DNA of 64,000 nucleotides from Stichopus chloronotus. Taxonomy: Eukaryota > Echinodermata > Holothuroidea > Aspidochirotida > Stichopodidae. The stretch spans positions 17,067,415-17,131,414 of the forward strand of contig CM037840.1 of assembly GCA_021234535.1 (NCBI GenBank), given 5' to 3'. Within the stretch, counting starts at the first letter, position 1. Every line of letters begins with the position of its first letter. The notes beneath the pieces were generated by a model that made no database searches, was not told the origin of the DNA, and saw only the letters and a list, made by a program, of their open reading frames with translations. Position numbers and translations under genes: made by a program. Positions 1 through 64,000 of this stretch are shown here, in pieces.

Positions 1-1884
1 GCCTATTGTTACGTATTACTCGACGAAGCTGCCGTAAACTCAGAACAATGCCGTGTCTCAAAGCAAGCAAACAAAGAATATCTGTTCCTGTGTAACCATG
101 GCTCAAGTAGTGCATGATCAATGCGTTTCTCAGGTGCGGAACAAAACCAATGAATTCAGCCGCTGTGTAGTCTGGGGGAGAAGCTGTCCCTTGTTGAAAA
201 AGCACCAGTATCATAAAAGCCTGCAAGCAGAAGAGTAAAACTTGCTGATGGGATTCTTTCAAAACAAACTTTCATTCAATGTTTGGATATGACCAAGTGC
301 ATGGAGAAACCAGCTTCCTTTCGGGCCATGCTTATAGTGGTTTCCATGGGTGAAGCTCAGTGGCGGCACATGGGGAGGGAGATGGGGAAAATCCCAACCT
401 CAGCTGAGATATGTAGCGGCCTAACAGGTACACGTATATGAACAAAAGATATTGCATTCTTTCTGAGATCCTGAGACATATCTCTCCCCAAGATATATAA
501 CTCCGGCAGAGTTTAGGAGGGGGGGGGGGTCCTTGGATCTTATCGGGACTTTGTCCGTACATCCCATCAGACTCTACTTTTTAATGTTTTCAAATAACTT
601 AGAGAAATACCGAAATGCATGATAATCGATTACAAGTTTTGCATGAGATGAAGGATCATGAATCAAAATGTACCTATCCTGAGATTTGAAGCCCGAGTTT
701 GTCAGCCAATTAGGATGTTTGTGTCACCTTCCTCAAACATAGATCATCAATAGCATGATTTACGGCACCAGCAAAAAATGAACGTAGATGAAAGCAAGTT
801 AAATAAAGAACAATATGTCGCGATGGCACATGTATAACTACGTAGTCATTGCCAGAATGGCATTGAGGCAATTTCATTTCGGCAAGTATAGAATTTGATA
901 TTAGTGTTTCGGTGACAAATTACGGCGAAAAGCTCCTAAACCTTCCCCGGGTTCACATACATTAGTTCTGGATCGAACTTCATACTTGGCGACTAAGGTT
1001 TTCTTTGTACTAACCCCTTCTTTAGTGGCATTAAATTTGCACACAATGATATGCTAAAACCGTAGAGCTTCCGGTGGATTCGCCCGGGCCCCGGAACCCC
1101 ACCGAGTTTTTTCCCATTGTACATGGCTACATCAAGCCCTTGGACGGGTCTCACGGACGCTACTCGATGAAGCCAGTGCTGCAGGCGAAATATGTTACCA
1201 CTAGTAATTCTATTTTGACCTCCATTTGCCCACCCCTATTCTAAAATCCTGGTGCCGCTACTGGGAAATCCATAGGCCTTTTGAGGTAGGGGCCTAAACT
1301 GGCTAAGGATCCGTAGTCTTTTAATATTCTACACTACTTCATATGCTTCAAACAAGTTTAACGGAATTCCACACATACACTGTAATGAGGGATTGGGCTG
1401 CGGGGGATTCTTGAGGATTGAATTACCATGACTTTCTAATTTCAACACACTAAACGTTAGGAGAAGCCTTTCCATCGGTATCGCAACAGATTGCTGTAAA
1501 CCTTAACTTGCCCATTGAAACTCTCCTTTTTTATTACGACATCTACCAGAACAAAATCTCATCCCTTTCCATTAAAAAAATAAGCTAGGCAGTATAGCTT
1601 ACTTAAATTTCCCTTACATGTACAGACATACAGGACGTACTGGCCTTAGCCTGTCTTACTCATTTACGAACATATAAAATTCATGAAAATGTAGCAAAAC
1701 TTACAACGAAAAAGAACATGATGCAGGTCCTAGACAAACACAACGGTGGAGGAATCGTTCATACAAGGATATTATCTTCTTTAGTTGACCATGAAACAGT
1801 AGAGAGGTCTGTAACAGCTTCTTAAAAGGATCTGCTATTGCATGCAGAGGTGTGCGTAGCATTAAAAATCCAAGGTACGATAAG
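1..1884. other. Intergenic, no gene recognised
   Basis: Only short open frames without family resemblance occur here. There is a G homopolymer near 519-530. No promoter, RNA gene or repeat copy shared with the rest of the window was recognised. Confidence 0.5.
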
Positions 1885-3080
1885 TTGTAATTTTAACATT
1901 TTGTGGATAATTGTTCAGTTGATCACGTAAAAAGAAGTAAACAAGTAAACATTCTGCAGAAAATTGTTTAATTGCTCACCTACGAAGAACGCAATAAGTC
2001 AACATTTTGCAGAAAATTGTTGAATTGACAACATGTGATAAGTTATCGTTTGAACTTTTTTCAGAAAAATGTTCAAATGCTCCATTAGAAAAGATGTGAA
2101 CAAGTCAACATTTTGCAGAAAAATGTTGAATTGACAAGATGTGGTAAGTTGTCATTTACACATTTTACAGAAAATTGTTGAGATGCTCACTTATTATAGA
2201 AGTGAACAAGTGGTCATTTTGCAGAAAATTGTTGAAATGACAAGATATGATAAGTTGTTATTCAAACAATGTACAGAAAATTGTTCAATTGCTTACTTAG
2301 TAAGAAAGTGAACAAGTTAACATTTTGCAGCAAATTGTTGAAATGACAAGATATGATAAGTTGTTATTCAAACAATTTGCAGAAAATTGTCCAATTGCTT
2401 ACTTAGTAAGAAAGTGAACAAGTTAACATTTTGCAGAAAATAGTTGAAATGACAAGATATGATAAGTTGTTATTCAAACAATTTACAGAAAATTGTTCAG
2501 TTGCTTACTTACTAAGAAAGTGAACAAGTTAACATTTTGCAGAAAATTGTTGAAATGACAAGATATGATAAGTTGTTATTCAAACAATTTGCAGAAAATT
2601 GTTCAATTGCTTACTTAGGGAGAAAGTTAACAAGTTAACATTTTCCAGCAAATTGTTGAATTGATAAGATGTGATAAGATGTCATTTCAACATTTTTCAC
2701 AAAATTGTTGAGATGCTCACTTAGAAAAAAAGTGAACAAGCATACATCTTGCGGAAAATTGTTGAAATGACAAGATGTGATAAATGGTTATTCGAACATT
2801 TTGCAGAAAATTGTTTAATTGCTCACATAGATAAGAAGTGAACAAGTCAACATTTTGCAGCAAATTGTTGAATTGACAGGATGTAATAAGTGGTTATATG
2901 AACATTTTTAAAAAAAATGTTGAATTCCTCATTTAGAATCAAGTTAACAAGTAAACATTTTGCAGAAAAATGTTGAGTTGTTAAGATAACACAACTGAAC
3001 AAGTGATCATTTTTCTGTTTTTTGATGAGATATTATCTCGTTATGTAGACATTTTGCTGAAAATTGTCAACTTATGGGGC
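1885..3080. repeat. Satellite array, 106-bp unit (family C)
   Basis: About eleven tandem copies. In the middle the word AACAAGTTAACATT starts at 2311, 2417, 2523 and 2629, exactly 106 bp apart. Each unit is built from two related halves of about 53 bp, each containing a CATTTTGCAGAAAATTGTT-like core. Copies near 2,300-2,640 are the most alike and the edges are diverged, as expected for unequal exchange. In one half the core forms AACAATTT-GCAGA-AAATTGTT, a short inverted repeat. No open frame or other feature lies in the array. It does not resemble families A or B. Confidence 0.92.
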
Positions 3081-4975
3081 AAAGATATACTTATCTTGAT
3101 GGCACTTTTAAGCTTCCGTACATGCAGCAACCTTCAAACCAATGAAAGTAAACACGACTCATCACAAATACAGTGTGAAAGAGTAAACCAATTCATAAAT
3201 GAAAATAGTGAATGGTTCAGCAGTGGACTATTAATCTGGTCCACGTTAAATTCCTGTTTTGATTAATGCAGGCCTTGAACTGCTGTTATTTTACGAGGAA
3301 CCACACAAGCATGAAAGAAGCATGTGGCTTAAACATTGCAACTTCAGGGTGATTACCAAGTATAAACTCAAACAATTTTAGATTACAATTTCAGGCTGTA
3401 TTGCATCACCCTAAGCTATATTTTTACCTCCCGGAAAGGAAAATTCTCAACTGGTTCTAAGTTACAGTACTCTTAGATTGACAGCAAATTCGAAAGATGC
3501 ACAGCAGCTCGTATTACACAGCGTACACAGGGATCCATTGTTTTGATTACACATGTGGAGGAATTTAAGACAGGCTGAGGGAGGGACTAGAGGTAGGTGG
3601 TTGGGAGAATTGAAACTGTCTGGGGTGATGCGTTACAGCCTTTAAATACCACTCGTGCTGGGGGACTCTAAACCGGACTTGAGTCCCGATTTTCAAAGAA
3701 CTGGACTCAAAGTTAAAAGACTCGAATTCGGTTCTTGTGGACTCAAGGACTCGGTCCGAGACCGAGAACGAGTCCTTAAAAAAGTGGCGCAGCCTAAAAA
3801 AAAAAAACAACAAAAAATTAAAAAAAAGAGAGATGTAACTCAAAATAAGCCATGTGCCCTAGCACTGTGTACTTTCATTTACGTATATTTTTTATTTAGA
3901 AGGTTTCAAGCATTTACGCACGACTCCGTGTCGATGTGTAACATAGGTAACTCTGGTCTGTTACTACGATCTCGAGAAAATTTTGAATAAAAAATCACGT
4001 GGAAAACTTCAACACATTTTTACTTTGTGTGCCATTCTTTAACAACAAGAAACACTACAGCTGCCTTTACATGCTGGAATGTCGTGCTTGCTTCTGATCG
4101 TAGACTAACATTTGACGTTAAATTTCAAAGCTATAGGTATAGAAATGGATTGCACGAACAAATTTGCTCATGCTACTAAACTGTAACCGATTTATTTTAT
4201 ATGTAATTTTTTCCTCATATGCTTAAGAACTACATTGGTAACATGCTCTGTACATTCCATTAAAATAGTATATTCCTTTGTTTTATTTAAGGCAGAATCA
4301 ACATTGTTGCATTATCTATGGGGTTTGCAATAAATCGTCTGACATCATATCAGGCAAAAAGAATTTCTTACACGACGTAAGGTCTAACGAAGTAATAGTC
4401 TATTTTTTAAATTTTCGCACAAGAAATCATTTCAAGACTGATTTTTAGGTAGCAACAATGTACCGGTATTCCAATATCTTCAATGCCGATACATTATTAT
4501 TGCTGGCAGTTAATTAAAGGAGATGGGTTACGGGTGGGGTTGAATCACGAAATCAGTTTACATACAATCGCTTTGGATCAACGTGTCTAAGCCGGGCCGT
4601 TTTAAATTTCCTGTTACATAACTTCCAATTTTACATAACTTCCAATTTTATTCTTCAATTTTTTTTAACGTTTCGAGTAACTGCATTGTAATTTGCCATG
4701 TCTACTGTATCACTTACGCGTTAGAGGCTAGAATGCCGTTAAGTTTACCTGACTGTACAAAGTTTTGCAGATTTAAGCAGCCTTCTTATCACTGTGATCA
4801 CTTCCTATTAAAAGCTAAGAAAAGTTCTGTCCCAAAGGATGTGTTTGAAACAATGATGTCTTCAAGAATGGTTTGGCAAGGAAATATAAATTGTTCTATA
4901 ATATTAAAAGGTAATTTTATTGACAATCAGAGCCTTTGCGAACTGGAGGAGGGGGTATGGGAGTGTCGCACTCCT
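3081..4975. other. Intergenic, with GACTC-rich segment
   Basis: No gene was recognised. Around 3,660-3,780 short GGACTC/GAGTCC words recur in both orientations (for example CGGTCCGAGACCG), followed by an A-rich tract (3,797-3,830). The rest is AT-rich unique-looking sequence. Confidence 0.4.
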
Positions 4976-5340
4976 CCCCCAATAATTGTCACGGCGAAGA
5001 TAGTCTTAAAATTTGAAATACCAGTTGAAATTCTCCATATCTCAATCCAGCTAATTTTACAAAATAAAAGATGCCAAAATATTGCACCACATAAGGCTAC
5101 CTGGTCATTGAAAAGTTTCTCAATAAATCTGAAATATTATTTGAACTTCTCATATTCTCATATTCAAGTCTATAACCGACGATACTCAGAAAATCTGAAA
5201 CACCAGTTGGAATTTTTCATATCTCAGTCTAGTACACTTTATGACTTCCAAAGACGCCAAATATTGCTTCTGATTGCATCTAAGGTTACCAGGTAGGTGG
5301 GAAATTTCTCAAAAGCGGCTGGCTACACCCCCTGCCCCCT
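4976..5340. repeat. Two diverged direct repeats, about 172 bp apart
   Basis: A segment with ACCAGTTGAAATTCTCCATA near 5,030 recurs near 5,202 as ACCAGTTGGAATTTTTCATA, followed in both by similar text ending in AAGGCTACCTGG or AAGGTTACCAGG. The 187-codon open frame spanning 4,733-5,296 runs across both copies and shows no protein family resemblance, so I treat this as non-coding repeat. Confidence 0.55.
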
Positions 5341-5794
5341 CATACAACCCTCAAAAAGATTTTCAAAAAGGATTGAAAGCGATATCTTTACAGGGTAAAA
5401 ACTGTTGAATAAACTTTGCAAGAAATTACAATAGCTTAAAGATTATAAATTAGAACGATCCAAATTATTAAAATTTTCCATAGAATTGTAGTTTTTAATT
5501 GAGAAATTACAGAGACATGAGATTAGTGCTTCGCCCTTAGACCAGACTCCACCCCCCTGCTGAAAACCCTGGACATGTGTCTCATGTTACATCAATGACG
5601 TCTTACGTCCCCCCCCCCCTTCAATCATTAGATGCCGACGGTGCCCTTATTACTTGTGTATACACTCTTTTCACGTTCACCTTCTGCATAATCGACAAAA
5701 GTTTTTTCCTTTCTTTTTCGCTGAGGATTTTAAACAACTCTCCTTGAGACGTTTCGCTGGAAATACCCTTACACGTATTACTAGTTTTTATAAG

Positions 5795-6510
5795 TTGTTT
5801 TCCAAATTGCAGACATGCTATCAATATTTTAAGGCTTGGTACATGCATCCTATAACGAGCGGGGAAAGCCGTTTCCGGATACCTTGGGAGTTTGTGAAAG
5901 CCCAAATTTTCTTGTACACCAAACGCCAACTCATTGTAGTGTTCCGGCTAGTTATATAATCCCACTAGTCAGTGCATGGCAAACAATATTCTGGCAAAAC
6001 ATATCTACCTCCATATCTCTAGACACTAGATCTCTATGCTTATGTGTTCAGCCCCCAGATATTTGCCAAGTACTCAAAGAACAAATGAAAGCGGATGCGT
6101 AATTTATTATGATTCTTGTATCACCGTGACCTCAACCTCAATCTGATATGTACAACCATTTTTGATTCATTGATTTTTTCACACGAATTGAGGACATGCA
6201 GACATGATTTCCCTATTTAAAGACTGGGTACATGTAAGTAGGCTTCACCGGGGAGTGCCGTTTCCTGCCATCTGGGTGATTAGAAAAGCCAAAATTTTCC
6301 TGTTTTCTCCACGCGACCAATGCGACGCTCTGCTTAGATAGTCTTGCCATTGTTCTACCCCAATTTCCAATATATATGTGTTTCTTTTCCGTCGCCCTGT
6401 AAGCAGGACTATCTACGCGTAGCGCCACATCGGTTGGCGAGGATCGTGCCCGAAAATTTTGGGTTTTACAGCTCCCCCCCACCCAGATGGTCGGCAACCT
6501 CACTTCCCGT
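5795..6510. repeat. Foldback repeat with an extra related half-copy
   Basis: The segment 6,255-6,350 pairs imperfectly with the reverse complement of 6,395-6,510. Shared words include CCATCTGGGTG, AAAATTTTC and TAGATAGTC in matching order. This makes a hairpin with arms of about 100 bp. A segment near 5,835-5,925 (GGGGAAAGCCGTTTCC and CCCAAATTTTCTTGT) resembles the left arm in direct orientation. It looks like a foldback-type non-autonomous element, partly decayed. No target duplication was identified. Confidence 0.55.
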
Positions 6511-7259
6511 TTGTTCTGTGCTTCATGTACTCAGCCTTGAAATAGGGCCTTGAAATACAAGTACTTTTTTAGACAAAATATCAATCTTAAATATAAAAAC
6601 ATTTCCTCGTGCTTTTACTTTGTTCGTGGTAACATATTTCATACCAACTTCGCTTGTTTGTTGAAGACTAGCTTTCCTCATGCATGCCTAAGTTCCTTTT
6701 AGTCTTGTAACTCCCAAAGTAATTACAATTTGTTCTAATGTAAAAGTACTTACCCTTTTCCGTACCGTTATAAGAGTTTCGGTAGACACTTAAGGGGGAA
6801 ATCAAGGTTTATTTTCACAATTTGTTTCACTACAATTCCCCACCGGTATCGTGCAATGATTTATAACTAACAAATATGATCAAAATTATCTCAAAACATG
6901 TGGACAATTTCGAGAAACGAGTCAAATTCGGTATAATCGTATACAGGAGGCTGTCTTGTCTTGTACATGAACGGTTATTTTTTGTACCAGACAAATATTA
7001 CGAGTTCTCATTCAACAGTAATTAACGCAATAATTATCGTTTCTTCTACCTTCAAACACTTCCCCAACGTCTCTATATTTCTGAGAACAATCAGTTAGAA
7101 AGAAAAATCAACTAAAGGTGAATTTTCTCAGTCAAACGTTGATTTCCCCCGTAAGTTTTACTTTCTACAGAAAAGTGGATTAGTATGTATGAGTTTTGTG
7201 AGTTTTTTTTCTTTTATTTGTACAGTATGCAACAAAAAGTCTCTGGCAAATGCTATATT

Positions 7260-7603
7260 TAGTTAGTTCATATTCCACGCACCAAGGTGTATTTAGGTGT
7301 ATTTGGGTGTATCTAATAGAGTACAAATTTCTATTGTTTTTAGTTTAGGTCAAAGGTCATTTGGATCAACAGGGGTCAAATTTTTAAAACCTTGTAAACA
7401 CGATATCTCAAGAAGGAAAGCCTAGACAAATTATCATATTTTTGTTATGTAGATATACGACATTCACTACGAGAACCCTATTTTGGTGGCGGTAAAAAAA
7501 AACAAAAGAACAATTGGGGTCAATGGGGATCAAATTCAACATTGAACATCTTGTTAACATCATATCTCAAGAAGGGAAGCTTTGCCAAATCTCATTTTTA
7601 TTT
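7260..7603. repeat. Family A units, short block
   Basis: About two diverged units of the main repeat: GGTCAAAGGTCATTTGGATC, GTAAACACGATATCTCAAGAAG and then a second partial unit. The block stops at a small palindromic duplication. Confidence 0.8.
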
Positions 7604-7657
7604 AATGGACATGACAGCATGTCCATTATTAATGGACATGACAGCATGTCCATTATT
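7604..7657. repeat. 27-bp palindromic unit in perfect tandem duplicate
   Basis: Two identical 27-bp units lie head to tail (7,604-7,630 and 7,631-7,657). Each contains ATGGACATG-ACAG-CATGTCCAT, a 9-bp inverted repeat with a four-base loop. Confidence 0.9.
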
Positions 7658-7681
7658 GTGGTTGGTCGCGTTTTCTGATGA

Positions 7682-7689
7682 TCACGTGA
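7682..7689. promoter_or_regulatory. Palindromic E-box TCACGTGA
   Basis: TCACGTGA is the eight-base palindrome preferred by USF and MITF/TFEB bHLH-zip proteins. It lies just downstream of the family A block. A single match of this length is expected by chance about once per 65 kb, so it is weak evidence. Confidence 0.25.
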
Positions 7690-9039
7690 CCACATTTCTT
7701 TCGTTCAGTTTATCAGACGACTCGCATCAAGAAACAAACCGATCTTTTGGGAGAAGATTTTTACAGCAAAGGTGACGGGTATGTGACAAGATTGTGTGAA
7801 AAATGTCGCTAATTACGAAATGCGGTGCATTTTTCCTCAAATGCTCTAAATTTAAATATTAAGTAGGCTAATTACAATATTAAGTAGGCTAATACGCCTA
7901 GGTACTTTACACATGACGCAGTCATGAACGAAAGATGCTGTCCTATGTGGACTGAGTTTCTTAATCTCTTTCCAGATCGTTGGTGTTTGCTACCGTTTTA
8001 GATATATTTTCAAAATTTTATAATCGATTTATGAAATGGTAATGAAGACATCAGTATAAATGTGAAAAAATAAGTATAATTCTTTCTAGAAATTCCCTGG
8101 AATTTCGGCATAGCGGTCTGCTACGATGTCTCCGTTCGTCGTTTGAACTGCTTACAGTTTATAAATGTACAATATGTGTACAGTAGTAGCCGGGCCGTGG
8201 GTGCGAATCAGCGATCAGTAGAAAGCCAGTATGTATACGGTCAATATTGCAGTCACACTGTACAAACGATGTGACCAATTGCACGAATTAGTTTTCTAAC
8301 GTATTCAAGGTAAATGTTCGTAATAAACAAAAACGTCCTACGGGAGGCAAGTGCAGTCAAACCTCAAGTCCGAATTTTCGATGCAAATCTCGTATTTTAC
8401 CATTTGTATAAGTTTGAGCTGAAGTCAAAACGTAAAACGGAGTACATAAACTGTACGTACATTTGCAGGTTCACTTCAATCCAGGCACTTATAGGCGGCC
8501 TATTCTGAATATGAGAGCCAAAGTTTTATTAAAAACTTGCTGCACTCCTCTCTTGTCGGACAGGGGCGTGATTGCTATCCGGGTGGGGCAGGTGGGCAGT
8601 TGCCACCCCATTGGAAATACTCGGGGGAACAATCATACTGTTTTGCCCAAGCTTCAATAATTCAGGCAGATTTAAAATAAAAAACAACAAGCAAAATAAA
8701 ATATAATAACATTTTATGATACGGTGGGGATTCCAGAACACGTCACTTTGAGTGTATGCTTGCCAATGAGAGAGTGTGTGTATGTTTGGTTGTGTACGTG
8801 TGCGCACGCTTTCGCACTAGGGTGGATTGCTTATAGATGATTCCGGTCCTGGAAACGACCAAGGGTTCGACAGGATGTTGGATTTTTGAAAATATTTACC
8901 CCCCTCCACATACCAGTTCTACGTCCCTGTTGTCGGATTAACCAGGCAGTCTATCCTCACCCTACATAGGCAACCAGAGACATGGTCATGTCCATTGTGG
9001 TTACGGTACGAAACCACATTTTCTAGTTACATATGTGTA
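7690..9039. other. Intergenic, nothing recognised
   Basis: No coding, RNA or structured repeat feature could be supported. A moderately GC-rich patch lies near 8,570-8,640, and a GT-rich patch near 8,760-8,810. Confidence 0.4.
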
Positions 9040-10650
9040 CCACTTCTTTTTAGGAAAAATCTGTTTTTGGGGTAAACGGTTGTCAAATGGTGAAAACCTT
9101 GTAAACACGATATTAAAGGAAAGGACGTATCGATCAAAGGTCATACTTGTGTATATAGGAGTACCACATTGAGTACAAGATCCCTATTGATTTTGGTGAA
9201 GGTCAAACGTCATTTGAGGTAATTGGGGCAAATTGTGAACATCTTTTAAAGACGATATCTCAAGAAGGGAAGCTTTGACATATCTCGTATTTAGTTCATA
9301 AGTGTACCATATTCAGTGCAAGAATCCTCTTGTTTTTGGCGGAGGTCAAAGGTCATTGAGTTCAACAGGGGTCAAATTGTGGATATCTTCTAAACACAAT
9401 ATCTCAGGAAGGAAATCTTGGACAGATCTCATATTCAGTGTTGGTGTATCTGATAGAGTGCGAAATCTCTATTGATATTGGTGGAGATCAAAGGTTAGTC
9501 GAGGTCAACGAAGGTAAAATTGTAAAAAAAATCACGTCAATACAATATCTCAATAAGGGAAGCTTGGACAGATCTCATAGTTAGTATGTAGGGGTATCTG
9601 ATAGAATATAAGAATCGTTTTTTGTGGAGGTCTTTCAGGTCAATAGTAGTCAAAGTTTGAAAACCTTGTGTGTGTGTATGATGCTGCCTGTAAACACATT
9701 ATCTCAAGAATGGTAACCTGGACTGATCTCATACTTGGTGTGTGTCGGCCATACAAAGTAGATGATCCTATTGTTTTTGATGGAGGTCAAAGGTCATTTG
9801 AGGTCAAAGTGTGAAAATATTGTAAACACATTTTCTCCAGAAGGGTAAATTTGACTGATCTCATACTTAGTGTGTGGGTTGACCATGCTAAGAAGATGAC
9901 CCCGACTGTTTTTGGTGTAAGTCAAAGATCATCTGAGGTCACTAGAGGTCGATCCGTAAAAAACTTTTAAACAAGATATCCCCAGAAGTGTAACCTTGAC
10001 TGATGTCATACTGAGTGTGTGGGTTAGCCATGTTAAGAAGATGATCTTTCTTGATTTTGGTGGCGGTCAACGGTCATTTGAGGTCAATGACCTTTGATCC
10101 CCACCATGAACAAGTTACAAAAACCTTGTAAACACTAAAGAAGGGTAACTGTAACTCATACCTAGCATGTTGATTGTTCGTACTGAGTTCATCTTGGATG
10201 ATCCGTATTATTTTGGTGGAAGTCAAATGTCATTTACAGTCACCAGAGGTCAAAGAGTCAAAATTATGCAAACTATTATCTCAAAAAGAGAAATGGTAAT
10301 GTCTATTGCTCATAGTCAGTAGTTGGCTGAGGTCAAAGGTCATTTGATATCACCACAAGTCAAAATTGTGTAAACATTTTACATAAGTCAAGGAGGATAA
10401 CTGTGAAGGATTTCATGCTTAGCATGTGTATTGCCCATGAATAGATGGTTTCTATCAACTTTTGCACCTATTGTTTTAAGAGAAGGTCAAAGATCATTTT
10501 AGTTCAAAAGCTGGTTACCATTATGTTTCAAGAAGAATTAACTGTAATTGATCTCATACATGTCTTGCGCGTAATTCATGTTTGTTATAATATAAGCATA
10601 CGGCAAAGATTTACCAAGCCTTTGTGGCCTACTGGCTTTTTCAAACAATC
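9040..10650. repeat. Family A tandem array
   Basis: About eleven diverged units of roughly 145 bp, each with TGTAAACAC-ATATCTC, a CTCATACTT-GTGTG segment and GGAGGTCAAAGGTCATTTGA. The perfect AGGTCAAAGGTCA word occurs at about 9,343, 9,786 and 10,329. The array ends near 10,604-10,640 with a right-end motif (GGCAAAGATTTACCAAGCC-TTTGTGGCC) related to the terminal hairpins of other family A blocks. Confidence 0.88.
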
Positions 10651-11274
10651 GCCGCCGGCCGCCCATGCCATCATCTCGTACTCTGTTTGTGAACTGTCGG
10701 TTCTCATTGTTAGCTAACTTCAATACCAAATCAGTGACTTGCGAAACTGTAAACAGTACAGTGCATGTCACACGAAAAATCGCTAGGAAACAGCAAACAT
10801 CGAACTGATGGCGAAATCACCGGCTGCAGCCTAGCATATTCCTAAGGCTTAAGTGGATTGCACTAAATTATTTGAAACTTGCAAGGTTGTCCTACTTTTA
10901 TCAGCAGGTGAATTAAGGATTTAATATTAGCGTTTGGTCAGGTACAGACAAACAAAGCTGCATTTACCGATGAGACTACTCTTTTCTGCAGGAGGTGCAA
11001 CCCCAATTAGCAATATTATTGCATTACTAACGTTAGGCCTGAGCCTAAGTTAGGCATAAGTGTAAACAAGAGCCGAACGTGAGGCCTATCCTGGGCCGTT
11101 CGGGCCGTCGTAGCCCCCCTAGCTTTATAGCCTAAGTAGGCCATGGATATAGGACAAGCTCGATAATTTTCGGCACAATTTGAGAAAACCTTGCAAGATA
11201 AGACTCTGTGATTTAATGCGCTACAGGCCAGGCCTATGCCTCTCCTCCGTTCACCCTTGTTCACTTGGTCTAGG

Positions 11275-12010
11275 ACACTCCAGGACCGAACCAACTGTGG
11301 TTCTTGTTGCTCCTACGGCTTCTCCACAACCTGCCATTTCTGTTTCCACTGGCTCCGTCATTGCTCATGCAGCTGTGGGGTGCTCTCCAGCACCCGCACT
11401 TGACGTCTCCCAGGACAGCTGCCTGGCCGCTGTCAGGGCATTGCTTCAGGCGGAGGGCTTTTCTGCAGAGGCTGAAGACCTGGCTGCTGCAGCACAGGGT
11501 ACATCCACAGTTAAAATGTACGACTCCCATGTGGGAGGATACTAAGCCTGGGTGTCGGATACAGCTCTTGACTCCGTAGAAATGTCTGCCCCAGATGTAG
11601 TTCGCTTTTCTGGGAAGGCCAGCAGGTGAGCATCGTTTGTAATTACTGGTCTGCTATCTTGGAGGTTCCACTGTTGGAGCCAGCTTGGCCCTACATCAGT
11701 TATATGACAGTTTCACTCACCACTGCTGACACATCATTTTGCACCGTCTTGTCCATCAAGGCAGTTTTAGACAAGCTCGCCTGTCTGCCCTACCGGCAGG
11801 TCACTCCAAAATGCGCTGCTAGAGCTCCCCACCTACAAAACCTTGTTCTTGGTGGCTGCGACCTCGGTGTGCCGCTGAGCATTGTTGTATGCGCTCATCC
11901 TCCAGGATTTGTGTGTTTCGGCCCGGATGGAGTGCGACTGTTCCCGGACTAGCAATTCCTGGATAAGAATCAGACCCTCTCGTTCTCCTAGGGGAGATCC
12001 CACTTCTGAA
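11275..12010 (+). pseudogene. Decayed tyrosine-recombinase retroelement fragment (DIRS/Ngaro-like)
   Basis: Translated pieces in shifting frames resemble the phage-integrase-like recombinase of DIRS and Ngaro retroelements. The first is VRALLQAEGFSAEAEDLAAA (about 11,429-11,488, the N-terminal core-binding helix). It is followed by a stop at 11,543, then CNYWSAILEV near 11,641, then LQNLVLGGCDLGVPLS, and GFVCFGPDGVRLFPD ending at a stop near 11,950. These have the order expected in such recombinases (SAM-like N-domain, then the start of the catalytic domain). Several frameshifts and stops make it non-functional. No reverse transcriptase or terminal repeats were seen, so this is a truncated copy. 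It is more GC-rich than its surroundings. The assignment rests on remembered family patterns. Confidence 0.5.
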
Positions 12011-12029
12011 ACTAATGGTGTAAGCTATT

Positions 12030-12118
12030 GTAATGGTGGGGCATCTGTCTGTCTGTGTATCTGGCTGTCTGTCTGTTTATCTTTCTGTCTGTGTATCTAT
12101 CCATCTGTCCTCCAGTCT
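12030..12118. repeat. (TCTG)n-like microsatellite
   Basis: An imperfect run of CTGT, TCTG and TATC tetramers follows the retroelement fragment directly. Confidence 0.85.
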
Positions 12119-12119
12119 G

Positions 12120-12720
12120 TTCACAATTGTTCAAACTGTTTTCATTTGCATGAAACTTGGACAAAATATTCCATAGGTGGTGGTCTATTTGTGGTGTTTA
12201 CAAGGTTCTGGTCTGAAGTCCCATGTGTGCTGTGGCTCATTTTATGAAATTCTGCCAAATGCTTCTCCTACAAATTCTCTTGTACATTGCTGATTGTTTG
12301 TCACAATAATACTCTATTAGTGATATCGTCAGATTGTTCAGGGATTTTTAGTCAAAGGCTTCATATATGGGCCGTACGTCCCATTTTATGAAACTACGTT
12401 CTCAGTGCAGGTTTTTGCACATGCTATAATGGATTTGTATGTAACTTGGATACAATGTTTCCTGAGTGGTAGGCAAATTTGGGGTATTTAAAACTGCTTG
12501 GTTGAAGTTCCCATGTGGACCATACGGTGCATTTTATGAAATTCTGCAAAATGCTTCTCCTCCTGTAAATTCTCTTGTACAGTGTTGATGGTTTGTCATA
12601 ATGATACTCTGTTTGTGGTCTATCTTAGGGTGTACATGAATTTGTAGTCCATCGTTCTGTGTGAGCCCTATGGCCCATTTTTTGAAATCCTGCAAAAGTT
12701 TTCTCCTGCTTTAAAGGTGT
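12120..12720. repeat. Family B repeat units
   Basis: Copies of a unit with CATTTTATGAAATTCTGC, AAATGCTTCTCCT, TCTCTTGTACA, TTGATGGTTTGTCATAATGA and TACTCTGTT. About three units, partly interrupted. The same text recurs at 22.2-23.3, 31.7-32.0 and 33.7 kb. Confidence 0.85.
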
Positions 12721-13960
12721 CCCTTTAATTGTGGTACAACATCTCAAATATCCTTATCATGTCTGAATAATAATTGATTAATAGGCCAATGTAAGATTAG
12801 ATTGGGACAATGTAAGGTAAGATTGTGTCCTAACTGAAACTCAATCTACCTGTAGTCTGAGCAGAGAGGTGCAATTGAGGAGGTACTACAGAAGCTCCCT
12901 CCTTTGAAGTAGCCTAATTTCCACCAAAATCACCTCTTTTGTTCACGCCTAACAGATTCAATGGGACTAAAGGGTACAGTGTTAGGAACTCAACGTGAAA
13001 GGTCTATGTTGTCTGCTCTGTTGTAAATTACCCATCAAAAAATTTTGCCTGCAGCTATAGCATTGCCAGTTGTTATGCTTGAAAACCAGTTTTCAACTTC
13101 AGATGCTGTTTGGCGCCTATCGCAGTAGGAAATTTGATGTTGTGTAACTTATTGAACATGGATACACACTCTGCAAGTTTGCAAAAGTCAGTGAAAATTG
13201 ATAAAATGCAACAGTAAAATGTAGTCTAAATAATAATATAGTCTAAATATATGACAAATGTCTGTCTTATTCTTATATAGTCTACCAAGTCTGTCTGAAT
13301 TTCAAAGAGATAACCAGTCATTTTGATTTTTGAGACAGTGGTTTTGAGTTGACTGTAGGCAATGAACCTCGCATCAAGTTTTTGCCACAGTCCTTTTCAA
13401 AGACTTTAAGCAGGTGTGAATGAAGATTACATGAATGTCCCTAGAAGTAAGATATATCACACAAAAGTAAAATTCCACTCTAAGCTGTTCTCATCCCTTT
13501 ATGGATTGAAAGTTATCACACTGGAGAAAATTTAATAGGATTACAGTAGCACAACTCAACCTTCCTGTTGTATCTCCTTCTCCATTGCACCTGCCTGGTC
13601 TGAGGTATGCATGTCAGTCTAGACCTTAAAGGGGCACTTTGAGTTATTCAGTCAGTCTTCCCAAACCTGTCAACTTTGTGTGTCAAGTTCCTATTTAAGG
13701 GTTCCACTGACCAGGGATTTGTCAGAGAACAATTTCCTGTACTGACAGATCAATGGTTTAGCTAATGTAGTCCCCATGTGACACATGCAAATGAACACTA
13801 GTGAGCTAGTAGTTAATGATTTAAAATGGTTTTGGAAAATTTGCAACCATTTTTCTACATGTGTGCTGATTCATATGCCCATGTCTAATACAAAACAGTT
13901 AGAAAATGTGCAAAAATGACAGTTTCATAATTATTGGATGTCAAACTTGAATAGTGATGC
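12721..13960. other. Intergenic, nothing recognised
   Basis: AT-rich sequence without a supported gene or repeat. ATATAGTCTA-like words repeat near 13,215-13,285. Confidence 0.4.
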
Positions 13961-13964
13961 AATT

Positions 13965-14140
13965 ATTAGCATTGTAGTTTGGCAGTGCCCATTAAATGTA
14001 TCACAAATTTATTGACTTCTATTCTGTTTGTGCTTCAGTTTATGATATTCTGCAAACTATGCAGTCCTAAAGATTCTCTTGTACATGCAATATGTTGGCA
14101 ATTCAATATAATGATACTTCAGGTGGTGCCTATGATTATG
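13965..14140. repeat. Diverged family B copy
   Basis: One degenerate unit: TTTATGATATTCTGCAAA, AGATTCTCTTGTACATG and then TAATGATACTTCAGGTGGTG, in the same order as in the better family B copies. Confidence 0.6.
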
Positions 14141-16370
14141 ATATACATAATGCTGATATGTAAATGGTACACCCAAGGTGTTCAGGTAAGAGCCTCTGCA
14201 TCATTGGTGCTCTAGTTTTCAAATATGTGATAATGTATGCAATTTGTGGACCAGGGCTGGGAAAAGTCGGGAAGCTGGGAGGCACCTTCCCAGGTACTGT
14301 TGCTTCTTGCAGGAAATCAGTGCGACAGTGAAAAAACTACTGAAGTAAAATAAGGTAAGAAAAAGAGACGCAACTATTTCTTCCACCCTATGAAAATCCT
14401 GCAAAGGACCAAAAAATAGAAAAATCTCTTTTACAGCTACCGAAAATGTTTTCACTGGATGTTTTTTCCTTCAACGATCCTTCAAAACACAGAACGCTAT
14501 GCCAATCAGTCTTGAGCATACTGCGATGTACAGACAAAGAGCCTGTACAGTATGCACTTTCAACGTTAACATGACAGGTGTGTGGTTTGGCTGGAAGGAG
14601 AACACAGCGCAGAATCAGAATGTATTGGCGGATAGGCTCAAAACTGTGGGTAGAAGCCTTACTCAGCTCATTTTTTCCCACCTTTATTCCATGAGGTTAC
14701 AAAGAGGCCACAGGAGTTACCAAACCATGCGAAGTTGTGAATACCTGTTACCTACCAGACACCAAGATGCATGAATCACATTGGAGTTTAATGTGGTGTA
14801 CAATGTGAACAACATATGCAGTGCACATGCTTAAGAACCAAGACAGTTTTAAATGTTTTCAAAATATCATTTTGGCATACTGCTTTTACTTTCAGGTTTA
14901 TATTGTACATGCTTGTTTTGATCACAGTATGGTGGAGATCATACATATAGTTTCCTAAATAGTTGCAAATAAAAAATAACTGGTAAATAAATCCATTCAA
15001 CTGTGTACCCCTAATGGGCCATCCACATTCAGTTTTTACCAAAAATTGAAGAAAATTACTATTCTCATGACCAAGTGCCCTTATTTTTTACTCATGATCA
15101 ATATTTTTCAAGTTGTGTGAAACAAAAAATATTAGCAAATGTTTTCAGAAAGTTTTTCATATACCTCCTTTACTATGTTCAATGTCAATCAAAAAGCATA
15201 AGTCTGATTTTGGGAAAGCACCTCGAGCCACTCCATGGCATCTACCCCATTTTTCAGCCATTAAATTTTCATTTTTCCCTCATTTTACTTAGAGAGTAAA
15301 TTTGGGGTTAGTTTTAGGTCCCGATTGGCAGATGTGTGGTGGGTGGGGAGACGTTTGTTTGCCTGGAGTACTGGACGGAAATATCGAGTGCTGGGTGTGG
15401 CCGCCGAGCACAGCCCACTGTAGCTACATTCCTGGCTAGTGGATATATCACAACCCACAGAAATACAAATTTGAAGGCATATTTCTGTGATCAGAACCCT
15501 TCTCAAAACCAATAGTATGCTAATTCAAACCTTCAGTCTAAACATTTTAAAGTGACTAGGATCAAGTGAACAAATAAAAAAAAAATACATGACGTGCAAC
15601 ATTTCACAGAATGTTTTGATTATGAAACAATGTCGATGATCTTTTTTCAGATTGAACTATCATGCTTTCACCTAATACAATAACATTTTTCAACTTAGAG
15701 AGTTGAAATTTAGCATGGATTTAAAATGATTCGGACACATCCAAAAACGCTAAAATTACTGAGTTTTAGGAGGCTTTGTCCCCTGGACCCCCACCAGGGC
15801 CTCGACCTGGACCCAATAAGGGGCCCTATTAGGGGCCCTATGGACCCACGCTGGCGTGGCAATAGCCTTGGGATCGAATGATGCCTAGGACACCATGTGT
15901 GGTCTGCCAGGAAATCCAACTACATTGTCTTTAGCCTCCTGGGAATTTTCACTTTTTCCAGTTCTGTCGTGGACTCCCAACAGTTAGGGATTTCATTCTC
16001 GAAACAAACATTGATCCATCTCTTAACTGGTATTGCTCTCTGTTGGTATTGTTTGTGCTGCAGAAAGTCTTCAGGGGAGAAACTTATATGTAGATCATCC
16101 AGAGTAAGGAAAACAGTTTTGTTGATCAAGAAAGCTGAAACATTTTTCTGACGTGCAAAAGACCCTAAACTAACAATATGTTTACAACCTCTGTTTGGAA
16201 TGTTTTACCCTATTAGGTGTCTTGTCTGTGGTTGTGCCTTGGGACTGTTGTTGCCTAACATGTGAATTTATCTATCTGATGTACCTAAGAGCCTTACCTA
16301 TACACATGTGCTTCTGACCTGAATATAGTCATCCTTTCTGTGTGGCAGGGTTTAAGATTTTCAAATAATT
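14141..16370. other. Intergenic, no gene recognised
   Basis: No coding feature. The GC-rich patch at 15,775-15,860 has a perfect 12-bp tandem duplication of AGGGGCCCTATT (15,819-15,830) with one end mismatch in the second copy, next to CCCCTGGACCCCCACCAGGG. This may be the end of an interspersed element. Confidence 0.4.
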
Positions 16371-16373
16371 TTT

Positions 16374-17905
16374 GATCCCTTGCTGAAGACAGAAGGAATC
16401 TATGCAGTGGTGATGTCATGTGTGTGTGTGTGTGTGTATGTGACACTTCTTGTAAACACAATATCTCAAGAAGGATAACCATGACTGATCTCATACTTGG
16501 TGTGTGGGTTGGTCATAAAGTAGATGATCCCTTCTGTTTCTGGTGGAGGTCAAATGTCATTTGAGGTCACCAGAGGTCAAACTGTGAAATCCTTGTAAAC
16601 ACAGTATCTCCAGATGGATAGCTGTGACTGATGTCATACTTAAATGTGTGAGTTGTTCATTTAATTAGATGATCCCTACTGTCTTTGTTGGAGGTCAAAG
16701 GTCATTTGAGGTCACAAAAGGTCAAAGGTCGTTTGAGGTCACAAGAAGTCAAACTGTAAAAAAACGTAAACACAATATTTACAGAAAAGTAACTGTGACT
16801 GATGTCATACTTGGTGTGTGGGTTGATCATACTGAGTAGCTGATTACTATTGTTTTTGGTCGAGGTCAAAGGTCAGTTGAGGCCACGAGAGGTCAAACTG
16901 TAAAAACTTTGTAAACACAGTATCCCTAGAAGGATAACTGTGACTGATGTCATACTTAATGTGTGAGTTGTTCATTATAATTAAATGATCCCTATTGTTT
17001 TTAATGGAGGTCAAAGGTCATTTGAGGTCTCCAGAGGTCAAACTGTTAAAACCTTGTAAACACAATATCTGCAGAAGGGTAACTGTAACTGATGTCATAC
17101 TTAATGCGTTAGTTGTTCATTTAGATTAGATGATCCCTATTGTTTTTGATGGAGGTCAAAGTTCATTTGAGGTCACCAGAGATGAAACTGTAGAAACCTT
17201 AAAAACAGTATCTCCAGAGTGGTAACTGTAACTGATGTCATACTTAGTGTGTTGCTTGGTCATACTAAGTAGATTATCCCTTTTGTTTTTGGTGAGGGGC
17301 AAAGGTCATTTGAGGGCATTAGAGATCAAACTGTAAAAACCTTGTAAACACAATATCTCCAGAAGTGTAACCATGACTGATGTAATACTTGGTATGTCGG
17401 TTGGTAATAATGAGCAGAAGATCTCTATTGTTTCTGGTGGAGGTCAAGGGTCATTTGAGGTCACCAGAGGTCAAACTGTAAGAAAGTTTAAACACAATAT
17501 CTTCAGGAGTCTCACCTTGACTGATTTCATACTTCATGTGTGGCTTGTATAAACTAAGTAGAAGACTCCTTTTGTTTATAGTGGAGGTCCACGCTTGTTT
17601 GAGGTCACCTGAGGTCAAACCTTGCTAACACATTATCTCCAGAAGGGTAATGCTGACTGATGTCATACTTGATGTGTGGGTTGGCCATTCTGTGCAGGTG
17701 ATCCCTATTGCTTTTGGTGGACCTCAAATGTCATTTGAGGGTGCCAAAATAAAGGTCATATTGGGTTAAAGGCTTATTAATATGGTGTTTCAAGAACAAT
17801 AACCTGCAGTTGATCTCATACTTGTTATGTGGATAATTGATGTTTGTTATAATATAACCATGTGGCAATGAATCAAAAAGCCTTTTGGCTTTCTGGTTGT
17901 CATAT
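16374..17905. repeat. Family A array with both ends preserved
   Basis: This block has the full layout: a left-end motif (CCTTGCTGAAGACAGAAGGAATC, in two pieces CCTTGCTGAAGACAG and AAGGAATC), a (TG)n tract at about 16,418-16,440, then about nine tandem units, then the right-end hairpin AAAGCC-TTTT-GGCTTT at 17,877-17,892. The GTAAACA word recurs at 16,911, 17,056 and 17,344, spaced 145 and 288 bp, so the unit is 144-145 bp. Most units carry GGAGGTCAAAGGTCA, TTTGAGGTCA and CCAGAGGTCA in order. Confidence 0.92.
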
Positions 17906-19762
17906 GGAATGGTATTATTTTTGGGAATATGTTTTTTCTTTGTTTCTGTTAGACTAGTAGTGGTACCATCTGATGTATTTTCAGTAGTACAGTGCCAAGA
18001 GTCATTGGTAGGCTGTAATTCTACTAAGCATTTAACTGTAGTCTGAAGACTATGCAGAAAGATTCCCCTGTTTGAAAGTAAAAAGCTTGTTGTGCAGTAC
18101 ATTTAAATGTATTATTCTACAACCATTATCCATCTGATATTTAGATCTTGCACTGTGATTGGTCAAAAGGTTACCTGTTATTCTTTAACAGACAATCAGT
18201 AATTCTCATTGGTATGCAGAAAACATCATAGTTAGTGATACTTGAGACTGTTTGCTGTTGCTTGGCAATAACTGCAATGGAAAGCAATGTGCTGAAGCAA
18301 TTGTACATGAACCTGCAGTACGTATAGGCCTCATACAATAAAGTAATAATAAATAAATAATGTAGATAAGTCTCTAGTAAAGTAAAAAAAAATGATGAAA
18401 AGTGCTTTTGAACAAAGCAAATATTCCACACAAGGGATGGCCTAATTTCTGATTTCTGATACATACGAGTGAGATGAATATGTGTCACTGGCTATTTGTA
18501 AGGCCAAATATAGCCACCTAGCGATCAGGATATCACATGCAAATCCTGTTATAGCTACTTAAATTGATGCTGTGATTTTGACTTTGCAGTAGCTGTGGTA
18601 AGTCTTCATCATTGTTGTACTGCCTTGTAGGTCCATATGAAAGCAATCAAGTAGAAACTGTTGTCTGTATGCAGGGAGGGAGTAAAGGAACAAAACCTTT
18701 TTGTATATGAAATTTTCATTTCAAAATTATGCACAAGAGCTAGTAAATGACTATTGTTATTCTGCCTTACTGCTTACGCTTCAGTAGTTTACTGTGAACA
18801 AGTTGTAATCTTCAGTTTTGTCACAACACATGTTGTTCTGTATGTAGTAAGTAGTTTCTTGAAATGAGATGGAGTAATTGTCTCAGTAAATTGCCATGGG
18901 AGATCTCAGGAAGACAAATGTGCAATAACTTCTTAATTGTGACAATGTACCCTTAAGATATAATTAGGTTATGTTTGTTTGGTAGGGTGGGGATGAGGCT
19001 ATCACCGTCATGTTAGAATTTTATCTCATTGTCTTTTCCTATGTTACGTTTGTAACATTCATTTTGACATGGAGCATGCTGAAATTAAGGTTTTAAACAG
19101 CTTTTAGATGGAACAGTTTCTGCCTCTCGTTTAATCTTTGTGTTCATCTTATTGTCAGAGAATTGATATCTAACCTCAGAACTAAACTTTATAACAAACA
19201 CCTTAAGGCATTGATAATTTCTAGGTAGGCACATGCTCCCTGCAATGTACTCCAAAATTTTCAGTACATTAGTGTGTATTCTAAACACAATGTAGGCAAA
19301 TGAAGCTGTGTTACATGTAGCTCCCTACTTATCTGCAGCATTCACTGTCAGTGGACATGTAATCCTTATGCACTGTGCACTGTATAAGACAGTCCATGGT
19401 TAATGCCAAGGATTTCCATGTAAATTGTACTGGTTTGTAATATTTTGGGAACCATGCACATACAGTGTTTATCTTTTGATACTGCAAGATGATGTACCCT
19501 GTCATTAATGGCTGTAGTACATCTGGCAATATGCTGTTATTATGGTGCAATTTTGAGACATTTTTTACAAATCTGTTTGTGGCAAGAAGTCACTAAAAGT
19601 GCCTTGACTTTCTTCTTAGGTATAAGTGAATGTAATTTGTCATCTTTTTGGAGATGAAAAAAAATCTTCTCTTCTGGCATGGATAAAATGGATTTTTCTT
19701 CATATTTTTACATTCACAGTTTGGTTAATGACAGGGATCTGATTAATAATGCTTTGCTGTAG
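17906..19762. other. Upstream of first visible exon, nothing recognised
   Basis: AT-rich sequence in which no first coding exon, CpG island or core promoter could be identified. The first exon of the FERM gene must lie here, further upstream, or outside the window. Confidence 0.4.
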
Positions 19763-19829
19763 GCAACAAGAGGAAATAAATTGTCAAGTTTCTCTGTTGG
19801 ATGGAAAGATGCTTAATGTAAGCGTTCAG
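19763..19829 (+). CDS. FERM gene exon: start of F1 lobe
   Basis: This 67-bp exon lies between the acceptor TTTGCTGTAG and the donor GTAGGT. It starts on the third base of a codon and ends on a codon boundary. It encodes 22 residues including INCQVSLLDGKMLNVSVQ, the first beta-hairpin of the ubiquitin-like F1 lobe; 4.1 proteins have a C-x-V-x-LLD core here. An in-frame ATG at 19,749 lies before the acceptor in the intron and is not taken as the start, because FERM relatives have coding sequence upstream of this point. Of the six exons this is the shortest match, but the splice phase fits the next exon exactly. Confidence 0.8.
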
Positions 19830-19939
19830 GTAGGTACTGTGCTACTAGCAAAAACATGTATGGTGCTGGTGCTATCCTGCATTTTGGTGATAATTGTAAC
19901 ATTAAAGTTTAATTTGTTTGCATACAGTGAAAGTGTGTG

Positions 19940-20325
19940 AAACACCTGTTTGTAAGTGTGATATCCCAAAAGGGAAGATTATAAAGATCTCATTGTGTGT
20001 CAGTGTTTTTGCAGCACCTATTGGCCAGATGTCATTTGGTGTCATAAAGGATGAAATTGTTAAATCTTGTTTAACATAATTAAGCAAGGAAAGATCTCAT
20101 TTTTGGTGCCCCTGAAGATCATAACCTTTGTTTCTTGTTGGTGTGTGTTCTCATGTCTGGTGTGCATGTGTGTGTGTGCATTTCTATGTATGTGTTTAAA
20201 CACAATTTCTCAAGAAAGGGAGGTAGCTGATCTCAATTATGAATCTTTTGATAACAAGAACAGTTTAGTTTTTGGTTGAGTCCAAAGAATTTTTGAGGTC
20301 AGCAGAGCTCAAACTAAAAATTATT
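19940..20325. repeat. Diverged family A units (intron)
   Basis: Two or three degenerate units: TGTAAGTGTGATATCCC, TTTAACATAATTAAGCAAGG and TTTAAACACAATTTCTCAAG, with a TG-rich stretch at 20,160-20,195. Confidence 0.65.
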
Positions 20326-20631
20326 TTAGAGCAACATGTCAAAAATACAATCTTGGACTAGTTTCACATACAGTGGCATACTGATGTCACCCTTATCGGT
20401 AAGTGGCACTCTGTCTGAAGCCATTGCAAACCATAACTATTATTCTTTGTTAATTCCTAACTATGCCTTACATTGTTTCTTAGCAATTATTGCTTCAACC
20501 TATAGAAATTGCTCTCTCAATCTGTTATATCAATCCTTAGTCTCTCAAGTCTTTTCAATGTAAGTTCAAGGAGGAACCCCTCAACGGTTATTATGAGTTG
20601 ACCTCATATTGTGTTCTATTGCCTCCATTGT

Positions 20632-21785
20632 ACCTTTTCCATTCCTTGCCAACGGCATGGAATCTATGCGATGGTGATGTGTATACAAGTGTTTGTGTGT
20701 GTGATGCTTTGATTGTTTACATAATATCTCAAGAAGGGTAACCGTTGCTCATTTCATACTTGATGTGCTGGTTGTTCATACTGTGTAGATGATCACTATT
20801 GTTTTTGGTGGAGTTCAACGGTCATTTGAGGTCACTGGAGTTCAAACTGAAAACCTTGTTTACACGATATCTCAAGAAGGATAGTCTTGAGTGTCATACT
20901 TTATTTGTTTTTTGATCATACTGAGTAGATGATTCCTGTTGTTTTTGGTGGAGGTCAAAGGTCATTTGAGGTCACCATAGGTCAAATTGTGAAAACCTTG
21001 TTTACACGATATCTCCTTGTGGGTAACCTTTGCTGATCTCATACTTCGCATTTTGGTTGTTCATACTGCGTAGATGATCCTATTCTTTTTGGTGGAGATC
21101 AAAGGTATTTTAGGCCACTGGAGGTTAAACTGAAAACTTGTTTACATGATATCTCAAAAACAGTAATGTTGACTGAGATCATACTTGGTGTGTGGGTTGG
21201 TCATATTGAGTAAATGATCTCAATTAATTTTGGTGGAAGTCAAAAGTCATTTGAGGTCACTGAAGGTCAAACAAAAAACCTTGTTTACATGATATCTCAA
21301 GATTGGTAACTTCGACTGATCTCATACTTAATCATACTGTGTAAATGATTCCTGTTGTTGTTTTTGGAGGTCAATGGTCACTTGAGGCCACCAGCGGTTG
21401 CCTTAGGTAAGGCCAGAGATCAAAGTATGGGTAACCTTGACTGATCCTCTACTTGGTGTAGAGATGATCCCTGTTGTTTTTGGTATAGGTCAGATGTCAT
21501 TTTTGGTCATGAGAGCTCAAACTGTGAAAACGTTGTTTACATGATATCCCTGAGAATTCTTTTGGGAATGAGTTTGTAGAGAAAGAGAGAGATGTACATT
21601 TTCAAGAAATTGTGTCATTTTCCGTGGAGTTCAAAGATCACTTGACATCAGCAGACACCATTGTTAGAAATCAAGTTGTGCACATGTGGGGCTTTGCAGT
21701 GTTTGATTCAACATTTGTATTGCATGTGGGTTATCCTTCATGAAGATGGGCAAGGAATCACAAAGTCTTTAGACTTTCTCATCGC
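20632..21785. repeat. Family A array with both ends preserved (intron)
   Basis: The left hairpin ATTCCTTGCC-AAC-GGCATGGAAT lies at 20,641-20,663 (nine pairs, one mismatch). A short TG tract and about six units follow. The right hairpin AAAGTC-TTTA-GACTTT is at 21,762-21,777, after GGCAAGGAATCAC. The unit at 20,952-20,984 has four perfect AGGTCA half-sites in line. Confidence 0.9.
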
Positions 21786-22010
21786 TCTATAGGGGCTAGG
21801 ATAACATATTGTACTCACTTGGCTAGTGGAGCCACATATTGTACTTTACACCCATTGGAGAATGGTTACCATAGAAACACTCAAAAGTTGCTGTGCAGCG
21901 ACACCCCATACCTCATTCTAAAGTGACCATGGGTACAGTTGTTCCCTTTTTAGTGGTGTAAATAAAAGTGTATTCATGCTAATGTGTGTGTGCATGTGTG
22001 TATGTATGTC
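21780..22010. repeat. Leader module with X-box-like motif, copy 1
   Basis: A segment of about 230 bp that shares its order of words with 24,775-25,010: GGGGCTAGGATAACATATTG, CACTTGGCTAGTGGAGC, ACCATGGGTACAG and GGTGTAAATAAAA. It leads into a TG-rich tract and family A units. It contains GTTACCATAGAAAC at 21,865-21,878. Confidence 0.85.
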
Positions 22011-22215
22011 TGTGATGCCCTACCTTGTAAACACTGTATCTCAAGAAGGGAAGCTTGGACAGATCTCATATTTGGTGTGTAGGTGAACCACTTTGAGTAA
22101 AGAGTCCTATTGTTTTTGTTGGAGGTCAAGAGTCATTTGAGGTCAACAGGTGTCAAAAAACATTGTAAAAACAATATTTCAAGAAGAAAAGTTTTGGCAG
22201 ATCTCGTATGTGGTA
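22011..22215. repeat. Family A units running into family B
   Basis: One full and one broken unit (GTAAACACTGTATCTCAAGA; GATCTCGTATGTGGTATG). The second is cut at about 22,213, where family B text begins in mid-unit, so one family inserted into or recombined with the other. Confidence 0.75.
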
Positions 22216-23305
22216 TGTAGGTGAACCCCATTTCATGAAATTCTGCAAAATATCTCTCCTCCTATGGATTCTCCTGTATAATGTTGATGGTTTCTCATAA
22301 TTGCATTAGTGGTGCCTTCAGTTTGTTCAGGAATTTTTGGTCCAAGTTCCCATGTAGGCCCTCTGCTCTGTTTTGTGAAATTCTGCATAATGCTTCCCCT
22401 GCAGACCTGTTGTGCAATGTTGATGGTTTGTCATAATGATACTCCATCAGAGGTACTTTCCAGGGTGTACAGGGAGTGCGGATCCTAGGTCACATGTGGA
22501 CCTTTAAGCCCATTTTATGAAAGTCTGCAAAATGCTTCTCCAACAGGTTCTCTTGTACAATGTTGATGGTTTGTTATGACAATAATTCATTTGGGGTACC
22601 TTCTGTGTGTTCAGGAATTTTAGGCCTAAAGCCCAAGAAGGATGCTGGGGTCCCATTTGTTGAAAAGATGCAAAATGATTAAGTTGTCCTCTAGTTAGAG
22701 TAAGTCAGAGTGGAAAGCCTGTCCCAGTGATGGTTGGTTGATGCTCTGTTTGTGGAAATTAGCCCAGCATCACATGTAGGTCCTATTGCCCATGGTATGA
22801 AATGTTGCAAAATGTTTCCTCTACAAATTCTTTTGTACATTTTAATGGTCCGTCATAATGATACTATGCTAGTGATATGTTCAGGGCATACAGGAATTTG
22901 AATCTGTGATCCCATGTGAGCCCTGTGGCCCCTTTTAAAATTCTGCAGACTGAGGTTCTTTCTGTAGATTCTCTAGTACAATGTTAATGATTTGTCATAA
23001 TAATACTCTGTTAGTGGTTCTTTTTCAGGGTGTTCAGGAATTTGCCCCTGAGACCTCAAGTCAACCCTAGGGTCCATCTTGTGAAATATTGCAAAAGCTC
23101 AACACTCCCCTCCAAGTAATGTTAAACAGAGTTGACAGCCTGTCTTGGTAATGCTTCGGTAGTAATCTATGTTTTTTGGAAGTTTTGGTCGAAGGTTCCA
23201 CTTCGGTGCTGTGTCCCCCTACAAATCCTATTGTACAATGTTGATGGTTTGTCATAATATTACTATGTCAGTCCGTGGTAGCTACAGGGTGTTCAGTAAT
23301 TTTGG
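22216..23305. repeat. Family B tandem array, about 140-bp unit
   Basis: Around seven units. The word GTTTGTCATAAT or close variants starts at 22,290, 22,426, 22,569, 22,848 and 22,989, giving steps of 136, 143, 279 (two units) and 141 bp. Each unit also has TTCTGCAAAATG and TTCAGGAATTT. Confidence 0.9.
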
Positions 23306-23329
23306 ATGCTGTCAGATTTCACATAACCT

Positions 23330-24330
23330 AAGTTCAGACACTTAGTTGAAGGTGTTAGTTTTGAGGTCAGTAGAGGTCATAGTTTGAAAAAGTTGTAAAA
23401 ATGGTATCTCAGTAAGGGAAAGTTGCTGGAAGTACAAGTACAAAATTGATTTGTAGATTGTCCATTGTAAGTAGATAGTCCCTATTATTTTTCATGGAGG
23501 TCAAAGGCATTTGAGGTCACAAGAGGTTAAGGTCTGAAGATCATAGATGTATTAAGATAGATATCTCAACAATTGAATGTTGATGGAACTTCACACTTCA
23601 AAGGTCATTTGAGGTCACTGGGGTTAAAGTACTATTAAAATCAATGAAAGAACTTGTCTCTGCAACTGAATTTTGCTGGATCTTCAAGCTGTTAACAGTG
23701 GTAGACCTTGATGAGCAGATCAGCTCTGTGATTTCTTATGGAGGTCAAAGGTCTCTTTGAGGTTAATAGAGATTGTAGTTTGTAAAACTTGTAGACATGG
23801 TATTCCACAAAGAGTAAGATGCTTGAACTTCAAAATTGGTATGTATTGTACTTTGCTTTCTATTAAGGTTGTCAAAGAATCTTGAAGTCATTTGACTTCT
23901 GGCTTATTTTTTTGGGGGGGGGGGGCATGGAGGGGGTTAATGTCTACATGGTCACTATCTGTGATATTTGTATAGTGCCCTTCTTGTGTTTGTCTGTGCA
24001 TAACTGCACTCCTTAATTGTACAAGTATACTTGCTAACTTTAAAATTAGCCAGTGGAATAACTCTATTATTTTGGGTTGAAATCAAAGATCATTTGAAGT
24101 TAGTTGTGTTAAGCTGTAAAAATTGTTTTAATGTTACATCTGAAAAATACCAGTTTGGACCGTCCCCTTACTGTATGTATGAAGTTGATTAAACCTATGG
24201 AGTGCAAGAACCTTTTTTGTTTGTCAAGGAAGTTAATGGTCATTAAGTTAGCTAGGCCAAAATGTGAACAGCTTGTAAATACATTATCTGAAAAGGTCAA
24301 GTTTCGAACTAAACTACTTGTATGTGATAT
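23330..24330. repeat. Diverged family A array (intron)
   Basis: Units of the GCTGGAACTTCAAA variant, as in 38.2, 42.7 and 49.2 kb. A G homopolymer of about ten bases lies near 23,915-23,925. The right-end-like text TCAAAGAATCTTGAAGTCATTT is at about 23,873. The array decays toward 24,330. Confidence 0.75.
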
Positions 24331-24503
24331 GTTGATGAAGAATCTCATTGAGTACACAAATGCTATTTTCTTAATGTGGTCCTATTTGCTAATTAGTTGC
24401 TGTAAACAGCTAGCTTACATTCTTGCATCCCAGAACTGCATATGAATTGGTGTATATCTTCATTTGTTTCATGATTGCTATCATATCTTTTTTTTTTCAT
24501 CAG

Positions 24504-24608
24504 GGTCATGTCAAGGGGAGTGATCTACTTCAGAAAGTTTTTAATCAGTTAAATTTGGTTGAAACAGATTGTTTTGGTCTGAGGTACAAGGATAGATATA
24601 ATGCTGCG
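24504..24608 (+). CDS. FERM gene exon: F1 lobe
   Basis: This 105-bp exon encodes exactly 35 codons, in phase 0 at both ends. The acceptor is a strong T-rich tract ending TCATCAG and the donor is GTGAGT. The peptide contains GSDLLQKVFNQLNLVETD and FGLRYKDR. The pattern (leucine/valine-rich helix, N-L-x-E-x-D, then Y/C-FGLR) is a hallmark of the F1 lobe in band 4.1 proteins. It follows the preceding exon (CQVSLLDG strand) after a 4.7 kb intron that contains family A and B repeats and an X-box-bearing leader module. Confidence 0.93.
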
Positions 24609-24764
24609 GTGAGTACTCTACAGTAGATCTTTTCACTAGTGTTTTACAAAGTGTACTATTTCAAGTCTCACACACACTTATGATGTCAGTGACTCATTAA
24701 GTATCCCCAGCCTTTAGTGTGGTAGCAAATATATTTTAGATGTTATACGTTTGTTTGGAGTTTC

Positions 24765-25014
24765 ATGTGGTTATCTCATTGCCCTGTAGGGGCTAAGATG
24801 AGATATTGTAGTCACTTGGCTAGTGGAGCTATATATTGCACTGTGCATCCATGGGAGAACGGTTGCCATGGAAACGCTTGGGAGTGGATGAGTAACTACA
24901 CCCCAGGGGTACCCATTGGCAGAGTGACCATGGGTACAGGTGGGTCCTGTTGGGTGGTATAAATGAAAACGTGTCTGTGGCAATGTGTGCACGTGTGCGT
25001 GTGTGTATGTTTGT
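24765..25014. repeat. Leader module with RFX X-box, copy 2
   Basis: The second copy of the module at 21,780. It contains GTTGCCATGGAAAC at 24,862-24,875, an almost symmetrical match to the RFX X-box. It ends in GGTGGTATAAATGAAAAC and a TG-rich stretch that leads into family A units. Confidence 0.87.
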
Positions 25015-25620
25015 GATGCCCTACATTGTAAACACGATATCTCAAGAACGGAAGCTTGGACAGATCTCATATGTGGTAGGTAGGTGTACCACATTAATTA
25101 GAAGAATCGTAAGGTTTTTGGTAGAGGTCAACGGTCATTTGGGGTCAACAGAGGTCAAATTGTGAAAACCTTGTAAACATGATATCTCAAGAAGTGCAGC
25201 TTTGACAGATCTCATATCTGGTGTGTAGGTGTACCATGTTGAGTAGAGGAATCCTATTTCCTTTTTTTTTTGGTGGCTGTCAAAGATCTTCTGGGGGCAA
25301 CATGGGTCAACGTCTGAAAACCTTGTAAAGATGATATCTCAAGAAGCGAAGCTTGGACAAATCTCATATTTGGTATGTAGGTGTACCACATTGAGTTGAA
25401 GAACCCTATTATTTTGGTGGGTGTCAAAGGTCTTTTGGGGACAACAGTTGTCAAATTGTGAAAACCTTGTAAACACAATATTTCAAGAAGGGAATCTTGG
25501 ACAAATGTCACATTTGCTGCATTGGGTTACAACATTGAGTGCAATGCCTCTATTGATTCTATTACAGTATTTACGGAGCTGTTTTGATAGTTGTAAGTGC
25601 AAAATTCCCAAAAGATAAGC
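25015..25620. repeat. Family A units (intron)
   Basis: Four units with GTAAACACGATATCTCAAGAA or close variants at about 25,028, 25,175, 25,327 and 25,470, steps of about 145-150 bp. Confidence 0.88.
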
Positions 25621-28600
25621 AATTGGTGTTTGATTTTGCTTTACTTAGATAAAATTCCTTGTGTACAGAGAGAATTTTTTTTTTAGCTTGAAAAGTGACC
25701 ATTGACCTCTGAGGTCATTGAGACAGGTGTTATTAATCCCATAGGGATCTTTATCTAACAATTGAGCTACACATCCAGAGAAGAGTGATTGGTCATGTCA
25801 ATTTGGATAACCTGTGAGAGATATTCTACTCCAAGACAAGAGGATCAGATATTAGTTATATTTTGGATATATCCAGCAAAAGAAAGGCAGGCTGTATAAA
25901 TGAACTGACTTCAAAGATACAACCTGTGACTGTAATATCAATATATACCATGTACTGGCTGCATAATTCTTGACAATCAGTTGCAAACCTGGAAGGACGT
26001 TGGAGGAAAACTTAGAACTATGAACAATGTGAAATTTCAATTTCAAACTTTTACACTAGAACTAGAAAAAGGCTAATATACAGTAGTTAAACCTGTCTTA
26101 CTGCTTCAATTACTTTCTAGTAGTTGTGATGATTCAGCTTTTGCCACATCACAAGGTATGCTGTATACAGGTCTCCAGTTCTGGAATTGAAGATGGGGTG
26201 TCACACTAAGTTTCTCTGGGTCACAGTATCTTAGGAGGGCATTTGGACACTTAAGTAAAATAACGGCAAGGAATCACTAAGCCTCTTGGCTGTCTGGTTG
26301 TTATTACTAGGGTTGTTTGATTTCAATTCAGCTGATTCAAATCATGGTTTGAGTGAAAAAAAACTACAATTTAATTGATTTGCAAATTGATTGAAATCAT
26401 ACTTTTAAACCAGGACTTCTCATAAAAGTTCTGCCTCTTCAATCTTCCACCACCTTGTAAACATAGTTGTACTTTTCTATAGTGGAAATAAACTCAAAGA
26501 ACTTACACTACTTTACATGGAAATCTCTGAACTATACAAGAAATATTTCAATCCAATACCAAGTCCTCTAATTCACAAATAGTGGACTGTTTGTGGTAAA
26601 GGTCAAAAAAATATGAAGGTGTTAAAGCAATGTGGTGTATACTAATTGTTGTGAAATTTATGAGGAGGTTTCTCTTTATATGTATGTTATTGCCAGACCA
26701 CCTCACAGTTGTGATGGGAATAAGCATTATTGTGTTACAATTGGTGATGCACAATCCTGCAATGTGCATTACAAATCTCATTTTATGAAACATCATTTTG
26801 TGATACATTCCCTGATTTGATTGCGGCTGTCAATCTCTTTCTTATGTGGCTGTAAGCCCTTAATTGTCACAAGAAATGTTAACAGCTGAAGTGCCACCAA
26901 AATTCTTCAAAAAGGAGCAAATTCTGTTTTAAAGTGATTGCGTGCATTGGTAAAAGTTAAAACATTGAAATTTCATTTCCAAAAGTTTGGTAAGGCTTTT
27001 AATTGCACCATCCAGACAATCTGGGAAAATAAATAGGTTTCAGTTGTGTAATTCTGTAATACGATTTCAAGTTCTTCCAACATAACGACAAAAATTGTAT
27101 AATACAATAATGTAGTGGTTGATAGTTTTCATTCAAATCAACGGTGTGCTTCTTTGAATAAGCCAATGGAAAGTGTACTAGTATTGAATATTCAGTTAGT
27201 CAAACTCACTGACACTGGCAATGTTGTGATCAGTTCATAGGTTATCCTTTCACCAAATACTACAATCCCTGCTACCAACCAAGGAGCGAAGCTCTGAGTC
27301 GTATGTTTTTGACATACCAGTGAGACCTGTACTGTTGCATATTCATTATGTAGAAGCTTATAGTGAGAACAGTAAATTTCTTATATGATTTCTTCTTTTC
27401 ACTGTTTTTATGCCAATCATGTTGCTTTTCAAAGCAATTACTGTCAGTTTCCTTCATTGTAAGACGTAGTCCATCCATGTACAACCTCGTGTGTGCATTT
27501 AAAAACAAAGACAAAGTTAACATCGTACTTAAACTTATCTTTCTGGTTTTTTAGTACACATGCAATCGCTTACAACTTCAGTTTTCAGAGTTCAGTTTCT
27601 TCCATTTTGGATCAACCTGATTACTTTAAAATTCCATGCTAAGTTTTGAGGTTGTACAAGCCGGTGCTAGAAAATCTAATGTTAACATATTAAGTTTTCC
27701 CAACTGGCAGTTACTGTTCCTCTTGGTGTAATTTGAGTGCTGAATAGGGATGGAAACCATTTCAACAGGACAACTGTTCTATATTAGAAAAAGTCATTGA
27801 TATTATGTAAAGTTGTGCATTCTGCACAAAATGTTACACATACCATGTAAACCAAACTACATGACATATATTTTAGAAATTAAAATGTACAAAAGGGCTT
27901 TGTGGCAAGAAATTGAAACGATTGTAAAACCTCAAAAATTTAAGTTTATCAAGTAATCCTAACATGATCCGGTGCATAGTGAGGTAGCCCAACCACCTTG
28001 TTGGTTACATATTTGATCAAAATGAAGAACTATTTGTAAACTGCAGACTCAGATTATTCAAAGAAATGTTCAGATGATATTTTAATGCTTAATTTATTAG
28101 TCCTTGTGCCAAAAAATATTAAGATTCAAGTTTTGAACTTGTAGAAAGATGGCATTTTCAAGGGCGTATTAGACATGGCTAGTTCTGCATCCTTGTGTTT
28201 ACATTGCTAGTACTGTAATCATTGCTTGTGGGGAATATTTGGTTTATTTTGATGCACACTTCTTGGACATCTGTTATAGTAGTGATAATATGGACAGTCT
28301 TAATTATTTTTGGGAATTTTGCCAATGACTTGGTGACTGACCCAATTATTTCTATACTGGCAACAATGTATGTACTAGATTTTTGGATACATGCCATGCC
28401 AAGAATCTTCCCCATTCATGAATTACAAGTACACTGTACCTCCTTGCTATTCAAACAAATATTTGGGTTGCACCCAGGCTATTCTGCTGGGGTCAACATG
28501 TGTATCATGTTTTACATCTCGTTACTATATTTACTTTGATATGGATTGCAGTTGGAAATTTTATTCAGGAAACTTAAAAGTTGCCCTTGCTTGAATAGCA

Positions 28601-28880
28601 GTCTCCTTATTATAATGCGTGATCTTCTTTTCTACAATACATGTACTGCAAGACGGTGATTTGTTATTCTCAGAAAAGTGCTACACAGTCAGAGGTTAAT
28701 TGCTACACAAATTTGAAATTGTGTAGCATTATTGCTTTGCAAATTGAAATGCTTATTTCCATCATTTTCAAAGGTATTTATTAATAGAATTCGGTAAATC
28801 TCATTAGGTATTTGGAAATCCCAGTACTTACTATCTACAACAGTGGTCAAAAGCAGTTGTCAGTGAAAGGTGTCTTAAAT
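25621..28880. other. Intron sequence, no feature except a family A right end
   Basis: AT-rich intron. At 26,265-26,297 there is an isolated family A right end (GGCAAGGAATCACTAAGCC then TCTTGGCTGTCTGG), so decayed family A sequence probably lies upstream of it. Confidence 0.5.
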
Positions 28881-28889
28881 GCCAATATA

Positions 28890-29460
28890 AACAAGTTGGC
28901 AATCCACAGAGTTGCAGATCTCATCCCTATCGTTTTACGTACCCATTCTCTTGAAGTGTGCTGAGCTGTATATTTCATGAGTGATTCAGATTGCTCGTTG
29001 TGGACAGAAGTGCTGAATATTCAAGTTACTTAATGATATAGTTCTGCAATGTACCGAGTGAGTGTCGAATGGCGCAAAATACCTGCATGCCCATACAGGT
29101 ACACACATGTGCCTAGACATCATTTCTCGGGTGGACACTACACCACACACCCGGGCAACTATCCACCAAGTTTGAGCTTCATCCATGATACTGTGTAGGA
29201 GGAAATCGTGACACAAGTTTGGTTGTACACACACACACGCGCGTGCTCACATGCACCCACCCACAAGCACCTTCACACAGCCTCACCCCAGTGGGTTGTA
29301 ATCCAATCCATGTCATTTGTATATCATGAAGTACTTCCTCACAAGGATTACTGACCCACCAAGTTTCATTTGAATTCTAAAAGGGGTGTAAGGTGCGCCA
29401 CTATTTAAGTGTCATTTTTGGTGACTTTAACTGCCCAAGTAAGTACAATATCTCCTCCTT
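28890..29460. repeat. Interspersed repeat, partial copies
   Basis: GGCAATCCACAGAGTTGC followed by a run ending ATCTCATC occurs at about 28,899 and again at about 30,742. CCACCAAGTTT followed by TTTCAT-like text occurs at 29,163 and 29,356. An (AC)n and CACCC-rich stretch lies at 29,228-29,285. No family name can be given. Confidence 0.5.
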
Positions 29461-30060
29461 GTGTGCTACGTATAGGGATGAGATAACAACTACCTGAAAT
29501 ATTGATTGCATACTATGTGCAAGAATGAAATGTTTCAAAAAGCAGGATTGTTTTGCCACATTTGTGATACTTTGCATATCTACCAGGAATATGCACAGGT
29601 TTGGTCTACAAACATTGATGTGAAGGTCTTGTAAGCTGCATGTTTCAGGCTGTGCTGTAGCCTACACTGTCGACCTTAAAAGTAGCAGGATCATTTAAAT
29701 CTCAACATAGGAAAGGTAGACCTGTGTCAGCTTATAGACTAAAATGTAGAATGAAACACTTTGACTGTAGATTTGTTTGAAGATGACAGATGCAAATTGA
29801 TGTCAGTAGATAGTACTAGTTATTTAATTTAGGATAAAAGTACTCAAATTGGCAATACCTGAGTAGTGTGTAGACTCTAAGATCTAGAGCAAACCCACAG
29901 CAGATGGTGGTTATTTTTCATGAAAGTTCTTGTAAAATAGGATTGCTTGATTCTAAGGAGAAAGAACATAGATGGTATCTTGAAAATTGATATCCCTACA
30001 TTAGAATTTTCTTAAAAAGTTGTTCACTTTCTTTTCTGTCTCCTATCTCTCCTTTTTCAG

Positions 30061-30103
30061 CAATGGCTGGACCAGAACAAATCACTGAAGAAGCAGATTA
30101 CAA
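30061..30103 (+). CDS. FERM gene micro-exon: end of F1
   Basis: This 43-bp exon follows a pyrimidine-rich acceptor ending TTTTTCAG and is followed by the donor GTAAGT. It encodes QWLDQNKSLKKQIT plus one base of the next codon. The WLD-x-x-K-x-x-K-K-Q motif is conserved in 4.1, EPB41L and FRMD proteins between F1 strands. The exon is far too short to be found by open-frame length; it is recognised by motif, splice sites and phase (0 in, 1 out). Confidence 0.92.
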
Positions 30104-31099
30104 GTAAGTGTGCTGTCATGTAAAGAACATGCATTACTTGTGCATGATGACTGAGCTCTCTGTAAAACCCTCTTGTTTGAAAAAAAAGTAGCTGCATACC
30201 AAAGATTTTGACTGCTTTGATTTCTTCAATCTCAAAGTGACAAAGTTTACGTAATCATGAATATTTGGAGGTGATTAATACATACTTTTTATTATTCTGA
30301 GATAAAGGAAGTTGTTTTTAAAACAGGAGCTGCCAGATCAAATATGCTGCCTGTGGTTAATGGTGTTTCTGTGTAGTAATCTCATGCACTATCAATATCA
30401 CTGCTGAAGTGTATTACAGGAGATGTGTTTTTGGGCTTAGTGGTAATACAATTGAAATCCATTTGAGGCAAACATGTTCTGCAAATAACCTAGGATTGAG
30501 TGCAAAATCTTTACCCAGCAGTATTCATGTATGTCACTGTACCATAGGGTGAATTTTCTGTCGTGTGATATGAGCAGGGTTCTAGCCATGTCAACTGGTG
30601 TTAGCTGGGTGTGGCTGGCATTGACAAATTTTACTATTTGGCATGAAGAACAAATTGCCTGACATCCAGCAGGGACAAAAGTCCATGAAAAGTGTCTAAA
30701 AATTCATGGAAATTTATGTTACTGCAATATAAAACAAAAGGGCAATCCACAGAGTTGCTTATCTCATCACCTTAAATGTAGGCCTATGAAGTACACAACA
30801 TATGTATGAATATGAAATGAAATATATATTTGCAACAAAAATCTTACCTGATATTATTTCTGATGGTATATGCCCACCCAGACCTGATTGTCAACCTAGT
30901 ACTGGTATAAGTAATCATTTTTCTGTTACCTATCATAAGAGTTATCATGGAAAATTCATTTTAAATAATTACTCTTATCCCATATGGCAGTCCCTCCCCC
31001 TGGGATTAAATCTATGATTCATTGTAATTCATTGCTTGACAGCATTAAATTGAACTTATCAGTAATTATACATGATTTACCCTGATGTTATGAATATTT

Positions 31100-31415
31100 A
31101 GTACTAGTTCTTTTGTTCTGCATCTCCTTCTTATCCTTGCCTATATTCTCAGCTTCCCTCCTCATTCTTTCTCTCTTCATCCTTTCCTTCTTTCCTTTCC
31201 TAGCCTTTCTTTTGTTAATTCCTCAGGGATCAGTTTTCTCCCCCATTTGTGCTGTTACTGTATTCTTTTTTCTTCTGTATCTTCTACTTAAGTGGTCACT
31301 AGCTTTGTTGACAGTTTCCTGTTTTTGTAGTGTCCTTCATATGTTTGTAATATGTTACTGCTCTCCTGTGTTTCTCTGTCCATATGAGAAATAAATTTGA
31401 ATTGAATCGATTACA
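31100..31415 (+). mobile_element. Possible LINE 3' end
   Basis: A T/C-rich stretch ends in ATGAGAAATAAATTTGAATTGAATCG (shown as ATGAGAAATAAATTTG then AATTGAAT), which resembles the tails of L2/CR1-type LINEs. No reverse-transcriptase domain precedes it, so only the 3' end would be present. An open frame of 93 codons here is low-complexity Leu/Phe/Ser and is not taken as a gene. Confidence 0.35.
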
Positions 31416-31639
31416 GAATAGTGTCATAAAAGGGTAATGTTGATATCAAAGGTAGCAGTCCAGAACTGCTAAAGTAATAACAACAGATAGCACCAAGTCT
31501 GTAAGTATATCTACTATCTACTATACTACATAATGCCAGGTAATTATAACATTGGGTTATTGCATAGATCAGAATATGGATTATTTGGAAGTTGACAGTA
31601 TGTGAAACAAAGTTTGAAAAGTGGAAACTGGGGTGTTCA

Positions 31640-32016
31640 TGATTTTGGGGTGCAAGGTCCAAATTGACCATTTGGGCCTTTTTATGAAATTATGCAAAAT
31701 GCTTCTTGTCCTACAGATTCTATGGTATTCAGTTAAAATTGTGTTATAATACTACTATGGTGGCTCCTTCAGGATTATTGGTCCCATATAACTCCACTTG
31801 GACCATTTTATGAAATCATGCTGATCTGCATATTTTGCTTTACAATGTGAAATCTTTGTCAAATTAGCATTGTGGCACTGGAACTCAGGGTAGTCAAAAT
31901 TTTGGGGTCCAAGGTCTTAGTGGGCCATGTGGGCCATTTAATGAAATCATGAAAAATGCCTCTTCCCATACAGATTGTATGGTAATAAGTCGATATCGTG
32001 TCACATTACTGCTATG
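31640..32016. repeat. Family B units, left part of an interrupted array
   Basis: Two units: TTTTATGAAATTATGCAAAA, CTACTATGGTGGCTCCTTC, AGGATTATTGG and a second unit that runs to ACTGCTATG at 32,016, where a foreign segment starts. The array resumes at 33,713. Confidence 0.85.
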
Positions 32017-32610
32017 TTGTAAGCTTTCACAGTAAACCTGTGATTTTACAGATACCGGTAATAACCCGTTTCGATATAGTTTGATGATTGCATTGCAAAG
32101 AATCGAAAAATCGGTAAATTTGAAATAATCAAAAATAATTGCAAATAATTATTACATATCGAAAATAATTGTGCCATATTGCAACAGCATAGTAGTTGCA
32201 ATCGGCAAGAAGGGAAATAACCTTTAAAATGTGCACGAATTTCTGTTGAAACGTTACTGGTCCCGGAACGGCCACTGCGCCTTTGCTGATTGAGACTTAG
32301 TTCTCTGCAGAGTAAACATTGGCATGATCATACTAAAACTGACATTCACTTGTGCCCAATAGTTCTGTTGTGATAGACGGTCTTTTGTTTGGGGGAGTCA
32401 GTCCCAAAGATTCAAAATACACCAATCTTAAAACTATAGGCTATGTATAACGTCATTTTTTGGCAAAAAGGTAATTACAAAGAGGTAATAAACATGGTAT
32501 TGGGCTAACAGGCAGTGCATGCACATGCTGTGCCAAGTATTTTTGCAGTCTCGCTGTCTTACAGTAGTACTGAAATTCACACAACAAACACACTGCAAGT
32601 CTTGAAAATA

Positions 32611-32648
32611 GACCAGCGCTCTGGCACGAAAGTGCCAGAGTGCTGGTC
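32611..32648. repeat. 17-bp stem hairpin with GAAA loop
   Basis: GACCAGCGCTCTGGCAC, then GAAA, then GTGCCAGAGTGCTGGTC. All 17 positions pair, one of them G with T. Confidence 0.95.
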
Positions 32649-32960
32649 AAACTTTGCCAGAAACATGAAAAAGTAGGTGTACTGTATGTCCAGTGCTAAA
32701 AATAGGGCTGGGTGTGTGATGCAAACAACTAAAAAATCATGCATCATTTCCCGCACATTGCATGTCTAATTTGCATTACGATTTTTGGTGAAAAGTGAAA
32801 ACTTGCAAAGCAAACTGTTGGCCTGCCGCAAAAAATATTGCATCACTATCTCAGCTAGCAACTGCATGAATGGAGTGTACAGCACATTTGCATCACATAT
32901 TCAGACTGGGTAGCCCACAGAGCGAACAAAATGTTTTCATTCAGAATCCATGTAACAAAC

Positions 32961-32998
32961 GTTGTGATTGGTTTAATTTTAGACCAACCAATCACAAC
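32961..32998. repeat. 13-bp perfect inverted repeat with CCAAT cores
   Basis: GTTGTGATTGGTT (32,961-32,973) and AACCAATCACAAC (32,986-32,998) with 12 bases between. Each arm holds a CCAAT-box core (ATTGG or CCAAT). Confidence 0.93.
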
Positions 32999-33109
32999 TC
33001 GTGACATCGTTAATGGACATTTAGTGTGTGAAATCTCCCACGTGCAGTTTCAACAATGGGATTTGCCCATTGACTTTGTGGTACAATGACATGTTACTGT
33101 ACGTCGGAT

Positions 33110-33126
33110 GAACGTACTGTACGTTC
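33110..33126. repeat. 17-base perfect palindrome
   Basis: GAACGTAC-T-GTACGTTC. It overlaps a 20-bp tandem duplication (ACTGTACGTCGGAT and ACTGTACGTTCGAT). Confidence 0.93.
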
Positions 33127-33713
33127 GATCATCTTTATCAGTGTAAATACCGATGCCATAGCTTGTAACTTTTGTGTTTGTTTTGTTATCAACTTACATC
33201 ATTTAGAATTATCTTGAGCAGGTAGTTTTCTTTTAAAAATATGGGCAAAATATAGTCACACTGTTTTTCAAGCCTTTTCTTCCAAACTTTTACAGGGCAA
33301 GTTGTAATGCTTTGTGGAGTGATGGTTTTCTGGGTATGGCGACCTACTGTAGCATGTGTTCTATCATGCATAGTAAACTTAAGTAAACCCTGTGTGAAAA
33401 AGTGAATTTGTTGTATTATTTTTCACTTGTTGTCATTAATTATCTGTCGCAACCATTACCAAATTAAAACCACATTTCTCTCCCAACCAGAAATAACTTT
33501 CTTTTCTCTTTCTTTGTGTTAATAGAGAGTGTATTTGGCGAAGTTAACATGGCTAGACTAGCACAAATTGAGAGTTCTCATGCATCTTAGCCTCATAGAT
33601 ACAATGTTAACACACTGTCTGTAGCATGGGCAAGAAAAAAATGGTTGTAATATTATATTATTATGGGTCTGATTACACCGGTTATCATTTTTTGACAAAC
33701 CGTGAAAGCTTAC

Positions 33714-33870
33714 TATGGTGGTTGTTAAGGATTATTGGTCCTGTATGGGTCATATGGATTATCTCATGAAATCATGCCAAATGTTTTTTTTCTGGGTATT
33801 TTGCTTTACAAGTGAATGGTTTGTCAAATTAGCATTATGGTAGTGAATTTAACCCTATGCAGTGTTCAAC
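33714..33870. repeat. Family B unit, right part after the insertion
   Basis: TATGGTGGTTGTTAAGGATT through ATGAAATCATGCCAAATG and GAATGGTTTGTCAAATTAGC, continuing the unit broken at 32,016. Confidence 0.85.
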
Positions 33871-34762
33871 ATTTGTGGGTCAAACTTTGAAGTCGGCTGT
33901 ATGTGGCGCTGTACTGCCATTCATTTGTTTTCATTTTTTATAGGATGCTGCTGAATGGGTACTATTCAATTGTTAAATTAGGTAATTTTCCTCACAATAT
34001 AGTTAGTTTATCAATATAGATCTGGGTGTGTTGTTTATATTTGTAATTTAGCAAGCCACCTGTGTTTGTATCATTCACCTCCCGCTGCTGGGGTTAGTCA
34101 GGTCAGAGAATGTAGTCAGATTGCTATTTAGATATTAACTCCCTGTTCAAAAATATCAGTCAACAGACAGGGAAGACAGGTTCCAAATGATGGTCATTAA
34201 CATTCCTTATTTGTTTCATTGAGATTATTTCTGCAATAGCCAACATTCCTTTTTTCAGCAGTTTAGTAAAGGACATTGCATGCTGCCCTCTAGTTCAGAT
34301 AAATTCTGTGGAAGTGGAGAACGTTTGGTTGATCAGCATTCTTCAGGACAAAATGGAGTCCATAACTTTTTGGATGTCATAAATTGTGGGATATTCATGG
34401 CTTAGACTAAAGGACTGCAGTCAAAAGTATCACGCAAGGAGCCTCAGAGCCCAGCAGGGTCTTGTTTTACACAGAGCCTAGTTCTGTGAATTTCTTGTCC
34501 TGTTCTTTTACTTTTCTCTCATACATTTTGAATGCTCGTACCTCATCTTATGATTTGTTTCTCATTTGTTTCCTGTCTATTGCTTACATAAGTGTTTGGA
34601 GTAACTTTACATAATCTTTGATTGTCTTAGCAAGGTTCCCACTCATACCCGGTGGCCTCTGTTACTATCTATTTGCCATTAAGTACGGTATGTATGCTTA
34701 AGTTAGGGAGTGGTACGACACTTCTTCAGTGAGGGTCTCTTGTTCTCTTATTTTCACACAAT

Positions 34763-34909
34763 ATGTCTTCTAGAGTCTTTGCCCGGTGTCAAACTTGCTC
34801 AATTTTTAGGCCCAGCCATACCTGGACTAAACACCAGCAATGCGCTAGGTGTAGGAAATATTGTCGGAAATATGCATTGATTTCACCCCAGGTCAGTGGG
34901 CTGATTTAG
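34763..34909 (+). CDS. Short Cys-rich ORF, retroelement-like
   Basis: 48 residues from ATG to TAG. It contains RCQTCSIFRPSHTWTKHQQC followed by ARCRKYCRKY, that is C-x2-C, two His, C-x2-C and a further Cys, a plausible small zinc-binding fold. Similar short Cys/His N-termini occur in DIRS/Ngaro-type ORF1 proteins as I recall them. It begins the GC-richer block 34.76-38.15 kb and may be the decayed start of that element's first ORF. It is not tied to the FERM gene. Confidence 0.3.
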   Translation: MSSRVFARCQTCSIFRPSHTWTKHQQCARCRKYCRKYALISPQVSGLI

Positions 34910-37900
34910 AAAGCTAGCTTGCAGGACTGAAGTAAAGTACCAGCTCAGTTAGACCAGTATCCTGGCACTGGATATGGACGTTCCTTCAAATCCAGCTCTC
35001 GGACTCGAGGTGAGTGTAGTGGAGGAGGCGGTTGAAGAGGAAAATGAGGAACAGGCACTGGATCCTAACAGCCCTGTGTGGTTGTTCAGTTGGTACCTGA
35101 GTCGCCTTGAGATCCACTGAGTAAGGGAATAAAGAAAGAATAAGAAAAAAGAGTTCATTCTGATGGAGTCTAGTCTGTCTCCTACACTGGCCCCAAACAC
35201 CGGCGTGAAGAGTTGTAGGTGACCTCAGACCCAATTAAAGAAGGGAGATGGATTACTAGCAGATCCGGCACAGCCAGAATCTAAGTACTTCTAGACCACA
35301 ATTTGCCTAGTCCTGGTCTGGGACCTCAAAGAAATCGAGCAAAAGAAGCAGGGAAAAAAATGATACTTGATTTCTTTGGACTTAGAGAGGGAGCTGATGT
35401 AGGAAATCCCCTAGACAGGAGGAAGAGCCTATGTAGCTCTGGCCTGCTGGCCTCATTGCTGGAGAGGAGCAGGGAACTCGCACTGGCCCGACGACTCCGA
35501 GAGAACCTAGTCCACTGGCTGCGGCACCCGCTCCGGCAGCCGGTGTTTCAGTGTTCCAGAGGGAGAGGCTCTTTATGTTGAGGGAAAACAAATCTTGACT
35601 GTCAGGAATCAGCAGTCGGCAATTGCCCCTTTGACCAGGGCTTCATGGACGGTTGGACTGTGGGAAGCAACAAGGTTATCACCCAGCTCTTGAAGGGGAT
35701 GTTAAACTTTTGCCAGATCGCAAGGTGGTTGGCCCCCTCCTGTGATCTGTTGGAGGTGGTCTGGTTGCTTTCGCAGCCACCTAGGAACCTCCACACATAG
35801 CTTCGATACCTGACCTCACGAATTTAACTCTTTTCTGAGTGCCTGCAGCGTTATCTCATTGCTAGAGCTGTTACAGGCTCTAACTATTGCAGATTTGAAA
35901 ACCATGGTGTTTGCGTCTGATCCTGGATCCATCCTTTGTTCCTTAGAATCAACTGCCTGTCTTTGTCCCTGTGACATTTTCATCCTGGAGCTGAAGTTCA
36001 TCTCTTTGGAGGTGGAGGACAAAGTTTAGTGCCCTGTCGGGGCCCTCAAATGGTATCTTGAGAGAACTGGACACCTCAGAGACTGTTTATCCTGCCCTTA
36101 GAGTTGTTCTCCCTGGCGTTAAAGGACATGACATCCAGATAGCTGGTACAATTCATCACTCCCCACGTCTCTTGGCTGAAAGTGCGGGCTAACGACGTCT
36201 GTGGATTTGTTCCTTCTTTGGCTCTCTTCACTGGAGTTTTGAAGGAGAACATCTCCAAAGTGGGTCCTTGGAAGACCCCCAAAATTTTTGTAAAGTGCAG
36301 CAGGGACAGATGAACTTGAGGTAGTATTCAGATGTGCACCGTTGGGTGTTCAGATGGGTAGGTCCTGCCCCTGGGGTCTCCCACCACTGTAACAGTACTA
36401 CTCAGTGCATTTGATGTGTTGAGGCAGGTATTGAAATAAATATCCCAAAACGCACCTGGTTGGGTTATTCACTAACGATTCACTCACCAGCCTCACTTCC
36501 TCCCTTCCCCCCAGTACAAGAGAGTGGGACATGACATGACGGTGGGTTGATTGTCTAGACTTGGGGATTTTACAGTAGTCCATTCTGTCACCAAACTACT
36601 AGAGGTTCATTGCTGGTACTCTTACACAATGAATTGGCATTTGGGCACCCTTTTTATGTGTTTTATCCTTCCTTAATTGCCAGCCGTTTGGTCTTGCAGC
36701 AAAGTTTTCACTGTGCATATACATCCTTTCTAATCTTCTCCCTTTTTCATCCTTTTGAGGATCCTACAACATGCCTGACTTGGATTCATCCTTACCACCT
36801 TTCTATGGCCTTTTTGTATGAGTATCCTTTTCATTTGCGCATTTGTGAATGCCTTTTTCACACGTGTATGGACTAGTTCCAAACCGGATGTCTGTAGCAT
36901 TGTATTTTACGTAACTTTGGTCGGTAATTATTCATGTAATGTTATTTAGGCTCTAATGCTAGTCTTCCTCCTGTGTGTATCCTTCAGCATTGTTTTTTTG
37001 CATGCATTTTAATCCCAAAATTGGGGTCCTCCTCTCTCTTGAGGCATTTGGGTCTTAGTTTTTCAGAGTTGTTTAGGAGGGGAACTTAGTGTTGGGATTC
37101 ATTTTCCTTTGTGCCTGCTCTGGGCAAACATTGGTACTTGTCTATGTCATTCGTTTCCTTAGCCTCTCCTTCAGGTATGCAGAGATCTCAGGATGTTTGT
37201 TATTCATGTTAGAAGTTCCAACCCTTTAGCGCACAGGACAGCCATCCCCAATGCCCCAGGTGCTGGCCTCATGAAGAAGACCATCCGTGTGCTGTCTGCC
37301 ATTATTGGTCACCTGAACGTTGAACCTCTAGTCGGAATGGCTCAGCAAACACCAGGAACAACAGTTATGGTTGCTCTTAAAGTGAAAAAGAAGAAAGCTG
37401 TGACTTCTACCTGTCCGAGAGCCAAGTCTCTCCCCAAACCCAAAAGCCACACCCGGATTTGAGCCATGCCCGATAGCTGGGACCCAAGGATCCCACTCCC
37501 AAGGATCCCTTTGTGGATGACTGTGCCGTCCTTAGCCTTTTTGCTTCAAGTTCAGAGGCATTTTTTAGGCTGACCCATGACTTTTAGGCCTTCCCCCAAA
37601 TGCCTAGTGATAGGAGTCGCAAAGGAACTGGAAAATGTGTCGAGGATTGTAGGAGTTTTTCCTTGGACTCATCCCTTCCTCTGGGGAATCAGGATTTTCG
37701 GTGCCGCCGTCCCCAGTTTTTGCAAGTTAAAATTCTCCTTGAATGTTTTCCTGCGGATTGCGCTCCTCCTGAACTGTCAGGCCTCTCGGCTCCCTGTGCC
37801 GAGTTGGTGCAGCAGACTCGTCCTGTCTGATTTCTTGTTCCATGACGGCGATCTTTTGTTTGGTAGCAGTACATTGCAGGATATCTGAACAGCCATTCCT

Positions 37901-38150
37901 CCCAGTCGCTACTGGGGTGAGTTGGTCTCTGAGAAGGAGGATAACGAACTACTCCGGGGTACTGATATTTCTGTTGAGGCTTTCGAGCAAGCTGCCATAG
38001 TCCTACGATGGACTCTTGGCTAAGCGCCAGATCCGGCTCTCTCTGAACAGAGCTGCCAACTTTGTGGTTTACGTTGAATGCAGCCTCTACGGCTCCACTG
38101 GCATCCATTCTCGTCTCAAAACCGCCCTGGTTTAAACTGAACAACCCTGA
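34763..38150. mobile_element. Degenerate retroelement-like block (intron)
   Basis: The block is GC-richer than its surroundings and full of short coding-like pieces in changing frames on the + strand. Examples are an acidic stretch DVPSNPALGLEVSVVEEAVE near 34,979, LLELLQALTIADLKTMVFAS near 35,857, and a frame of 89 codons at 37,193-37,462. No reverse transcriptase motif, recombinase or terminal repeat was seen. Family A resumes at about 38,185, immediately after it. A decayed DIRS/Ngaro-like gag region is my best guess, with low certainty; other decayed elements or a processed pseudogene are possible. Confidence 0.3.
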
Positions 38151-38184
38151 TTCTCGAGGATGCCGAGTATGGTTAGCGCTTCCA

Positions 38185-38900
38185 ATCAGGAAGTAAAATA
38201 TGAAAACCTATTGAGGGAGATATCTCAGCAGTGGAATGTTTTTGGAACTTCAACCTTTTACCATTGGTAGCACATAATGAGTAGATAATGTCCGGCATTT
38301 TGTATGGAGGTCAAAGTTCATGCAGGGTCAGTAGAGGACAGTTTGAAAACCTTGTAAACATGGTATCTCAAGAACGGAAAGGTGCTTGAACTTCAAAGTT
38401 GGTGTGCTGATAGTCCATTGTGAGTAGATGATCCCTATTGTTTTTTGTGGTAGTCAAAGGTCATTTGAGGTCACTAAAGCTGAAAGTATGAAAACCAGTC
38501 AAAGGGAGGTATCTTAGCAATGGAATGTTACTGGAACTTCAAAGTATTATCATTGGTAGCACTTAATAAGTAGAAAATATCTGTAATTTTTATAGAGGTC
38601 AAAGGTCATGTGAGGTCAATAGAAGACATAGTTCTAAAAGCTTGTAAACACAGTATCTTATGGAGGGAAGGGTGCTTGAACTTCAGTGGTATTGTGTTGG
38701 TAGTCTACTGTAGGTAGATGACCTGTGTCGATTTTCATGGAGGTTAAAGGTCATTTGAGGTCATCACAGGTTAAAGTATGAAAACATGTTGAGAATGATG
38801 TTTCAGCAACTGAAATGTTACTAGCACTTCAGAATGTCAAAACTGGTAGCACTTGATGAGTAGATGATATCTGTTATTTGAATTACCCCATGATACACTA
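38185..38900. repeat. Family A array (intron)
   Basis: About five units of the alternating type, with TATCTCAGCA-TGGAATGTT-CTGGAACTTCAA units next to GTAAACATGGTATCTCAAGAAC units. A perfect AGGTCAAAGGTCA lies at about 38,597. Confidence 0.88.
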
Positions 38901-39550
38901 GAAAGTCATCTTTTCATACTGAGTCCATTGATAAACTCACAGACTCAATGATCTTAGAGATGTGTATTCATAGCAAATGTCAACAGTTGTGGACCTTCTT
39001 GTTTGAAAATTGGGTAATATTTTTGGGAAGTCAAGTGTCACATCTTGTCATAACTAAAATTTAATAAGATGGACCATTCCCATCCACCCCCCTTTGCTCC
39101 TTGCCAAGAGGTAAATGTTTATTGACAGGTAAATGTTGGTAAATAGAATTTGGTCCCCTTTTCTTGAACAAGTTACTAAAAGCCAATCATTTAGCATCAC
39201 TTAACATAGTTTTTTAGATTTATTAGCTACTCATTTGCCAGCAACTATCTGTCAAGATTAACAAATTGTTTTGTTATAGTCACCTTTTCCCAAGAGAACT
39301 ACCCTTAAGCATGAAAATATTTTTCAAGTTGCCTTTTTCAGACTTTTAACCACACTTTGGTGTCAGGAACTTTCACTTTATTACCTTGGTTCAAGTAACA
39401 GATATATCATTAGCACAATTTTCCTATGTGGTTTACATTCAGGGTTTACATTCTTGTGTTCTGTTTTTTGTTTTAATATGGTCGCTCTTCCTCTCCCTTG
39501 GTTGCCTTTGTTGAAAGTGATTGTATACATGTGTTTGGAAAAAAAGGAGA

Positions 39551-39590
39551 TATTGCTAAGGAATCACAAAGTTCTTGGACTTTCTGGTTC
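39551..39590. repeat. Family A right-end hairpin
   Basis: GCTAAGGAATCACAAAGTTC then TTGGACTTTCTGGTTC. It has the same end motif as at 17,864 and 21,749, placed 650 bp past the last recognisable unit and 135 bp before an exon. Confidence 0.75.
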
Positions 39591-39723
39591 AACCAATTGA
39601 ATCCAAAAACTTCCAACTCTCAGTAAATGAACTCATGTTATCATATACACTGCCTTATCATTAAAAAGAAAAGCATTCTTAATATTAGCACATTGAAGAG
39701 AGCAATGTAATTTTCTTTCACAG

Positions 39724-39900
39724 ATGTTAACTCCCTGACTCTCTACTTTGGTGTTAAGTTTTATCTAGAGGATCCTTGTCAACTGAAAGAAGAGATTACA
39801 CGCTACCAGTTTTTCCTTCAACTCAAGCAGGACTTGCTTGTGGGCAGAATACCATGCAACAACAAAATGGCAGCTGTTTTAGCCAGTTTATGTGTGCAAT
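39724..39900 (+). CDS. FERM gene exon: F1-F2 junction and F2 lobe
   Basis: This 177-bp exon starts after TTTCACAG and ends before GTAAGTG. It enters in phase 1, completing an Asn codon, and leaves one base of a Ser codon. It encodes [10 protein letters not shown] (last F1 strand), [20 protein letters not shown] and [11 protein letters not shown], then [10 protein letters not shown], the acyl-CoA-binding-protein-like F2 helices. The spacing R-Y-x-x-F-L-Q-x-K-x-D-x-x-x-G-R-x-x-C is diagnostic of FERM. This exon gives the best similarity to EPB41L4A. Confidence 0.96.
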
Positions 39901-39904
39901 GTAA

Positions 39905-42255
39905 GTGTAGCATTATATGAACCTGAAAGGATTTAGATTCCAAACTAATTTTTGGGAGTGATCCTTGTAACAATGTGAATGAGAAAGGTTGAATCCTTTT
40001 GTGCAAAGGTCAAACAGGATGTATGCAGTTAACCCTTTTGATAAAGGGAAAAGTGCTTGTACTTCAAACTCTGTAGGCAGAGGTTAGATGAGTCTCTTTA
40101 GTAATGTGTGCCAGGGTTGTCGATTAAGCCGATATTCGTTTATTGCTTGCACGGAAAACTCATATCAATGATTAATTTCTATAGCAAAATTTCTGGGATA
40201 TCTTCTGAGCTATGCCAATGATAATGGAACTATTAACTACTGTAAGAGATTCTTACAAGCCTCCAGTTTTGGTTTGAAATTAGAAAATCCTTTTTTTCCC
40301 CTGTAGGTCCATTGCATTGTAATCTCCCTCCTCTTCCTTGCTGACTTCATTTAGGAATCATCACATAACTGTGTGAATAATGGGTCTGTCACTTTTCTGG
40401 GTGATTTTTTCACCCATCATGATGATTGATTTGAATTATACAAATAAATTATCATGAATTAATCTTTTCAATCTTTGGTCCTTTAACTTCTATGCTCCAG
40501 CTTAAGATTATGTCAACCAATTTATATTTTACATTTCTTATGTTGAAATTGACAACATTATTGCCAATTCAGATATGTTGAGATGTAGAATACATATTGT
40601 GTGAGAATTTTCTTTGAAATTGCAAGTTGTTGAGCTATATGTTCCTTACTGCATAGCTTAATGTAACAGGTCATTTTTCGTTCACGTTGAATACTACTTA
40701 ATTGTTAAAGCCACTCCTATGTCATTGAAAACTGTCACGCATGTAGAAAAGTCAAATGAAAACTTCACTTGACTAGTTTCATCTCAAGGTTTTGCCCTAG
40801 AAAATGATTTTTTCATTGGAGTTTATTGTCAGTACCCACAGCTATCCCAAACCTGGAACAAAACTGTGGCAGGCATCTTGATTGGAATAATGTATTTTGT
40901 GAACGCTTTTTGACTGGTAGGAAAACAAAAGTTGAAAACCTTCAGTTCTGGTACATACATGGATTAGTATCAAGTTGGGTTTAATGCAAAAATCAAGCAA
41001 AGAAAATCTCTATTTTGGTCTTTGTGTTACATTAAAATAAAAAATTTAGAAACATGTAGTTTGGTTATGAAATGCATTTGCACATCAACTGTTTTTTTGC
41101 ATTCTAAAAGACAAAATGTTGATTTTAAGTGGCCACACAAATGAGAGTAAATATCAACTTAATTTCTTCCTACAACATGCTACATTTCATCTATACCTCT
41201 AAATTGAAAAAAAATTGCCCAGTGTCTCAAATTTTGTAAACAAAGTTTGTGTCAGAAGTAGAATACAACAGGAAGAATAATAACAATGTGCAGATGTTGC
41301 AGTTCCAAGAGACATATAGTTATATATATATGCGTAAAATATTAACCAGAAAGCTTGTAAAGCTATATTCTCTTAACAAAATCAGTTGTTATAAAAAAAG
41401 ATGCTAAAAAAGGACAGTGTATTTAATATTCCTGTTAGAAAGCTGTTCATGTTCAGTAATAATCCTAGGCAAAGTTGCAACGTTCTTTGTAAATACCTTC
41501 TGAAAGCACTCATTGTTACCTTACATTCCATAAGATGTGAGTTTTGTAAAGATACAAAATCAATTTCAGTATTTGTTATCTTTTTTCCCTGTGAATGCAA
41601 AGGAATATAATCTACCTGTTTGAGCAAAAGAACGTATTATAACAACCTTAATAAATGAGACAAAAAATAAAACCTTAACAATCATCTTCTTCGTCACACG
41701 TGAGGTTTTCTGAGCGATAATCCAGTGTTATGGGTTGATAAACCTGAATTATGAAATGATAAACCTGGATTCCTTATTCATTTGATGTTAAGTTTGCCAT
41801 GGTACACTTTACTCTTGGGTACATGGTATGAAATTAAACAGAAGAAGTAAAACCATTTGCATTCACCCTTCTTTAGCATGTACTGTACCCTCTATTTTGC
41901 AGCGTGTGCTCCCTCACCTCATATAACCTATGCAATTACGGAAGGGCGATGGCCAGATACACACACATGGTCAATACGGTAATGCATATGTTATATGAGG
42001 TGAGGATGTTATTAGTGAAGTCTTAAACCAAGGAGTTTTGGGGAGTTTGAAGCAAGTGGTGGATTTAGCCTGTGAAAAGACAAGCGTTTCCTAGGTTGAT
42101 GTTGAAGGGTATATTATATTTAACACAAATTGTAAGAACCTTTTATCACTATATTTAACAGTTTGATCTTTTTACCAAACAGGTTTTATCGTCGTTCATA
42201 CATTTACAATTTCCAGAAGACTGTCTGCTATTAGAGTTTGCATTGAATTATTTGT
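39905..42255. other. Intron, nothing recognised
   Basis: AT-rich. CTCACCTCATATAACCTATGC at 41,910-41,930 and GTTATATGAGGTGAGG at 41,988-42,003 form a short inverted pair about 60 bp apart. No gene or known repeat. Confidence 0.45.
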
Positions 42256-42268
42256 CTTCACTTTACAG

Positions 42269-42389
42269 CTGAATTGGGTGATTTTGATTCCTCCCAACAC
42301 AGTGATGGATATATCTCTGAGTTTAGGTTCATCCCAAATCAAAGCGAAGATTTTGAGCATCGTGTTGCAGACTTACATCAAGCATTAAG
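42269..42389 (+). CDS. FERM gene exon: F2 lobe
   Basis: This 121-bp exon follows the acceptor CTTTACAG and is followed by the donor GTACTG. It completes a Ser codon and encodes SELGDFDSSQHSDGYISEF then RFIPNQSEDFEHRVADLHQA, ending with two bases of an Arg codon. S-E-L-G-D-(Y/F)-D is the conserved F2 motif of band 4.1 proteins. The helix ending in LHQAL leads into the next exon. The donor GTACTG is weaker than the others. Confidence 0.95.
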
Positions 42390-42594
42390 GTACTGTACTT
42401 AAGTATATTTAATTATAATTACATGGTTATTATTTGTTTTTTTTTTTTTCATGATGATGTGAATTCCCAGTGTGTTGTGTTCATATATGCACATGCAGTT
42501 ATGTGACTCAATACAGTACAGCTCAAGTTTAACTCCCATAGCTGTGTTATTATGCTTGTTTATATTCCTTTAAATTTGTTGATATGTTTTTGAT

Positions 42595-43975
42595 TTCTTG
42601 CTGAAGGCAGGTAAGGAATCTATGCGATGGTGATGGCGTGTGTGTGCATGTATGTGTGTGTGTGTGATGCCTTGGCTTGTAAATATGATATCTCAAGAAG
42701 GGAAAGTTGTGTGAACTTCAATGTTGGCGTGTAGGTAATCCATAGAGGTAGATGGTCCCAATTCTTTTTCAGGTAGGTCAAAGTCATTTGAGGTCACTAG
42801 TGGGGATAGTCTGAAAACCTATCAAGGAGGATATCTCAGCAACTGAAAGTTGCTGGAACTTCAAACTGAAACCATTGGTAGCACTTGATGAGTAGGTGAT
42901 CTCTGTCAAGTTCTGATGAGGTTAAAGGTCACATGAGGTCAGTAGAGGACATACCTTGAAATCTTGTAAATACGGTATTTCAATGGGGAAAGTTACCTAA
43001 ACTTCAAAGTAGGAATGTAGGTAGTCCATTGTGAGTAGACTGTCCGTATTCTTTTTTGGGGAGGTCAAAGGTCATTTGAGGTCACCAGTGGGGATAGTCT
43101 GAAAACCTATCAAGGAGGATATCTCAGCTACTGAAAGTTGCTGGAACTTCAAACTGAATCCATTGGTAGCACTTGATGAATAGATGATCTCTGTCAAGTT
43201 CTGATGAGGTCAAAGGTCACATGAGGTCAGTAGAGGACATAGCTTGAAAATCTTGTAAACACGGTATTTCAATGGGGAAAGTTACCTAAACTTCAAAGTA
43301 GGAATGTAGGTAGTCCATTGTGAGTAGACTGTCCGTATTCTTTTTTGGGGAGGTCAAAGGTCATTTGAGGTCACCAAAGGTTAAAGTCTGAAATCCTATT
43401 AATTAGGATATCTCAGCAAGTCATAAAGTTGCTAGAACTTCAAACATAGAGTATTGATAGCATTTGATAAGTAGATGATCTCTGTCAAGTTTTGGTGAGG
43501 TCAAAGGTCACATGATGTCAGTAGCGGACATAGCTTGAAAACCTTGTAAACACGTTATCTCAGTGAAGGAAAGTCGCTTGAACTTCAAAACTGGTAACTT
43601 TGGTTGCTCTTGATGAGTAAACAGTCTCTGTCAGATTTTTGGGAAGTGAAGGGTCACACAAGTTCACTAGAGGTCATAGTGTAGAAACATTGTAAACATT
43701 GTATCTCCAGTAGGAAAAGTTGCTGGAACTTAAAACTTAGTGTATATTTTGGCCATTGTGAGTAGATGATCCCTATTGTTTTTCATGGAGGTCAAAGGTC
43801 ATATGAGGTCACCAGCAGTGGAGTTTGAAGACCTTGTAAGGAAGATACATTTCAGTGACTGTTTTGTTGTAGATATGATATCTCAAGGAGGGTAAGGTGA
43901 GTGAACTTGAAATTTGTATGTTGGTTATCTTTTCTTCATAAATATTGGCAAAGAATCACATAGTCCTTTGACGTT
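42595..43975. repeat. Family A array with 288-bp higher-order repeat (intron)
   Basis: The left end (CTTGCTGAAGGCAGGTAAGG, ATCTATGCGATGGTGATG) is followed by a TG tract and about nine units. The segment 42,777-43,080 is repeated nearly base for base about 288 bp downstream (TGGGGATAGTCTGAAAACC at 42,801 and 43,089). The right-end motif (GGCAAAGAATCACATAGTCC) is at about 43,947. Five perfect AGGTCAAAGGTCA words occur between 43,060 and 43,800. Confidence 0.93.
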
Positions 43976-44745
43976 TTGGTCACACTTTTTGGTTTTGATG
44001 ATAATTGTAACCTTTGTAATTATGCAGACGTGTATGTGTATGCGCGTGTGTGCGTGTATGCGTGTGTGTGGGTGCCCTTGTTTTCGGGTGGGATCGAGGA
44101 CCGAAGCAATAGATTTTAGGTCCTCTGTAGAAAATTCAATAGATTTCTCCGGTCCTCTCAAGATTAATAATAGAGAGTCTATTGTTAAGGTTAGGGTTGA
44201 GGAAGAAAAAACAAAAGCAAGCACAATGAGGTTCTCGAATGAATGGAAAACAAAGTTGTGTGTGTATGTATGTGTATATGTATGTTTGTGACGCCCTACT
44301 TTTTAAACATGATATCTCAAGAAGGGAAGCTTGGACTAATCTTATATTTGGAATGTAGGTGAAACACATTGAGTCAAAGAACCCTGTTGCTTTTGATGGA
44401 GGTCAAAGGTCATTTGAGGTCAACATGGGTCAAATTGTGAAAATCTTGTAAGCACAATATCCCAAAGAAAGAAATCTTGGACAAATGTCTTATTTGGTGC
44501 TTGGTGTACCTCATTGAGTTCAACACCCCTATTGATTCTGGTGGAGGTCAAAGGTCACTTGAGGTCAACAGGACTCAAATTGTGAAAACATTGTTAACAC
44601 AATATCTCAAGAAGGGAAGCTTGGACAGATGTCATATGTAGTGTGTAGATGTATTTTATATAGAGTACAACAACGCTACAGTTCTAATGGAGGTCAACAG
44701 CCACTTGAGGTCAACAAGGGTTAAACTAAGAGAACATTGTAAATA
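43976..44745. repeat. TG-rich leader and family A units (intron)
   Basis: A leader with GATAATTGTAACCTTTGTAA and TATGCAGACGTG, then GT-rich runs (44,030-44,070; 44,255-44,290), then three units with AGGTCAAAGGTCA at about 44,399 and 44,545. About 190 bp of other sequence (44,090-44,250) is placed between the two TG-rich runs. Confidence 0.85.
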
Positions 44746-46435
44746 AGCTGCATTGATATACCTGGCATACATAGCTTGGCATTGACACTTATGGTATCAA
44801 ATTTAACAGCTAACATGTATACCAAACATACCAGGTACACTTGGAAAGATGGATAATACTTAGTAAAAAGTAAAGCCATGTGAAGGAACCATCTGATACC
44901 TTCTCGTTCGCTCAGGTAGTCGATCAGAGAGAACACACCTGAAGTGCAAACATATTCTTACCTTCACACAATGGCTTATGCTTCATTGGCTGATGGATGG
45001 TTGTAGTGTGTAAATGCTATAGTTAGAACGTATGAAATTGAAATAGTCAGTGATTGGGGGCTACAAAAAATTCCAAGACACATGCTTCAAGTTGTGTATA
45101 CAAAAGCTGGCAAACCTGTGTTTTGGTGGAAAAATCATTTTACAATTCCAAATTTATCTGTTGTCTCCAAGGAGAGTCCACATAAATGGAGGTACTTTTA
45201 TTTTCCTCACACTGAAGGCTAGTATACACTTATAGTTACACACAAATATTTTGTCTATACCCAGCTCAGTTGGCAGTGGATCTGGTTGCTGTAAGGATTT
45301 TTCAGTTCTTCAGGGTTCATTATGCAGCTGTGAGTTCGCTCACAGGTGGTTTAAAAAATTCTGGGAGCGTACGACAAACGTCTCGACCCAGATATTTATT
45401 TTAAAAAAAAGAAAGGTAGAAAAAAGTTTTCCATGCCATTCTTTTCAAGGATAAAGGTGGAACAAACTGCACCTGTACAAGTTCCGTTGAGGAGTATAAG
45501 GGGAGGGTGGCCCAGCGTTGACAAAGTTTGGCCAACTTGTTCTAGTCATTTTTCAAAAGAAAAAAAAAGGATTGATAACGAAGATAACAGACTAATGAAG
45601 GGTATACCTTATTTTTCAAGTATTGTGCAATACTGTAGTAAAAAGAAAATCACCTTGCTTTGCAGTGACTGCATAGTGGTTGCATTGCGTGTCGTCATCT
45701 CTTTCTTGTGCTGGTTTACTGCAGACATTTCCTTTTTTTCCCTCTCTTTTGACACCATCCAAACTTTGTTCCAAATAGGAGCAGATAGACAGGGATTTCC
45801 CACATACGTGCAAGTAAAAACAGAACTGAATAGCTGCAGTCCCTATGTGAGTTGTATATTTGCCTCTTGACCATTTCACACTTTTACAAAATCAGGTGAT
45901 TGAATCCTTTAGGATTTGGCTCCCATCACATGGAGCTTTCATCTCAAATAGGCCTACATAACTATAAAGTGGTTATATCTGAATTTTGACTCATGTTATC
46001 AATGTTCTTATTTATAAAAAAGGAAAATGTAATTGATTGGATTATTGATTAACAGTTTTTCAACAATTATAGAATTTAATATCAAAGTGAACAGCTGTTG
46101 TGAGCTGTTAATGAAACCGGAGGCAGGGGGGGGAGGGGCATTTGGCTTCCAAGTTGCTACTGTTGGTATAGCGATGTATCTTATCAAATCGCTACTGCAG
46201 TACTTATGCCTCACAATCTGGAAATCTAATGGAATTAATATAAACTTTAAAATCAGCATGAATTGTTTTCCTTAGAGACACTGCTTGTTTTGATGAGTTT
46301 TTTTTCTTTTATTTGTTGTATGGAGCCAACTATAGTGCGAGACTTTGTGTCCTACATTGAGGCCTGCAATACTTAAATTGGAACCTGGCAATTCTGAGAA
46401 ACTGCCTTATGTTGCTTTGGAATGGTGGATGAGTC
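44746..46435. other. Intron, possible tRNA-derived SINE traces
   Basis: Mostly unrecognised. CCCAGCTCAGTTGGCAGTGG (45,260-45,279) resembles a tRNA A-box and AGGGTTCATTATG (45,308-45,320) a weak B-box, as in tRNA-headed SINEs. No cloverleaf could be drawn, so no tRNA is called. A G-rich run lies at 46,125-46,138. Confidence 0.25.
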
Positions 46436-46439
46436 TCTT

Positions 46440-46990
46440 TTTGGTTCCTTGCCGAAGGCAGAAGGAATCTATGCGATGTAGATGTGTGTGTGTATGTATG
46501 TGCGTGTGTGATGCCTGCTTGTAAACACAATATCTCAAGAAGCGTAACTCTGAGTGATCGTATACTTGGCATGTAGATTGCCCATATTGAGTAGATGATC
46601 CCTATTGTTTTTGGTGGAGGTCAAAGGTCATTTGGGGTCACCAGAGGTCAAAAGGTAAGTACCTTGAAAATTGCTTGTAAACACGATATCTCCAGAACGA
46701 TAAATGTGAGAGATCTCATAGTTATCATGTGGATTGCCCATATCGAGTAGATGATCCTTATTTTTTTGGCCGAAGTGAAAGGTCATTTGGGGTCATGGGA
46801 GGTCAAAATGTGAAAAACTGGAATACACAGTATTTAAAGAACAGTCCTTCCAGTGAATTTTATACTTGTAATGTAGAATCCTCTTGTTGATTTGATGGTT
46901 CCTATGCATTTTTGTAGAGATGAAAGTTAGTTTGGGGTTATTTGACATCAAATTGTTCAAAATGAAAGTAGGTACTATTGGCGTAATTAA
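46440..46990. repeat. Family A block with left hairpin (intron)
   Basis: The left hairpin TTCCTTGCC-GAA-GGCAGAAGGAA is at 46,445-46,467. A TG tract and about three units follow, the first with AGGTCAAAGGTCATTTGGGG and CACCAGAGGTCA. Confidence 0.9.
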
Positions 46991-49065
46991 GGATTGCTTG
47001 GCCTACAGTTCTTATCGGTTGGCCTACAGTTTTTAATAGAGGGCCAAATAGTTTGGCAGTAACATATTATCATTTGGCATGCAGCACTTGAAGTTGGCCG
47101 CACTGTTTAGTCAAGAAATACTGTAATACCAGGGTAGGTAGTTGCCTGGTAATAACAGGGAGGTGCGCTGCTTTTTGGACTTCTGGCATATATTAATGGA
47201 AATGAATGCATGTTCACGTTTCAGAATATATTGTGAAAACCACAAAAAATATAGCTAGTATCGTTTCCTGTTTTTTTGATGCACAAGAACTTCTTTTAAG
47301 ACATACCAACATTGTCTCTTCGATAACCTTAAAGAAAATATGAAGACAACATTAAATTTGGTATCAAAGATTATTATGTGGCAAACCTAATGCCACTGTC
47401 CTCATAAGGACATGTGAGCATGCATGAATTGTAAATTGGAATTGATTAATTAAATATACCACGGGTTATTAGTTTTATAAAATGAACTAAATTATTGATC
47501 ATTTGGATCAAATACCCTTGAGCGTGCATAAACTGTGATTGCTTAATTGAATGAATCAAATTGTAACTGAACCACCTCTGTTCAAATTGGTCCCTGTTAT
47601 CTGACATAATTTATCACAGTTGACTGCCAGTAGAAACCACAATGCCCAGAATAAATCAAAAGCCGTGTTCCCATTTGAGTTAGCGCAGTGGATCATGGTT
47701 TTATTGCTTCGAGTGGTGTCGAATAACTTGATCCAGAACCGCGTTCCCATTTGAGTGATCGCGGTAGATCAACATGTTATATGAACACATTGCGTAAGCA
47801 CGAAAGGTCACCAACGTTTACAAGTCGGATATCGCACACTAGCACTGTATCACAAAAATGTACATGTGCGCGTGTTGCTAACTGCATGCACACTACAACA
47901 GCAGCATAGTATTGGTCATATCATAATCTTGCAGCTTAGCACTAACTTTGGGCCCACTCCATGACGTACTGAGGAGCGTGAGGTATTAACACATGTCAAT
48001 AACGTCATTTGTTTTTTAATATGGAGGTAAACATTGCTGGTTTGGCAAGTTTGCTGGTGCTTCTATCTCAGTTAAGAGTTTACTACATCGAAGGCAGTTG
48101 ACCACTTGACGAATGTTGCAACTTGTTGCAATAAACTGCCATTCGGCAGTTTATATACACTTCATATCAGTGGTTCAATTTATCGGTAACAGAACAGATG
48201 TAAGAAGAAATTGTTTTAAAAAGCAACATACCAAAAATAAGTCAACGAACAGACCAAAATTCTAAAAAAAAGGAAAAAAAAAAAGAAATATCGAGTTGTG
48301 TTGTCAAAAGTTGTGTATGCTCACAATATGCCCACATGTGCACTGTGATCGACCCACCTGTTACATAGGGCTATACTGCACACATTCCTGTGGTCACATG
48401 CTTACTTTTGTTAATCTTTTGATCTACTCTTGCTTGCTCACCCCTGCTAATAACTCTTCTTGTCATTTCTGTGTCTGATACTTTGCAGTCTTCTTTAAAC
48501 AAGTGTGGAAAATCTGAAAAAACCTAACCAATGGTTGTGATCGATAAGGAACAAAGCCAACAGCAGATATCAAGTATAAACACATACAGGGATCATGCCA
48601 GTGTATACGCGGTGTTTATGCAGTGTTTTCTTGTCTTCGAGAGTGTACTTGTTTATACTTGTTTCCACATTGCTATGCATATTTCGATGCGTATAAATGT
48701 CCAGTTATACGAAAGCTGTACTGTATGTTGAAATCTACTGATTATAAAAGAAAAACTAGTAGGTGTTTATGATTTTGGTGAATGGTCATTTGACCCTGTC
48801 ATACATTTTATTTCTTTCTTAAAGGTTTAATTTATTAAGTTGATCATCCTATTAATAACAGTGTTGTGTTGTAAATTGTAACAGTGATTAAAGAAAGAAT
48901 GAAAATACCATACATGTTAGCTTCTATCTGTCTTGCATTATAAACCTTGGCTTGGCTATTGGGCAGTTAAAAAGAGAAGAAAAGGAGTTACATGTGTCTT
49001 AAGTATCTTATTTTCATAACAGGCAGTGAAAAGGTATTTTGGTTTTGATGCTTACATGTTGTTAT
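46991..49065. other. Intron with a short duplicated palindromic motif
   Basis: No gene. At 47,663-47,697 and 47,739-47,773 the text CGTGTTCCCATTTGAGT or CGCGTTCCCATTTGAGT, followed by GATCA, is duplicated 76 bp apart. The second copy lies inside a symmetrical arrangement TTGATC, CCGCG, CGCGG, GATCAA. A-rich runs at 48,265-48,290. Confidence 0.45.
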
Positions 49066-49069
49066 TGAC

Positions 49070-50245
49070 TCCTTGTTGAAGGCAGGGTAGGAATCTATGT
49101 GGTCATGATGGCATGTGTGTGCATATGTGTGTGTGTGTGCATATGTGATGCTTTGGCTTGTTAACATGATATCTCAAGAAGGGAATGGTGCCTTTACTTA
49201 AAGTTTGTGTGCAGGTAGTGCAACTGAATGTTGCTGAAACTTCATACTTATCAGATTTGTAGCCCTTGATGAAAAGAAGATTTCTGTCATTTTTATAGCG
49301 ATCAAAGGTCATGTGAGGTCAATAGAGGTCATAGTTTAAAAACCTTGTGAATGCAATAAATGTCAATTTCAAAGGTCATTTGAGGTCATTAGAGCTTAAA
49401 GTATTAAAACTTATTTAGGGATTTATCGTAGGAACTAGATGTCGCTGGAACTTCATACTTGTCACAGTGGTAGCCCTCGATGAGTAGATAATTGCTGTAA
49501 TTTTTTGTAGAGGTCAAAGTTCAATAGAGGTCAATAGAGGTTATAGTCTGAAAATCTATGAAGGAAAATATCTTTGCAACTGAATGTTGTCAAAACTTCA
49601 AACAGTTAACATAGTTAAGTCGTAATAAGTGGATGATCTCTTTCGTATTTTGTGGAGGTCAAATATCATGTGAGGTCAATAGAGGTCATAGCTTGAAACC
49701 TTTTAAGTACAATATGTAAGGGAAAGTTGCTGTGCATGCAAACTTGACTTCTAGGATGTCTATTGTGAGTTGATGATCCTTATTATTTTTCACGAAGGTC
49801 AAAGGTCATTAGAGGTCACCAGAGGATAAAGTCTGAAAATCTATCAACGTTAGGTATCTCAGCAGTGGAATGTTGTTGGACCTTCAAATGTACTGTGTTG
49901 GTAGTCCATTGTAAGTAAATGATCCCTAGTACAATTTTCATGGAGATCGAAGTTCATTTGAGGTTACTAGAGATTGAAGTATGAAAAAGTAGGGAACCTA
50001 CGGAATCTCTGCCACCAAATGTTGCTGGATCTGTAAGCTGTTAACATTGATAGACCTTGATGAGCAGATGAGCTCTGTCATTTTTTATGGAGGTCAAAGG
50101 TCATTTTAAAGTCACTCTAGATAATAGTCTGTAAACTTGTGGACATTGTATCCCACAAAGAGTAAGGTGTTAGAACTTCAAAATTGGTGTGTATTGTCCT
50201 TTGTTTTCTATCAATTTTGGCAAGGTATCTCAAAGTCATTCAACT
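49070..50245. repeat. Family A array (intron)
   Basis: The left end is CTCCTTGTTGAAGGCAGGG then TAGGAATCTATGTGG, followed by a TG tract and about seven diverged units. Perfect AGGTCAAAGGTCA words occur at about 49,796 and 50,092. The right-end-like text GGCAAGGTATCTCAAAGTC is at about 50,218. Confidence 0.88.
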
Positions 50246-51309
50246 TACGGTTTTATCAGGAGTCAGTGAAGGAAAATGCAACTCATGAATGATATGGTCG
50301 TGTACTGTAGGATTTGTAAACTTTCATCTGCACTAAGTTTCATGTTATCATTTGGTATCATCAAATTTGGCCTCCAAACGGATTGAAAGATTGTCAAATG
50401 TGCCACTGCTTGTGTGTTTCAAGTGACCCTAAAAGGAGTAAAGGAATAAAGGAGTTACAAACATGTTATTTCAAGCATTTGAAAATTTAGTGTAGGGAAC
50501 TAAACATCTCAAATTCTCTTTACAGTTGATAAGATCTGCCTGTATATCTGCCCATGTATCTGCCTGTATATGTTAAGATAGTGTGTGACATGTAGTTAAG
50601 AAGCCATCTCCTTTAGAATCAGGTGAAAGACCATCTTAGCTTTACATGTCAAATTGTGTAATTTTGTACACATGATGTCTCACTAGGGATGACTGACCAT
50701 ACAGGTACAGTATGTTCCATTGTGTAAGCTTCTTTTAAGTTGTGTAGACACTGTTTAGACTCTAGATGGAAAGCTTAGTCTGATATCATTTGTGACTTTT
50801 GATGGACCACTTTGTTTTTAAGAATGCTACTGTTTTTGGTTTAGTTCAAAATTCATTTTTGAGGTTCTAATACAGAAAAGATTGGAACATGAAGCTATTG
50901 TACTAGTGATGCCTGGCCATTTGAGGTCAAAATAGTTGAATGTCTGAAAATTTTTAGATGAAAGTCATGGATAAAGCAGCTGCTTTAGACAAATAACATT
51001 TGGGCTTTTTATGCTGGTATGTGTTCTTGTTTAAAAGCTTAAAGATTATTTAAAGATTGTATACTTAACATTCTTAAAGGAAAAGTAAAGAAAACATTGT
51101 TTTTATCTAAGATTTGCACTTATTTAGATAAAGTTTATTAGCACTCTGGGAATAGCAGCATATCTGTGGAGAGAAATAGGTCTTATTTTGGAGCAGTTTG
51201 GAGTGAAATTACTAGCATGTGCCATGTGGTGTGCACCACTGCTGTATTCAGATATATGTAATAAGTTAACAATAACCATTTTTACCACATGTAATGGTTT
51301 CCTTTACAG
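50246..51309. other. Intron, nothing recognised
   Basis: AT-rich. A short duplication of ATCTGCCTGTATAT near 50,535-50,570 is the only pattern seen. Confidence 0.4.
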
Positions 51310-51486
51310 AGGCATGAGCCCCATAAAAGCAGAAACTAAGTTTCTTGAAAAAGTCCAGCGGTTAGAAATGTATGGTGTAGATCTTCACATGGTGACTGGA
51401 CAAGATGGTAAGGTGTATTACCTTGGTCTTACTCCCACTGGCATCAGCATTTATCAAAACAAGACAAGGATTGCTCACTATTTCTG
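51310..51486 (+). CDS. FERM gene exon: end of F2 and start of F3
   Basis: This 177-bp exon lies between CCTTTACAG and GTAAGAAC. It completes the Arg codon and encodes GMSPIKAETKFLEKVQRLEM, YGVDLHMVTGQDGKVYYLGL and TPTGISIYQNKTRIAHYF, then two bases (TG) of an expected Trp codon. MYGVDLH and LGLTPTGI mark the F2-F3 linker and first F3 (PTB/PH-like) strands. The next exon should begin with G and encode about PK-(I/V)-x-K. No such exon was seen in the 12.5 kb that follow, so a large intron is likely. Confidence 0.95.
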
Positions 51487-51654
51487 GTAAGAACAGAACT
51501 ATTCCAGTGTTTTTACTTCTACTGTCTGCTAGTGAGTGCCAATCTAGCATTGCAAGTTTCCTTGTTTTTACTGCATATAATTTTAAACAGATCATAGTAT
51601 TTTTCTCTATTATGCCTGATGAAAAATAGCCACATACAGACTTTGCCTTCTTAG

Positions 51655-52615
51655 TTTCGATGGTAATCGTAACTTTGTAATCATGCATACGTGGGTGTGA
51701 GTGCGTGTGTATGTGTGTGTATGTTTGTGACGCTCTACCTTGTTAACACAGTAGCTCAAGAGGGGAAGCTTTGACCAGTCTGATATTTATTTTTTTAGGT
51801 GTACCACATTGAATGAAAGAACCATATTGTTTTTGGTGGAGGTCAAAAGTCATTTGGGGTCAACAGGGGTCAAAATTTGATAACCTTGTAAACACAATAT
51901 CTCAAGGAAGGAAATTTTGACAGATCTCTTACTTAGTATGTAGGTGTACCATATTGAGTAGAAGGACCCTACTATTTTTGGTGTCAACAGGGGTCAAATT
52001 GTGAAAACCTTGTAAACACAATACTTCAAGTAAGGAAGCTTCAACAGTTTCACGTTTAGTATATAGGTCTACCCCATTGAGTAGAAGAACTCCTTTGTTT
52101 TTGTGGAGGTGAAAGGTCATTTGGGGTCAACAGGGGTCACAATGTGAAAAACTTGTAAACATGATATCTCATGAAGGGAAACTTGGACAGATCTCATATT
52201 AAGTATGTAGGTGTGCCAAATTGATTAGAAGAACCTTACAGTTTATATGAAAACATTGTAAACACAATATCTCAAGAAGGGAAGCTTGAACAGATCTCCT
52301 ACTTGCTGTATTTGGTATGTGGCTGTACCACCTTGAGAAGAACCGTTATTTTTTGGTGGAAGTCAAAAGTTCATCTGGGGTCAGCCTGTGAAAACCTTGT
52401 AAACAGGATATCTCAAGAAGGGATAGTTCTCACATTTATTGTGTAGGTGTACCACATTGAGCAGAAGGACTCTATAGTTTTTGGTGGAGGTCAAAGGTCA
52501 TGTGGATTCAAAACTGTTAAAATTGTGACAACCCAGTAAACATGAAATTTCAAGGAGGAAAGCTTGGAACTACAATCCCATATGTTATGTATTTTTGTAT
52601 CCCTTTGCAAAGAAG
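51655..52615. repeat. Family A array (downstream of last exon)
   Basis: The leader GGTAATCGTAACTTTGTAAT and TGCATACGTG is related to that at 43,995. A GT-rich run and about six units with GTAAACACAATATCTCAAG follow. A perfect AGGTCAAAGGTCA lies at about 52,488. Confidence 0.88.
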
Positions 52616-54538
52616 ACAATCCTCGTTTAAGGCCTTTTGAAATGGTCGTATTTCTCTCCTTTTTTTGTGGTATACCTCTCCACTAAGCTCAGTTGGTATC
52701 CTGGAGAGGCTGTTATCGGTACATAGGTGAGATAATACAGATATATAGTTGTATACAGAAATTTAAGACCACAAAATTTTGCAGAACTGGTGCACACAGT
52801 TTTGCCAAAGGCGTTGCTCATCATAGTACCTAGGGATTGCTAAAATTTGTGGTAATAATCAATTGTAAATGTTAATATTTATCACATTGTCGACCTTTCT
52901 TTGTTGCAGAAAACATGCTTAAAATTTCATTTTAGTTACACTGCAACTGATGGCTATTTTTAAGAAGCATTACTTCTAAATACTTGTGCAGGTTTTTTCT
53001 TTCCAATAAATTTGAAATGTTCATTAGTATGTTCATAGCATGCAATTTGCAAGAATAAACAACTCCTTGACCCTGCTACAATACAGTCTACATTTTAGGG
53101 AAGAAAATGCACCTGCAGGTTTCTCTCACATTGAAAACATTTTTCGGTGAAAAACATTGTGGCAAATTTCCAACAGCATTACTCTTAGATGTAGTGAACA
53201 AGCTGCAACCTGTGAAGCAGCGAGCTTTCCTCTAATAAATATCATGCCTCCCCAAAACAACATCAGTGTGGTACAGTCTGACAAACTCAATATGAAGAAT
53301 GTGTAAAAGTTAAAGTTCCAAAGTCACACAAGATTGGAGGATTTGGAGTGTACCATTTAAATAGGTCACAAACAAGTTCAAACATTAAACCATATCGGTA
53401 CATTCAGACTGTGCACATTAACGTGGTAGAGGGCAAAGTTTGTATCCTAACAGTACCTAAGTTGGAAGGGAATACCCTGTCGATATTGAACTCTATTCTC
53501 TGCATTGGTATTTCGTATGGGTATATATTGTTTGTATCTTTTCTAGATTATATTGTTTCCTATAGGTAACCTTACTACTTCATCAGTATGAACACTGCTC
53601 GGTGTACTATGAGTAGGTTAAGCTATCAGTAAGGTTGGATTGGCAGTGTGCGCTATTAATATGTGTTAACAGCGTTCACATGGAACTGTGAGCATGAGAT
53701 GGTTTAACTCTTGTAGGAAGGTTATGAGGTGCAGGGAGAATCTGCCATAGGACTGTTCTATTTTTGAACCCCAAGGAGAAGGAATTGACACTGCATTGCT
53801 GCAACAAACATAGGGCATTTTTTTTTTGGTTTATCAATCAGTGACAATAATACCAACAATATGGCATGCCGATATTTTCAGTAGCTTTATTTTACGTACA
53901 GACTTTAACTATATATCGGTATGAGTTGAAAGAATCTGTCTGTATCGGTATGAAAATGCATGATTCAAATTCATAAATACTGATAATACTGACTATAGCA
54001 GTATACTGACAGAGTTTGCTCTCCACTAGACAAAAAAAGAAGTGTCTGTGATGTATGCTTTTATGTAGCTCATCTGTGAAGTGAGGTATTTTGAATGAAT
54101 TAGAGGTTTCAAAATAGTCAAATAGGTCATGTAGAAAAAAAAGTTTGTATTTTTGACACATGTCCAGGCCAAACATTTCAAGAGTACATTTTGAAGAAAC
54201 AAAGTTTGTGCTTGCAGTCCAGAGGAGATCAGTAAGTATAATTTACTTAATTCAGTTATTGCCAGACTGTCTGAAATGTTAAAGGTATAAGTTTTAGTGT
54301 TTGAAATGAAAAAAAAAAAACTGTTTCCAACTTCTAGGAGACACATTTACTTGACATGGAATATCAATGACCTATCAATCAAAGATGTTACTGTTGTGGT
54401 GGCTGAAAATCTAGTGTGAAAGGGAATGAGTTGAGAATTAGCCATTTAATTTATGAGTACATGCTAGATTTGTATAAGACATATTGATGTTTGTGCAACT
54501 CCCACTTATAAAATATCTATTAAAGCCATTGGAGCTCC
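52616..54538. other. No gene recognised
   Basis: CCTCTCCA-CTAAGCTCAGTTGGTATCC-TGGAGAGG at 52,675-52,709 makes an 8-bp stem around an A-box-like word, possibly a SINE remnant. The rest is AT-rich without a supported feature. Confidence 0.3.
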
Positions 54539-55361
54539 TTAAAGGAATTCTCCACCAACAAGAAAACTTCACATAATGTATGAGATTCTTTACCATTCTA
54601 TCAGTTAAACATAACAATTTTACCAGAGGAAGCTTCCTTAGATGTGAAATAACGCTTTGAAAGTTGGTCTTCAGCACGAGCCTGAAAATGTGTGATGTAG
54701 AATCGACAAAAATTGATTTCCATTTTTTGCGCTCTTCCTGTTTCTAGTAAGGTCTTGGATGCAAAAACTTTTTCATTCATAGATTATGGAAACCCTGTGA
54801 ATGTTTACTTTCAGAAATATACTTTCAGTAAGATACATCCCATAAGATACTAACATACTAGGCACATGAAACCAGAGGAGCTGTTATTGTGATGGACATA
54901 AAATTTAATTGCTGCTGATACTGTAAGACCCACCAGACCAAGGGCAGGTAAGCTGTGTTATTAGCTTAAAGGTATTTCTATTCTTTATTCGTCGGTACCA
55001 GTTCAATATCATTCACAGACCAACGTCATTTAAGCAATGAGGTAGCTCCGAACAATGCTTTCGAAGGTAGTTCTGTGTCACTCCCTGGTGAAACGAAGGT
55101 TTTATCACCAAATAAGAGATCAGAACAGTACTGTAACTCACAGCTTGAGCTAAAAATCAAGGGCAATGTTCAATCTAGATTTGTCAGTACTACATCATAA
55201 CCGATTGATTTCTAGCAACAGGCTCGTACCTCAAATTATTTACTACAATAATTTATTTTGCGAATTCTTTGAGATATTTCCTGAAAATGAGAACGATGAC
55301 TTGTCTACAATGTTTGCATCTTTTAAGAGACATAAGAAGCGATGGTGGAGAATTCCTTTAA
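54539..55361. mobile_element. TTAA-flanked inverted-repeat element, 0.8 kb
   Basis: TTAA (54,539-54,542) is followed by AGGAATTCTCCACCA, and TGGTGGAGAATTCCT (55,343-55,357) is followed by TTAA (55,358-55,361). The 15-bp terminal repeats are perfect; counting TTAA and one extra base each side the match is 20 bases. TTAA duplication is typical of piggyBac-type transposition. No transposase frame is inside, so this would be a non-autonomous (MITE-like) copy. The terminal sequence does not begin with the CCC common in piggyBac elements. Confidence 0.75.
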
Positions 55362-58300
55362 GTTTCTCTTAGTAACTATTAATTAAGCTAGTTCAAAGTT
55401 AAGTTGATGTTTGGTTACTTGAGAAGTACCTTTTGCAAATAAGAGTGACAACTCTACTACATTTTGGAGTCTCTAGGATAACTTCTGTAAGGCACAAATA
55501 GTGAGCACATATGAGATTTCAAGTCTTGCATTCAAATTATGTCTTTAAAATAGTCATATTGACTCAGTTGGTTGCAAGGGTGCAAGCTGAAACAATTAAC
55601 TTGCTGATTGTGTTTCTTGAGGAATGGTATGTTAAGAGTTATGGCAAGCTGTCAGTACAGCAGTATGTATCATGCATATTGTTATATTTTTATATCAATT
55701 CCTCTGGGAATTTCCTGTGCAGCACGGTACTTCAGATCAAACATATGGTTAAGTTGGCTATCCTTTTACTAGAGAGCAGTGTTTTACCATGGCCGCTCCA
55801 TAAATTTTGGTTTGCCAAAGTTACTGGTTCCAAGGGTAAATGACAGAGAAATTTGTTTTCTTTCGATTTCTGTTCTTTCTCCCGACAGCAGCATAAAACT
55901 ATGTTGGACTTACGAGGTTGAAAGTGAAATGTTAAGAAAAATCCATCCTCAAATACCCCTATTGGAAAAACAGTGTAGAACCTCCCTTCAGAAAGCGTGT
56001 GAAAGATACTTTCTTTGAAAGCTCAAATTTTTATTGAACACTCATCAGCAGCTCCAGTTCAAATGGTTTTAGGAAGGAAATCTCGTCATCTTTTACCTGA
56101 TGTTAAATGTATTTTAATTGGTAGCCTCTTTCAATCGGACTAGGCACTATCCAGTCACTGTCCTACTTTATGTACACATAATACACAGGCAATGCGTACA
56201 GTGCACGTCGCCTCATGTAGTCCTGTTGTAGCCTGCAGACTGCAGTCATTAAGGTACACCCAAAGCAAAAGTAACAAATCCCAAGTAGCCTAACCAAGTT
56301 CTCTTTTTGGACTAGAGCTTGAAAACTGTTTGACCCTGTTTCAAGAAAAGTTATTCCATGGAATGAATTATTGATTGTTGGAACAAGTAAGTACCATTTC
56401 ATGTGTCTTAGGTACTTCTAGTCATGTAGAAATAAGTAAAATAAAATGTCTTGTGCAGGGCATTTATGTGTCGTAAACACAAGGGGTTAGCTAAGGATGA
56501 TTCCATTTTGTATGATAGGGATATATTATGTGTATCTTTTTGGCAATTGTACTACAGTCTGACAGTACTAGGCCTAAGCCTTCTTTGATTCATGCAGTTT
56601 CTTGCTGTGTGGGTCGTGGTGCATGATTTGGACTATTTTTTTTTACGTTCTTGAGGACAAAAGTGAACTAAAATGCAGTCTTGACTTCTTGTCAACTTGT
56701 AAGTTCCATGGCATGAATAAGTATAAGTTAATTAGGACCAAACTGTACCACATTCCTATAGGCCTAGCCTATTTCTAACCTGTTAACTGCAAGCTAGCCT
56801 AAGTAATTGAGGGGTGGGGGAGCGGGCAGTGTGCCATGTACTTAGCAGGTCCAGACCTAACTGTTTTTTCTCAGCTCTAGACTAGGGCCGTGTTGTTTAT
56901 TTCCCAAATGTGCAGGTGAAGGAGGCACACCATTATGGTACATTGTTATAATATTTTAGACTATTTTACTTTTTTTGCTTAATGCCAATTATTGAATTTG
57001 TAATGTTAGTGGGTGTAAGTGAAGTCTGTCAGTGCCTCGAGAGCTTGAGTTTTTCAGTGATACTCAGTGCGCGCAAACATAGTGGAACATACATTATGTA
57101 TGGCATGATTTAAGTGACCTTATCATGTTATCACATGCTATGCAAAGTGGCTGCCATAGTTCCTTGAAGTAGACCTATGCTGCTGAGTGTACACTTAATG
57201 TCGGTCTAAGCCTTGCATCTGTCACTAGGTAGAAAATGTATGGAACATAGACGTCATGCAGCACTTGTCAAGTGGCCTCTCATGTTATCTCCAGGCAGTG
57301 CATTAATTCACCTTGTCTATTGTTATGATCCTCTAGCCAAAAGTATAGGCTGCATTTGACAATTAGTTTAGCTTCTAGATGGCAAACTTAATGGATATGT
57401 TAGTAACATCATTGGGAACCAGCACTAAAATTGTTTAATGTAAACAGTGCTGCTGTGAAGTGTATGATGTGTTTTGTGTTTTGGTAACTACCATATATTT
57501 TCTGGGAAGGAGAACATGGATCACCATCTTGGGTAGGGTCTAAAGGGAGTGGGTGTTTTGCAGTTTCAACAGTCGCTGGATGCAAAATGGTGCAAAATGT
57601 GTTGATGTAGCCAAAGTTTCTTTCACCTGTAAGAAGTACAGAATCTCTTTGCAGTCTTTGGATTTGAAAGTCAAATTGTAAAAGCCTCCCCAACAACAAA
57701 CACTTTGGCATACTGAAAATGTTACACTGGTGGACTAGCTCTGTAGTGAGAGCTCTGGATTTCTGGTCGTTAGTGCTTGAATTCAAACCTTCAACAATCT
57801 AAAGCCTCTATGTTGTGCTGGTGGACAAAGTACATCACTCATGATTGTCCCTTTTCACCTACATGCTAATTGGTTATTGAGGAGGTGCTCAGACCTGTGT
57901 CTACTTTTCTTCTTCCATGAAAACAAAATCAAATTGTAAGGGGAAGTTGTGTCAAAAGTTCCTTATTTTAAGACCTAGACCCATACAAAAGTAACCAAAC
58001 TGAACCACTAAGTACTGTTTTTCATTACTTGCAACAATTTGAATGGTTACCATTTTAAGTTAAAGACTGAAGAAACAGCAATTAAAGAAATCAGACATTC
58101 CACTGAGGTTTAGCCCTTTGTTTGATTCTTTTGTGATATCACATCATGAAGTAACTTAATCGGTGTTGCGACATTGGGGTAAGAGTACATATCGATGATA
58201 CCACTATTATTGTGGCTGCCCCAGTAGAGAGCAGCTCAGCCCTCATTCCAAAAATGTTATTAACTTGTTGACAAGGGTCATCTCATTAACAATTGAACAG

Positions 58301-59005
58301 TTTGTAATTGAAAAATTTGCATGGATAGAGTGTAAGAACTTTTCTTTCTGGCCAACTGATTATTCACTGTACATTCTGTAATTGCATTACTCAAAAGACT
58401 GAGTAGTTTCTCTGTTGCAGAATAAAACAGAAAAGGGATCAGCATGTAACTTTGAAGTGACACTCTTGTTCTCTTAGTTATCCCTTATCATGACTTAAGT
58501 TACAGTACAACTGAAGTTAGTTGATAGCGTATGGAGCAGTATTTTCAAAGTCAGCCAACTTTGCCCTAACATTAAGGGATGGGGCCTTCCGCCATCCCAA
58601 GGATATTGCCTTTAATTCTGATGTAATGTATGAAAGCAAAATGGCATTAAATGCGTGCTTTCTGTCTAGTGAAGTTGATTGTGCAGGTAGAAAGCTAACA
58701 AAGCCTTGTCTGTAAATTAACTGAATCTTGTTTCATGTGTCCCATTTTCAGATGTCAAATGAAGTTTGAGGACTCTTCCAACTGATTTGTGTTATGTCTG
58801 GTTGCATAATGGTTCACCTTGGAAGCTTGATTCAAGATCAAGGAAAACTAAGAAGACTTGATCAACTAAACTCTTTGAGGTGACTGTATTAGATCAAAGG
58901 CTGACTGATGGAGTACATGAAGTAAAAGTTCATTGGCGCTAAGAGAATAAAATTGTAGATATCCCACTTCAAGCATTTACAAGCAGTAAAAAAGACTTTA
59001 ATTTC
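55362..59005. other. No gene recognised
   Basis: AT-rich sequence with short unrelated open frames. No splice-flanked FERM F3 exon was found. No repeat shared with the rest of the window. Confidence 0.4.
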
Positions 59006-59009
59006 AATG

Positions 59010-60245
59010 AAGCCATAACCTTTATAATCATGTGGCAGTGTGTGTGTGTGTGTGTCTGCATTGTGAAAACAATGTAGACACAATATCTCAAGGAGGTAAG
59101 CTTGGTCAGATTTCATATTTGCCATGTAGTTGTGACACATCAAGTACTAGAACCCTATTGCTTTTGGTAGAAGTCAAAGGTCATTTGGGGTCAACAGGGG
59201 TTAAATTGTAAAACGCTTGTAAACATGATATCTCAAGAAAGGAAGTTTGAACAAATGTCGTCTTTAGTATGTCAGTGTACCACACTGAGTGCAAGATCTC
59301 TACTGATTTTGGTGGAGGTTGAAGGTCATTTGAGGACAACAGGGTTCAGATTGTGAAAAAATTGTAAACACAATATCTCAAGAAGGGAAGCTTGGACAGA
59401 TTTCATATTTAGTGGGTAGTTGTGACACATCAAGTACAAAAACCCTATCACTTTTGGTAGAGGTCAAAGGTCATTTGGGGTCAACAGGGGTTAAATTGTA
59501 AAACGCTTGTAAACATGATATCTCAAGAAAGGAAGCTTGGACAAATGTGGTCTTTAGTATGTCAGTGTACCACACTGAGTGCAACATCTCTACTGATTTT
59601 GGTGGAGGTTGAAGGTCATTTGAGGACAACAGGGTTCAGATTGTGAAAAAATTATAAACACAATATCTCAAGAAGGGAAGCTTGAACAGATTTCATATTT
59701 AGTGGGTAGTTGTGACACATCAAGTACAAAAACCCTATCACTTTTGGTAGAGGTCAAAGGTTATTTGGGGTCAACAAGGGTCAAATTGTAAAAACCTTGT
59801 AGACACAACATCTCAAAAAGGGAAGCTTGGACAAATGTCATATGTGGTATGTCAGTGTACCACACTGAGTGCAAGATCCCAATTGATTTTGGTGGAGGTT
59901 GAAGGTTATTTGAGGTCAACAGGGTTCAAAATGTGAGAACCTTGTAGACACCACATCTCAAGAAGGGAAGCTTGGCTAAATTGCATATATGGTATGTCAG
60001 TGTACCACACTGACTGGAAGATCCCTATTGATTTTGGTGGAAGTTGAAGGTCATTTGGGGTCAACAGGGGTTAGATTGTGGAAACCTCGTAAGCACAACA
60101 TCTCAAGACGGGGAGCTTGGACAAATGTCATATATGGTATGCAGGTGTATCTTATAGAGTGCAAGAAGCCTTTTGAGTTTAATAAAGATCAAAGGACATT
60201 TGAAGTCAACAGGGCCACATTATGGAATTCTCTGTAAACATCATA
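59010..60245. repeat. Family A array with 290-bp higher-order repeat
   Basis: A TG tract at 59,037-59,055 is followed by about eight units. The word TTAAATTGTAAAACGCTTGT occurs at 59,201 and 59,491, and text over the whole 290-bp interval is almost identical between the two, so two adjacent units were duplicated together recently. In many units here the DR1 is altered (GTTGAAGGTCA). Confidence 0.93.
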
Positions 60246-61001
60246 TCTGGTTGGAGTGTACCCTCTTGCATGCTATCAAGAAAAAACTAAATTGTGCAAG
60301 GAAGAAGGACAATGAAATTTCCATCACCATTTCAGCACAGAAGAATCTTTTGATATGTTTACCACCAAACACAATCTAGAATTTTCGCAAAAGACTGCTC
60401 TAAGCTTTTATTCCTTTGTGACGCACGGCATGGAAAGTCAGCTCTTGGGACAGGCTGATGGTACCATCTTATTATAAACCTCATGACTTTACTCACATTA
60501 GTTGTGATATCTTTAAGATATGTCTTAAAGAAAGAGCCTGCCTTAATATACTTCAGAGGGATACCTTCAGCTCACTGCTGAGTTAGATTTGTGACCCTGA
60601 AAGGCAACTGGTTTGAGCATGATATGTTGAAGTGACTTAGTTATTTTTGTACTGTGTTTTTACAACACAACTGACAAAGACATAACAATGGCTCACATAA
60701 TTGTAGTAGTTTTGCTTTGTTTCTTTTTGCTTAGAATTATATCTACAGCAGTACCACAAGGTGAAGACTCCTGGTACATCAATGTTAATGTGCACAACCT
60801 GTATACATTAATTGAAGATAGAGCACATGGCAAAGAAGGTTGTGATATTGCAGTAGAGAAACTTAAAATATGAAAACATAAACATTCAGTTCATTGATGA
60901 ACAACATACCTTGGGAAGACCCCATAACAATATAAAACACGTTAATAAATTTAAGGACAAAAACCAAGTGAGGTAGTAAATGTAAGTCTCTATTATTGTA
61001 A
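60246..61001. other. No gene recognised
   Basis: Contains a 61-codon frame (60,688-60,870) that starts with a hydrophobic stretch. It may be the upstream part of the decayed coding region that follows, but no homology supports it. Confidence 0.3.
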
Positions 61002-61739
61002 AAATGGCAAAGAGAGGCATACAAATTAAATCTTGGCTTTAGGAAGAGATACTTAGAATTTGAAGTAACAACAGAACAAAGAAAATGGAGAAAGATTGCA
61101 GAAAATGCCAAGAGTTGAAAGAATGGGAAATAGTGGACTGAAAGTGAACAGAGGTCTCTGAAAAACTTGATCAGTTGCTTGATAAAACAAAAATACATAT
61201 CAAAGAAAACTTGTTCTAGGAAATGGATAAGACAAATGAAATCAAGACTTGAAGAAAGTATTTCTGATGTGGCAGCATATATGACTAAAATAGGGTTGAA
61301 ACCTGTGTTGTTAGTCGCATAGGATGAGTACAGGAACAAAGTGAAGATGGAATGGACTGCCCCAAGTAACTCAAAGGAAAGCAAAGGAGTAACTATTGAT
61401 GTAGTGATATATAGGAAGGATCACCATCTCATGTTGGACTATGTTAACAAAGAATTATCTCTTTTATCAGCAGACCTCTCATGTCTTAATCAGGTGAGGA
61501 AATGATCGGCCATATTGAATAGTTTGTTTAATGTTAAACATGTGCCAAATGATAAGTATGTCTTTGAGCCACTTGAAAGCAAACTGAACTGGTTGATTTC
61601 ACAGCTTATTGTTAAGGGAAGCATGACCAAGGACAGCCTTCTGCCAAGTCACATTAAGATCAAACTATCAGGTGGCAGCACATGCATAGGGAAAAGATAC
61701 CATGTTGTCAACATGACAATGTTCTTTGTTACTAGCTGA
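61002..61739 (+). pseudogene. Decayed ORF, transposon-associated protein family
   Basis: One reading frame stays coding-like for about 245 codons but is broken by stops at 61,116 (TGA), 61,131 (TAG), 61,320 (TAG) and 61,503 (TGA), ending at TGA 61,737. It includes KRYLEFEVTTEQRKWRK, SISDVAAYMTKIGLKPV, YVNKELSLLSADLSCLNQV and IKIKLSGGSTCIGKRYHVVN. The last piece resembles K-x-K-L-S-G-D-G-T-x-I-G-K-R-x-H-V-V-N. I recall this pattern in uncharacterised multi-copy proteins of cnidarians and other marine animals that look transposon-derived. A continuation in another frame (NNVLYILEVSKKYDELHSAL, near 61,757) fits the same family. Function is unknown; this copy is dead. Confidence 0.5.
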
Positions 61740-63785
61740 TGGAACTCTTTCAGGTAATAATGTCTTGTATATTCTTGAGGTATCTAAAAAGTATGATGAA
61801 CTTCATTCAGCACTTGAAGGCCTTGCTGAAGACTGTGTTAGACTCGCCTCAATAACAGTAATATGAAAAAGATACTCTCTAGAATATGTGCTGGTAACAG
61901 ATTTTAAGCTTTTAAGTGTTCTTTTAGGACTGCAAGCTTGCAGTGCAAAGTATTCATGTGCATAGTGCACTTGCCCTGGCGAGAAGAGATGGGATACCAC
62001 CATTGATTGATCACAATCTGACAAGAAGTTAGGTGTTCATACAATTGAGGATATAAATAAATTTGTAAAAGAAAGAAGGAAACATTTGGTTCGGTAAACA
62101 AACCAGTTTTTTAGTCAATGTCATTTCAAAATTGTGTTTCAAATGTGCTTCATTTATTGCTTAGGATCTCCAAACAGTTGGTTAATCAATTGATTTCAGA
62201 GCTATGTTCATTTGACAACCTTTCCAAAAATGCAAATGAATAGATCAAAAGCTAAAAGCATTGCAGCATTTGAAGTATAATATCAGTCGTGTTGGAATAA
62301 AATGGAATTTCCCTTGCCATCGCACTACAGTGTTCTTTTATGGGAATTCGATTTTGATTTTATTTCTGTACAGCAGAAATCTTTGTAGGTGCTAGGTGTT
62401 CAAGTTGTTTCTAATCAAGTTTGAGAGGTAAACATTGGTATACACTAGTAGTCTAGGGACAATTTGCTTCCTTTTTCACTTAATATTTATGTCTTTCTAT
62501 TTGGAAGAGAACAGTACAGTACTTCCTTCAATCAGGTCATGATTGTAAAAACCTTAACTGCAAATGTTATTACTTTTATGTAGATAGACTGAATGTAATG
62601 TGTTATATTTTATTTCATTATTGTATAAATATCAAGTTTGAAGGTATTGGACATAGTGTAAAGCGTTTAATATTTGTGTGCATATGCTCTATATACATTA
62701 ATCAGAATCTACAGGTAGAAAGTTCACCTTAATACTTGTTGGTTCATTTACTGACACTACTTATATTCCTTAAAAGGTGGTGGCCCACAGTATTAAGCTT
62801 GTGGATAAATTGACCAGTTGATGGAATTCTTGAGCTCTTTTTAATGAAAAATTGTTTGTTGTACACTATATGCTATTCTTTTTTTTATGATTTCTCATTC
62901 CTTTTCTCTTCAAGTACTACACTTGTTTAATATTTGTTGCGTAGAAAGAAGTTTTTCTGTCAAATGCAACATAAATAAACAGGATTTTGCAAATGTTTTT
63001 TCTTCATTTTCTAAGTGTTTATGTTAGCAACAAATTGTGAAGGAGAGTTATACATTATAGAAATTATTATTTTATCTGTAGACACTCTTCCTTTCCTAGT
63101 TTATTGCCCCCTTCATTTATTCTTGTTGACAAAAGCAGCCACCTCAACACTCCTACCAGTCTTGCAAATAAGCAGAGCTTAAAATGCTACCTATTCATAA
63201 ATGGAATCGCCCAAAATAATTTCCATCACGGCTCCACAGAAATTTTGGTGAAGCGCACTGAGTCATAGAAGTGGTCACCATGGAGTGACTTTTAAAAGAG
63301 TTCCCAACATACATTCTGAGCTGGATTGAATGATACGTTACTTTGCGACAAACTAAAAATCAAATGTTGATTTGATTTAAAGGTGATGTATGGAAGTAAT
63401 GTGCACTTATCCAAAGTGAAACAAATCTCTTTGTAGTATACAATCTTCCAAAGTGATTCAACAAGTAATATACCACGTTGAACAGCCACATGCACGGACC
63501 TCAAATTTGACCTTGATTGTACATGTGAGACTGCTATGTATGCATGCTCATGAACTACACTACAAGTTTTTATTCCTTGCGAAAGAATCTCAAGAAAGGA
63601 ATCTGGACTGACCTCTCATTTTTTTCCCAACAGTACTGCATTATGTGATATTGGTCAAAGGTTATTATAGTCACCCACACTCAGATAACAAAAAGCTGGT
63701 AATGCAAAATCTTGAGGAATAGAGATGTTGGAATTGTGTCAGAATCATGTAGCAAATAGCTGTACGGTATTGAGAACTAGAAGGC
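61740..63785. other. No gene recognised
   Basis: The first 120 bases carry the frameshifted tail of the decayed ORF. Beyond that only AT-rich sequence without a supported feature. Confidence 0.4.
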
Positions 63786-63789
63786 TTTT

Positions 63790-64000
63790 TTTTTCCTAGT
63801 GTCAACATAGGAACCTATGCAGTCAGGTTGCATATGTATGTGTGTGTGTGTATGTGATGCATAAGAGTGCGAGGTATGTTGCATGATAACTCAACTGCCA
63901 ATTGTTCAAATTTTTTTCAGACTTGGTGTGTTTATGTGTAGCATTGAGTAGATGTGCCCTATTGTTGTTGATGGAGGTCAAAGGTCATTTGAGATTACTA
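63790..64000. repeat. Family A block, cut by window end
   Basis: A weak left end (AGGAACCTATGCAGTCAGG), a TG tract (63,836-63,855), then the first unit ending in GGAGGTCAAAGGTCATTTGA at about 63,968. The array continues past the window. Confidence 0.8.

Follow-up and report, generated by a model that had tools for sequence, protein, structure and literature searches.

AGGTCA direct-repeat composites in 264 kb of a sea cucumber genome lie in tandem cores of an element family filed as non-autonomous Helentrons

Introduction

Tandem units of about 145 bp, each carrying AGGTCA half-sites in the spacings of nuclear-receptor response elements, recur through a stretch of 64,000 nucleotides of sea cucumber DNA (C12:17067415-17131414, hereafter the window) from a genome of 718,950,351 bases in 267 contigs, raising the question of whether the half-sites are conserved more strongly than other parts of the unit and, if so, what keeps them. 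The original prediction described a DR1-DR4-DR4 composite within the interval 16550-17760, explained its repetition by descent from one unit, and left the conservation of the half-sites open.

In the human genome, 108,582 DR2 sites have been counted, 90% of them in Alu elements and some bound by RAR (available text of PMC1785376), and HNF4 sites are likewise described in Alu (available text of PMC3252374). In the oyster Crassostrea gigas, elements named Cg_HINE are described as non-autonomous Helentrons with satellite-like central repeats (available text of PMC7492417). Within the literature searched, PMC9301316 alone, as far as its available text goes, brings together helitron, nuclear receptor, response element and tandem repeat; a rolling-circle element with tandem DR1/DR4 receptor-like sites was not found in that literature, nor was the 23-mer block described below, which does not prove that either is absent from print.

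Results

Perfect direct repeats and the repeat family that holds them

The perfect DR1 word, AGGTCANAGGTCA, occurs 22 times in the window, exclusively on the + strand, against a mean of 0.03 in 100 dinucleotide shuffles, bearing out the predicted count of at least twenty and a chance expectation far below one. The perfect DR4 word, AGGTCANNNNAGGTCA, occurs 26 times (shuffle mean 0.01). The four-half-site composite was recovered at 35 places with at most three mismatches and not once in the shuffles, two of the 35 being perfect; seven composites lie in or overlap 16550-17760, including one perfect copy (16692). The order DR1-DR4-DR4 is therefore kept by the units as had been described, mostly with at least one changed base. 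The unit length agrees with the TRF period of 145, and the figure of sixteen blocks roughly fits the units, which self-comparison of the window merges into 17 blocks, and not the perfect DR1 words, which occupy 12 of the 17.

Across the 719 Mb of the genome, 38,855 perfect DR1 words were counted (19,594 forward and 19,261 reverse, or about 54 per Mb), compared with 152 matches of the reversed control pattern (84 forward and 68 reverse). In the 264 kb formed by the window and 100 kb on each side, the units hold all 44 perfect DR1 words and 61 of the 62 perfect DR4 words, and among the other spacings from 0 to 8 there is one DR0, one DR2 and nothing else. AGGTCA direct repeats at spacings 1 and 4 exceed chance in the window, in the 264 kb and in the genome. 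Extrapolating from the 264-kb stretch, we infer that the perfect DR1 words of the genome come mostly from this family. The placement of the feature in and around one gene does not hold, given a word so abundant genome-wide and arrays that, as described next, appear to be the cores of a mobile element.

Heads, cores and tails

A unit HMM with the whole cluster masked detected 88 units on the + strand of the window and none on the - strand (E<1e-3), while the unmasked model detected 97 and none, respectively. Self-comparison of the window showed that several blocks have flanks as well as units in common, with left ends running CCTTGCYGAAGGCAG..AGGAATCTATGCGATGGTGATG into a GT-rich run, and right ends, in several blocks, reading GGCAAAGAATC..AAAGCCTTTTGGCTTT. 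End profiles (nhmmer) seeded with five heads and six tails of the window, and scanned against the window with its two 100-kb flanks, returned, at E<=0.05, 22 heads and 21 tails, five and six of them being the seeds themselves and one tail match (E 0.046) being the subTIR of a head in reverse.

Intact heads follow the order T-run, GATTCCTTGCC, GAA, GGCAG, AAGGAATC, TATGCGATGGTGATGTC and (GT)n, with a GT-rich microsatellite separating heads from central repeats, and intact tails the order TATAACCATGT, GGCAAGGAATC, AC, AAAGCC, TTTT, GGCTTT and CTGGTT. Reverse complementarity is exact between the consensus 11-bp subTIRs of head, GATTCCTTGCC, and tail, GGCAAGGAATC, and also in two single elements, at C12:16973149 and 17141569; it is mismatched in other copies, including the element spanning 16550-17760. 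The head contains an inverted repeat, GATTCCTTGCC-GAA-GGCAGAAGGAATC, whose stem folds (z -3.33). Better-preserved tails carry a palindrome, AAAGCC-TTTT-GGCTTT, behind the 3' subTIR, with a hairpin that folds no more strongly than shuffled sequence (z -1.09).

Complete arrays, comprising head, core and tail, number 12 in the 264 kb (nine on + and three on -, one of them with a gap in its core), four of which lie in the window (at 16448, 20713, 42676 and 49157) and eight in its flanks. The 17 blocks of the window comprise four with both ends, four with one end, four with a second head type that likewise carries a GT run (the 22022, 25023, 44299 and 51737 arrays) and may mark a sister element, and five with neither a modelled end nor a clear head of the second type. 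The interval 16550-17760 takes up the greater part of the core of a single element extending from a head at about 16373 to a tail at about 17898 (Table 1). An intact element, at positions 154-1105 or so of locus L020, measures about 950 bp and contains five DR clusters between exactly complementary subTIRs. Insertion sites were checked on the seven of 22 heads and the seven tails that passed a strict pattern: the last four bases before these heads are T at frequencies of 0.86, 0.86, 0.86 and 1.0, compared with 0.317 overall, two of the seven heads lacking a run of at least three T and three of the seven tails lacking a T after them.

Table 1. Features of the window, in window coordinates; element parts are named under the filing as HINE
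Feature	Position	Strand	Basis
HINE 5' head: 5' subTIR (here GATCCCTTGCT), inverted repeat, GGAATCTATGCAGTGG, start of (GT)n	16373..16427	+	nhmmer head E 9.3e-17, also seed
(GT)n microsatellite, head to first core unit	16420..16442	+	read from sequence
Central tandem array, ~145-bp units with DR1-DR4-DR4; includes 16550..17760	16448..17819	+	TRF period 145, masked-HMM units
Perfect four-half-site composite, sole one inside 16550..17760	16692..16724	+	composite scan
HINE 3' tail: 3' subTIR (here GGCAATGAATC), palindrome AAAGCCTTTTGGCTTT, CTGGTT	17845..17898	+	nhmmer tail E 6.9e-15, also seed
Core units, HINE family; head/tail not found	7299..7595	+	unit HMM, end models
Core array, 11 units; tail 10583-10637; head not found	9066..10557	+	unit HMM, end models
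HINE head preceding 20713 array	20641..20684	+	head model
Core array; tail 21730-21780	20713..21550	+	masked-HMM units, tail model
Core units, second head type	22022..22205	+	21777-22227 vs 24774-25235, 77% identical (self-comparison)
Core units; tail 23852-23904; head not found	23373..23817	+	masked-HMM units, end models
Core array, second head type (common to 22022 units)	25023..25560	+	masked-HMM units, sequence
Core array, diverged subfamily; head/adjacent tail not found	38148..38815	+	TRF, masked-HMM units, end models
Host exon, FERM_M positions 2-46; strand as arrays	39771..39905 = C12:17107185-17107319	+	PF00373 profile search, E 1.7e-7
HINE head	42591..42647	+	head model E 3.3e-16
Core array, 5 perfect DR1 words; tail 43931-43981	42676..43895	+	masked-HMM units, tail model
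Core array, second head type by eye	44299..44745	+	masked-HMM units, sequence
HINE head	46443..46493	+	head model E 1.4e-15
Core units; tail not found	46518..46844	+	masked-HMM units, end models
HINE head	49066..49122	+	head model E 1.3e-13
Core array, diverged subfamily; tail 50200-50253	49157..50165	+	masked-HMM units, tail model
Host exon, FERM_M end / FERM_C start, band-4.1-like	51308..51490	+	Pfam: FERM_M above cut-off, FERM_C below
Core array, second head type by eye	51737..52568	+	masked-HMM units, sequence
Core array, 8-9 units, behind GT run; matching head/tail not found	59054..60248	+	TRF, masked-HMM units, end models
Partial head + first core unit, runs beyond window end	63803..63984	+	masked-HMM units, head model

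A plain satellite or minisatellite, with no mobile element involved and with common flanks arising by local duplication, would also account for tandem arrays and for long flanks in common such as 21777-22227 and 24774-25235. This explanation is very improbable in our judgement, as the same complementary-subTIR ends bound 12 separate arrays on both strands over 264 kb, with outer flanks that are unrelated by eye and junctions that are mostly T-rich.

Filing among non-autonomous Helentrons

On the architecture it shares with described HINEs, we place the element among them, as a family whose microsatellite is GT, because the features of its head, core and tail match the descriptions of Cg_HINE (PMC7492417) and of HINE/DINE-1 (PMC4067079) in the available texts. 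As in Cg_HINE, the left flank consists of a subTIR, its complementary inverted repeat and a microsatellite, followed by central tandem repeats, a right flank with a 3' subTIR and a palindrome, and T-rich insertion sites (likeness by description; PMC7492417). Its microsatellite is the dinucleotide GT, whereas that of the oyster elements is mostly of four nucleotides, and its unit carries an AGGTCA composite, which goes unmentioned for Cg_HINE in the available text (PMC7492417). With DINE-1, HINE and Helentrons in general it shares subTIRs, an inverted repeat nested with the 5' subTIR, a 3' stem loop and T boundaries, and with some DINE-1/HINE members the combination of central repeats and microsatellite (available text of PMC4067079). 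HINEs are described as having an autonomous partner with Rep, helicase and endonuclease (available text of PMC4067079), for which the sea cucumber family has candidates only.

The Helitron_like_N domain (PF14214) has 43 matches in the genome, some of them fragments of one gene. Helitron-like replicases with long frames were found at C12:16834847 (L047, 1321 residues) and C6:334694 (L048, 727 residues), and both are candidate autonomous-element genes. Six replicase loci, each of only about 3.4-3.6 kb, contained neither a head nor a tail of the HINE. Besides, bivalve pearl elements carry a microsatellite adjoining a tandem core between conserved ends, and the sea cucumber element resembles them, by description, in its microsatellite beside a tandem core and its conserved ends.

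Taking anatomy and conservation (below) together, we put a probability of roughly 0.78 on the reading that the arrays are HINE cores, spread by a rolling-circle mechanism, in which a 23-bp block is kept by element lineages and single copies are near-neutral. The unit anatomy and the descent from one ancestral unit were judged correctly from the window, the mobile-element context of HINE/Helentron cores having been missed.

Conservation of the half-sites within the unit

With the cluster masked and units aligned on their flanks, no excess was found at the half-sites (half-sites 0.776, spacers 0.728, flanks 0.753; p 0.42; 72 of 88 units), and their information content lay below that of the flanks (0.96 vs 1.03). 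This test was rejected as a verdict, because selecting and aligning units by the letters of the flanks, with the cluster hidden, favours the flanks, and two kinds of test replaced it, one masking every block in turn and one using an unmasked model. Among blind 33-column blocks at 14 offsets, the cluster scored 0.779 and 0.783 and the adjoining upstream block 0.772, the remaining eleven offsets, some of which overlap the cluster, ranging from 0.618 to 0.751. The unit also holds a forkhead-like word, TGTAAACA, and CRE-like words; the blocks containing these had blind scores of 0.618-0.723, below the cluster.

In the unmasked model, half-sites of the window scored 0.848, spacers 0.772 and flanks 0.746 (p 0.002; 78 of 97 units), with the observed mean reached in 145 circular shifts by the true phase only, and by three of 145 in information content; when one unit per block was drawn, half-sites exceeded flanks in 0.998 of 500 draws. 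Per-site rates from IQ-TREE on 73 units averaged 0.826 at half-sites and 1.033 elsewhere (p 0.0014, shift rank 4/137), the first three half-sites standing at 0.751 and the fourth at 1.05. Outside the window, 78 full units gave 0.867 at half-sites and 0.781 at flanks (p 0.0012, shift rank 3/138), and a looser rule admitting 88 units gave p 0.002 and shift rank 5. All 151 units together yielded 0.861 against 0.762 for the rest (p=3e-4, shift rank 1/138). The half-sites thus exceed the rest of the unit in conservation within the window, in the outside set and by per-site rates, the flank-aligned test being the one without an excess.

The most conserved 13-column window begins exactly at DR1 (offset 0), and the most conserved 23-column window is exactly DR1-TTTG-third half-site, the block AGGTCAAAGGTCATTTGAGGTCA, while the most conserved 33-column window begins 10 columns upstream of DR1. 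Within the cluster, half-sites exceeded spacers with p of only 0.08 or 0.14 in two tests.

These boundaries bear on the possibility that the block is conserved mechanically, as a recombination or template-switch site of the unit or as a contact of the Helentron replicase, and is homogenised or constrained contiguously. Conservation of the spacers A (0.97) and TTTG (0.84-0.90) equals that of the half-sites, so that constraint tracks a contiguous 23 bp, and a T-rich stretch just upstream of the cluster and TATCTC elsewhere in the unit are likewise well kept. The fourth half-site and the CCAG/AACA spacer before it are conserved less than the adjoining 23-bp block, however, placing the boundary at a half-site edge. 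We regard this mechanical explanation as possible, at somewhat less than even odds.

Receptor-specific signs in the cluster were mixed. That the edges of the block coincide with those of half-sites speaks for receptors, and the equal conservation of the spacers A and TTTG speaks against them. The spacing is not protected from indels: deletions in the cluster, at 0.035 per site against 0.025, are no rarer there, and insertions stand at 0.0025 against 0.0038 (rank 19 of 97 windows). Intact DR1 halves occur together at 1.19 times expectation, without excess over the flank-word mean of 1.39. The receptor half-site consensus RGKTCA allows A1->G and G3->T (available text of PMC1785376). At position 1 of the first three half-sites, A->G makes up 0.71 of 75 changes, compared with 0.50 of 963 at flank A columns, a difference that carries no significance figure; at position 3, G->T makes up 0.32 of 59 changes vs 0.27 of 951 and is not clearly enriched. 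Receptor binding at the DR1/DR4-like words is therefore treated here as putative.

Close and distant copies

If source elements keep the block and inserted copies drift, the ratio of half-site to flank mismatches should approach 1 between close pairs and fall between distant ones. For pairs less than 10% apart the ratio was 0.87 (CI 0.59-1.28), followed in successive bins by 0.81 (0.57-1.14), 0.76 (0.59-0.90) and 0.69, and by 0.60-0.65 for distant pairs (0.60 at 45-55% apart). In the window alone, the closest bin stood at 1.15 and nearest pairs at 0.90 (CI 0.79-1.02). Constraint on the source lineages of the element fits these ratios better than host selection on single copies, the intervals of the close bins being wide.

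Host selection, keeping half-sites in single copies as receptor-used enhancers of the resident gene, is the meaning implied by the original prediction. It would agree with conservation maxima placed exactly on DR1 and on the block from DR1 through the third half-site, and with the A->G preference at position 1, which fits RGKTCA. Yet close copies show less of the effect (closest-bin ratios of 1.15 and 0.87), the RGKTCA-allowed change at position 3 lacks a clear enrichment, the cluster has no shortage of deletions, the two DR1 halves accompany each other no more often than flank words do, and the sheer number of perfect words speaks against selection on most of them. We hold host selection to be improbable.

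Orientation and neighbouring host genes

Units in the 264 kb are unevenly distributed between strands, with 178 on + and 38 on -. From C12:17052464 to 17199458 (147 kb), all blocks lie on + except one single unit; from C12:17200700 to 17228972, all five blocks lie on -; and to the left of C12:17052464 block strands are mixed. The + run includes the two + exons of a FERM-domain gene, one of which (51308..51490) matches band 4.1-like protein 3 in the PDB (E 1.9e-10), and the - run includes a 905-residue ZNF592-like frame on -. This pattern, which involves two genes only, may reasonably be read as a preference of the arrays for the sense strand of host genes. Outside repeats, T-A skew flips sign within the - run, and G-C skew follows no clear pattern. 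Among 16 FERM_M loci of about 3 kb each, units occur in only two, L036 (a locus within the window) and L032 (two short hits).

On contig C1, orientation was analysed with 54 listed DR1 words, after dropping 46 beyond 1.08 Mb that were only on + and at about half the density, an apparent listing artefact. Among the matches listed, same orientation was commoner than chance at 1.5-10 kb (0.80 of 15 pairs, p 0.02), showed no excess at 10-30 kb (0.42), fell below chance at 30-100 kb (0.36) and lay slightly above it at 100-300 kb (0.57, p 0.011), and a runs test on the same listed matches was not significant (p 0.11).

Discussion

Under the preferred reading, the non-autonomous HINE would move by rolling-circle transposition using the enzyme of a Helentron located elsewhere in the genome, the block would be kept because lineages retaining it left more copies, and single inserted copies would decay close to neutrally. 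What the element gains is a matter of conjecture: the benefit may come from a bound host factor, perhaps an RXR/HNF4/COUP-TF-type nuclear receptor, which might open chromatin or mark replication where the element copies itself. Some of the genomic DR1 words may, in turn, be used by host receptors. In its full form, the proposal would have the transposon keep a 23-bp DR1+DR4 composite for its own life cycle, recruiting a host receptor to its core where DNA is open or replicating for copying, and thereby wiring up to about 39,000 DR1 words into the genome; we consider this rather unlikely as a whole, and offer it as speculation.

The element can be compared with Alu (available texts of PMC1785376 and PMC3252374). 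In each case, a non-autonomous mobile element spreads consensus direct-repeat sites of receptor type genome-wide. Unlike Alu, the sea cucumber carrier would be a rolling-circle DNA element and not a SINE, its sites are DR1/DR4 and not DR2, and each insertion brings tandem copies; some Alu sites are bound (available texts of PMC1785376 and PMC3252374), those of the sea cucumber being putative. Alu-type seeding of receptor sites would thus extend to rolling-circle elements and to DR1/DR4, as putative sites. Besides, block conservation that peaks between distant units and is weak among close copies offers a way of separating element-level from host-level selection. On a practical level, scans of this genome for RXR/HNF4-type motifs may mostly pick up this element, to which every perfect DR1 word (44 of 44) of the 264 kb belongs.

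Other repeats and reading frames

A coding explanation of the arrays was rejected, the 145-bp period being no multiple of 3, and the window contained neither a tRNA nor any Rfam family at gathering score. Exact unit words were found neither in viral contigs nor in bacterial or archaeal genome contigs. Three proteins from ENA contigs, among eight candidates, contain the repeat-derived reading frame, and two of the three also have TH-rich runs, as expected from (GT)n read backwards; P0001 and P0002 (ENA contigs of 7,440 and 11,157 bp) are probably spurious, being translations of a related repeat plus a microsatellite run, and P0001 had no relative in viral contigs.

A 434-residue open frame, transposon-protein-like by eye, runs from window positions 1-271 (-) to C12:17066384, crossing the left end of the window, and its in-window part had no Pfam match. 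In the right flank, an ISXO2-like transposase domain (PF12762, E 1.2e-22) lies at L024:5399-6304 (-). Further dispersed repeats, lying outside the units, occupy window positions 12144-12715, 22224-23303, 31631-32019 and 33711-33840 and are mostly 68-86% identical from place to place, and another tandem array, at 1895-2988, has a period of 106 bp with about 9.7 copies, as well as one of about 53 bp.
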